Shown here: positions 1 through 36,883 of the stretch, one piece after another
How positions within the stretch are numbered: position 1 is the stretch's first letter
How the letters are laid out: every line of letters begins with the position of its first letter
DNA from: a virus
Reading direction: 5' to 3' (one strand)
Virus record (IMG/VR): IMGVR_UViG_3300044301_004401
Span: 1-36,883 of that record
DNA length: 36,883 nucleotides
Translations under genes and position numbers: made by a program
Notes under the pieces: model-generated
Told to the model about the DNA's origin: nothing
The model's database searches: none
Seen by the model: only the letters and a program-made list of their open reading frames with translations

Positions 1-168
1 TTCTTTTTTATCTAATTCTTTTTGTTTCTTTTTAACAGTATCTAGTTTCTTTTTATTATCTTTAAGATCTTTTTTAAATTGTTTTTTACTACCTTTATTT
101 GCTGTTAATGCTAGGATACCTGCTATTACTGCTCCGATACCTAGAATTATTTTCCAAAATTTTTTCAT
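1..168 (-). CDS. Membrane-anchored coiled-coil protein, truncated by window edge
   Basis: This is an open frame of 56 codons that runs off the left edge, so only the N-terminus is seen. It starts MKKFWKIILGIGAVIAGILA, a short basic end followed by one hydrophobic segment (about residues 5-22). After that comes a very Lys-rich stretch with heptad-like spacing (residues about 28-56), which suggests a coiled coil. This arrangement fits an inner-membrane protein with a cytoplasmic or periplasmic helix, for example a lysis accessory or a membrane-bound early protein, but nothing identifies a family. The ATG lies just after the TAA of the preceding gene, so the two are probably co-transcribed from the late-type promoter at about 700. 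The frame stays open to base 1. I do not recognise the gene. Confidence 0.6.
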   Translation of the reverse strand, partial: MKKFWKIILGIGAVIAGILALTANKGSKKQFKKDLKDNKKKLDTVKKKQKELDKKE

Positions 169-169
169 A

Positions 170-685
170 TTATTCTAACATTGATTCTATTTCTTTTTTT
201 ATTCTATTTAATGTTTTTAATCTATCCATTAATTTTTCTTTTTCTGTTACATCTTCTGTTTTTTTCATTTTATTAGCAGTAGATTTCATTTCTGATGTAG
301 TGTCTTGAAGTTTAGAAGCTAAAACAGCTACACTATCTCCTGATAATTGGGATGCTGTTGGTTCTTCATCTTCTTTTAAAACAGATATAATTTCTTCCCT
401 TATTTTGTTTTTAAATTCAGATAATTCTATTGATTTTAATTCTTTAGCAGCATCTAATGTTTTTTCTAATGATTTATTAAGTTCTTTTTGACTTTTTACA
501 TCTTCAGGATCTGCTTCTGCTAAACTAACTGAATCTTCTGTTGCATTAATATCATCCATCATTTTTTTAGTTGTTTCTAATGCTTTATTAATAGCATCCT
601 GATTTTGAATATCTTTGGGGTCTGCTTCATTTAAAGCTAATTTAATTTCTTCTTTGATAGCTGCTTTAAGTTGGGATTTTTTCAT
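170..685 (-). CDS. Lys/Glu-rich helical protein built from two repeated modules
   Basis: The 171-residue product is almost entirely charged helix. It contains two copies of a module of about 37 residues. The first begins near residue 17 with LNEADPKDIQNQ and the second near residue 55 with LAEADPEDVKSQ; each continues into a Leu-rich helix. A second element is also repeated: the N-terminal helix (residues 6-20, QLKAAIKEEIKLALNE) resembles residues about 93-108 (EFKNKIREEIISVLKE). The C-terminal third (about 114-171) is another predicted coiled coil. L18-N-E20|A21 and L55-A-E57|A58 match the (L/I)-x-E rule of T4 prohead protease sites, so a head-internal or scaffold-like role is conceivable, but this is inference. 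A perfect T4-type late box lies 10 bases before the ATG, which points to late expression. No catalytic motif is seen. Confidence 0.8.
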   Translation of the reverse strand: MKKSQLKAAIKEEIKLALNEADPKDIQNQDAINKALETTKKMMDDINATEDSVSLAEADPEDVKSQKELNKSLEKTLDAAKELKSIELSEFKNKIREEIISVLKEDEEPTASQLSGDSVAVLASKLQDTTSEMKSTANKMKKTEDVTEKEKLMDRLKTLNRIKKEIESMLE

Positions 686-695
686 GAGATATTTT

Positions 696-703
696 TATTT
701 ATA
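696..703 (-). promoter_or_regulatory. T4-type late promoter before the 170-685 gene
   Basis: Minus-strand TATAAATA, the exact T4 late -10 box, sits inside the extended motif ATATTTATAAATA. It ends 10 bases before the ATG at 685. T4 late transcription starts about six bases after the box, so the leader would be only a few bases long. The box lies just past the TGA (708-710) of the kinase gene. Confidence 0.7.
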
Positions 704-707
704 AATA

Positions 708-1238
708 TCATAAAGAAAGTGAAGCTTTCACCTGGTTTATGCGTTCTTCAGTTGTGCCGGAAATTTTAACTACTTTACCAGGCATCCACCTATGCATTCC
801 TAATATAGATGATATTTTTTTATGAATATCCAATCTGTAATTTTTATTTGTTTCTCTAACTCCATTGTCTTCAATAGGAACAGAAAGATCATCTATATGA
901 AATATAATGTCATATTCTTTTATAAGATGCCATAAAACCCCACTTATATGTTGTTTTTCAGCTTCACTCATAGAATCAGATAATTCACAAAAAGCCATTA
1001 CATCAATAATAGTTCTATCTGTTATCATTTTTTCTTGCATTAATTCTGCTGCTCTTTCAGCTGCGAATACCAATTGGCCTTTTAAAGTACTATCTGTGTT
1101 TAAAGGTATTCCTAATGAACTTAAATATTTACTACGTTCTGTTGCAAATTTATAATCTTTAAATTCTGGTTCATTTTTTAATGCATTTACTAATGTAGTT
1201 TTACCTACACTCATTGTTCCACAAAAACCTATTTTCAT
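708..1238 (-). CDS. NadR-like P-loop ATPase/kinase
   Basis: The 176-residue protein begins with a Walker A loop GTMSVGKTT (residues 7-15) directly after the first beta strand. It continues with a T-E-R-S motif near residue 33, D74-R-T-I-I-D79 and a late G-V-R-E-T segment. This pattern fits the AAA_28/NadR kinase-like family, whose best known member is the C-terminal ribosylnicotinamide kinase domain of NadR. Phages often carry stand-alone versions. The substrate cannot be read from sequence: nicotinamide riboside, another nucleoside, or a protein are all possible. It is the last gene of a tightly overlapping set with the SET-domain and FAD oxidoreductase genes (4-base ATGA overlap with the SET gene). 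A link to NAD(P)/flavin redox chemistry is therefore attractive but unproven. The 3' end holds a small hairpin (719-731) just before the next late promoter. Confidence 0.75.
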   Translation of the reverse strand: MKIGFCGTMSVGKTTLVNALKNEPEFKDYKFATERSKYLSSLGIPLNTDSTLKGQLVFAAERAAELMQEKMITDRTIIDVMAFCELSDSMSEAEKQHISGVLWHLIKEYDIIFHIDDLSVPIEDNGVRETNKNYRLDIHKKISSILGMHRWMPGKVVKISGTTEERINQVKASLSL

Positions 1239-1621
1239 ATTAAATTATTTTTTATACAATATACAATATTTACTTCATAATCCCAACATATTTCTTCATT
1301 TTTCTCTATTTCTTCTATACTTTTAAAGATAATTAATCTTCTCTTTTCATCTGTTGTCCAATCCGCATTTGGATTAGATGAGGAATTATATATACACCCA
1401 TATCCTAAAGGTAAGACAATTTCTTTATAATTATCCTTTCTAGGAAAAACATAAGCATTTCTATATAAAGGTACTAAATCATAATATTCTTTAGGAAAAG
1501 ATATAATATGACATTCTTCTAATATTTCACCTTTTTTTATTTTTTCTTTAGCAAAAACCCCATATCCATGAATTTTACTTTTTCTAACTTCTATTTTATT
1601 ATTAAGTATTAAACTTTTCAT
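1235..1621 (-). CDS. SET-domain protein (putative protein-lysine methyltransferase)
   Basis: A compact 128-residue SET domain. The N-terminal motif is G19-Y-G-V-F-A with K-x-G-E following. The middle motif N79-S-S-S-N-P-N85 replaces the usual N-H-S-C-x-P-N, and the end motif E109-E-I-C-W-D-Y115 corresponds to the E-E-L-T-x-D-Y that binds S-adenosylmethionine and the substrate lysine. Known SET enzymes transfer methyl groups to lysines in proteins, and some stand-alone bacterial and phage members are little studied. It overlaps both neighbours by four bases, so it is translated from the same message as the FAD oxidoreductase and the kinase. The His and Cys of the central motif are replaced by Ser, which may alter or weaken catalysis. 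Family call is firm; the target is unknown. Confidence 0.75.
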   Translation of the reverse strand: MKSLILNNKIEVRKSKIHGYGVFAKEKIKKGEILEECHIISFPKEYYDLVPLYRNAYVFPRKDNYKEIVLPLGYGCIYNSSSNPNADWTTDEKRRLIIFKSIEEIEKNEEICWDYEVNIVYCIKNNLI

Positions 1622-2904
1622 AATATACTTTCAGCTACATAAGTACCTTGTGCCCCAGATACTGTTATACCTCTTGCTGATAACGCATCACCTACAAAAT
1701 AGACATCAGAAAATCTAGTAAGACTTAAATCTTCATAATTTACTAAAGGTTCAGGTGATAGGTATTTTACTTCAGGCATATAAATACCCCAATCATCTTT
1801 TAATGTTGGGAATACTATTTGCATTTCTGTAATGAAATCTTCTATATATTGAGCATTTTCTTCTCCTAATGATTCAAATAAAGGTTCCATATTTTCTACT
1901 ACAACACATCTAACAAAATCACCTTCTGATGTTTTAGATGGTAATCTATTACCTGGGGAATAATATGTGCCTGTTCCACTACATTGTAATTTTTTAACTG
2001 CTTCTCTTGACCAATCAAATGGTTTATCTATACCTCTAATTTCCATTAATATACCAAAATTAGTCATGTTATTTCTATATGCTTCATCTTTTTTAGCATG
2101 TCCATTATAAGAATGATCACCATAAGTTTTTTCTAAAGCAACATAAGCAGCATTATTGTTTGTACAAAATGTTCTTAAACTTACATTATCAAACTTTTTA
2201 TATAACTTAAAATCATATGATATGTCAATTAATTTTTGAAAATGTTTTTGTGGTGCTTCAAATCTAACTCCTATTTGTACTGGTTTTGGTTCTGTTGGTA
2301 ATTCGTATTTTTCAGCTAATTGTTTTCCAAAATCAATCCCTGATTTACCTACTCCAAATATTAATTTATCATAATATATTCTTCCTGATGGAATGTTTTC
2401 TCCATAAACTAAATTAGTATCAAAATTAATATCATCTACTTTAGTATTCCATAAAAATTCTACACCGTTATCAGTTAAATATGTATACCAATTTTTACCA
2501 ATTTCATGTAGATAATCAGTTCCTATATGCCATACAGGAAATAATCGCAAACCAAAATAAGGTTTAATAAATTCTGGTTCTTCTACAGGATGTGAACATT
2601 GTATTACTTCAGGTTTAGGGTGAAATCTTCTAAAATTATTAATAACTTGATCCATTAACTCCATAGCTTTATCTTCACCACAATATTTTGATAAATGACC
2701 ACCAATAGAAGTATGATATGTCAATTTACCATCTGACCAACCTCCGGCTCCCATAAAACCCGTCATTACTTCTTCAGGTTTACGTTTAAAGGGATCATTA
2801 CCCATATCAATTATGGTAATTTTACCTTTATAATTGTTATCAACTAATTTTGTAGCAGCATTAACACCTGCTACTCCTGCTCCTATAATTACTATTTGTT
2901 TCAT
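1618..2904 (-). CDS. FAD-dependent oxidoreductase (COG2509-like)
   Basis: The 428-residue product opens with a Rossmann dinucleotide fold, IVIIGAGVAGVNAA (GxGxxG at G8, G10, G13), and an acidic residue ends the second strand (IDM). Near the C-terminus is a typical second FAD motif, YFVGDA (about 402-407), followed by a glycine-rich helix start. The middle, with GVRFEAP and a C-S-G-T-G-T-Y segment, resembles the poorly characterised FAD-dependent dehydrogenases of COG2509. The reaction is unknown: it could be a dehydrogenase, a reductase or a modifying enzyme for a small molecule. It is first in a three-gene overlapping set with the SET and NadR-like genes and lies directly behind a strong terminator (2933-2971), so it needs its own promoter or read-through. 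No clear ribosome site precedes the ATG; the leader is A/T-only. Confidence 0.8.
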   Translation of the reverse strand: MKQIVIIGAGVAGVNAATKLVDNNYKGKITIIDMGNDPFKRKPEEVMTGFMGAGGWSDGKLTYHTSIGGHLSKYCGEDKAMELMDQVINNFRRFHPKPEVIQCSHPVEEPEFIKPYFGLRLFPVWHIGTDYLHEIGKNWYTYLTDNGVEFLWNTKVDDINFDTNLVYGENIPSGRIYYDKLIFGVGKSGIDFGKQLAEKYELPTEPKPVQIGVRFEAPQKHFQKLIDISYDFKLYKKFDNVSLRTFCTNNNAAYVALEKTYGDHSYNGHAKKDEAYRNNMTNFGILMEIRGIDKPFDWSREAVKKLQCSGTGTYYSPGNRLPSKTSEGDFVRCVVVENMEPLFESLGEENAQYIEDFITEMQIVFPTLKDDWGIYMPEVKYLSPEPLVNYEDLSLTRFSDVYFVGDALSARGITVSGAQGTYVAESIL

Positions 2905-2932
2905 CTTTAGATTTTTTATTAATTAAATATAC

Positions 2933-2971
2933 AAAAAAAGAGCCGTGGCTCCAAAATGAGGCCACAGCTCT
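2933..2971 (-). terminator. Strong intrinsic terminator
   Basis: In the minus-strand RNA an 11-bp stem (2961-2971 with 2939-2949) is complete, with one G-U wobble, around an 11-base loop. It is followed by seven U residues (2939-2933). On the plus strand the wobble becomes an A/C mismatch, so the structure fits minus-strand transcription. The stem is by far the most GC-rich short stretch nearby. It separates the 3118-4215 gene and the small ORF from the FAD operon. Confidence 0.85.
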
Positions 2972-2977
2972 CTATAT

Positions 2978-2995
2978 AAAAAACCCATAAAGGGT
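2978..2995 (-). terminator. Weaker terminator in tandem
   Basis: A 4-bp ACCC/GGGT stem with a 5-base loop (2983-2995) is followed by six U residues (2983-2978) in the minus-strand RNA. It lies just upstream of the strong terminator, so the two act in tandem. Alone it would be inefficient. Confidence 0.5.
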
Positions 2996-3016
2996 ATCTG
3001 GCTATGAATCAGATTT

Positions 3017-3103
3017 TTACTTGCAACATTTTAGGTTGCACCAACCTATACAAACTTTATTAAAAGTTAAAATACAGATTAAATTACATATAAATTTTTT
3101 CAT
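3017..3103 (-). CDS. Small Cys-rich peptide, 28 codons
   Basis: An ATG at 3103 opens a 28-codon frame ending in TAA at 3017. The peptide begins MKKFICNLICILTFNKVC and ends GWCNLKCCK; six of its 28 residues are cysteine. The first half (KKF then a hydrophobic stretch) resembles a short signal peptide or membrane anchor, and a lipobox-like L-x-x-C reading is possible. It starts 14 bases after the TAA of the 3118-4215 gene behind an A-rich leader like those of other genes here, and two terminators follow immediately, so it would be the last gene of that transcript. The frame also carries two mutually exclusive RNA hairpins. It may be a real micro-protein or a chance ORF inside a structured 3' region; confidence is modest. 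Confidence 0.4.
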   Translation of the reverse strand: MKKFICNLICILTFNKVCIGWCNLKCCK

Positions 3104-3117
3104 TTTTTTATTTTTTA

Positions 3118-4215
3118 TTAATTGATTAATTTTTCGTTTATAGTATCTTTATTGTTAGTATCATATCCATCTCCAGGATCATCAGTTATATCTCCATCAG
3201 CTGTATGACCTACTTTGTCAGGAACCCATTGAGCTGCTATTCCATTTTGTAAATCCCATTTTACTGGGTCCATTTCTTGAAGATTTTTTATGTTATGTTT
3301 TTTAAATGGTTCACCATCAACAGTAACTTTTTTTCCTTCTTTTTCATCTTCTTCAGCTTCATTTACCTCTCCTTTTAATTTTAATTTCATATAAGCTGCT
3401 TTAACATCTTTAAGATCAGGTAATTTTTTAATTTCACCATCCATAAACTTTTTTAAAAAATATTGTTTAGCTTCTGTTTCTAAATCTTGTGATTCTTTTA
3501 TTTTACCTTCAGGTAAATCATAATCTGCATAAAAATTTTCCCAATCATCATCTGTAAAACTTGATCTAGGATCTAATTTTTCTCTCCAATGATCTAAAGC
3601 TTTTTTCATCATTACTACATTATTACTTTTTAAAGCTGCTTTTAAACCTTGTCTTGCTTCTAAATTATCTGATGTTGGGGGTGTTAAAGAGTCTAATAAT
3701 TTTTCTAGTTGATCTATTATTGATTGTTTTTTTCCCTCTAAATCTTTTGCTTTTTCATAATAATCTTTATCTTCTTTTATATAACAAGATTGAATTAATT
3801 TTTCATTTTCTGATAATGATTTTATTCCTGGTGTTGACATATTTGGTTTTAATCTGCCTATATTATCTTTTCTAGATCTATCTCTAGGTATTTCTTTTTG
3901 TGGTGTAAAATTATTACCCCCCATTTTATTTCCAAATCCAACTCCTTCTTTTATTATCTTTTCATCTTTTTTATTTAAATCTAAAATAAAACGTGAGTAT
4001 AATGCAGAAGCTTCATTAATTAATTTTTTAAATTTTTTAGAACCCACACGATGTTTTGTTTCGTTTAACGGTATATTATTGTCTATATGAAATTTTAAAT
4101 CATTAGACAATGGAGTACTAAATACTTTATTTTCCCTCAATATAGGACCTATAGATTTAGTTTTACACCCACCACATCCACAATTGCAATCTTTTTTACC
4201 TGTGTTTTTGCTCAT
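3118..4215 (-). CDS. Acidic/basic helical protein with N-terminal Cys cluster
   Basis: The 365-residue product starts with a tight cysteine cluster, CNCGCGGC (residues 10-17), which could bind zinc or another metal. Lys/Glu-rich helices follow. Sites of the form (L/I)-x-E then Ala or Gly occur at I66-N-E68|A69 and I-K-E90|G91, as in T4 prohead-protease substrates. Residues 134-148 (LSENEKLIQSCYIKE) and the DLEGK near 158 closely match a segment of the 5795-6643 protein, so the two share a module. The C-terminus (about 320-365) is acidic and Gly/Asp-rich. Function is unknown. It sits in a run of similar phage proteins with spacings of a few bases. A structural or head-internal role is a guess based on composition and neighbours. 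Confidence 0.75.
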   Translation of the reverse strand: MSKNTGKKDCNCGCGGCKTKSIGPILRENKVFSTPLSNDLKFHIDNNIPLNETKHRVGSKKFKKLINEASALYSRFILDLNKKDEKIIKEGVGFGNKMGGNNFTPQKEIPRDRSRKDNIGRLKPNMSTPGIKSLSENEKLIQSCYIKEDKDYYEKAKDLEGKKQSIIDQLEKLLDSLTPPTSDNLEARQGLKAALKSNNVVMMKKALDHWREKLDPRSSFTDDDWENFYADYDLPEGKIKESQDLETEAKQYFLKKFMDGEIKKLPDLKDVKAAYMKLKLKGEVNEAEEDEKEGKKVTVDGEPFKKHNIKNLQEMDPVKWDLQNGIAAQWVPDKVGHTADGDITDDPGDGYDTNNKDTINEKLIN

Positions 4216-4233
4216 GATTATACATATTAAAAA

Positions 4234-5322
4234 TTATACTTTTATTCTAGGAACTAAGTCAGAAGGGTTAGAAACTATTATATCATTACCAATAGCATCT
4301 ATAAAATCACCTCCATCATAATATTTAAAATTTCCTACATTATCAGATATCATAAAACCATCAAACCCATGTTCTTCAAAATAATCTTTTGCTAAAGTTG
4401 TAGCTAAATTATCGATAAACTTTTTAGCTTCAAATTCATTATCTGTAAAATATGACTCAAAATTCATTGGTAATTTATTTTTATACCAAGAACTAATTTC
4501 ATCTGATAAATCTTTTGTTAATTTTTTGTTATCTATACCTAATTCTAAAGCAGATTTAAATAATTTATCAATTTTATAAGGCCAAGAGGTTCCTTTAGGT
4601 CTAATTAAATTTTTTAATTCTTCTTTTTGAACATCTTCTAAATCAAAAGTATTAATTAATTTTTCCATTTCTTTTATTATATCATCCGCTTTACCTCTTA
4701 CAACATATTTAGGAGCAACCATTGCCCCTGATGCTCCTGTTCTAGATTTTAATTCAACTTCTTTACCTCCTATATTTAAGTCCCCCTTTGATTCTGCTTT
4801 TTTAACATTATTAAAAAATACAGATAAAAATGCTTCTCCAGGTCCTAATGAAACTGTTCCTTGAATAGAATCTTTCATATCACTATATAAAGATTTTAAA
4901 TCTGTATTGTCAAATCCTGGTATTTGGTCAAAGTAATTATTTTTAGTTAAATCAAATGTAGGTGGATTTTCAGATAATTTTGCAAAATCTCCTGTCTTAC
5001 CTAATTCAGATAAAAGTGATTGAAAAAATAAAATATCTTTTGAACTTAAATTTTTATCAGCTAAATGTTTCTTCATTGAATTCCCAAAACCTACGTTTTT
5101 AGCATATTTAGCTATTTGTTTTAATTCTTCAGGATCAGATATGTTTTTTATTAAACTTTCTATTTCACTTCTTACTTCATCAATATCTATTTCTTCATTT
5201 TCTTTTACAACACCTGTTATTATTTCAAATAATAAATTTTTATCCTTTGGGTTATTCATATCCGGGTAACCTTTTGGAAATTTATAAGATATTTTATTTA
5301 AAAATGTAGTTATTGAATCCAT
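4234..5322 (-). CDS. Putative PD-(D/E)XK nuclease-like protein
   Basis: The 362-residue product is helical in its first third (1-110). A segment then reads LGPGEAFLSVFF (159-170), followed by KGDLNIGG (179-186) and VELKSR (189-194). E163, D181 and E190-x-K192 have the order and spacing of the PD-(D/E)XK fold core (Glu on the first helix, Asp on strand 2, ExK on strand 3), and G-D-L...E-L-K blocks of this kind are common in restriction-like nucleases. I recall similar G-x-G-E...G-D...E-x-K blocks in unnamed proteins of marine T4-like phages. The remaining 165 residues are helical and have no motif I know. It overlaps the next gene upstream by one base (TAATG) and is therefore translationally linked to it. 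The nuclease call is an inference from motif only. Confidence 0.6.
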   Translation of the reverse strand: MDSITTFLNKISYKFPKGYPDMNNPKDKNLLFEIITGVVKENEEIDIDEVRSEIESLIKNISDPEELKQIAKYAKNVGFGNSMKKHLADKNLSSKDILFFQSLLSELGKTGDFAKLSENPPTFDLTKNNYFDQIPGFDNTDLKSLYSDMKDSIQGTVSLGPGEAFLSVFFNNVKKAESKGDLNIGGKEVELKSRTGASGAMVAPKYVVRGKADDIIKEMEKLINTFDLEDVQKEELKNLIRPKGTSWPYKIDKLFKSALELGIDNKKLTKDLSDEISSWYKNKLPMNFESYFTDNEFEAKKFIDNLATTLAKDYFEEHGFDGFMISDNVGNFKYYDGGDFIDAIGNDIIVSNPSDLVPRIKV

Positions 5323-5792
5323 TATGCTTCTTCTGCTGCTGGCTCTTCTGCTGGTTCTTCAGTTGTTTCTTCTGTTTCTGTTTCTTCAGTTTCTGTTTCT
5401 GTAGTCTCTACTTCTTCAGTTTCAGCATCAGGAGAGCCATATCTTAATATTCTAGCTATTGCCATAGCTGCTTGTTCTTCTTCAGGAAGATTTAATAAAT
5501 AATAATTTTTCCCTTCTACTTGAGCTACCCAACTTCTACCATTATAAATTAGATAAAAAAGTTCACCATTTTTTAAATTAATTCTAAATGTACTAGGACG
5601 AGGTGCAACCCAATCTATAGATGCTAAAAAATTATCGAACTCATAAGTTAAAAGATCGATAATTACTGCTTTAAGTTCCGGGAATTTTGTTAATTCATCA
5701 TACTCTAATACTGCTGTTTCGGATTGCATTACAGCAGGGTAAACTTGTTTTATTAACAAGCGTAGTTTGTCTTTTAACTCTTGTCGTGTCAT
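5322..5792 (-). CDS. Conserved marine-phage protein with acidic Thr/Glu tail
   Basis: The 156-residue product has a basic amphipathic N-terminus (TRQELKDKLRLLIKQV). A compact alpha/beta region follows (about 36-120, including FPELKAVIIDLL, WVAPRPSTF, GELFYLIYNGRSW and NYYLLNL). This region looks like a conserved protein seen in other T4-like marine phages, but I cannot name a function. Residues 123-156 form a low-complexity tail of Glu, Thr and Ala-Pro that is clearly disordered. The tail is coded by a run of TTC/TGT-type triplets that also occurs at the end of the 6645-7502 gene. The gene lies two bases from its upstream neighbour and overlaps its downstream one, so it belongs to one operon with them. 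Confidence 0.75.
   Translation of the reverse strand: MTRQELKDKLRLLIKQVYPAVMQSETAVLEYDELTKFPELKAVIIDLLTYEFDNFLASIDWVAPRPSTFRINLKNGELFYLIYNGRSWVAQVEGKNYYLLNLPEEEQAAMAIARILRYGSPDAETEEVETTETETEETETEETTEEPAEEPAAEEA
5325..5426 (-). repeat. Low-complexity triplet repeat coding Glu/Thr tail
   Basis: The plus strand is a run of TTCTG/GTTTCTGTTTCTTC units. It codes the disordered acidic tail of the 5322-5792 protein. Almost the same units recur at 6648-6731, about 1.3 kb away. Such tracts change length easily by slippage or recombination. Confidence 0.65.
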
Positions 5793-5794
5793 AT

Positions 5795-6643
5795 TTACTT
5801 AATAAATCCACCTTTTGTTTGAGAATAATCTTTTACTTTTTCTAATCTTTTAGCAAATTCTGGTTTATCTTTAAAATACATTTTATTCATTAAATCAGGT
5901 TTTTTACCATCATATGGTGATAAAAATGGTAATTTTTCAGAATATGAATACATACATTGGTACTCATTATTATCTGGGCATTTTACTACATCACCAATGT
6001 TTAGCGCTCTTCCTTCTATATCTTTAATAGCTTCATCTTCATTCATAACAGGAGGTGCTGATGTTAATGCTTCACCTTCTAAATAATGCTTAACAGAGCT
6101 CATATAATCTGATGCTTTTGTTAATTTAGCTTGAACCCAACTTTCTAATTGAGATTTATTATCTAACATATGAAATAAATGTTGAGCATATTTAGCTATT
6201 TTTGCTAATTGCTTTCTAGCCATTTTTCCTTCTAAATCTAATTTTCCTTTATGGCCTTCATTTATAGTTTCTGATATATAACAAGATTGAACTAATTGTT
6301 CATTTTCATCTAATTGTAAATCTTCATTAGTTTTTTTCTTTTTAGGTGGGTTTTCAGTATAAACCCCAACTGATAGATCATCATCTACTTCACCATCTTC
6401 CTTACCTATTGCTTCTTTTACTTTAGGAGTTGATAAAGCTGTTTTGACCATTTCTCTTAATCGATTATTAATTGCCATTGATTCTGTTGTTTTTTTAGCT
6501 ATATTAGTAGCTCTACCATACATTACTGCTTCAGCGTCCTTACCATATTTTTTAACTAAATCGCGTTTATTTTTCTTCATATTCATGATGATGTCCTCAC
6601 GCTTATCAAGTTCTGCTTTGGTAAGTTTACGCTCTTTTAACAT
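5795..6643 (-). CDS. Helical phage protein with QSCYI module
   Basis: The 282-residue product begins with a basic helical region containing KKYGKDAEAVMYGRATNIAK (residues 31-50). Variants of this Y-G-K-D-A-E-x-V-M-Y segment occur, to my knowledge, in many T4-like marine phages without assigned function. Residues 111-125 (LDENEQLVQSCYISE) and DLEGK at 136-140 match the 3118-4215 protein. The piece I127-N-E129|G130 again fits a prohead-protease-like site. The C-terminal 80 residues contain a short beta-like segment (GRALNIGDVVKCPDN) that could be an SH3-like fold, with one Cys pair around residues 218-230. It is spaced one to two bases from both neighbours. I cannot assign a role; a structural or packaged protein is plausible. 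Confidence 0.75.
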   Translation of the reverse strand: MLKERKLTKAELDKREDIIMNMKKNKRDLVKKYGKDAEAVMYGRATNIAKKTTESMAINNRLREMVKTALSTPKVKEAIGKEDGEVDDDLSVGVYTENPPKKKKTNEDLQLDENEQLVQSCYISETINEGHKGKLDLEGKMARKQLAKIAKYAQHLFHMLDNKSQLESWVQAKLTKASDYMSSVKHYLEGEALTSAPPVMNEDEAIKDIEGRALNIGDVVKCPDNNEYQCMYSYSEKLPFLSPYDGKKPDLMNKMYFKDKPEFAKRLEKVKDYSQTKGGFIK

Positions 6644-6644
6644 T

Positions 6645-7502
6645 TTATACCTTTTCTGTTGCTGATGACGTTACTGTTTCTGTTTCTTCTGTTTCTGTTT
6701 CTTTTGTTTCAACTTCTTCTTCTTCTCCTGATTTTGTTTGGTCTTTTTGTTCTAAATCAGTTAATTTTTGTATAGCTATTTTAAAGAATGCATTTTTATC
6801 AAAATTTACTTGTTCTTTTGCTGATATTTGATCTATTAATGCTAATATTATTCTAGCCATATCACCAACATCTTTAACCATTTGATTTGCTTTAGTTGCT
6901 ATTGGTGCGGGTAATTCAAAGTCAACAACTGCTTCTTCAAGTGATTCTTCTACATTAGATTTTACAACATGAGCTCTTGTAAAATAAGTAATAGTATTTC
7001 CAATTTGATCTAATAATTTAGCATCACCTAATTTTTCAGCTGTTTGTTGAGCTTTGGTTAGTAAACCTTGAATTAATTCAACATTTTTATTTACTTCACC
7101 AGGCATTTTAACATCGATATTTGTTTCTGCTTCTGATGATTCATCATCAACTGCTACAGATTCATCATCTGTTACATCAATGTCTGTTTCTGTGTCAACA
7201 TCAACGTTTTCAGTATCTTTAACATCAACATTTTCAGTATCTTCTACTTCTTCGTCTTCTTGTACTGTTGACTTTCCTACTTTTTTAGGGTCTAAATCTA
7301 AAGTGCCTCCTTTTGTTGGATTATTATTATATTTCCAAGACACAGCATCAGATTCTTTTAGTATTTTTTCTTTAATTTTTTTCTTTAATTCAGATATTGT
7401 TATCTTAGATGAAGACTTTTTAACTTCTTCTTTTAAAGACTCTTTTTCATTTTTTAAAAGAGGATTGTTTTTTAAATAATCTTTATAGTTAAATTCACTC
7501 AT
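6645..7502 (-). CDS. Acidic repeat-containing helical protein
   Basis: The 285-residue product starts with MSEFNYKDYLKNNPLLKN and a Lys-rich helix ISELKKKIKEKILKES (36-51), the same type of N-terminal element as in several neighbours. Residues 84-131 are a very acidic linker with tandem DTENVDV units and further Asp/Glu-Val-Asp repeats. Residues about 140-258 form a helical domain (KLLDQIGNTITYFTRAHVV is recognisable), and the last 28 residues are a disordered Glu/Thr tail. The layout, helix tag then acidic linker then helical domain then tail, suggests a scaffold- or core-like protein, but there is no direct evidence. A perfect late box lies 13 bases before the ATG, so this gene starts a late transcript that probably continues through 3118. 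Confidence 0.75.
   Translation of the reverse strand: MSEFNYKDYLKNNPLLKNEKESLKEEVKKSSSKITISELKKKIKEKILKESDAVSWKYNNNPTKGGTLDLDPKKVGKSTVQEDEEVEDTENVDVKDTENVDVDTETDIDVTDDESVAVDDESSEAETNIDVKMPGEVNKNVELIQGLLTKAQQTAEKLGDAKLLDQIGNTITYFTRAHVVKSNVEESLEEAVVDFELPAPIATKANQMVKDVGDMARIILALIDQISAKEQVNFDKNAFFKIAIQKLTDLEQKDQTKSGEEEEVETKETETEETETVTSSATEKV
6648..6731 (-). repeat. Second low-complexity Glu/Thr tract
   Basis: The plus strand again shows GTTTCTGTTTCTTCT units. They code the C-terminal tail of the 6645-7502 protein and closely resemble the tract at 5325-5426. The similarity may reflect shared use of a few codons, or gene conversion between the two tails. Confidence 0.6.
7110..7253 (-). repeat. Acidic tandem repeat (DTENVDV units)
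   Basis: This stretch codes residues 84-131 of the 6645-7502 protein. Two near-perfect copies of a 21-base unit coding DTENVDV are followed by looser Asp-Val-Asp copies. It is a flexible, strongly negative linker. Confidence 0.65.
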
Positions 7503-7515
7503 GATTGTATATTTT

Positions 7516-7523
7516 TATTTATA
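7516..7523 (-). promoter_or_regulatory. T4-type late promoter before the 6645-7502 gene
   Basis: Exact TATAAATA on the minus strand within CATATTTATAAATA. It ends 13 bases before the ATG at 7502. The expected start site leaves a leader of about eight A/T-rich bases with no Shine-Dalgarno sequence. A 6-bp hairpin overlapping the stop codon of the previous gene (7533-7548) lies ten bases upstream. Confidence 0.7.
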
Positions 7524-7532
7524 AATATGTTA

Positions 7533-7548
7533 AAATCTATTTAGATTT
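7533..7548 (-). other. Hairpin over the stop codon, upstream of late promoter
   Basis: AAATCT (7533-7538) pairs with AGATTT (7543-7548) around a 4-base loop. The TAG of the 7537-8184 gene lies in it. There is no U-run, so it is not a standard terminator. It might protect the 3' end or slow read-through into the late promoter that follows. A like arrangement occurs at 35699-35718. Confidence 0.4.
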
Positions 7549-8184
7549 AAGTTTTTCCATTATTTTTTTAATTAATTCTGTTCTTTTTTCACCAGGTATG
7601 CTTTTTAACCCACCCGGGGTTTTAAATGTTGTGTTTTCTGGGTCAATATTTCCTGTTTTATCATACCCACAAGTACCTTCTTCTAATTCAGGATGAAATT
7701 TTATATAAACTTCATTGGCATCAGGTTTAATAGATTCTCCATCAACTAATACTTCAGCGGGGTATACTTTAACATCATCACCATACCAGTAATTTATTTT
7801 ATATCCTCCTTCTTCTGTTAGTTCTACTATTAATCCTCTTTTATAATCTTTTTCTTCTGCTTGTAAAACAACTTTTTTACCTCTAGGAAGAATTAATTCA
7901 GCTTGAGATACTCTATTATCATTTTCTCCTTCTTCTGCTTCGTTTAAATTATGTTTTTTTGTCCATGCAATAATTTCATCTTCAAAATCTGAGGGGATAT
8001 TTCCAAAGGTTCTTATATCAAATGGGGTATAATCATTACTTAAATTACCATATAAGTAATCTTCTATTTTTTTTTCAGCATCATCGGGATCTTTAATGTA
8101 TGATAACATCATATCCATTAACTCATCTTCTTGATTAGGAGTTATTTTATTTTCTTTTAGTAATTTAGTTGATGAAAATTTCAT
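7537..8184 (-). CDS. Phage protein with LNEA site and beta-rich C-terminal domain
   Basis: The 215-residue product starts MKFSSTKLLKENKITPNQED, a short basic helix tag. Residues 20-80 are helical, and L80-N-E82|A83 is a clear (L/I)-x-E|A site. After it, a beta-rich domain begins (about 92-150: ELILPRGKKVVL, GLIVELTEEGGYKINYWYG, VKVYPAEVLVDG) that looks like a small SH3- or KOW-like barrel. The C-terminus is another short Lys-rich helix. The position of the LNEA site exactly at the boundary between helical leader and beta domain would fit removal of a propeptide, but that is inference. Function is unknown. The next gene upstream ends five bases before its ATG. Confidence 0.7.
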   Translation of the reverse strand: MKFSSTKLLKENKITPNQEDELMDMMLSYIKDPDDAEKKIEDYLYGNLSNDYTPFDIRTFGNIPSDFEDEIIAWTKKHNLNEAEEGENDNRVSQAELILPRGKKVVLQAEEKDYKRGLIVELTEEGGYKINYWYGDDVKVYPAEVLVDGESIKPDANEVYIKFHPELEEGTCGYDKTGNIDPENTTFKTPGGLKSIPGEKRTELIKKIMEKLKSK

Positions 8185-8189
8185 ATTTT

Positions 8190-8825
8190 TTAATTAGTAG
8201 TACCCCAACTTTTTAATGTAGCTGCTTTACCATCAATATATTCTTGTTTATCTTTAGTAAATTTATCACCTACAATTTTAACACCTCCACTTCGTATATT
8301 AACTCTACCCATCCAATCTTTACCTTCAGGGTCTATAATTACTTCTTCTTTTCCATATCCCATTTTAACCATATCTTCTAACCACATATCAAAGCTACGC
8401 TCATTGCTGACGACTCTATCAGCGTCAGTTGGTGTTTCTAAATGAAGTTCATCCCATTCTTCTCCAAATCCAGGCAGTGCTCTTAATATAAAATCCCAAC
8501 TTAATTGATTTAATTGGTGTTTACTACTTTCATTTAAGTTTTTTTTTTCATTTATGCCTATATTACTTAATTCATTATATAAATCTTCTTCTTCATCTGG
8601 GCCTAAAAATTCTCTAAATTCTTTAGCATGTTTTCTTGCTATTTCAGCAGATTTTTGTTCATCATTTTTGATGTAAAATGACTCTAATGCATCTAATATT
8701 TCACCATATGAATACATATCTGCTATATTTGAGATACTATTAACTAACTTATAATTATCTTCTTTGATATTTCCTTCTTTTAAATATCTACTTTTATTCC
8801 ATTTATGTATATTAAAATCACTCAT
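8190..8825 (-). CDS. Phage protein with YLKEG N-terminal tag
   Basis: The 211-residue product begins MSDFNIHKWNKSRYLKEG; L15-K-E17|G18 fits the same cleavage-like pattern as in the neighbours. Residues about 25-100 are helical and acidic. The second half (about 107-211) contains LSWDFILRALPGF and a W-x-x-D-M-V-K-M-G-Y-G segment, then a small beta stretch (RVNIRSGGVKIVG). No enzyme motif is apparent and I do not recognise the family. A variant late promoter (TATAAAAT within ATATTTATAA) ends 12 bases before the ATG. It would start a transcript covering this gene and the one that follows at 7537-8184. Confidence 0.7.
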   Translation of the reverse strand: MSDFNIHKWNKSRYLKEGNIKEDNYKLVNSISNIADMYSYGEILDALESFYIKNDEQKSAEIARKHAKEFREFLGPDEEEDLYNELSNIGINEKKNLNESSKHQLNQLSWDFILRALPGFGEEWDELHLETPTDADRVVSNERSFDMWLEDMVKMGYGKEEVIIDPEGKDWMGRVNIRSGGVKIVGDKFTKDKQEYIDGKAATLKSWGTTN

Positions 8826-8837
8826 AATTATAGTTAT

Positions 8838-8845
8838 ATTTTATA
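8838..8845 (-). promoter_or_regulatory. Variant late promoter before the 8190-8825 gene
   Basis: Minus strand TATAAAAT inside ATATATTTATAAAATA. It keeps the ATATTTATAA core shared by the seven sites, but the last two bases of the T4 box are exchanged. The box ends 12 bases before the ATG at 8825. It lies in the 35-base gap after the 8861-9436 gene. Confidence 0.5.
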
Positions 8846-8860
8846 AATATATATTTTTCT

Positions 8861-9436
8861 TTATTTCTTTAAATTTTCTAAATATTTTATTGTTTTTTCT
8901 AAACTTTCTAAAGCTCTAGATTTATTTATTCCACCTTTCCAATTTTCTACATCACCTTGTTCAGTAATAAATGATTTATTTGTTTCATTATTTAATTGAT
9001 CTTCAAACCAATTTTTAAATTCATTTATAAAAGCATTTAATTCTCCATTATGTATATTTTTTTCATATTCTTCCCAAACGCCCCTTTGCTTTAATTCAGA
9101 TTCAAAATATAAATAACATTCATAACATGTTTTATGAACTCTAAAAAAATCAGGATCAAATTTATGTTTCATTAACTTATTACAACTAGGACAAAATAAA
9201 GGTGTTCTTACCATTTTTTTTACTTTATCATATTTAGTAATGTTTTGTTTTAATCCATTTTTAATAGTCCATTTTCTACCATCTTCTTCCCAAATATCTC
9301 CTTCTTTGTGGAATTCATTTTTTTTAGAATAACCTACTCCTTTAATAGTACGTTCGTTAGTTTTTCCTGATAGAATATTACGAGCACGTTTAACATCTCT
9401 TTTTGACCATTCTTTTTTTAAAATATTTTCTTTCAT
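8861..9436 (-). CDS. Zinc-ribbon protein of marine T4-like phages
   Basis: The 191-residue product has a basic N-terminus. A W-E-E-D-G-R-K-W-T-I-K-N-G segment (about 49-61) is followed by two CxxC pairs, C82-P-S-C85 and C104-Y-E-C107, about 18 residues apart. These are the expected four ligands of one zinc ribbon. The combination of the WTIKNG segment and the ribbon occurs, as far as I recall, in unnamed proteins of several marine T4-like phages. The C-terminal half (about 108-191) is helical and rich in Glu and Asn. Zinc ribbons of this type usually bind nucleic acid or partner proteins, so a DNA- or RNA-related role is likely but not shown. Its ATG overlaps the TGA of the fusion enzyme gene upstream (ATGA), which makes translational coupling probable. 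Confidence 0.75.
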   Translation of the reverse strand: MKENILKKEWSKRDVKRARNILSGKTNERTIKGVGYSKKNEFHKEGDIWEEDGRKWTIKNGLKQNITKYDKVKKMVRTPLFCPSCNKLMKHKFDPDFFRVHKTCYECYLYFESELKQRGVWEEYEKNIHNGELNAFINEFKNWFEDQLNNETNKSFITEQGDVENWKGGINKSRALESLEKTIKYLENLKK

Positions 9437-11439
9437 AAACCTAATTCTTTTAATTGAGCAATAGTTGAAGCTACACTAGTATGTAAAATTCCTATTCCAC
9501 CTGCTTCTTTCCATTGATTGATGTTTTTTTCTCTATCATCAATTAATATTGAATTTTCATTAGCATAATTTTTTTTATTATTAGCAAAAGCTAAAATTAA
9601 TTTAACACCCGGTAAATTACGTTTTGCCCATACTCTTTTTCCTAATCTAGATTCATTATTACGTGAGGGAGCTGATAGTAATATGGGATTGTATTTTTTA
9701 ATGTAATCCCAATATTCTTGGCTTCCTGGCATCCATTCAATTCCTGTCCAAAATCTAACTCCTACTTCGTCATCAATTAATTCCCAAAATTTTTCTAAAC
9801 CAAATTTATCTACATAATCTGATGGTGGTATTCCATCTGAGAATTGTTTAAATCTAGTATCAAAATCAGCTATTACACCATCCATATCAGAATATATAGT
9901 ATATTTTTCATCTTCTGTTATAGGTTTATAACCTGATCCATAGGGAGCCGCTTTACCATCATGGTTAGGTAAATCAATAGTTTCTTCTAAACCTTTAGCT
10001 AATTCTAAAGCATAAGCATTTAGTCCAAATGGATCCTTTTTTGTTTTTTCGACTTTAATAGGAATTAATGAACCTCCTTCTTCTATGTCAGTAGTAATTT
10101 CACCATCAATAGAATCTGTCCAATTTCTAAAAATCATATTCCCTTCTTGATATGCTTCTCTTTCTATTGCATCTAATTCATCATCTTCATTAGTATTTGT
10201 AGTCATTATATCACCTAATCTATCTTCTAAATTTTGTATGTGATGAATCATTTCATGAGAAAATGATCTTACTATATCTTTTGGATGTCTACCTTCAGTA
10301 TATAATACTATAGTTTTAGTTTCAGGGTTATAATATGCAGTTTTTCCGAAAAAATTTTTAGCATTTGATTTTTCACTATGATAAAATATTACTTTAGGTA
10401 GGGGTAAAATATTTAAACCCATTTTTATCATATGTTTAGTTAAATCTTTTATTTTTCCTTTATAATCTATATAATCTGAATATGTTGCATTTTCTTCTAA
10501 AGGGATAACTGGATTAGATGTTTGAAAATCTTGTTTCCTCATTATAGTTTTTGCAGTCATATCTATTCCATTTTGATCTACATCAATTACAAAAGGAATA
10601 TTAATATTTTTATTAAAATCTTTTACAACAGCTTCTAAATCATCTTCAGTTTTTGATAAAGGTTTACCGTGTTTTTTATATAATTTTTTAAATATACCTA
10701 TTAATTCAGCTACTGATATTGGTTTTTTATTTCTAATGTCATTTAATCTATCAAAAAAATGTTTTGTAAAATCGATGTCAATTCCTAATTTATTAAATAA
10801 ACCATCAGCATATGATTCAATTGAATCTAATTGATTTTTAGTAATATTTTCATTTATTAATTTTGTAGATGCTATATTATATACTTCTTCTTTATCTTCA
10901 TCACTTAATTCATGAGGTAAAAAATTTTTAAACTCATCAGAATCTAATGTTAAAGCTTTTCTAGCATTTCTAGCTCTCATATTTGAGTCTGATGTTGTTA
11001 TAGTTTTTAAATTTAAATTTGGGTATTTATCTGGGTTTGTTATTAATGGGGCTGATCTTGTTTTTATATCATATTCATCATCTTCCTCTCCTTCTCTTTT
11101 TCCTATAACCCAATAAAATTCTAATTCAGGATCATTTTTAGGAGCTCTATAAATATCTCCAATTGGATTTTTAGCTGGTATAATTTTTACTTTTTGAGGT
11201 AAATAATTTTTATAAATGTCCCAAATTAATAAAGATTCTGTTTGATCTATTCCATCTCTTTCTAATCCTCCAACAAAAATTCGGAATTCATCAATTTCAG
11301 GGTATTCAGCTAAAGCTTGTTTAACAACATTAAAGTGTCCTCTTATGGGGGGTTTAAAACCACCTCCATAAAGAGCAACTACTTTAGTATCATCTACTTC
11401 CATTAATCCTCTTACTAATTCTTTTGTTAGTTCATTCAT
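9433..11439 (-). CDS. Nucleotidyltransferase / zincin-like / HAD phosphatase fusion
   Basis: The 668-residue product joins at least three enzyme-like parts. Residues about 17-190 are a cytidylyltransferase-type Rossmann domain: YGGGFKPPIRGHF (24-36) is the nucleotide-binding loop, with SDSNMRARNARKAL (150-163) as the usual second motif. Residue I32 stands where the first His of HxGH is expected. Residues about 200-310 hold a helical segment of unknown role that I believe recurs in marine phages. Residues about 330-440 contain H395-E-M-I-H399, a zincin HExxH motif, with E428 as a possible third ligand. Residues about 510-668 are a HAD-type 5' nucleotidase/phosphatase: D518-M-D520-G-V-I-A-D, S589 and D634-D635. 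It overlaps the kinase gene upstream and the zinc-ribbon gene downstream by four bases each. NAD or nucleotide metabolism, or modification of a target, are possible; the substrate is unknown. Confidence 0.8.
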   Translation of the reverse strand: MNELTKELVRGLMEVDDTKVVALYGGGFKPPIRGHFNVVKQALAEYPEIDEFRIFVGGLERDGIDQTESLLIWDIYKNYLPQKVKIIPAKNPIGDIYRAPKNDPELEFYWVIGKREGEEDDEYDIKTRSAPLITNPDKYPNLNLKTITTSDSNMRARNARKALTLDSDEFKNFLPHELSDEDKEEVYNIASTKLINENITKNQLDSIESYADGLFNKLGIDIDFTKHFFDRLNDIRNKKPISVAELIGIFKKLYKKHGKPLSKTEDDLEAVVKDFNKNINIPFVIDVDQNGIDMTAKTIMRKQDFQTSNPVIPLEENATYSDYIDYKGKIKDLTKHMIKMGLNILPLPKVIFYHSEKSNAKNFFGKTAYYNPETKTIVLYTEGRHPKDIVRSFSHEMIHHIQNLEDRLGDIMTTNTNEDDELDAIEREAYQEGNMIFRNWTDSIDGEITTDIEEGGSLIPIKVEKTKKDPFGLNAYALELAKGLEETIDLPNHDGKAAPYGSGYKPITEDEKYTIYSDMDGVIADFDTRFKQFSDGIPPSDYVDKFGLEKFWELIDDEVGVRFWTGIEWMPGSQEYWDYIKKYNPILLSAPSRNNESRLGKRVWAKRNLPGVKLILAFANNKKNYANENSILIDDREKNINQWKEAGGIGILHTSVASTIAQLKELGL

Positions 11440-12236
11440 CTAGTTAAAAATGTCTTTATTTTTGATTGTGCTTCTTCCCTTGATACTGATGTGTTTATAA
11501 TATCTTTTACCCCTTCGTCAGATAATAATAATTTTAAATCTGCTTCTAATTCTGCTTTTGATTTAGCAGATCTTGCTTTAGCTTTTTCATCTTTAGGTTT
11601 TGTATTTTGAGGTTTAAAAGGATCTAAATAGGTTTTTATTATATCTTCTAAATTATCCATTTTTTCATCTTCTAAAGTATTAGCAACTGAAACAAAATTA
11701 TTACCAAATAATTCTTTATAAGGACTATGATTTTTAGTTACTGAATTCCATGTACGCATTACTATAGCTGGGGCTAAACTTCTATCTTTACCACCTGATT
11801 TTTCAAATCTATCTTGATTTTGTTTTAATGAACGCTCTAAATCAGTATAAACATAAAGCATAAATACATTATATCCTGCTTCTTCTAATTCATTTTTTAA
11901 TTTAACAGTTTGATTATATGAAGCGCCTGTGCCATCTAATATGAATGATTCTTTATTTTCAATTGTAGAAGCAACATTACCTTTAAATTCTTTATTAGCT
12001 GCTGCCATTGCTTTGGCTGATAGACTTCTTTCTTCAGGTGAAGATTTTTTTAAATTTAAAGATACATTTGCATTTTTTAAATTTTGAATATAAATATCAT
12101 CTATATTTAATATTTTTAATCCTCCTAAATCTAATCCTTTTAAAATATAACCTTTACCAGCACCGGGTGCTCCTGCTAAAATTATAGCTTTTGGTCCACT
12201 TTCTACTTCACTTAATAATTGGGTTAAACTTATCAT
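11436..12236 (-). CDS. Zeta-toxin-like / polynucleotide-kinase-like P-loop kinase
   Basis: The 266-residue product starts with a short amphipathic segment MISLTQLLSEVE. A Walker A motif follows, LAGAPGAGKG (20-29), then NIDD (44-47) and D101-G-T-G104. A late arginine-containing lid region lies near 135-165 (DRFEKSGGKDR). This order fits the zeta-toxin/AAA_33 kinase group, whose members phosphorylate small molecules, sugar nucleotides or polynucleotide ends. The C-terminal 60 residues are a Lys/Glu-rich helix extension not needed for the kinase fold. The gene is directly followed, with overlap, by the fusion enzyme that carries a HAD phosphatase. T4 Pnk joins exactly these two activities in one chain, so a kinase/phosphatase pair for RNA or DNA ends is one reading; nucleotide salvage is another. 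A variant late box precedes it. Confidence 0.75.
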   Translation of the reverse strand: MISLTQLLSEVESGPKAIILAGAPGAGKGYILKGLDLGGLKILNIDDIYIQNLKNANVSLNLKKSSPEERSLSAKAMAAANKEFKGNVASTIENKESFILDGTGASYNQTVKLKNELEEAGYNVFMLYVYTDLERSLKQNQDRFEKSGGKDRSLAPAIVMRTWNSVTKNHSPYKELFGNNFVSVANTLEDEKMDNLEDIIKTYLDPFKPQNTKPKDEKAKARSAKSKAELEADLKLLLSDEGVKDIINTSVSREEAQSKIKTFLTR

Positions 12237-12245
12237 AATACAATT

Positions 12246-12253
12246 TTGTTATA
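12246..12253 (-). promoter_or_regulatory. Variant late promoter before the kinase gene
   Basis: Minus strand GATATTTATAACAA. The ATATTTATAA core is intact, but the last part of the T4 box deviates (TATAACAA). It ends nine bases before the ATG at 12236 and overlaps the TGA region of the nuclease gene (12258). It is a weaker candidate than the four exact boxes. Confidence 0.4.
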
Positions 12254-12257
12254 AATA

Positions 12258-13031
12258 TCATAAATTTCTTTTAGCTGACGTTCTAAACTCTGTGAATGAT
12301 GGAGAATGTCTTGGATTTTCTAAATCAAATAATTTTTTAACTGTGTTAAAAATATCAATATTTTCTTCTTGTGTTCTTTTTGATTCATATACTTCCCATC
12401 CTTTACCTTGTATCATTCCTTCTTTGGGTTTTCTTTTAGAAGATTTTAACCAAAGTATACCATACCTATCTGCTTTTTTACCATAACATTCTTCATAACA
12501 TTTACCATAAACTGCTGTTTGTAATTCATATGTTGTTTGTAAATGGTTAGATGTTTTAAAATCTATAATCCACAATTCACCATCTATTTCACATATCATA
12601 TCACAAGTACCTGCTACTTTTAATTCATCTGAAAATATATGTACTTCTGTTTCTATTAATGTTGGGTTATGTGTTTCCCAAAAGTCAACAAATCTTAAAA
12701 ACATTTGCCAAATATCAGGATTATATTGAGGATTACCCGATTCTGTTAGGAACTTTAATTCTTTACCATTTAAATAATCTTCACACATTTCATGTACTAA
12801 AGTACCTTCTTCTCCTGCTTTTTTAACAATCCAATCGGCTGAGTATCCTACTTTTTTTAACCAATCTTGGAAATGTTTTCCTTTAGGATAATAACTTAAA
12901 ACATAAGTTATAGATGGATAATATTTACCATTTCTTCTATAATATCTAGAATCTGGTAGCGTTATTTGTTTTGAATCTTCACTTATTTCTAAAATTCTAT
13001 TGTAAGATTTTTTTATATTGGGTTTTTTCAT
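12258..13031 (-). CDS. PD-(D/E)XK nuclease, RecB/Cas4-like
   Basis: The 257-residue protein shows the full core of the RecB-type nuclease family: H80 in a G-T-L-V-H-E helix, E129 on a following strand (ETEVHIF), D144 in GTCDMI, D157-F-K159 in the strand IIDFKTS, and Q171 in the helix YELQTAVYG. The last motif is the Q-x-x-x-Y signature of RecB and Cas4 nucleases. These enzymes cut or resect DNA ends with a metal ion. Unlike Cas4, I see no cysteine cluster for an iron-sulphur centre. It overlaps the primase gene (ATGA), so a role in replication or recombination of phage DNA is likely; degradation of host DNA is the alternative. No special regulation is visible apart from coupling to the primase. 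Confidence 0.85.
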   Translation of the reverse strand: MKKPNIKKSYNRILEISEDSKQITLPDSRYYRRNGKYYPSITYVLSYYPKGKHFQDWLKKVGYSADWIVKKAGEEGTLVHEMCEDYLNGKELKFLTESGNPQYNPDIWQMFLRFVDFWETHNPTLIETEVHIFSDELKVAGTCDMICEIDGELWIIDFKTSNHLQTTYELQTAVYGKCYEECYGKKADRYGILWLKSSKRKPKEGMIQGKGWEVYESKRTQEENIDIFNTVKKLFDLENPRHSPSFTEFRTSAKRNL

Positions 13032-13954
13032 GCTAACATTATTTTCTTTTCCATTAAATTTGAATATGTTAATGGAAGAGTATTTTGAATTAAATTAGTA
13101 AATTGTTCAAAACCCATTTCTGAGGGATCCTTATCTTTTAATTCAACAAGATAAACTTCTTTTCCTTCATCTATAAATTTTTTACAAAAATCTAACGATT
13201 GTTTTTGTGCATCTTTATCTAATGCAATATATATTTTTTTAATAGTTGATGTTACTATTTTTTTCATTAAAGTAGATTGTATATTTTTACCTAATAAGGG
13301 AATAGCATTACGTTTAATAGCAATGGCATCAAACATTCCTTCACAAATAACTAAAGGTAAATTCCAATTAATTAAATGTTCATTAGGTATAATATCTCTA
13401 CTTGCTTCTGGGTTTCTGTATTTTACATATGGGTCTTTTTCAAATGAACGACCTGTAAAGTAATTTAAATTACCTTTACTGTCATAAGATGGTATTATAA
13501 TCATTTTAGCATATCTTCCATTTTCACAATAACCTATATTATATTTTTCAATATCATCTTTAGTTATGCCTCTATTTTTTAAATAAACCAAAGCATGTTT
13601 AGTAATAATGTCTTTTGATTCTAATAATGATTTATATTCTTTTGGTAAATTTAATGATTTTTTTACTACAATATTTTCAACCTCATAATCAGTTTTTGAT
13701 AATGATTTTAATTCTTGAAATTTTTCTGGGGATGCTCCTACTTTTTTAAATAAAGTTGAAAGGCGATTGCCTTTAGTATTACAAACCCAACAATGCCAAG
13801 GATTTAATCCTTTTTTATTTTCAGTAAAATTTACTTCTAATTTAGGTTTGTGGTGATTACAAAAAGGACAATTATAAGCTTGATTTCCTCTTGCTGTTCT
13901 TTTTCCAGTACCTAACACAGATGTTGTTAAATTTGCAAGTAGTTCATTAACCAT
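13028..13954 (-). CDS. 61: DNA primase, T4 gp61-like
   Basis: From the ATG at 13954 the product has 308 residues. It carries an N-terminal CHC2-type zinc finger (C29-P-F-C32 ... C55-W-V-C58) and a TOPRIM domain with E205-G in VICEGMFDA and D246-x-D248 in IALDKD, the metal-binding pair. This is the plan of T4 primase gp61 (342 residues), which makes RNA primers on the lagging strand together with the gp41 helicase. A longer reading begins with a GTG at 13996, but it would overlap the previous gene by 23 bases, while the ATG leaves 19 bases and falls just before the conserved part, so I prefer the ATG. No helicase gene is seen in the window. The nuclease gene that follows overlaps by four bases. 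Confidence 0.88.
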   Translation of the reverse strand: MVNELLANLTTSVLGTGKRTARGNQAYNCPFCNHHKPKLEVNFTENKKGLNPWHCWVCNTKGNRLSTLFKKVGASPEKFQELKSLSKTDYEVENIVVKKSLNLPKEYKSLLESKDIITKHALVYLKNRGITKDDIEKYNIGYCENGRYAKMIIIPSYDSKGNLNYFTGRSFEKDPYVKYRNPEASRDIIPNEHLINWNLPLVICEGMFDAIAIKRNAIPLLGKNIQSTLMKKIVTSTIKKIYIALDKDAQKQSLDFCKKFIDEGKEVYLVELKDKDPSEMGFEQFTNLIQNTLPLTYSNLMEKKIMLA

Positions 13955-13973
13955 AAATATTAATGTATGAAGA

Positions 13974-14429
13974 TTATTTTGGATCTCCAAAGTCACGTGT
14001 AAAAAACTTACCTAATATGTTATCATTAAAAAATTCATCTGGTCTTTCTAAAACTTCATGAATAAATTGATATTTCATTTCATAATAAGTTAATCTTTTT
14101 TTACTTGTACATAAATGAAGTATTTCTCTTTGGAAATTACTTTTATCTTCTGTTTTTAATAATTCTAGAAGGTATTTATTGGAACCATAATATGTTTTCC
14201 AATCTGATTCTTTTGAGACTAACTTATATTTAGGTGGTCTTCCTTTTGCTCCTTCATATACTTTTAAATCTTTTTTAGCTAATTTTCTTTTTTGAGTATG
14301 TACTAAAAATTTTTTACCAATATAACTTTTACCGGAAGGTATGTGAGTTGTACAGTATACAAACCCCATAATATCTTTACCGAAATCATTAATTGATTTA
14401 ATTTTATTTCCTTTATAGGTCCAACTCAT
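13974..14429 (-). CDS. GIY-YIG-type nuclease-like protein
   Basis: The 151-residue product shows the two defining strands of the GIY-YIG fold, MGFVYCTTH (21-29) and SGKSYIGKK (32-40). A W-K-T-Y-Y-G-S segment follows (about 77-83), then an F-x-R-E-I-L strand/helix and an acidic residue in YYEMKY (about 115-120) that may be the catalytic Glu. Related phage proteins are often called Seg-like homing endonucleases. Here it is a compact domain with no separate DNA-binding tail, and it is placed regularly between tail genes and the primase without disrupting any gene. A resident function such as DNA processing is therefore as likely as homing. It starts two bases after the upstream tail gene ends, so it is probably read from the tail transcript. 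Confidence 0.7.
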   Translation of the reverse strand: MSWTYKGNKIKSINDFGKDIMGFVYCTTHIPSGKSYIGKKFLVHTQKRKLAKKDLKVYEGAKGRPPKYKLVSKESDWKTYYGSNKYLLELLKTEDKSNFQREILHLCTSKKRLTYYEMKYQFIHEVLERPDEFFNDNILGKFFTRDFGDPK

Positions 14430-14430
14430 A

Positions 14431-15756
14431 TTACATAGTAAGATTAACTATAATAGTTAAATCTGAATTAATTGGGATTTTGGTAGGTACTGATAATTTA
14501 CCTACTGCTATTAATTGTTTTTCATTATTGTATAATCCTACTGTAGTTAAATAGGGTGAAAAATAAGAGCCTGTTGCAAAATCAAAATATACTTGGTTAT
14601 TTACTCCTGCACTACCTGTTAACAATGAGTGGTTTAAAGAGTAATTAAATTCACTATCTTTTATTGTGACTTTATATTGATGTTCCCATAATCTTACTGA
14701 TGAAGAAAATTCAATACTAGCTGATGCTATGCCATTATTTATGAAAGAATTAGCGTAAGTTGCATTATATGAATGAGGTTTCATTGTAGTATTTTGGGAA
14801 AAATGTGGGTATAAACCAACGGCTGCTACTGCTGATTGGGTAGCATTATTATACATAGCATAGTTATTAGAAATCATTGAGTCAAATACAACACCTATAC
14901 CATGGGGGTAAAAAATATTACCACACCATAATCTATTAGCAGCTCCCTGTTGCTGTGGGGCGGTTGCATATGATGCAGATGTATCCATATATAAATTTCC
15001 CTCACCATCATCATATATTTTTGTCATATATGCACTTGAAACGCCGGCTGCTGGGGATTTAAAAGATCCTGTAATTATATATTGAAAAGATTTTGGTTGT
15101 ATTGCTTCACCATATAATCTACGAGGAATACTAAAAACAGCACATTCATACGGTAGGTTTGTTGTATAACCCGTAGATACTGAACCCATAGGAGGAATAC
15201 CATATGAACTTGATCTATATTGCTCTATAAAATGTCTTTCTTGTTGTATAGTATTCATTTTATAATTTTCATACCTTGTAGACATAGCAGCATTATATGA
15301 GCCTGTCCATGTATGAATTTGGTTTGCTGAAAAACGATTTCCTGCTGAATTTACTCCTGGTATTAAACTTTGTGTATAAGCTCTATCTCCCCAACTTCTT
15401 GAAACATAATTAGTATAATATAGATGTCTAACATTACTATAAACAGTGTATATATTTTGGGCTTCAAGTGATGAAAAACCTGTTTTATTATTTAAAGGAA
15501 ATGATGCATGAGAAATTGATGCAGTACCATAATAAAAAGCTAATTGACTTGGCCATTTTTGTGCAGTACTATAGGATGTGTTATCCCACTGTGTGTCTGT
15601 GTGAGTTACATCTGCTTTGTTTTTAGGTGATTTTAACCCATAAAATAATCCAATTCCAGATTGAGATATTGAACCACTAATAAACTTTATATGTCTATTA
15701 GTTTCATAGGGGGTTATTACTACATCTTTGGTTGTAAGTTGTTTGTAAGCATCCAT
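14431..15756 (-). CDS. Tail fibre/structural protein with shared C-terminal domain
   Basis: The 441-residue product is rich in Ser, Tyr, Asn and Gly. It begins MDAYKQLTTKDVVITPYE and has a middle region with IPRRLYGEAIQPKSF, Y-D-D-G-E-G-N-L-Y and G-N-I-F-Y-P-H-G-I segments. I associate these with tail or fibre proteins of marine T4-like phages. Its last 85 residues (about 357-441) contain EFNYSLNHSLLTGSAG and YLTTVGLYNNEKQLIAVGKL and closely match the end of the 15762-16793 protein, so the two share a domain, probably used for trimer formation or attachment. It lies five bases from its upstream neighbour and is the last tail gene before the GIY-YIG/primase set. The receptor, if any, is unknown. 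Confidence 0.75.
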   Translation of the reverse strand: MDAYKQLTTKDVVITPYETNRHIKFISGSISQSGIGLFYGLKSPKNKADVTHTDTQWDNTSYSTAQKWPSQLAFYYGTASISHASFPLNNKTGFSSLEAQNIYTVYSNVRHLYYTNYVSRSWGDRAYTQSLIPGVNSAGNRFSANQIHTWTGSYNAAMSTRYENYKMNTIQQERHFIEQYRSSSYGIPPMGSVSTGYTTNLPYECAVFSIPRRLYGEAIQPKSFQYIITGSFKSPAAGVSSAYMTKIYDDGEGNLYMDTSASYATAPQQQGAANRLWCGNIFYPHGIGVVFDSMISNNYAMYNNATQSAVAAVGLYPHFSQNTTMKPHSYNATYANSFINNGIASASIEFSSSVRLWEHQYKVTIKDSEFNYSLNHSLLTGSAGVNNQVYFDFATGSYFSPYLTTVGLYNNEKQLIAVGKLSVPTKIPINSDLTIIVNLTM

Positions 15757-15761
15757 TCATT

Positions 15762-16793
15762 TTAAAAATCTAATTTTACTCTAACTAATACTTCTTTAGT
15801 AAAATCTTTTAATAAAGGTCTACTCATTTTAGCTACAGCTAATAATTCATTAGCTTCATTATACATCCCTACTGTAGTAATGTATACTTGTGGGTTGTTA
15901 ACAAATGAGTCATATAATACAGCTCCAGTACTACCTGATATAAATGAAGGGTTTTCAGAAAAATTAAATTCTTGATTTTTAGCTCTAATAAATAAAAAGT
16001 CAGATGTTAGTGTTTCTTCTGAATTTAATTTAAAATAGCCTTTACGTTTCATGGCGTTTAACAATCTATTCATATTATTATTGTTAACGTCCATTTGTCT
16101 CTGTGTCGATAAATTGATTCCTCCTCCAGTTTTAATATTACCATCATCTAATGCTTGACCATTTAATATTATTGTTGCAATGTCTGGTAAAAACAAACCA
16201 TAAGATCCTGATGCTACACTATATCCATTTGCATTTACTGATGTATAAACATTTCCTGCTGAACCTGATACTACTTGGAATACTCTACCTGCGTTATTAA
16301 ATGTTGTTGAGGTTACAACTTTACTATTATCTGTTAATTCTATACTATTACTAGGTTGTCCTGAACCTGATAGTTTTAATGTCATTGTTCCAGGTAGTAA
16401 TTTTTCTTTAAATCTAGCTCTTTCTGGGGCTATTACATAAAAATATGAACTTGTAACTCCTCCAAATGAAAAAGGTAATGTGTCATCTCCTAATACTATA
16501 TTTTGATATTGACCATATATAGTTCTAGTTGGGGATGATCCTGTTACTAACGCATTGTAAAAATTACTTCCACTACCCATCTTATCAGCATAAGCCATAT
16601 CAAATTGTACAGCTGCTGTTGAATCTGTTGATGATGTTTGATACACGTGATAATAAAATTTTCCGGTATTACTAGCTGCTTGTATTGAAGATGTGAAAAA
16701 TGAAGTTAAAATAGGAGCATTATTACTCCAAACTGTTCCTGTTACCGAATCTGAACTTATTACTTGATCCTCTGGTGTTATTATTTTAAACAT
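15762..16793 (-). CDS. Tail fibre/structural protein, paralogue of next gene in C-terminal domain
   Basis: The 343-residue product has a Ser/Thr/Gly-rich N-terminal half with HVYQTSS, QFDMAYADKMGSGSN and TRTIYGQYQNIVLG segments. A region with APERARFKEKLLPG (about 120-135) follows, all typical of phage tail structural proteins. The C-terminal part (about 258-343) contains QEFNFSENPSFISGSTG and YITTVGMYNEANELLAVAKM. The same pattern ends the 14431-15756 protein, so one arose from a duplicated domain. It sits in a row of tail genes downstream of the giant tail protein, with gaps of five to thirteen bases. A role as a baseplate-linked short fibre or adaptor is likely; a precise T4 counterpart (gp10-12 region) cannot be assigned. 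Confidence 0.75.
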   Translation of the reverse strand: MFKIITPEDQVISSDSVTGTVWSNNAPILTSFFTSSIQAASNTGKFYYHVYQTSSTDSTAAVQFDMAYADKMGSGSNFYNALVTGSSPTRTIYGQYQNIVLGDDTLPFSFGGVTSSYFYVIAPERARFKEKLLPGTMTLKLSGSGQPSNSIELTDNSKVVTSTTFNNAGRVFQVVSGSAGNVYTSVNANGYSVASGSYGLFLPDIATIILNGQALDDGNIKTGGGINLSTQRQMDVNNNNMNRLLNAMKRKGYFKLNSEETLTSDFLFIRAKNQEFNFSENPSFISGSTGAVLYDSFVNNPQVYITTVGMYNEANELLAVAKMSRPLLKDFTKEVLVRVKLDF

Positions 16794-16806
16794 ATCTTAA
16801 AATGAT

Positions 16807-17466
16807 TTATGATGTTTTTGTTACTGTTACAGGGATTTGTATTCTGGCCCCACTATTTCTACCAGTTATTATAAGGGTAGCATATAATGCTGTTTTATTT
16901 CCATATAAAGCATTAACAGTAGTTGCTGTTAAAGTAACTGATGTACCTATAACTGTTTTTGAGACATTAGTTCCAAAAGTTTCTGATGAATTTAATTTTG
17001 AGGCTTGCTCTGTTGCTATTCCTGTTCCTGTAAAATCTGAAAATATTCTTACATCTGAAATTGTAGCTGTGTATCCATCACCTTCTGATTGGCCTGTTGT
17101 TGCTCCTAAATAATTTAAAGTTTGTGGAGATAATGATAAAGCTTCTCCTTGTTGTAATGTTATTTGATTATAACCTACTGATAAAACTGGCATTTTAGAA
17201 GTACCTCTTGGTAAAGTAGTTAACTTATATTTCATAGTTTGTGTTTCATCCGGTATAGCTTCTAATAGAGGCATATTTTCTATAGCCTCACCATAATATG
17301 CTGAACCTGATGGATGGTTTGGATTATACATTGTATAATCAACTTCATCATCTGATAGTGCAAATTGAGTTATTTTAAAATTTCCTTCTCCTTTTGCTAA
17401 TAATTCTCTACCTTTTTTAGTTAAAATAGCATCGACTGTTACTACTTGATTATTTAAGTATCCCAT
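16807..17466 (-). CDS. Tail-associated structural protein
   Basis: The 219-residue product begins MGYLNNQVVTVDAILTKKGR, followed by ELLAKGEGNFKITQFALSDD (20-39) and EVDYTMYN. This L-T-x-x-G-R-x-x-L-A-x-G...F-A-x-x-D-D-E-x-D-Y pattern recurs near the N-terminus of structural proteins in marine T4-like phages. The second half (about 140-219) is Thr/Ser-rich beta sequence ending in a strand-like ARIQIPVTVTKTS, perhaps an immunoglobulin-like or fibre domain. An exact late box lies 13 bases before the ATG, so this gene starts its own late transcript that goes on into the two other tail genes. Function beyond virion structure is unknown. Confidence 0.75.
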   Translation of the reverse strand: MGYLNNQVVTVDAILTKKGRELLAKGEGNFKITQFALSDDEVDYTMYNPNHPSGSAYYGEAIENMPLLEAIPDETQTMKYKLTTLPRGTSKMPVLSVGYNQITLQQGEALSLSPQTLNYLGATTGQSEGDGYTATISDVRIFSDFTGTGIATEQASKLNSSETFGTNVSKTVIGTSVTLTATTVNALYGNKTALYATLIITGRNSGARIQIPVTVTKTS

Positions 17467-17479
17467 TGTTTATTGATTT

Positions 17480-17487
17480 TATTTATA
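17480..17487 (-). promoter_or_regulatory. T4-type late promoter before the 16807-17466 gene
   Basis: Exact TATAAATA within ATATATTTATAAATA on the minus strand, ending 13 bases before the ATG at 17466. It lies in the 74-base gap behind the giant tail gene. No GC-rich terminator stem is visible in that gap, so upstream transcripts may read through. Confidence 0.7.
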
Positions 17488-17540
17488 AATATATAAAAAT
17501 TTTATTTTTATTCCAAATTAAGTTATTAATTTATTTAATT

Positions 17541-20500
17541 TTATTGAAACGCATTTTTATCTTTTAATGATGTTATAACAGTTTGAACATTTCGTTTCTG
17601 TGTTTCAGTTAAATCATTAGGTATTAAAAATCCATCTCCTGATGGAGTTACAATTCCTTTTGAACCTGTTGGTGGGGTAATTTCTACTATTACTCTATCA
17701 TCTGCGTTTACTCTTCTAAAAATAGTGTAATTTTTAATATGTCCACCGGGTATTGGTTTTTTTAATGTTTTTGGATCAGGTACTACTCTTAATCTATCGT
17801 AGATATAACCTGGGTCTGGTATCCATACTTGTGTTGGCTCTTTCAATAGAGATGTAGTTGATGCATTTCCCATATGCATTACAATAGATCCTGACGCCCA
17901 TGCCGCACAATCTCTATTATAATTTGATCCAGTTGCTTCATAAATTGATGAAAAATCAGCTCCACTTGAAACTGTAGGATCTGCTGTTCCTTTAGATATT
18001 GAACCTGAGTCAAGTAATCTTTGATTTGTTGATAAACACCATTGATACTGTCCTGGAGTATCTGATGGGCCTATTCCATTAATTACAGTACCACTTGCTA
18101 ATTTAGATGCCCCAAATGTAGCTAATGTAATTTTATCTTCTCTTGGTCCATAAAAATCAGGATAATAACCTGTAAATGAAGCACTTCTATATGTTGATGA
18201 TTGTGATAATATTCCTGATGCATTCGGACCTCCAAAAGAAGTTAACATACATTCTTGACCATATTGATATCCTGTGTATGTTCCTTTTCCTCTATATCCA
18301 GAATTTGGATTAGTCCAAGGTTGTGAACCTTGCTCTAACCTAAAATCTACATTACTTGTAAAAGCATCTCCTGGGTTTACTGTAGTAGAACCTGATAATA
18401 TAGGTGGTACTAAATTATAACCCATTACTTCAAAATCTTGTGTAATAGTTTCAACAGTATTATCAGAACTAGCTGTTAGTAAATAATCATATGTAACTCT
18501 TATTATATCACCTTCTTCTACTAACATATCGTGTTGGAAGTTTTCATACTCTGGAACACCTGATAAAGCTGGGTTGAATCTCCACGTAACTCCTTTTTTT
18601 TCTTTTTCATATGTTGGAACAAAAGATGTAAAAGTATTTTGAAAATATCTACTAAAAAGTACAAATCCTTGGAAAGCTCCAAATGTTTCACCTACAGACC
18701 ATTTATTATACCAACCCATTATATTTTTTCCATAACTACCTGATATTATATTAGCAGTAGTATAAAGTGGAAATTGTGATGATCTAAAACCTAAATCAGT
18801 ATTATGATATGTAGTACTTCCTGTGTAAGTCCAACTAGATCCTGTAACATTTCTGTTATATGAACCCGACATATCCCCCATTCTAATGTTTTTATTTAAA
18901 GTATTTAATAATGATAAATGAGGACCATGTATATCAACTTCTCCTAATAGTCCAAAATACTCAGGAACTCTTGTTCTTAAATATATAGGACATCCCTTTA
19001 AAATTAACATATTACTACCTGTAGTTAAATTGGAGTAACCCGAATCTAATGATTGAGATGAAGGAGGTAATTCTAATATAGGATCTTCTAAAGTAATCCA
19101 CTGTGGTGCATTAAAAGCTTGTGATGGTGTTGTGTCATATTGATTTATTTGATTTGAAGCTATTACTTGAAATTGTGATGCTGGGTTGTAAATTTTATTT
19201 GTTCCTACTTGTAATGAACTATAGTTTATTATTTGACCATTAAGACTAGAAAATTCTTTTTCTTGTTCATTAAAGTTTATAGTTAGTGCTCTTCCTTTTG
19301 GGAATGTTGAACTTACATTAAATAATTTATCTCCACTACCATCAACACCTATAATAGAAGGTTGTTGATTTTTTCCTATAATATCAGTATCTGGGATTTC
19401 TATTAGAGAATCTATATTAAATGTCATAGTATCAAATCTTTCTCTACTATCTATAGCTTGTTTAAAATGAGCTATATAAATAGGTGAAGTATCTATAACA
19501 GCTGAAGGACCATATGATTTATCTCCTTCCCACGATCCAGTATCTCCATTTAAAAATGTTACAACATTTTTTCCTTGTGTTTTTGAAGTAAAGTGATTAT
19601 AATCTGCACTTAATAATTTACAACCATTATATTTAGGATTTATAGAACTTCGCTGTGTGTAATTACTTGCTGGTACTTGAGCTAATATTGCTGATCTTTT
19701 ATTTATTAAATCTAAATTAACTGGAACTGATAAATCTGTACTATAATCTACATCAAATAAGTGTGGATTTAATCTATTTTCATTTTCATTATTCATTGTA
19801 GGATTACAATCTGAGTTGTAAAATCCTGCCTCTTCAAAATATGGATCAAACACTATAGCTGTTTCATCTGATCCTGTAAATAAAAATGATGATGACCAAT
19901 TCTCTCCGTACTTCCATTGTTCAGCTCCTAAAAATATTCGTGATTCAGGATCTCCATAGAAATATTCTAAATATTCATCTGTTGTGTGATCTACTACAGC
20001 TAATGGTTTAAATTCTATTTGATTAGTCTCTGAGTGGTAAATACTTGTTATTGAAGAGTCAAATATATTTCTTCTTTTACTATTAAGAGGATCATAACCA
20101 AATTGAAAAGGATTATCACCTACTCCAGCATCAGTTAAATAATAACTCATTGATATTAAAAATTTAACATCATAATTTCCATCTTGTTTTAGAGTAGCTG
20201 CCATATTTTCTCCTGTAGATGAATGGTATGATATTCTAATTCTAAATGGCATTGCTCTATGGAAACTTGAAGTTTCTGTAAAAGTAGGTTGATAGAAAAA
20301 CACCGAAGCTGTTCCTTTCCCAGGTACAGGATATTGTGATGATGATTTATATGCTCTTGCAAATGAATTTATATGGATAGTATTTGTTCTATCTGCTGAT
20401 GCTGAACCCCTAGGTACCGTAGGAGTAGATGCTCCAGATGCTGTCCATGTTCTTAAATCTTGTGATTTAGATACAAAAGTAGTAGTAAACCAAGTAGCTC

Positions 20501-23500
20501 CTGCTGATTGTGAGAAAATTAAAGCTCTACCTAAACTGTGAGTATTATACCCTCCTGGTGGTATAGGGCAGGTAAATCCAGGCATAGCAGTTGAAGAAAA
20601 AGGCCATGCTGTAGATGTTCCAAAATTACCTTCATATGGTGTTTTTGTTAAATAATTACTACCATATTCAGCAATTGAAGGGCTTTCAATGCCTGCTAAT
20701 TCTGGGTTGTTTTCACCAAATAGCATCACATAACGTGCTAAACCTTTTAAACCTATTATACTTCCTCTACTATATTCATTTAATGTAGTGTTAGTTATTT
20801 GATAGTTATATAATTTTTGTTGATCATCATGATATATAGCAGATATACTATTTGGGTCGTCTCCTGATTCATCCCAATCATAATTGCCATTATATTTTGG
20901 GTTATAATAACTTTGTGAATCTACTGATGGGTTATTTCGAATTACATTATCTTTATCATTAAGAGAAATATTAAAATAAGGTTCATTTCTTCCATATCTA
21001 AGTTCTCTCATAACATTAAATGGCACATCCCATGCTTCAGCACCTACATAATTTAATGCAGTACGCAGTGTGTCATTATCTCCTTCAGGAATTAAAGATC
21101 CTGTGTTATTATAAAACCAACTTTCTGATGGATAAGGATCTATATTATTAGGTATACCAAAATCAGGCATACACCCAAACTTAGCTTGTAATCCTGATGT
21201 TGCCCATAGTCTCATAAATTCTACTATACTCTCTACCTCAATTTCATTTAAATAAATTAAATATTGAATCCAAGACATTGGATCAGTTGAACTTTGTGGA
21301 AAGTTTGTTATAGTAGTTGGTTTTGTATTGTCTAATTCATTACCATCTGCTGTGTTAATTGGAAATAATTCTGGTTCACTTCTAAAGAAACTCCAATCGA
21401 AATGAATAGCGTCAATTTTATGTCCTAATATTTGACCATTATTTCCTTCACCTGCATCATAGGATGAAGAAACTCTATGGTGGAAAATTACAACACCTTT
21501 ATCGAAAGTATTTGGATATGCACTATCCATTCCACTCCAAGGTACATTATATGATGATGTTGCTTTTGACCATGAATCATATTTAGCAGTATGTGGTGGA
21601 TAAAGATTAGAAATAGGAGCATAATTATTTGGCTCTAAACCCGCACTTCTTGTTCCTTCAACCCAAGACATAGTAGCATAATATAATGTTTTAGGTACAT
21701 AATTAATAGCTTCAATGTGATACCTACTATCCATTGCTTTATATACTTTTATTTCACATCCATTATTCATTTCTCCATCTTCAGCTACTAAAGTAGATCC
21801 ACTATACTCTCCATCATAAAATTCTTTTTCATCTTCTTGAATTCTTGGAACTATTCCTTCAGTAGTATCAATATTATCCACCCATGTTTGGTGGAAGGAA
21901 TTTTCAGGATAATTCTTTATAGCAAGAGATCGAGATCTCCACCACGAGGCACTAATAGGATGTGCTACTATACTTCTATCTGTTATGTCTTCTAATGGAA
22001 AATTTATACTGTGCGTAAAATTATTCATCAATAGAAAATTGGTGTAGAAATTTTCAGAAAATGGTACTGACTGAGATGCAGCTGCTACCACCATAAATGA
22101 TTCATTTGGATATAATATAAATTCATCAAATGTATTTTCATAAATGTATGGAGATGCTCCTGCAGCACATGGAAGTACATAACTATCTCTACCTAAAATT
22201 CTATTAAAACTTGAAGTGAGTAATATTGAAGCTGAAATATCTTGTGTAATTGTACCACCCGTGCTAAAAGCTGTCATAAATCTTAAATGGAAATTTGTTG
22301 CTAATGGGTGTTTAGAAGTATTAGTTATAGATCCTGTGTATGCAGCTGAAAGATCATATAAATCTGTTGATGAAGATATTTGTCCATTTGTGTAAGCTAT
22401 AGGTGTAGGTTTTCCTACGTAACCTGCTGGAGTATTTGGGAATGTACCTGAACCAGATAATTTAGGTTCTCCAAATTGATTATAAACAACTTCTGTTATT
22501 CTATATAAACTTTGATTTATAACTGATGAGGTTGCTGGGAATTTATATGGATCAAGCATTTTTCCCCCTAAAGGTATCCAATATTGAGCAAGCCAATTCA
22601 CTCCTGGTACAAATGGGTGATCAAATGATGTAAAAAATTGTGGTTCATATACTAAATTATTATCTAAACCTTGTAAATATAGAAAACTACCTGAATATAT
22701 TTTATTACTTCCTGTGTAAAATGATGGTATATTTACTGATGCTGTTGGGTTTTGGTGAACACTACTAGTTGGATATACTTCACCACTATATACCCCCGGT
22801 TTACTAAAATTAACTATTTCATCAGCATCAATGTAGTTATTTTGAGCTAATTTATTAAACATATCATCACTTACACCACCACTAAATTCTTCTACTTTAA
22901 TACTACTTGTGATAGTTAAATCTTGATTAATAATTGGACTTTGAAATCCTTGTGGGGTACCTGGTACATCAAATCTACCATCAATTGAACCCGTTTCAGG
23001 AGTTATAGCCATTGTTGTTTTAGAAGTAAGTGATGCTAATTTAACACTATTTCTTTCTAATAAATGTGGTTTAATTATAATACCTGTACTTAAACTAGTT
23101 CTAGCTGGTACGTAATTTTTAATTGCTTTAAATAATGAAGTTTCATAAAATTGAATTAATCTATTATAATCAACTTCCTGCTCTCTAAGTTTTGGTCTAT
23201 AAGACCAAGGATTACCAGGATTATTTGGATCTGTTGTACTATAAGTACCAACTTGATATTGACCTGTTCCTGAGTATTTTTTAAAATAATCTTCAGCTAT
23301 TCTAGTTAATCTTGGATATCTATCATACGATGCTGTTGCTGCTGTTCCATAAATTTCATCAGCATCTCCTACTATATCAGAAATAACTCCATGACCCATA
23401 GCTGATATAATTTCATCATTAATTTCATTTTGGAATGAAAAACCAACTTCTAAATTATTAGTATTTTCATTATATGGTCTATTTTGTGGATAATCTTGGT

Positions 23501-26500
23501 ATATAGATCTCATAGATGAAAGCACTTCACCATATGATTCACTGTCCGCAACTGCTATTTTATTAGAATTTCTATTTCTTATACCTGCTGATGGTTGGTC
23601 TAAGTAAACAACTTCATCATTAGGTTTTAAAAGTGATGAAGTAAAATGTGACCAAGCATTTGGATAACTTGTGGATATTTTTTCTCCAAAGTTAGTTAAA
23701 ACCCAATAATTACTTGATGTAAGAGATGCAGTTCCTATTGCTCCAACTTCTGGTGTGTTTTTACTATAAAATAAAAATGATGAAGTATATAAAGGACCTA
23801 CATAACCTACTGATGATGGATGTACTGATCCTAAAAATCCTTTATATCTAGCTGCTGTACTATTATATCCTACATTTGGGAGAGTAGGTTGGTTAAAAGG
23901 AATAAGCCTATCAGTCCCGAATATTCCCCAAGAAAAGCCTGTTGTAAATGTAGTACCTGAGGGTGTAAATATTTTTTGAGATTGGTATTCTAATTCATTT
24001 CCTAATGGTATTCTAAATGATAATAAATCAAATGAACTATTAGATCCTGTAAAGTTTCCTCTTAAACCTTCAATAGATCTTGGATTCATTACATAATCAA
24101 AAAATTGAGATTGACTTATAGCTCTTCTATAATATCTAAATTCTTGGAATGATCCTGAAAAAGGATCTCCTATTATATTAGCATTGTATGTAGGGTTGTT
24201 AGAAGATTCAGACCAATTCCCTATAATATTATAACCACCAGGTTGATATAAACCTCCTAATATAACATTTGAATAATATGGAATATAAAGAAATAAATTA
24301 TCATTTGTTCTCACTCTATTCCACGCAGCATTCATTGAAGCTGATATAATATTGTTAGGCATAGTAATTGAAGAAGATCCTAACCATTTTATTCTGTTAT
24401 CATCATTTCCTTCATATCCTTTTTGACCTACAAATATTTCAAATTCATTTAATTGATTATTTACACTAGCACTTAAATTTGTTTTTCTTTGTACTTGAAC
24501 TGACCACCAATCTTTATTATAAAAAGGTAAATAAATACCTGATGATGTGTATAGGTGTTCTGGGGTTGCTCCTTCTTGTGTTGAACCTGAAATTAATAAT
24601 TTTAAAGTACCATATTCATAATAAGGATCAGCAGTAGTACTTTTAATTGAACCAGAATAAGATGCAGTTTGAGACATAGATCTTTCTAACCTAATAGCAA
24701 ACCCACCACATTCATCTTCAATATTTTGGATTCTATACTTTTTTATTAATAGAGATTCAGAGTAATGAGTATCTGGTTCTATGTTTCTATCTGTTTTAAA
24801 TCTAAATTGTATACAATCAGGAACACTTATATTTGTATTTAAAGATGAGGATTCAGTTCCCCCACTACTATATACATTTGCAGTTAAGGGTCTCCAAGGT
24901 ATTATTACAGATGATGATGGTTTTACTTTTCCATCTACTGTTGTTATATTAGGGTCATAAGTTGTATATGCTTTACTATAGCGATTATACCACAAATCCC
25001 AATCATTATTATGTTTTTTATTTTTACCTCCAAATTCACTAATACGTAACATTGTATTAGGAACACCCCATATATTAATTAATTGTCTTAAACCAGTTAC
25101 AGTTCCTTTTCTTTTTACTAAAGAAACCATATTAGCAAATATTCTTTTATAAATTTCTTTTTGTGTTCCTTCCATTGGGTAAGGATACCCAGTATCTAAC
25201 ATTTGGTGTAAAAAACCTAATGTCGTTTGATCAGTATTATAATAATTAATTATTGATCCCGATGAATTAGTTACATCAATGTAATCTGTTATGTATTCTA
25301 TTCCTGAAGAACCTGATAGTGATCCTGATGATGGTACTGTAAAAATATATTGCTTTGCATAGTCATTTTTTGTTTCAAAATCATTACCATAAGTACTCAT
25401 TCCCAATGATTCTATTACATTTCCTGCTAATGATAATGGAAGATTTGAACCTGTTAATGCATTTGAATTGTTTCTTACAGTTGTTAAAAATTTAGTATAT
25501 AACCAAATTTCATCAAATAACTGCCCTGACATATTAACAAACTTTAAATACTGATCATTATCTACATTGTCTGTTATGAAAGGAGGAATTACATAATACA
25601 AATAATCTGTATTACCTTCATCATATAATGATGCTGAATATATTCTTGATGTTTGTGAATAGTAGGGGTCATCTTCATCTGTTGAACCATACCATGTTTT
25701 TACTTGAGATGATGAATATGAATATAAAGGGTAAGGATATATTGTATCTGTTGTTTTAGGCCATGATTTTGAACCTGTTGTAAAATATAAGAAATATTCA
25801 TAACCATCAAATTTAGAAATAACATTATCTATTTTAGTTTCTAATAATGCTACACTTGAAGAATATCCTGAAGAGCCTGTTGTGGCTCCTGTTAAGGGTA
25901 GTAATAAAGAACCTATTTCTTCTTTATAACCCTCAATTTCAATCATTTTAGTTCTAAAGTTTTCTAATCTTTGTTCTGCTGATGAGTAATGGACAAATTC
26001 ATCAAAATTATTATAGTTTAATTGAAATTGTACTCCTTTTCTATTTTGTAAATAGTGGAGTTGTGATGATGCTCCTATTGATGAAGTTTGGTTTAATTCT
26101 CTCCATGTTTTATTAGTTGTTGAATTGTTTACTAAATCATTTAAAGGAATATTAATATTAGGTCCTTTAATATAATTAACATTTTCAACTATTGAATAAT
26201 CATCTTCAAATCTTACTTCCCAAGCTAAACTTTCTGCTACTTTAGTGACTATACTTAATTCTGAAAATTCAGATACTGTGTCATCTAGAGCGTCAAATAA
26301 CTTTATTAAAATTGCAGGAGTACCTGTTGTTTCTTCAATTTCTAGCTTTATATTTATTCCAATGTATAGTTTATTATACCCAAAATTTATATAAAATTCA
26401 TCTATATATTCCCCAGTATTTATTCTGTTGTTAAATTCATTAAAAGCATTTATAATTATATCATTACCAAGAGTATTATTTTTAATTCTTATTTCTGTTC

Positions 26501-27005
26501 TATCTGATGAGATAGTTGATATAAAATACTTTGAATATGATAATAATTCATAATTAATAAAATTATAAAGTGCAAAATATGTTCCAGTATTAAAAGAATT
26601 GTTATAAAGATCTTCAGCTGGTGTTAAATTTAATGAATTTGCTGGTACCACCGTATTTTTAACTGATGGTGGTTTAGGCATTTCCCTATTAGCATTTGTT
26701 GTAGAAGTTGTTGCTTCATTTACAAAATCATCTTCACCAAGTGGATTAGTTGGAGATGTTTTTAAAGGAGATGAATCGATGGGAGACTGATTTGTAATTG
26801 TGTAATTTGTAAAATCAGAATTAGTATATAATCTTGTTAAATTAGAACTATATACATGAAATTCAACAACACTTGTTCCTTGATAAAAAGAACTAGAAAA
26901 TGTTTCACTAGGAACAATACCAGCTAAGTCTGTTTGTATACCTTGTGATTGTAATAGTTCATTAGGATCTATTGGATTAAGTGATGAAGATACCGGAATT
27001 GCCAT
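17541..27005 (-). CDS. Giant tail protein with P2 gpI/T4 gp7-like segment
   Basis: At 3154 residues this one gene fills a quarter of the window. Residues about 600-660 read like the core of P2 gpI-type tail proteins: GYPYPMEGTQKEIYKRIFAN, then RKGTVTGLRQLINIWGVP and an I-S-E-F-G-G ending. In P2 the order W-J-I corresponds to T4 gp25-gp6-gp7, and here gp25 and gp6 precede this gene. It may therefore be a greatly enlarged gp7-like baseplate wedge (T4 gp7 has 1032 residues). Residues about 720-980 (IQFRFKTDRN, WWSVQVQRK, FQEFRYYRR) look like a concanavalin/LamG-type lectin domain. The rest is Ser/Gly/Tyr/Asn-rich beta sequence as in tail fibres. The final 60 residues (VPDPKTLKKPIPGGHIKNY) are more basic. 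No signal peptide, frameshift or internal stop is seen. Exact subdivision and receptor are unknown. Confidence 0.8.
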   Translation of the reverse strand: MAIPVSSSLNPIDPNELLQSQGIQTDLAGIVPSETFSSSFYQGTSVVEFHVYSSNLTRLYTNSDFTNYTITNQSPIDSSPLKTSPTNPLGEDDFVNEATTSTTNANREMPKPPSVKNTVVPANSLNLTPAEDLYNNSFNTGTYFALYNFINYELLSYSKYFISTISSDRTEIRIKNNTLGNDIIINAFNEFNNRINTGEYIDEFYINFGYNKLYIGINIKLEIEETTGTPAILIKLFDALDDTVSEFSELSIVTKVAESLAWEVRFEDDYSIVENVNYIKGPNINIPLNDLVNNSTTNKTWRELNQTSSIGASSQLHYLQNRKGVQFQLNYNNFDEFVHYSSAEQRLENFRTKMIEIEGYKEEIGSLLLPLTGATTGSSGYSSSVALLETKIDNVISKFDGYEYFLYFTTGSKSWPKTTDTIYPYPLYSYSSSQVKTWYGSTDEDDPYYSQTSRIYSASLYDEGNTDYLYYVIPPFITDNVDNDQYLKFVNMSGQLFDEIWLYTKFLTTVRNNSNALTGSNLPLSLAGNVIESLGMSTYGNDFETKNDYAKQYIFTVPSSGSLSGSSGIEYITDYIDVTNSSGSIINYYNTDQTTLGFLHQMLDTGYPYPMEGTQKEIYKRIFANMVSLVKRKGTVTGLRQLINIWGVPNTMLRISEFGGKNKKHNNDWDLWYNRYSKAYTTYDPNITTVDGKVKPSSSVIIPWRPLTANVYSSGGTESSSLNTNISVPDCIQFRFKTDRNIEPDTHYSESLLIKKYRIQNIEDECGGFAIRLERSMSQTASYSGSIKSTTADPYYEYGTLKLLISGSTQEGATPEHLYTSSGIYLPFYNKDWWSVQVQRKTNLSASVNNQLNEFEIFVGQKGYEGNDDNRIKWLGSSSITMPNNIISASMNAAWNRVRTNDNLFLYIPYYSNVILGGLYQPGGYNIIGNWSESSNNPTYNANIIGDPFSGSFQEFRYYRRAISQSQFFDYVMNPRSIEGLRGNFTGSNSSFDLLSFRIPLGNELEYQSQKIFTPSGTTFTTGFSWGIFGTDRLIPFNQPTLPNVGYNSTAARYKGFLGSVHPSSVGYVGPLYTSSFLFYSKNTPEVGAIGTASLTSSNYWVLTNFGEKISTSYPNAWSHFTSSLLKPNDEVVYLDQPSAGIRNRNSNKIAVADSESYGEVLSSMRSIYQDYPQNRPYNENTNNLEVGFSFQNEINDEIISAMGHGVISDIVGDADEIYGTAATASYDRYPRLTRIAEDYFKKYSGTGQYQVGTYSTTDPNNPGNPWSYRPKLREQEVDYNRLIQFYETSLFKAIKNYVPARTSLSTGIIIKPHLLERNSVKLASLTSKTTMAITPETGSIDGRFDVPGTPQGFQSPIINQDLTITSSIKVEEFSGGVSDDMFNKLAQNNYIDADEIVNFSKPGVYSGEVYPTSSVHQNPTASVNIPSFYTGSNKIYSGSFLYLQGLDNNLVYEPQFFTSFDHPFVPGVNWLAQYWIPLGGKMLDPYKFPATSSVINQSLYRITEVVYNQFGEPKLSGSGTFPNTPAGYVGKPTPIAYTNGQISSSTDLYDLSAAYTGSITNTSKHPLATNFHLRFMTAFSTGGTITQDISASILLTSSFNRILGRDSYVLPCAAGASPYIYENTFDEFILYPNESFMVVAAASQSVPFSENFYTNFLLMNNFTHSINFPLEDITDRSIVAHPISASWWRSRSLAIKNYPENSFHQTWVDNIDTTEGIVPRIQEDEKEFYDGEYSGSTLVAEDGEMNNGCEIKVYKAMDSRYHIEAINYVPKTLYYATMSWVEGTRSAGLEPNNYAPISNLYPPHTAKYDSWSKATSSYNVPWSGMDSAYPNTFDKGVVIFHHRVSSSYDAGEGNNGQILGHKIDAIHFDWSFFRSEPELFPINTADGNELDNTKPTTITNFPQSSTDPMSWIQYLIYLNEIEVESIVEFMRLWATSGLQAKFGCMPDFGIPNNIDPYPSESWFYNNTGSLIPEGDNDTLRTALNYVGAEAWDVPFNVMRELRYGRNEPYFNISLNDKDNVIRNNPSVDSQSYYNPKYNGNYDWDESGDDPNSISAIYHDDQQKLYNYQITNTTLNEYSRGSIIGLKGLARYVMLFGENNPELAGIESPSIAEYGSNYLTKTPYEGNFGTSTAWPFSSTAMPGFTCPIPPGGYNTHSLGRALIFSQSAGATWFTTTFVSKSQDLRTWTASGASTPTVPRGSASADRTNTIHINSFARAYKSSSQYPVPGKGTASVFFYQPTFTETSSFHRAMPFRIRISYHSSTGENMAATLKQDGNYDVKFLISMSYYLTDAGVGDNPFQFGYDPLNSKRRNIFDSSITSIYHSETNQIEFKPLAVVDHTTDEYLEYFYGDPESRIFLGAEQWKYGENWSSSFLFTGSDETAIVFDPYFEEAGFYNSDCNPTMNNENENRLNPHLFDVDYSTDLSVPVNLDLINKRSAILAQVPASNYTQRSSINPKYNGCKLLSADYNHFTSKTQGKNVVTFLNGDTGSWEGDKSYGPSAVIDTSPIYIAHFKQAIDSRERFDTMTFNIDSLIEIPDTDIIGKNQQPSIIGVDGSGDKLFNVSSTFPKGRALTINFNEQEKEFSSLNGQIINYSSLQVGTNKIYNPASQFQVIASNQINQYDTTPSQAFNAPQWITLEDPILELPPSSQSLDSGYSNLTTGSNMLILKGCPIYLRTRVPEYFGLLGEVDIHGPHLSLLNTLNKNIRMGDMSGSYNRNVTGSSWTYTGSTTYHNTDLGFRSSQFPLYTTANIISGSYGKNIMGWYNKWSVGETFGAFQGFVLFSRYFQNTFTSFVPTYEKEKKGVTWRFNPALSGVPEYENFQHDMLVEEGDIIRVTYDYLLTASSDNTVETITQDFEVMGYNLVPPILSGSTTVNPGDAFTSNVDFRLEQGSQPWTNPNSGYRGKGTYTGYQYGQECMLTSFGGPNASGILSQSSTYRSASFTGYYPDFYGPREDKITLATFGASKLASGTVINGIGPSDTPGQYQWCLSTNQRLLDSGSISKGTADPTVSSGADFSSIYEATGSNYNRDCAAWASGSIVMHMGNASTTSLLKEPTQVWIPDPGYIYDRLRVVPDPKTLKKPIPGGHIKNYTIFRRVNADDRVIVEITPPTGSKGIVTPSGDGFLIPNDLTETQKRNVQTVITSLKDKNAFQ

Positions 27006-27020
27006 TTTTATTGTTTTTTA

Positions 27021-27398
27021 TTAACTAGTTTCATCTATAACGTTAGTCCCTTGAGATGATTCAGCTTCGTCTAATGCATCTGTAAGGAGTGCTAAATTTT
27101 GTTCTCTTAATGCAGCTATTTCATCTAATAAAGCTTGAATTTCTGAATTAATTTGATCATAATTAGCATATTCCCCACTTGTTTTGGCAAGATACTCATG
27201 AGATTGGTAATCTCCAAGCTTAGGTATATCAAAGAAAAATCTATCATATAATTGCCAAAAATCATCTAGAGTAGCTAAATTAATATCAAAATAATTTGGA
27301 TCAACAACAGGTTCAAGTTGATCAAATGATGTATTAATAGTTTCATTAAATTTATCTCTATTAAATAATGTTCTTGTTAATCCTATTTTTTTTGTCAT
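27021..27398 (-). CDS. Small conserved tail/baseplate protein
   Basis: The 125-residue product contains a conserved-looking block: FDQLEPVVDPNYFDINLATL (25-44), DDFWQLYDRFFFDIPKLGDY, and S-H-E-Y-L-A-K-T-S-G-E-Y. I recall similar F-F-x-x-Y-x-x-L-F-x-x-I-P-K...S-H-E-Y-L blocks in small proteins of the tail region of marine T4-like phages. The C-terminal 45 residues are a Leu/Glu-rich coiled coil ending in a polar tail. It overlaps the upstream adhesin-like gene by four bases and stands 15 bases before the giant tail protein. It may act as an assembly partner or adaptor for either, but this rests only on position. Confidence 0.7.
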   Translation of the reverse strand: MTKKIGLTRTLFNRDKFNETINTSFDQLEPVVDPNYFDINLATLDDFWQLYDRFFFDIPKLGDYQSHEYLAKTSGEYANYDQINSEIQALLDEIAALREQNLALLTDALDEAESSQGTNVIDETS

Positions 27399-28549
27399 CC
27401 ATTTATTACTTTAAAAGTTATATTTTCATCAAATACTTTTGTAGTATTATCTAATTCTGTTTTTATTAAAATTGTATAATATCTTTCAGGTTCTAACCCA
27501 TTCATATAAACATCAAAATAACTACTATTAGCATCAGCACTTATTTGTGTATATTTTTTATCAAAATCTATTACATACTCATTTGTTTCACTATCTTTAA
27601 TAGCATAAGATGATGAAATAGGTAAATAATAATTAGTAGTATATATAGAACTAGTTGCAAAAGTTCTTGTAGGATATTTAGGTCTAGCAGCTAATCTTAA
27701 TCTTGCAACACTTTGAGAATAATATGTTCCGGCATTATTATAAACAGAAATAAATGATTCTGCTGATGATAATATAGTATTAGTTGAAGAACCTGTATCC
27801 CATGAGTAATCATCAAATCTAAATTCTAAATGTGGGGGGTATATAGTATTAGTATCAACTGAATAGTATTTTAGTGTAGCTGCTTTTGATTCTGATGGTA
27901 TAAATTCGTTTGAATTAATTTGTTTGATTAAAAATCCATCATTTGTAATATCACCTCCTGTTATGCCTTTAGATTGACTTATCCATATACTTGTTATATT
28001 AGTAACATCCTGTTCTATGTCAATTGGGTTTGAGTAAGTAAATACTTGAGATGATGTTATATCTAATTGTGTAGTAGATCCTGTCCACCAAGTTCCTCCA
28101 CCTTCTTTTCCACTTACACTATAACCATTTGATAAAGGTTCAAAACCTGATGTTATCCATGCTCTAGAACCTGATTCATCTCTCCATTTCCAACTACATC
28201 CTATTTGGGTTTCAGGAGAATTTAAATATCTACCCATTCCCATATCCCAACTACAAGATACAGGTAATATTTCTACTGTTGTTGATTGGTTTAAATTAGT
28301 AACAACTGCTGCGTAATTTTTTAAATATACATTATAACTTCTAGTAAAAATACCTGATTTTGATATGTGTGTATCAAATACATTATTTATTTCATCTTGT
28401 GAAAATTGAATTAAATATCTACAAGATTGACCTTGATCATCTTTTAAATATGTAGAAGCTTCTATTATTTCATCTAATCCTGTATTCATACTAGGATATT
28501 CTGAGTAAAGTGTTGCGTCTTTGGATGGATATATTTTATAAATTCCCAT
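27395..28549 (-). CDS. DNRLRE-like tail adhesin/structural protein
   Basis: The 384-residue product begins IYKIYPSKDATLYSEYPSMN, followed by G-L-D-E-I-I-E-A-S and, about 20 residues later, R-Y-L-I-Q-F. This is the layout of DNRLRE/CBM-like beta-sandwich domains, where D-A-T-L...N-x-G is followed by an R-x-L-I-x-F strand. Residues about 95-240 are Ser/Trp/Gly-rich and include a W-K-W-R-D-E-S-G segment. The C-terminal 100 residues have a second beta-sandwich look (YVIDFDKKYTQISAD, GLEPERYYTILIKTELDN). It is placed between the repeat protein and the small tail protein in the baseplate block. A part in the virion surface or in carbohydrate binding is likely. The sequence gives no proof of enzymatic activity. 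Confidence 0.65.
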   Translation of the reverse strand: MGIYKIYPSKDATLYSEYPSMNTGLDEIIEASTYLKDDQGQSCRYLIQFSQDEINNVFDTHISKSGIFTRSYNVYLKNYAAVVTNLNQSTTVEILPVSCSWDMGMGRYLNSPETQIGCSWKWRDESGSRAWITSGFEPLSNGYSVSGKEGGGTWWTGSTTQLDITSSQVFTYSNPIDIEQDVTNITSIWISQSKGITGGDITNDGFLIKQINSNEFIPSESKAATLKYYSVDTNTIYPPHLEFRFDDYSWDTGSSTNTILSSAESFISVYNNAGTYYSQSVARLRLAARPKYPTRTFATSSIYTTNYYLPISSSYAIKDSETNEYVIDFDKKYTQISADANSSYFDVYMNGLEPERYYTILIKTELDNTTKVFDENITFKVING

Positions 28550-28551
28550 AA

Positions 28552-29460
28552 TTAAAAGTCAGGATTAGTTAGTTCTGGTAAATTTGGTGTTGTATCTCCA
28601 TAATCAGTAGGATTCATTGAAGGAGGTAATTGACCACTTATACTTTCTTCTTCTCCACCTCCTGTATTAGGTGCTTCTGGTGGTACTGGTATTGCTTCTC
28701 CTGTTGTATAATATGGGTTTGTAGGTGTATATTTATGTAATTGTTTTAAACCTCCTACGGTATTACCACTTAATAAATTTACATTTTTATACGTTCCATC
28801 AGGCATATCGGGTGTTATTCTATTAGGACCACCTCCTGTTGGATCAATTGCTTCATTATTTGTTCCTGTACTCCTATCTCCTAAAAGATCTGGGGGACCT
28901 GATTGTCTATCTTCAATATCTAATGCTGTATTTTTTGTTGATTGTTCTAATGCTGACCATTTATCTACATTATTTTCAATCATTCCTTCTTTTCCAGTGT
29001 AATATGGATTATCTGGTGTGTATATTTGATTATATCTATCATCTGCTATTATACTACCTTCTGCAACATCTAATTCTGTTAATGATCCATTTTTATCATT
29101 TAACAAACTATTATCACCTCTTATTTCACCTTCAGGTTTATCAATAAATCCTTGACCTGCTCCTGGGAGGTAACTTTGTTGATGAGAGTATTGAGGAGAA
29201 TTAATAGGACCTCCTTCAGGATTTGTATTTTCTAAATCAAAATTAGTATCATCAAATGAATTTTTCATATTAGAATTATCACTTCTAATTTGACCTTCAG
29301 ATGATAATCTGTATTGGTCTTGAGCTTTAGGGCCATATTTTTGTTCATGCCCATATGTAGGTTCATTTATAGGTCCACCAGGAACTTCACTAGTTGATTT
29401 CTCTAAATCTAATTTAGTTTTTTCAAAAATATTTAATAAATTACTTACTGGTTCTGGCAT
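28552..29460 (-). CDS. Disordered repeat protein of the baseplate block
   Basis: The 302-residue product is low in hydrophobic residues and rich in Gly, Pro, Asn and Asp, so largely disordered. It contains two clear copies of a module of about 48 residues (14-63 and 71-118). Each has a D-L-E start, GGPINEPTYGHEQKY / GGPINSPQYSHQQSY, and an EGQIRSDNS / EGEIRGDNS end. A second short element, YTPDNPYYTGKEG (147-159) and YTPTNPYYTTGEA (244-256), also occurs twice, with a D-I-E-D piece near 181 between them. Repeated linear motifs in a flexible chain are typical of scaffolding or multivalent docking proteins. It sits between gp6 and the adhesin-like gene, so it may tether baseplate parts. I do not know the family. 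Confidence 0.7.
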   Translation of the reverse strand: MPEPVSNLLNIFEKTKLDLEKSTSEVPGGPINEPTYGHEQKYGPKAQDQYRLSSEGQIRSDNSNMKNSFDDTNFDLENTNPEGGPINSPQYSHQQSYLPGAGQGFIDKPEGEIRGDNSLLNDKNGSLTELDVAEGSIIADDRYNQIYTPDNPYYTGKEGMIENNVDKWSALEQSTKNTALDIEDRQSGPPDLLGDRSTGTNNEAIDPTGGGPNRITPDMPDGTYKNVNLLSGNTVGGLKQLHKYTPTNPYYTTGEAIPVPPEAPNTGGGEEESISGQLPPSMNPTDYGDTTPNLPELTNPDF

Positions 29461-29473
29461 AATTACTTATATT

Positions 29474-31333
29474 TTATAATGGTACTACCCTTCCTACAAT
29501 ATCTATAGATGGATATTTTACTTCAAAAATCATAGGATCTAATGAAGGATATATTACATCATCAATAGTAGCTGATGCTATGTCATATGCATATTTAGAA
29601 TATCCTAAATTTTCACCTCTTAAATTATTAATAGTTATATGTTTACATGTTTGAACTCCCTCAACTTTATCAAGAAGAATATATAATTTCCTAAGAAAGA
29701 TAGGATCATTTACATTCCATTTATCTATATTAAAATAATCTTGTAATTCACTTACACAAGTAGTTAATACTTCATTATTATTAAAATTAGGTAATACTAT
29801 TATATCAAAATTTATTCCTATATTAATTGTAAAAGCATCTTTTATTTTAATAGAATCATTTATCATTCTATACTCATATAAATATGTTCTTAAATTATTT
29901 TTTAATGTTGCTGATGCTGGTCTTAATTGTTTTTGGGAATTATAAGATAATATATACATGTCTAATACTGTTGGTAATTCTCCTGGCATATGTTCTCCTA
30001 TTTTTGAGGGCTGAGTCCATACTTTTGCGACAGTCCCAAATTCAGAAGGCATACTTAAAGCTCTGATTATATAATCTTGTTGTGTTACTGTTCTTAATTG
30101 GTTTTGAAAATTACCTAAAGCATTTTGTCTTATTTCTTCAAGTGTATCTGCATCTTGTCCTCCATCTGCTGCAAATGTATTATTAGATGCTACTGAGTCA
30201 AATACTGTTTGGGCTAATCCTGAATTTGCTACATTAGGATTTGTAAAAGTTATTAATGAAGTATTAGGTTTTACTAAAGTATTAGAAGGAACATTAGATG
30301 AAAATCCCCCTCCTGTTAGATATCTTACAGTTAAGGTAGTATTTGATGGAGCTACCCCATAACTATCTGTAAAAATAAAATTTAATGGGGAAAAAGCTGT
30401 GGTTAATTTAGTTTGAGAAAAGGGTAAACCTGTTCCTACATTATTAGGATTAGGTACTATATCTGCATCATTATTTGATACTGTTCCTGCTCCAAATCCT
30501 ATTTCTAATGTAGTTGAATTTAAAAAACGAGTAGTAAATCTTTTTTGTGTTTGTTTAATTTTTAAAATATTAGCAGCATCCCCTTGTGTTGTATTTGGAT
30601 CATTTGTATTTGTATTTTTAATTTTTTCAAACACACAATCTTGAGCTAAATTATCAACTTCATACCAAGTGTTACCATCTGTGTCTTTAATGTCATAAAT
30701 TCCTATAATATTATCTCCTTCTATTTTTCTTGTGTCGAATTTTTTTGGTGAGGAAAAATTAAATTCAATAGTATTTAATGTTGCAGAAATAGACTTACGT
30801 GATTTTTTTAACAAATAAAAATCAGGATCTGTTCCTGTTGCTGAATAAATGTTTATAATTGTAGGATCCATTGAACTACTTATTGAAAAATCAATTTGAT
30901 CTTCAATTAAAAAATCTACATCATTACCTGCTGTTGATCTTACTGTTGTTCCTGCTGGAATATTAATAGAATAATCATAATCTGGGGTTTTATTTCCTGA
31001 TGGGCCTTTTGATGGGATTTGTTGGTAAAAGTCAATAGTTGCTGTTGCAACTGTTGTCATTTTAGGTTTGTAACCCAACATATAGGCTAGATTAAAAATG
31101 TTTTCATCTTGTCTAGCGTATTGTATAAAAGTTTCTTGAATTTGATTATCTAAATAAAAAGATAAAACATCACCTACATAGGCAGTCATTTCAATAAATA
31201 ACATTCCTGTTGAAGTTGATGTAAAATCATTGTAAGTATTAGGAAAGTAAGTTTTTGAATAATCTATTAAGTTAGTTTTTAAACTATTAAAATCTCTACT
31301 TGTATAATTTATAATTCTTGATATCTCAGCCAT
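29474..31333 (-). CDS. 6: Baseplate wedge protein gp6 (P2 gpJ-like)
   Basis: The 619-residue product is close to T4 gp6 (660 residues). The N-terminus, INYTSRDFNSLKTNLIDYSK, and the T-S-T-G-M-L-F-I-E-M-T-A-Y-V-G-D segment are typical of gp6 in T4-like phages. Residues about 395-430 (LEEIRQNALGNFQNQLRTVT followed by Q-D-Y) are the core motif of the Baseplate_J family. Gp6 dimers join the wedges into the ring around the hub. The gene overlaps gp25 by one to four bases (TAATG), the same gene order as in T4 and P2, so assignment is firm. It lacks about 40 residues compared with T4. The next gene begins 13 bases after its stop. Confidence 0.9.
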   Translation of the reverse strand: MAEISRIINYTSRDFNSLKTNLIDYSKTYFPNTYNDFTSTSTGMLFIEMTAYVGDVLSFYLDNQIQETFIQYARQDENIFNLAYMLGYKPKMTTVATATIDFYQQIPSKGPSGNKTPDYDYSINIPAGTTVRSTAGNDVDFLIEDQIDFSISSSMDPTIINIYSATGTDPDFYLLKKSRKSISATLNTIEFNFSSPKKFDTRKIEGDNIIGIYDIKDTDGNTWYEVDNLAQDCVFEKIKNTNTNDPNTTQGDAANILKIKQTQKRFTTRFLNSTTLEIGFGAGTVSNNDADIVPNPNNVGTGLPFSQTKLTTAFSPLNFIFTDSYGVAPSNTTLTVRYLTGGGFSSNVPSNTLVKPNTSLITFTNPNVANSGLAQTVFDSVASNNTFAADGGQDADTLEEIRQNALGNFQNQLRTVTQQDYIIRALSMPSEFGTVAKVWTQPSKIGEHMPGELPTVLDMYILSYNSQKQLRPASATLKNNLRTYLYEYRMINDSIKIKDAFTINIGINFDIIVLPNFNNNEVLTTCVSELQDYFNIDKWNVNDPIFLRKLYILLDKVEGVQTCKHITINNLRGENLGYSKYAYDIASATIDDVIYPSLDPMIFEVKYPSIDIVGRVVPL

Positions 31334-31740
31334 TATTGTATTTCTATAGTTAATTCATCATCTATTCCAAATGGAGTTATAGTATAAAATAATGAAAATT
31401 TAATTATATTTTTATCTCTATCATTATCAAATTGTATTTTTACTATTGTAACCTCAGGAAATTCTGCTGCTACTACTGTTTTTATTCTTTCTTCAATTAC
31501 TACTGTTGTTGATTGATAAATACCTTCAAATATTATTTCTCTTAAATTAGCTCCAAATGTAGGATTATTTACCCTTTCACCATGATTAGTTAATATAAAA
31601 TTAATTAAATTAGCTCTAATTTGGTCCTTTTGAGTATGTGTAGGATTAAATACATTATCTGCGTTTAATGGGAAACCAAATCCCACAATCCTACGATCAT
31701 CACTATCTATTTCAAATTGTTGGTCTACTATTTGAGGCAT
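31333..31740 (-). CDS. 25: Baseplate wedge protein gp25 (GPW_gp25 family)
   Basis: The 135-residue product matches T4 gp25 (132 residues) in length. It has the family features: an early D-D-R-R-I-V-G-F-G-F-P segment, KDQIRANLINFILTNHGERV (38-57) with the conserved N-x-G-E-R, then N-P-x-F-G-A-N-L-R. The conserved acidic residue of the E-R-V motif is present. Gp25 links the wedge and the first sheath ring, and members of this family occur in all contractile injection systems. It lies directly before gp6, the usual W-J order, with a one-base stop/start overlap to both neighbours. Assignment is firm. Confidence 0.92.
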   Translation of the reverse strand: MPQIVDQQFEIDSDDRRIVGFGFPLNADNVFNPTHTQKDQIRANLINFILTNHGERVNNPTFGANLREIIFEGIYQSTTVVIEERIKTVVAAEFPEVTIVKIQFDNDRDKNIIKFSLFYTITPFGIDDELTIEIQ

Positions 31741-32114
31741 TATTTAGTATTCATTAAATTCATAATTTGATCCATCCCTACATCTCCTGTAGGTAATTGA
31801 CCTTGTGTTGTATCCATTCCTGGTTTTGGTACAAAATTTTGAGCGTGTTGAGAAGTAAATTGTCTTTCTGTTTCTCCTAATATATTTTTATAAGCATCTC
31901 TTTGCTCCTCCAATGACATTTTACGAGGTTGTGTATTCATCACAGGTTGTTGTGGTGGAGTTTGTGGTGTTATTGGTACTCTTGTTTCCACTACTGGTTG
32001 TGGTGATGTAACTCTATTAGATTTTAAAGCTTCTAATAATATATCTTTTATTTCTTCTTGTATTACTTCTTTAACTACTTCTTTTATTACTTTTTTTAAC
32101 GCTGTTAATTTCAT
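31740..32114 (-). CDS. Small protein: amphipathic helix plus Pro/Gln-rich linker
   Basis: The 124-residue product starts with a long amphipathic helix, MKLTALKKVIKEVVKEVIQE continuing to about residue 31 (I-K-D-I-L-L-E-A-L). A Pro/Gln/Thr-rich linker (36-65) and a short C-terminal region with Q-R-D-A-Y-K-N-I-L-G-E-T-E-R-Q-F follow. The N-terminal helix is of the same Lys/Glu type as those of the 170-685 and 6645-7502 proteins. In this position, between the 636-residue structural protein and gp25, it may be a baseplate assembly factor or a linker. A variant late box lies nine bases before the ATG, so it probably starts the transcript for gp25 and gp6. I do not recognise a family. Confidence 0.65.
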   Translation of the reverse strand: MKLTALKKVIKEVVKEVIQEEIKDILLEALKSNRVTSPQPVVETRVPITPQTPPQQPVMNTQPRKMSLEEQRDAYKNILGETERQFTSQHAQNFVPKPGMDTTQGQLPTGDVGMDQIMNLMNTK

Positions 32115-32123
32115 AATAATCTT

Positions 32124-32131
32124 TTTTTATA
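32124..32131 (-). promoter_or_regulatory. Variant late promoter before the 31740-32114 gene
   Basis: Minus strand AATATTTATAAAAAAAG: the ATATTTATAA core is intact and the box reads TATAAAAA, one base off the T4 consensus. It ends nine bases before the ATG at 32114, in the 55-base gap behind the 636-residue protein gene. Confidence 0.55.
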
Positions 32132-32169
32132 AATATTAATTAATTTTATTTTTTACACTTATTTTTTAA

Positions 32170-34080
32170 TTAATCATCAAAATTGTTATAACCAACTAAA
32201 CTTACATTAGATGCGTATCTTGGATGATTACCTATAAACTTATTTTCAATAGTAAATTGAACTTGATTTCCCGCCCATGTTTGTAATACTGATGATACAT
32301 TTGTTTCTAGACGAAGTAATAATCCTAATTCTATTAATGCTTGACGTCTAAAATTTACTTTATTATTTCCATCCTGTATGTATCTATTATTTTCTCCATA
32401 TTGAGCATTGTATCTAACACTATCGTTAGTAATACCATATTGATTGTTTGTTCCTTGTAATGATATAACTCTGTAAGTAGGTACATTAACTCCTCCACTA
32501 GTTTGACCAGACCAAAATGGAATTCCTTTCCAATTATCAATAACTACTTCATGAGATGTTGAATTTATAGAACCACCTGTATCTATATTTCCAAAACTAT
32601 CAACTAAGTCATTCATATATTTAGCATCTTCTTCACTAACATTAAATCTTCTCATAGTAGTAGCAACTAAATTAATTCTTTCTGTTCTAAATAACCAAAC
32701 ATAAGCATCCATAGCTTCAGTTATAATGTCTGTCATATTTTCATATGCAGCATCAGCAAGATTATCATACCAACTATCACCAGGACCTCTTTCAGTTGTT
32801 ACTTTCCATGCTTTGTCAAATAATTCATTTATTTCTTCTGGTGTCCATGATGGATATTTTGCTTTTACTATAGGTGTAATTGAATCTCTTGATGCTTCTT
32901 TTTCATCAAATGATGGTATTTCTCCTATTATTGAAAGATCAAAATTAGAACCTAATGTATCTATTCTAAATTTCATTTCATTAAATAAAACCTGGGTTGT
33001 TGCACTAAATGAAAAGTCATTTATTAATTTATCATCTTCATCATCTTCATGAGTTGCTACTATTCTTCTTCGTGGAATTATTTCTTGTTCAGGATCATAT
33101 TCTAATAACAAATAATAAGGAGCATAATAAAGTCCAGGTGGGGTTGTTAAGGCTGTTTCTAAATCTACTTCTGTTTGAACATTTTCTTCAACATCAGAAG
33201 AATCTCCTACTTTTGTTGCTTCAAAATTAATTTCTTCTTCCATTTGCGCCCCTGCTTCTGCTAATGCTACACTAGGTAATTCTCCATCCCAATCTACTGA
33301 TATAGTATCTTCTGGTATTTTTGTTATATTATCTGATAAAGATGTGTAATAAGTTACATATTTTACTATAGAAAGTTCAGGATATTCTTGACCAAATTCC
33401 CATTCAGGGGTAGTATCTTCTTCTAATGGAACACCCGGGCCCGGTACTACTTCCCACTCATCGGATGTTAATGGAGATGCTGTAGATGCTACTAATGATT
33501 TACAAAATAAAGTTCTTGATACTTTATTCCCAGGAACATAATCAGTATTAGGATCCCATTCCATACTTCTTTTAACTTCCTCTATTAAACAATTACCTAT
33601 AAGTCCATCTAATTTATTTAAATCTTCTATAAATTTATTTAATGTATCTTGTATAACTTTTATAGCGGGTTTAACTGACTCTACTGCTCCTTTTCCTTTG
33701 TCTAACATTTTTCCTATAAAATCTAAAACATCAGCTAAAGTTGTAATAACATTAACAGGTATACCAACCCCAGGAGGAACAGATGTTGGAATTGGAATTG
33801 CTTTTATGGTTTTAACAACATTCCTAATATTACTAATCATTTTTTCAGTATCAGTTGCAAATTTATCTAATTTATTTACTTGTTCTAATACTCTACCAAT
33901 TGAATTTACTAGTTGATTTTTAGTATTATTTATTCTTAATAATTCAGGCTTCATTGGACATTTAGGGATGCCTAATTTAGTAACAAATTGCTCTTTAAGA
34001 ATTTCTACAACTTTTTCATTTTGAGCTAATTTTTTAACATTAGAAACAACTTTCGAATTTATAATTTTATCTAAAGCCAT
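32170..34080 (-). CDS. Large baseplate/tail structural protein of unknown family
   Basis: The 636-residue product has a helical, coiled-coil-like N-terminal region (about 50-170), interrupted by a Pro/Gly/Val-rich stretch near 95-112. A small segment W175-D-P-N-T-D-Y-V-P-G ending at W209 has the aromatic spacing of CBM5/12-type chitin-binding folds, and a looser copy follows at about 226-250. Residues about 255-320 are acidic. The rest is mixed, with a helical part around 400-480 and a Gly/Asn-rich part near 500-580. It lies between the gp5-like hub protein and the small helix protein, with a one-base overlap to the former. A hub-associated or tail-tip role is likely from position alone; T4 gp27, gp29 and gp48 cannot be distinguished here. 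Confidence 0.65.
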   Translation of the reverse strand: MALDKIINSKVVSNVKKLAQNEKVVEILKEQFVTKLGIPKCPMKPELLRINNTKNQLVNSIGRVLEQVNKLDKFATDTEKMISNIRNVVKTIKAIPIPTSVPPGVGIPVNVITTLADVLDFIGKMLDKGKGAVESVKPAIKVIQDTLNKFIEDLNKLDGLIGNCLIEEVKRSMEWDPNTDYVPGNKVSRTLFCKSLVASTASPLTSDEWEVVPGPGVPLEEDTTPEWEFGQEYPELSIVKYVTYYTSLSDNITKIPEDTISVDWDGELPSVALAEAGAQMEEEINFEATKVGDSSDVEENVQTEVDLETALTTPPGLYYAPYYLLLEYDPEQEIIPRRRIVATHEDDEDDKLINDFSFSATTQVLFNEMKFRIDTLGSNFDLSIIGEIPSFDEKEASRDSITPIVKAKYPSWTPEEINELFDKAWKVTTERGPGDSWYDNLADAAYENMTDIITEAMDAYVWLFRTERINLVATTMRRFNVSEEDAKYMNDLVDSFGNIDTGGSINSTSHEVVIDNWKGIPFWSGQTSGGVNVPTYRVISLQGTNNQYGITNDSVRYNAQYGENNRYIQDGNNKVNFRRQALIELGLLLRLETNVSSVLQTWAGNQVQFTIENKFIGNHPRYASNVSLVGYNNFDD

Positions 34081-35324
34081 TATTTAGTAAATGTTGTTTT
34101 TGATTTATAATTTTCTATTTCTATCATCATTTGTTGAATATGTACTGATAAAAATGTGGCTTGTGCAGCTACTGCTACATTTGGTACACCCGGTGCTGGT
34201 GTTCCTACTGAAGGTAATGCTGTACATAGACTATTTAATTTTGTTAACAATGTTTTAAATTGTTTTAGAAATTTATTACCTAATATTATAGGTTCATCTG
34301 CTCCGTTATCTGCTCTATCCCCTAAATTTATTTGAGTTCCTACTTTTACTACAAAATTAGCAGTAGTATCAAAATTAAATCCTTTACCAGCATTAAAACT
34401 AATAGTTCTTCCTGTAGCTAATAAAATATGATCTGATTTAGCGTTAAACATTAATCTTCCTGAGTTTAATATTATTTGAGAACCTCTGTAAGATGATGGG
34501 GATGATGGTGTTTCCCCAAATCCAGCAGTATATGATTCATAATTTGATCTAGCTCTAAGTGGTATTCTTTGTGTTGAAGTTAAATAAACTGATGATTTAT
34601 CTTTATTTATATCTTCTAATTGAGTTTCCCATGTCGGAATAGAAGAATCTTTATATTGTTGGTTTCTAATTATTGTAATTGGTTCACCATTTTCTCCAGT
34701 CGACGACCATAAATTAGTAGGAGTACCATTTGCTACTGTACTTCCAAATCTTAAACTCTGACCCCATCTTCCTTGTAATACTATATCTCCTTCATATAAT
34801 TGAAGATTTCTAGTATCTATTTTTTCATTAAAAGTTTTTCCTAAATCAATATCAGTAGCACCATCAGTTACTTTTCTAACAAATCCTGATTCTGTCTTAT
34901 CATAATCATCTGTTGGATCATCCTCTGATATTACTGTATCTGGAACCGCGTTGTGGTGTACACTGTTCCACATATTAATTGGTTGGAAATAATAATGTGT
35001 TACAGCGTTTATATCTTCTTGAACTCCAGGTGTTGGTAAATCTATTATATAAACAAGTTCATTTAAAACTGGTGGGATTTTTATATTAGGAAATAATGGT
35101 TTTGCAAAATTAGAAGGTAATCCTCCCTCAGGAGTAGGTTGACCTATATCTTCATATAATATACCCCCTAATCCAGACCATTCTCCATTAGTTTTAAAAA
35201 CATCTTCATTTTCTTTATTATTTAATAAAACAAATTTAACTCTTCCAGACCTTATTAAACCCTGCATTCCTCCAAGGTTTAATCCTTTTCTTGCAGGAGC
35301 CCCAAATTTTTTATTTTTAGGCAT
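34080..35324 (-). CDS. 5: Baseplate hub/spike protein, gp5-like without lysozyme
   Basis: The 414-residue product starts with a basic tail and a beta-rich part (about 26-110: GRVKFVLLNNKEN, P-P-V-L-N-E-L-V-Y-I-I-D) that may be the OB fold of gp5. Residues about 180-350 contain EGDIVLQGRWGQSLRFGST, then SGRLMFNAKSDHILLATGR and F-N-A-G-K-G-F-N-F-D, ending in Q-I-N-L-G-D-R. This is the pattern of strand repeats in gp5/VgrG-type spike proteins. T4 gp5 (575 residues) also has a lysozyme domain between these parts; I see no such domain or its catalytic Glu motif here. The C-terminal 70 residues are hydrophobic helix. It overlaps its neighbours by one base on both sides. The gp5 call is likely but rests on pattern and position. 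Confidence 0.65.
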   Translation of the reverse strand: MPKNKKFGAPARKGLNLGGMQGLIRSGRVKFVLLNNKENEDVFKTNGEWSGLGGILYEDIGQPTPEGGLPSNFAKPLFPNIKIPPVLNELVYIIDLPTPGVQEDINAVTHYYFQPINMWNSVHHNAVPDTVISEDDPTDDYDKTESGFVRKVTDGATDIDLGKTFNEKIDTRNLQLYEGDIVLQGRWGQSLRFGSTVANGTPTNLWSSTGENGEPITIIRNQQYKDSSIPTWETQLEDINKDKSSVYLTSTQRIPLRARSNYESYTAGFGETPSSPSSYRGSQIILNSGRLMFNAKSDHILLATGRTISFNAGKGFNFDTTANFVVKVGTQINLGDRADNGADEPIILGNKFLKQFKTLLTKLNSLCTALPSVGTPAPGVPNVAVAAQATFLSVHIQQMMIEIENYKSKTTFTK

Positions 35325-35680
35325 TATTCATCATTTTTTTCTTTTCTAGCTATTTTTTCTAATCTTTCCATTTCATCTAATAATTCCTGTTTTTCCTCTT
35401 CTGATATTCCTAATTCCCCATCCTCATTAACAGATTGTAATGCTCTTTGTACAATAGTTGCCATTTTAATTAACTGTTCATCATTTTTAACACTTATTTC
35501 TAAATATTCTTTTATTAAAGGAACTATTAAAGTAGCATCACCAATTTCTTGAATTAATGGTTTTAATTCTGAAATTAAAGCTGAGATTTGTTGTTTCTTT
35601 TGTGTTTGATTATCGTATATTTCATTTAAAAGATCCGAAAATCTTTTATTTCCAAATACTATTGAATCTAATTGTCCCAT
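35324..35680 (-). CDS. Small helical protein upstream of the hub gene
   Basis: The 118-residue product is predicted to be all helix: GQLDSIVFGNKRFSDLLNEI at the start, then a long helical hairpin and a Glu/Lys-rich end (E-E-K-Q-E-L-L-D-E-M-E-R-L-E). There is no enzyme motif, cysteine or signal peptide. The gene begins directly behind an exact late promoter (six bases between box and ATG) and ends with a one-base overlap onto the gp5-like gene. It is the first gene of the baseplate transcript and may be an assembly factor or chaperone for the hub; T4 gp51 and gp26 are analogues by role only. I do not recognise the family. Confidence 0.65.
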   Translation of the reverse strand: MGQLDSIVFGNKRFSDLLNEIYDNQTQKKQQISALISELKPLIQEIGDATLIVPLIKEYLEISVKNDEQLIKMATIVQRALQSVNEDGELGISEEEKQELLDEMERLEKIARKEKNDE

Positions 35681-35686
35681 TGTTTT

Positions 35687-35694
35687 TATTTATA
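35687..35694 (-). promoter_or_regulatory. T4-type late promoter for the baseplate block
   Basis: Exact TATAAATA within AATATTTATAAATA. It ends only six bases before the ATG at 35680, so transcription by the T4 rule would start at or next to the ATG and give a leaderless message. An 8-bp hairpin (35699-35718) lies immediately upstream, over the stop codon of the late sigma gene. Confidence 0.72.
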
Positions 35695-35698
35695 AATA

Positions 35699-35718
35699 TT
35701 AAGAATCTAAATTCTTAA
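35699..35718 (-). other. Perfect 8-bp hairpin at the end of the sigma gene
   Basis: TTAAGAAT (35699-35706) and ATTCTTAA (35711-35718) pair perfectly around a CTAA loop. The TAA stop (35715-35717) lies within the stem. There is no following U-run and the stem is AT-rich, so it is a poor terminator. It may stabilise the 3' end of the sigma message. Confidence 0.5.
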
Positions 35719-36524
35719 GAAGGAAAATAACCATATTCTTGGAAAAAAATATATTTTTCTTTATATATAGTATGTAATTTATTAGCTATTTTTGTTATTT
35801 TAGGAGTTTTTACATCAATCATTTCTCTAATGTAGATGTATAATGCTTTTTTATTAAAAACATCTATTGCTTCTCTTTTTCTAAATAATTCTAATATACA
35901 ATCTGCTATTTGGGCATCATATTCTTTAGGAAATATGTTATAAATGTTATCTGTTATATATTTAACAAAACAATCAATAAAATATGATAATCTATCTCCT
36001 TCTTTAAATCCTTTTTTAGATAATTCACTTCCTTCAAAACCATTTATATTTTCAACAAAAATTTCACTACTTTTTTCTAATTTTTGAGATTCTATAAACC
36101 AAGGATTATTTTTATCTAAATTTTGATAATTGTTAATATCATCTACAGATACTTTATCTATTTTTTTCTTATAATATTTTTGATTGTAAGCTATAAGCCA
36201 TCTTTTTACTATAGTTCCAAAATATGAATAAGCTTTAGCTCCTTTAGCTGGGTCAAATAAGTGAATTTTATCTAAAAGAAATACCATTATTTCATGTTGT
36301 AAATCTTCTAGATTTTGAATATTATCTGTATAATAAAATTTAAAAGTATGTATTATATTTTGGGTGAGTTTAAAAAAGGCAAAATGAATTTTATCTTGAT
36401 ATATTTTACTTCTTTTTTTAGATGATTTAGTTTTGTTATATAATACTATAGCATCTTCTGTTTCTTGTGTAAAATAATTCCTTTTTTGTCGTTTTTTTTG
36501 TGCTTTTTTTATTACATTATCCAT
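35715..36524 (-). CDS. 55: Late-transcription sigma factor, gp55-like
   Basis: The 269-residue product has the N-terminal layout of T4 gp55: a basic start, then YFTQETEDAIVLYNKTKS (17-34). A sigma region-2-like part follows (about 45-115) with NLEDLQHEIMVFLLDKIHLF (71-90) and DPAKGAKAYSYFGTIVKRWL (91-110), the -10-recognising helix region. T4 gp55 (185 residues) directs RNA polymerase to TATAAATA together with gp33 and the sliding clamp. The present protein is about 85 residues longer. The extra part (about 130-269) is helical and has no motif I know. Late boxes that fit gp55 lie in front of several genes of this window, the first directly behind this gene. It overlaps the membrane protein gene by one base. 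Confidence 0.85.
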   Translation of the reverse strand: MDNVIKKAQKKRQKRNYFTQETEDAIVLYNKTKSSKKRSKIYQDKIHFAFFKLTQNIIHTFKFYYTDNIQNLEDLQHEIMVFLLDKIHLFDPAKGAKAYSYFGTIVKRWLIAYNQKYYKKKIDKVSVDDINNYQNLDKNNPWFIESQKLEKSSEIFVENINGFEGSELSKKGFKEGDRLSYFIDCFVKYITDNIYNIFPKEYDAQIADCILELFRKREAIDVFNKKALYIYIREMIDVKTPKITKIANKLHTIYKEKYIFFQEYGYFPS

Positions 36525-36805
36525 TAGTCAATTTTTCTTACCTTGAATTCGTTGAGAATTTCTTGGATTTGTTTTACTCCTTTAAAGAAAAAACCAACTT
36601 CATCATCAGCTTCAAATCGACCTAATGCATCTAATTTTTTGAGTCTTTTATCTGATATTTCTATAACTTTAGATATTTTATCTAAATATTTCATATATTC
36701 TACAAGAATATCTTCTTGCTTTTCATTTTTACGTAATAAATTTAAAGTTGTAAATCCTAAGATTGCAACTATAATTATTAAAAAAGATATGACTATTATT
36801 TCCAT
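36524..36805 (-). CDS. Membrane-anchored coiled-coil protein before gp55
   Basis: The 93-residue product has one N-terminal membrane helix (about residues 3-24, IIVISFLIIIVAILGFTTL) with a short outside end. A coiled coil follows (25-60), then a short conserved-looking block, GRFEADDEVGFFFKGVKQI (61-79), and a helical end. The orientation is probably N-out/C-in because basic residues follow the helix. No family is recognised with confidence, although I believe the acidic-F-F-F block recurs in T4-like marine phages beside gp55. It overlaps both neighbours by one base, so it is translated together with the sigma factor. Confidence 0.65.
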   Translation of the reverse strand: MEIIVISFLIIIVAILGFTTLNLLRKNEKQEDILVEYMKYLDKISKVIEISDKRLKKLDALGRFEADDEVGFFFKGVKQIQEILNEFKVRKID

Positions 36806-36883
36806 TATAAATTATCTAACATGTTTTTTAAACCTTTGCTTTTTATACTCCCTAATGCTTTAGACTTAGTAGATGTTGGTCCT
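36805..36883 (-). CDS. C-terminal end of a gene cut by window edge
   Basis: An open minus-strand frame enters from the right edge and stops with TAA at 36805-36807, overlapping the ATG of the next gene by one base. Only the last 25 residues are seen, ending SIKSKGLKNMLDNL, a basic helix. The stop/start overlap and the matching codon use support it as a real gene end. The start and the function lie outside the window. Confidence 0.55.
   Translation of the reverse strand, partial: GPTSTKSKALGSIKSKGLKNMLDNL

Follow-up and report, generated by a model that had tools for sequence, protein, structure and literature searches.

Gene content and leaders of the late-gene block

The window, the whole stretch of 36,883 nucleotides analysed here (IMG/VR record IMGVR_UViG_3300044301_004401), belongs to a T4-like phage whose hosts are probably marine flavobacteria. 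The phage shows gp20, gp21, gp22, gp23, gp25- and gp6-like genes, as in the T4 superfamily of myoviruses. The region studied is a late-gene block that lies just upstream of the genes for terminase and head proteins. In a contig of this phage that overlaps the window, two short ORFs lie between the gene at 170-685 and the terminase. On its other side the block is bordered by tail-fibre genes. No gp21 gene was found in the window itself, because the contig stops before the head genes; the overlapping contig encodes the gp21 protease, the scaffold and the capsid protein. The closest named relative is Flavobacterium phage immuto (Immutovirus, 160 kb), which infects Flavobacterium sp. LMO8 and shows an identical gene order. 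The block contains the following genes and segments, in which a slash marks the putative protease cut:

11436..12236 (-), zeta-toxin-like kinase (Zeta_toxin fold, PF06414, E 1.9e-15)
12207..12236 (-), kinase leader MISLTQLLSE/, directly before the P-loop domain
9433..11439 (-), fusion enzyme (phrog_2643, E 3.7e-26)
11398..11439 (-), fusion-enzyme leader MNELTKELVRGLME/
10849..10860 (-), domain junction LINE/N of the fusion enzyme, ahead of the TKHF domain
8190..8825 (-), tagged protein of 211 aa
8775..8825 (-), KW-type tag MSDFNIHKWNKSRYLKE/G on the 8190-8825 protein (tag profile, 30.6 bits)
7537..8184 (-), AELILPRGK-domain protein
8152..8184 (-), leader MKFSSTKLLKE/N on the 7537-8184 protein
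6645..7502 (-), acidic tagged protein
7443..7502 (-), tag MSEFNYKDYLKNNPLLKNEK on the 6645-7502 protein (tag profile, 28.2 bits)
7353..7394 (-), second leader-like helix SELKKKIKEKILKE/S within the 6645-7502 protein
5795..6643 (-), YGKDAEAVMYGRAT protein with a very short leader, MLKE/
5322..5792 (-), block protein with an amphipathic N-terminus and no LxE
4234..5322 (-), block protein without N-terminal LxE, with an invariant D181...E190-x-K192
3118..4215 (-), CNCGCGGC protein, leaderless in the window phage
170..685 (-), small protein rich in K/E, in which LxEADP is repeated
626..685 (-), leader MKKSQLKAAIKEEIKLALNE/A of the 170-685 protein

The fusion enzyme contains a nucleotidylyltransferase (HxGH), a domain named TKHF, a HEMIHH peptidase-like domain and a 5'(3')-deoxyribonucleotidase, and its orthologue L005 matches PF01467 (E 3.5e-4). 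In immuto, the nucleotidase is a separate protein with its own leader, MKKVMGNLADLLLE/E, whereas in the window phage it is fused. Nearly all of the roughly 50 kinase orthologues show the leader pattern MI[SK]LxxLLxE, and three show a longer MDNF-type tag in its place. About a third of the fusion-enzyme orthologues are leaderless and start directly at the enzyme domain. Among relatives, leaders are exchanged or missing on otherwise the same enzyme. At the junction ahead of the TKHF domain, [LI]xE is present in 10 of 11 orthologues and VNE in the remaining one, against a background of 24% of 26-mers.

The other block proteins vary in a similar way. The AELILPRGK domain of 7537-8184 is located within the fusion enzyme in other phages, orthologues of 6645-7502 begin at the second helix (MKKSELKEIIKSQFLAE/A), several orthologues of 3118-4215 carry MNRLRKLIIEAL-type leaders ahead of the same motif, and the G003 orthologue of 170-685 shows MKKSELKASIKEEILELLE. 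Orthologues of 5795-6643 start with MALNE/RKL or MLNE/KKL; individual leaders, such as its MLKE, may be due to chance. An AAA_28 kinase (708-1238), a SET protein (1235-1621), an oxidoreductase (1618-2904) and the 8861-9436 protein are leaderless. The preliminary description, which had proposed that unrelated proteins of this region share such N-termini, therefore stands for the proteins with leaders ending in LxE, including the kinase and fusion-enzyme N-termini exactly as it quoted them, and does not extend to these leaderless ones. It had also suggested here a diversified relative of T4 Alt, which is not borne out, as the Pfam matches of the region contain no ADP-ribosyltransferase domain. 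The fold search with the 4234-5322 model (pLDDT 72) gave no PDB match with E < 0.001, so that a PD-(D/E)XK assignment remains a hint.

[LI]xE motifs at N-termini and within proteins

In five related genomes, with the block defined as the kinase-to-capsid interval, 74 of 121 block proteins show [LI]xE in residues 6-24, against 118 of 563 proteins elsewhere (61% and 21%, OR 5.9, p 2e-17). Shuffling gave a mean of 31.8 and a maximum of 47 for the value of 74, and averaging by family left the proportions at 62% of 46 families in the block and 21% of 260 elsewhere. Later windows of these proteins (residues 50-68 and 70-88) show no [LI]xE enrichment. N-terminal [LI]xE thus clearly exceeds chance and is specific to both position and block, and comparison across phages gives the N-terminal part of the preliminary claim a firm footing. 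The window phage by itself shows a weak contrast (9/22 against 9/38, p 0.13), so the N-terminal signal needs the relatives. [LI]xK is likewise enriched at block N-termini (OR 2.5), so the signal comes in part from the general K/E character of these helices.

The (L/I)-x-E sites followed by Ala or Gly that the preliminary description had listed as possible prohead-protease sites are all present at the residues given: L18-N-E/A and L55-A-E/A in 170-685, I66-N-E/A and I88-K-E90/G in 3118-4215, I127-N-E/G in 5795-6643, L80-N-E/A in 7537-8184 and L15-K-E/G in 8190-8825. The five proteins named there contain 9 sites against 2.1 expected, having been preselected for such sites, and the two sites of 170-685 are not independent because both lie within one internal repeat (LNEADP and LAEADP). 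Counted anywhere in the protein, [LI]xE[AG] occurs 12 times in the region against 6.45 expected by shuffling (p 0.025), and 24 times against 13.3 in the genes downstream of the capsid gene (p 0.004). Since these downstream genes are equally enriched, the whole-protein excess reflects ordinary helix patterning, whole-protein counts were dropped as a diagnostic, and most of the internal sites lose their value as evidence of protease cutting. The comparison with shuffled controls thus favours the N-termini and shows no region specificity for the internal sites.

The shared tag and the gp21-type protease

The tag M..F[DN]LxKYLxEGxLLKE, carried in the window by the 8190-8825 and 6645-7502 proteins, is common to dozens of unrelated protein bodies, at whose extreme N-termini it is located (at the start codon in 95 of 98). 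A scan of viral contigs gave at least 120 tag loci, and 257 Gb of prokaryotic genomes gave one match, in one contig; a control search with the reversed tag peptide gave 0 matches. In 91 diverse tagged proteins, picked by the motif, the consensus is confined to the tag. The tag ends in the [LI]-x-E cleavage motif, with P1' often N or E and not A/G, and 86% of 63 non-redundant bodies, drawn from context-selected records, show [LI]xE within 12 residues after the tag motif, the corresponding values being 12% for 12-mers of the bodies and 33% for shuffled segments. That short K/E-rich helices would yield such tripeptides anyway holds for the internal sites; for the N-termini as a set, these proportions, the odds ratio in the block and the reversed-peptide result rule it out, and we give this explanation almost no weight.

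At DNA level the 98 matches show 32 distinct 29-mers, some very similar between matches, and adjacent tagged genes form arrays (L204, L156). Both features would suit a mobile translation-initiation segment, spread by recombination and without a targeting role in the protein. This is very improbable, given that the amino acids are conserved, including LxE positions not imposed by the search, that several distinct leader types converge on the LxE end, and that the same enzyme retains or exchanges leaders. A short-peptide tblastn search of phage records with the tag, a query too short for this purpose, gave no match, and the tag string was not found in the literature. Replication genes lie near a few tagged genes.

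A gp21-type gene is present in 12 of 12 relatives searched, including the window phage, and a gp21-like protease, which the preliminary description had suggested looking for, was thereby located in the overlapping contig. Its own propeptide LTEGK resembles the tag LAEGK, and the gp21 propeptides LLSE/GKM, LTE/GKL and LLE/GKL match the tag LAE/GKL. The phage thus shows a gp21-type (S77) prohead protease, a scaffold and a capsid protein with an N-terminal site, so that the capsid site sought was also found, with V at P3 instead of L/I.

The listed tag loci are fragments (mean 8 kb), and 64 of the 120 show a head or block marker and 6 a tail or replication marker. In several contigs the tagged gene lies directly after gp21, and immuto contains five tagged proteins, three of them adjoining terminase or gp21. 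The five immuto genes lie at positions 1803, 103806, 117631, 118632 and 125241 of its record, and their candidate cut sites include LLKE/G and INE/G. The gp6-like baseplate wedge protein contains an internal segment that resembles the KW-type tag (YFNITKWNINQP in immuto, 17 bits by the tag profile). This likeness, together with the position of the block between tail-fibre and head genes, could indicate that leaders dock to the baseplate or tail and that tagged proteins lie outside the capsid, uncut by gp21. We consider this unlikely: head or block genes are far commoner than tail genes in tag loci, tags directly follow gp21, the segment was not seen in T4 gp6, and the LxE ending and the gp21-propeptide match would be left without explanation.

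Predicted packaging and delivery of the tagged proteins

The leaders exist, are N-terminal, modular and block-specific, and resemble the gp21 propeptide. Like the T4 capsid-targeting sequence (CTS) of IPI-IPIII, they are short N-terminal segments on otherwise unrelated proteins, with hydrophobic positions followed by LxE, and a gp21-type protease is encoded in the same genome; in T4, gp21 cuts after L/I-x-E and IPII and IPIII start with MKTYQEFIAE/A. The consensus of the window clade differs in being longer and distinct, often with two LxE, in its dozens of unrelated bodies and in its P1' residues. On these sequence features, the leaders are likely to be capsid-targeting propeptides of head-packaged, injected cargo, as the preliminary description had supposed. 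Interchangeable tags ending in LxE on unrelated proteins make it probable that the tagged proteins are packed in the head and enter the host cell at infection.

Each such protein would dock on a gp22-type prohead scaffold core through an amphipathic leader about 8-20 residues long, best conserved in the form M..F[DN]LxKYLxEGxLLKE. A gp21-type protease would then cut after the [LI]xE that ends the leader, and perhaps also between the domains of the fusion enzyme, and the cargo would be released in the maturing head. The cargo, comprising the kinase, the nucleotidylyltransferase/nucleotidase fusion and many small proteins, would remain with the DNA and reach the host at infection. Enzymes of the same superfamily or of similar function have been detected by others in cyanophage virions. 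It is possible, if somewhat doubtful, that one swappable tag with a protease site loads a large and fast-changing effector set into the head, that the prohead protease splits multi-enzyme fusions inside the capsid, and that the tag identifies delivered effectors from sequence alone.

The leaders might instead bind the scaffold on proteins that are prohead core parts, degraded or expelled at maturation and never delivered. T4 gp22 and gp67 carry LxE sites, are cut to fragments and are mostly removed, and several block proteins are K/E-rich and without enzyme domains. This seems improbable to us, since no role in the core is obvious for three enzymes, the kinase, the nucleotidylyltransferase and the nucleotidase, and related enzymes have been detected in the mature virions of cyanophages. 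No virion proteomics for the window-phage clade was found in the literature, nor virion data for immuto.

In the T4-like cyanophages S-SCSM1 and S-CREM2, a nucleotidylyltransferase (NMNAT/cytidylyltransferase) and kinases were detected in virions by mass spectrometry, and the authors considered that the virion enzymes could be contaminants, which they could not separate from packaged enzymes (PMC9602691, PMC10665884). Virion enzymes so detected, a nucleotidylyltransferase included, show T4-like leaders, such as MKNFSSFLTE/A; the S-SCSM1 NMNAT starts with MKSFLQFLKE/A. The SAM hydrolase, kinase and cytidylyltransferase of these phages have leaders with FLEE, FLTE or FLKE at the end. Among non-tail proteins of S-CREM2, 12 of the 18 detected and 21 of the 90 undetected show [LI]xE leaders (p 6e-4). 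The cyanophage and window nucleotidylyltransferases are alike at superfamily level only and have a primase gene in their vicinity; the window enzyme differs as a four-part fusion with another leader type, and BLASTP of it against the cyanophage and Methylophilales enzymes gave no significant similarity. No link between capsid targeting and the cyanophage cytidylyltransferase was found in the literature.

A recognisable tag could tell packaged enzymes from contaminants, and it supplies a testable list of candidate delivered proteins. Pfam gave almost no match to the 91 tagged proteins besides zeta-like kinases, and Pfam and PHROGs together gave almost no annotation of tagged cargo beyond kinases; the tag therefore points to a large set of proteins, so far unexplored, that probably act as effectors early in infection. 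To our knowledge, phage proteins that enter the cell with the DNA are known for few phages; if head delivery is true, they could be found from sequence alone. The tag may also serve as a packaging signal in a different T4-like chassis, the role that the CTS has in T4.

Salmonella phage SPN3US is described as having a large protein cargo processed by the prohead protease (PMC5694885, PMC7411985); its ejection proteins and protease share with the window clade the idea of cargo processing, a likeness of concept with a different phage group. The window kinase is 31% identical (E 6e-25) to that of Pelagibacter phage HTVC008M, which shows the leader MIPFILKE/G and whose gene adjoins the HTVC008M nucleotidylyltransferase gene.

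Gene order and position of the block

Essentially all genes of the window (36.9 kb) are on the minus strand, in the order baseplate and tail genes (high coordinates), primase, PD-(D/E)XK protein, kinase, fusion enzyme and the block of candidate head-packaged proteins; the head genes are beyond the contig end. The overlapping contig G002 (73 kb) shares 25,062 bp with the window at 99.996% and then shows the terminase and portal genes, three core-like proteins, a protease of the gp21 type (PF03420, E 8e-33), and scaffold and capsid proteins that are gp22-like and gp23-like, respectively. Since G002 runs from the block into these genes, the block is just upstream of the head genes. The preliminary description had proposed that the block encodes head-packaged, injected proteins, and the gp21-like protease that it looked to is found in this contig and its clade, with a candidate capsid-protein site by alignment: QLVTE/ASNTGG (slash, cut site; putative) aligns by eye with SFLTE/AEIGGDHG of T4 gp23. 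The closest named relative, Flavobacterium phage immuto, shows the same gene order, so the host is likely flavobacterial. The tail-fibre region contains one ORF of 3,154 aa (17541-27005).

N-terminal leaders of the block

Every L/I-x-E tripeptide listed in the preliminary description is present at the residue assigned to it, but whole-protein counts mean little: the region has 12 sites against 6.45 expected, and the genes downstream of the capsid gene have 24 against 13.3. The N-terminal half of the observation stands. Among ORFs called in five relatives (genomes or large contigs), [LI]xE at residues 6-24 is present in 74/121 proteins of the kinase-to-capsid block against 118/563 elsewhere (OR 5.9, p 2e-17), and shuffling each of these N-terminal segments gives a mean of 31.8 and a maximum of 47. 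With A, G, S or N as the next residue, it is found in 40/121 and 31/563, respectively (OR 8.5), and with homologues collapsed in 62% of 46 block families and 21% of 260 others. In these five genomes, residues 30-48 show a slight excess (OR 1.8), residues 50-68 and 70-88 show no enrichment, and neither do LxD and LxQ at the same N-termini; [LI]xK is mildly enriched (OR 2.5), as a K/E helix would also give. The window's phage by itself, with a slightly narrower block, shows 9/22 against 9/38 (p 0.13).

Leaders take several forms. The kinase starts with MI[SK]LxxLLxE in nearly all orthologues, some having an MDNF tag there instead, and about two thirds of fusion-enzyme orthologues show an M..LTxxLVxxILNE-type leader, the remainder having none. 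The junction preceding the fusion enzyme's 'TKHF' domain contains [LI]xE in 10 of 11 distinct segments and VNE in one (24% in random 26-mers of these proteins), and free-standing nucleotidases start with leaders of their own, for example MIKLVDLLKE and MGNLADLLLE. Two further starts are:

170-685, leader: MKKSQLKAAIKEEIKLALNE
6645-7502, start of the orthologues: MKKSELKEIIKSQFLAE

No leader is present in 708-1238, 1235-1621, 1618-2904 and 8861-9436; 1235-1621 encodes a small SET-domain protein (PF00856, E 2.9e-11) beside an FAD oxidoreductase, both leaderless. The neighbours 3118-4215 and 5795-6643, otherwise unlike, share ENE[KQ]L[IV]QSCYI. The KFPKGYPD protein (4234-5322) has a PD-(D/E)XK-like signature, D181...E190-x-K192, that does not vary among relatives, and its fold search gave no match. 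The AELILPRGK domain is free-standing in 7537-8184 and inside the nucleotidylyltransferase fusion in other phages, which points to domain shuffling between packaged-protein candidates.

The MxxF[DN]L tag

The strongest leader form is M-x-x-F-[DN]-L-x-K-Y-L-x-E-G-x-L-L-K-E, carried in the window by two proteins (8190-8825 and 6645-7502). In records picked by fusion enzyme and not by tag, its first half is on 63 proteins with unlike bodies, and [LI]xE follows within 12 residues in 86% of them (body 12-mers, 12%; shuffled segments, 33%). A degenerate DNA pattern encoding FDLKK[YF]LAEG turns up 140 tags on at least 120 viral stretches, and 95 of the 98 read in detail lie two or three codons past an ATG; in 257 billion bases of prokaryote genomes it gives one contig, and the reversed peptide has zero matches in the viral collection. 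By tag profile, each genome examined has 2-5 tagged proteins and internal segments score rarely. In 91 diverse tagged proteins, a set chosen by motif, alignment is confined to the tag. Of 120 tag loci, 64 show a head or block marker and six a tail or replication marker, two marker sets whose sensitivity may differ; in immuto and the related G011, the gene immediately after gp21 carries a tag. The leaders are real and modular, on late genes adjoining the head genes. Inside the gp6-like baseplate wedge protein (29474-31333), the segment DYFNIDKWNVNDPI (immuto, YFNITKWNINQPI) resembles the KW-type tag; none was seen in T4 gp6.

Comparison with T4 and cyanophages

T4 IPII and IPIII start with MKTYQEFIAE/A, and gp21 cuts after L/I-x-E (PMC9026906). 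The clade gp21 N-termini (LLSE/GKM, LTE/GKL, LLE/GKL and ISLTE/GKK) resemble LAE/GKL of the tag. In cyanophage S-CREM2, non-tail proteins detected by MS start with MKDFDSFLEE (SAM hydrolase), MKDLHSFLTE, MKRFDAFLTE (kinase), MKNFSSFLTE (cytidylyltransferase) and MQTFSMFFSE. Over about half of that genome, after manual exclusion of tail and portal proteins, N-terminal [LI]xE is in 12/18 MS-detected and 21/90 undetected ORFs (p 6e-4). The MS-detected nucleotidylyltransferase of S-SCSM1 starts with MKSFLQFLKE/A, and its gene has four flanking genes labelled virion protein and one more nearby; a MKxFxxFxTEA scan matches mostly this enzyme, from viral contigs. The window kinase is 31% identical (6e-25) to a HTVC008M homologue adjoining the nucleotidylyltransferase of that phage. 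The window and cyanophage nucleotidylyltransferases belong to the same fold family; their pairwise comparison gave no significant match.

By sequence features, the leaders appear to belong to the T4 capsid-targeting sequence (CTS) class, and capsid targeting with gp21 cleavage would explain jointly their placement, LxE ending and variety of cargo. The proposed kinship with T4 Alt is not supported, no relative being present among the detectable domains of the region. An MS-detected S-CREM2 protein annotated as a Cas9-like nuclease (7704-10313 of its record) contains a CTS-like RFASFMAE/A about 25 residues from the N-terminus. In the related genome G008, two neighbouring genes distant from the block (49652-50640, minus strand) begin with MKELxxFRxFLNE, a leader similar to the T4 CTS.

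Follow-up and report, generated by a model that had tools for sequence, protein, structure and literature searches.

The stretch of viral DNA analysed here (the window, 36,883 nucleotides) encodes, on its minus strand, an FAD-dependent oxidoreductase (FAD), a small SET-domain methyltransferase (SET) and a P-loop kinase. The question raised by this locus is whether the three genes act as one unit and how they are controlled. The original prediction held that they act together, for instance in methylating and oxidising a host protein or in controlling NAD. The gene overlaps it described were confirmed, the FAD/SET and SET/kinase junctions both being 4-base ATGA overlaps, and the gene labels were concordant in Pfam, PHROG and PDB searches (Table 1). 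A DNA-level search of the cassette region against the phage collection gave no match. Overall, the operon at this locus is real and conserved; a SET gene has been added to it, and a structured RNA that had not been catalogued precedes it.

Table 1 Features of the cassette and its flanks in the window
Feature	Position	Strand	Length	Evidence or remark
FAD-dependent oxidoreductase gene, COG2509-like	1618..2904	-	428 aa	Pfam Pyr_redox_2 1.7e-9; fold match 3nlc
Stand-alone small SET-domain methyltransferase gene	1235..1621	-	128 aa	PF00856 2.9e-11; PDB 1n3j 1.9e-12
P-loop nucleoside/nucleotide kinase gene, NadR/deoxynucleoside-kinase-like	708..1238	-	176 aa	AAA_28 2.5e-11; phrog_2107 1.2e-19
Late-promoter-like motif TATTTATAAATA	696..707	-		5′ of next gene (170-685)
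Host-type (Bacteroidetes sigma-ABfr) promoter-like element	2924..2955	-		TTTG 2955-2952, N20, TATATTTA 2931-2924
Intrinsic terminator hairpin and U-run	2933..2971	-		Folding
P2 pseudoknot 3′ strand CUGUG, shared with terminator 5′ arm	2963..2967	-		Paired in terminator in best fold
P1 hairpin ATCTG-(ATTCATAGC)-CAGAT	2996..3014	-		Covariation in 5/5 pairs
P2 pseudoknot 5′ strand CAUAG, in P1 loop	3002..3006	-		Pairs with 2967-2963
Tiny Cys-rich ORF, MKKFICNLICILTFNKVCIGWCNLKCCK	3017..3103	-	28 aa	Just 5′ of RNA element

Proteins of the cassette and its make-up in relatives

The AlphaFold model of the FAD protein (mean pLDDT 84) matched 3nlc (VP0956, an uncharacterised COG2509-type flavoprotein) with a Foldseek E of 9.1e-20 and TMq of 0.68; the next-best fold match had E 6e-12 and TMq 0.41. 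The full-length match and a GGxxSDGKL-type motif in the alignment place the protein in COG2509. It shares the fold of the COG2509 dehydrogenases (VP0956 and the Fletchervirus ‘NAD(FAD)-utilizing dehydrogenase’) with only remote sequence similarity; the Fletchervirus (Campylobacter phage) proteins, its known phage relatives, are about 25% identical to it. Host COG2509 relatives are longer, at about 520 aa, and such remote, longer homologues were found in 12 of 148 Flavobacteriaceae host genomes. The kinase model (pLDDT 88) bore out the predicted NadR-like fold (VIA-align Z 17.3 to the NadR kinase domain, rmsd 2.6, 169 residues aligned) but in a tie with deoxyadenosine kinase (Z 16.7). Because of this tie the substrate, which the modelled fold indicates to be a nucleoside-like molecule, cannot be named further. 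The full-length fold, the P-loop and the AAA_28 profile are common to the window protein, the NadR kinase domain, the deoxynucleoside kinases and PHROG 2107 ‘thymidylate kinase’. NadR carries a fused NMN adenylyltransferase domain, whereas the window kinase is a single domain; where NadR has DTD, it has DRT. The SET protein scored 44.2 bits against the PF00856 profile (cut-off 22.4) and retains the Tyr of the C-terminal motif. Its closest solved relative, PBCV-1 vSET (1n3j), is also a small stand-alone viral SET domain but differs in that the window protein has NSS where the NHS motif is expected. The literature was consulted for COG2509, for the FAD genes of Campylobacter phages and for phage SET domains, and yielded nothing informative.

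A scan of IMG/VR viral contigs with the FAD protein found 508 stretches encoding a relative. Distinct FAD loci followed by 3 kb or more of sequence number 131; in 123 of them the kinase lies no more than 2.5 kb further downstream, on the FAD strand, and in 90 of these 123 a small protein of about 100 aa, here called GPA (LHNWEGPAL...YYLNG...GLPWYK), was recognised between FAD and kinase, usually directly 5′ of the kinase. SET lies in the FAD-kinase cassette only in the window phage (plus near-identical contigs) and in one other locus, L025, which reads FAD-GPA-SET-kinase. No GPA-like motif is present in the window or in its near-identical 73-kb contig, and from these two arrangements we infer that SET entered between GPA and kinase and that GPA was lost afterwards. 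A SET-directed scan gave only nine loci, and the remaining ones are solitary among late structural genes. The gene order thus supports FAD and kinase as belonging together. As judged from synteny, the ancestral cassette held an FAD oxidoreductase, GPA and a nucleoside-kinase-like protein; this FAD–GPA–kinase operon is the core unit, and SET, standing here in the place of GPA, is a recent add-on.

These comparisons sort the original claims. Separate occurrence of the genes, which had been named as grounds for refuting the prediction, is seen for SET; within the phage group it is not seen for FAD and kinase. A laterally gained accessory is the look of SET only and not of the whole cassette, and the claim that T4-like genomes do not normally carry this set of functions is incorrect for this phage group, in which FAD and kinase are core and only SET is unusual. 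One functional unit for methylating and oxidising a host protein, or for control of NAD, accords with the overlapping genes of the window phage and with the NadR-like kinase fold. It is nevertheless highly improbable, since almost no relative has SET in the cassette and the gene is scattered elsewhere, which largely refutes the idea for SET. Synteny led us to reject SET as a member of the unit, and the protein-methylation account is not supported.

Further genes also occur between FAD and kinase; they encode cupins, nucleotidyltransferases, a GIY-YIG endonuclease and DUF6884-like proteins. In some phages (L073, L010, L019 and L053) nucleotidyltransferase genes and cupin genes lie immediately 5′ of the kinase; a split NadR-like arrangement is conceivable. 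We note that elsewhere in the window (9433-11439, minus strand) a large protein is encoded whose N-terminus bears the nucleotidyltransferase-like motif GGGFKPPxxGH and which is conserved among relatives. In two loci the FAD gene is found in two open frames, divided near residue 173 (L274, 107-2936; L275, reverse complement, 3252-5439), with inserted genes between the halves, in L274 a GIY-YIG endonuclease. As the second half begins with a start codon of its own, the split enzyme may be made as two chains.

A conserved RNA with a pseudoknot in front of FAD

The region upstream of FAD contains an element that recurs in 149 of the 155 distinct regions of this kind; two of the six without it are the remote Fletchervirus ones. 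It runs from P1 (5 bp) with its loop AUUCAUAGC, through CGA or CGC, an A-rich linker and (A)GCUGUGGC, to the terminator stem, the U-run, (CG)UAUAUUAAC and the start codon. The loop is nearly invariant. In L056 and L132 the terminator and promoter-like sequence are kept and the pseudoknot is missing. The R1 model matched the window at 2960-3020 (E 7.3e-12).

P1 is formed, with 5 or 6 bp, in all 128 upstream regions that have the exact loop, a set taken without selecting on pairing, and two-sided changes are seen in all five of its pairs. P2, in which the loop pairs with a downstream strand, is 100% paired in 147 distinct elements, the downstream strand having been placed by sequence similarity, with no use of its ability to pair. 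Three of the five P2 pairs show compensatory changes (C-G to U-A; A-U to U-A; G-C to A-U, U-A and G-U), which amount to perhaps four or five separate events, the rows of the alignment (A4) being related. Together the two helices have a covariation score of 0.658, against 0.184 in shuffled and at most 0.096 in slid controls; the P2 exchanges are above nearly all shuffles and above all slid controls. Alignment A4 was picked to include loop variants and its proportions differ from those of the whole set. Comparative analysis thus shows the element to be a conserved RNA whose predicted structure, a hairpin loop paired with a downstream strand and backed by covariation, is that of an H-type pseudoknot.

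The element is closely tied to FAD. A pattern scan of IMG/VR was carried out with the loop and CUGUGGC only, and its result is a sample. Among the matches listed, hits with P1 had FAD close downstream, with one exception that is cut off by its contig end, and hits without P1 had no FAD there, with the exception of L300, which has a weak P1 and FAD; well-formed elements were thus seen only before FAD. We rejected the idea that the element is a terminator of general use, employed in many places, as most of the long contigs tested have one well-formed copy per genome. In one locus (L278; G012:26216-26271 and 27109-27162, minus strand) two copies flank a gene inserted before FAD; the second copy has diverged (loop AUCUAUAGC) and still fits P1 and P2, with U-A replacing C-G. 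A host origin of the RNA was also rejected: under stricter filters none was present in 148 Flavobacteriaceae genomes, and the one hit was a phage-like contig in a MAG. The element starts close behind the stop codon of the upstream gene, most often at 6 nt, and some phages have genes inserted between element and FAD. Directly 5′ of 21 of 135 elements we observed tiny Cys-rich ORFs (20-34 aa). One of these, MKCNCKECNCGTSCECTCCNC, has 10 Cys in 21 residues and is metallothionein-like; a second type, to which the ORF of the window belongs, begins MKKFIC.

No Rfam family matched the window at the gathering threshold, and under permissive filters the window and L011 gave only sub-threshold, unrelated matches. 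The element is therefore previously uncatalogued and absent from Rfam. The manA and wcaG motifs of marine T4-like phages (PMC2864571) are likewise structured, cis-acting and tied to metabolic genes, and manA has a possible pseudoknot; they differ in belonging to cyanophages and standing before other genes, and no Rfam model matches the FAD element. The H-type pseudoknot riboswitches preQ1-I and SAM-II share with it a short P1, a pseudoknotted loop, an A-rich linker and a pseudoknot strand shared with a terminator. The FAD element differs from them in sequence, has no Rfam match and in addition overlaps a downstream promoter.

Terminator, promoters and the proposed switch

The strong terminator predicted 5′ of the cassette was borne out by folding (hairpin 2971-2939, -23.1 kcal/mol, z -5.6), and the view of the cassette as separately transcribed is supported. 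The CUGUG strand runs straight into the terminator and forms part of its stem, with at least three of its five bases paired there in 134 of 142 elements and a single base in the other eight. As the same strand serves P2 and the terminator stem, the pseudoknot and the full terminator would compete. Blocking CUGUG was computed to cost a median of 7.8 kcal/mol over the 142 elements and to weaken the terminator of the window from -20.3 to -7.2 kcal/mol. A residual terminator weaker than -8 kcal/mol was left in only 43 of the 142; many stay strong. By these calculations nearly all elements have the two mutually exclusive structures of an attenuator, one of them an intrinsic terminator.

The terminator loop ends in TTTG, and a candidate -7 box (TATATT) lies 3′ of the U-run. 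The consensus of the Bacteroidetes sigma-ABfr is TTTG (-33) and TAnnTTTG (-7) (PMC7366714, PMC6847099). Of the 142 elements, 110 contain TTTG-N17-22-TAnnTT, where shuffles give 3.5, and the spacer is exactly 20 nt in 102; the -7 box fits TAnnTT, usually lacking the TG that closes the full consensus. Since TTTG-N20-TATATT resembles the boxes at -33 and -7 of the main Bacteroidetes sigma factor, the operon seems to have its own host-type promoter within the late gene region. On the other side of the cassette, the TATAAATA octamer, a late-type motif, is located at 703-696 (minus strand), 10 nt before the ATG of the next gene. We rejected the single octamer as evidence of a late promoter because it is not enriched (18 copies, 15.5 by chance). 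The 12-base palindrome TATTTATAAATA, which contains the T4-like late box, occurs 3′ of the kinase and at three other sites of the window (696, 7516, 17480 and 35687; 4 copies against 0.11 expected from shuffles); in every case a start codon follows at no more than about 14 nt. The late promoter predicted 3′ of the cassette is thus credible as a motif, and TATTTATAAATA is likely a late promoter with a very short leader.

We lean, with modest confidence, towards a self-contained FAD-kinase operon behind a transcription switch composed of pseudoknot, terminator and host-type promoter, with SET added; the element itself is best read as a switch that would insulate or couple the operon. With P2 unformed, late transcription arriving from upstream would stop at the terminator and the operon would be driven by its own host-sigma promoter. 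Were P2 stabilised by a metabolite, a protein or the timing of folding, the terminator would fail and late transcription would read through into FAD-kinase. Judged from the modelled folds, the kinase may phosphorylate nicotinamide riboside or a nucleoside, and the related metabolism of cofactors or nucleotides may include a redox step performed by the flavoprotein. SET would act independently of both and methylate some protein.

If the host-type promoter is dominant, the FAD mRNA lacks the pseudoknot, which the upstream transcript carries at its 3′ end, and the element is mainly an insulator of that transcript. A plain insulator without switching, in which the terminator overlaps the promoter and the pseudoknot caps the 3′ end or enhances termination, is doubtful but deserves weight: the element abuts the upstream stop codon, FAD can be separated from it by other genes, and the terminator of many elements is strong even without CUGUG. 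Such an insulator would need neither a near-invariant 9-nt loop nor a covarying pseudoknot whose strand serves again in the terminator stem, and it would not be expected to be confined to one gene. A more specific version of the switch, in which the pseudoknot is a new phage-borne riboswitch class gating late transcription, strikes us as rather improbable. An infection metabolite would then be sensed through the invariant AUU and C of the loop and late transcription would enter FAD-kinase only in its presence; a 7-deazaguanine is a possible ligand because the genomes of the group encode that pathway. The structured, intergenic RNA of about 100 nt with an intrinsic terminator at its end could also be a small trans-acting RNA lying between the upstream gene and FAD, the element being its end. 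No conserved promoter was found 5′ of P1, however, the upstream stop codon adjoins the element and, among the scan matches listed, the element is linked to FAD throughout, all of which makes this explanation distinctly improbable.

The phage group and 7-deazaguanine

The carriers are T4-like marine phages, which probably infect Flavobacteria. In a nearly complete relative of 155,669 bases, whose ends overlap by eye, FAD-kinase is followed by the large terminase gene; a long way off are QueC, QueD, QueE, FolE2 and a DpdA-like transglycosylase that falls in the same PHROG as that of Campylobacter phage CP220. All seven contigs of 99-166 kb with FAD, kinase and a DpdA-like gene also have QueC and QueE; as five of the seven were chosen via a DpdA scan, this figure shows that DpdA-bearing long contigs have FAD and kinase more than the reverse. 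These pathway counts concern relatives of the window phage, whose near-identical 73-kb contig covers the late half only. QueF was not found in the phage group.

7-Deazaguanines protect phage DNA (PMC6884629). The kinase, and perhaps FAD, might serve this hypermodification by supporting 7-deazaguanine replacement, for example through salvage of displaced guanine nucleoside. This proposal concerns the role of the operon and is compatible with the switch favoured above. Besides the seven contigs, it is favoured by CP220, where a kinase relative is directly 3′ of the DpdA relative, and by Flavobacterium phage immuto, where one lies inside the deazaguanine cluster. However, the marine phages keep the two loci far apart, and a 124-kb fragment (G021) has FAD and kinase while DpdA-like, QueC and QueE genes are all missing. 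DpdA and Que genes are missing both from Streptomyces phage Karimac, which has the kinase family, and from Fletchervirus, which has FAD; FAD and kinase were therefore rejected as strict markers of the pathway. The link to DNA modification is thus suggestive only, and we regard the proposal as unlikely.

The locus thus presents a structured RNA with firm covariation, outside Rfam, before one operon in well over 100 marine phage loci. Its layout is compact, a single hairpin being pseudoknot partner, terminator and promoter element. The tie between the COG2509 flavoprotein family and a nucleoside-kinase-like partner is a lead to the functions of both, and the element makes the control of genes accessible to experiment in a large group of uncultured phages.
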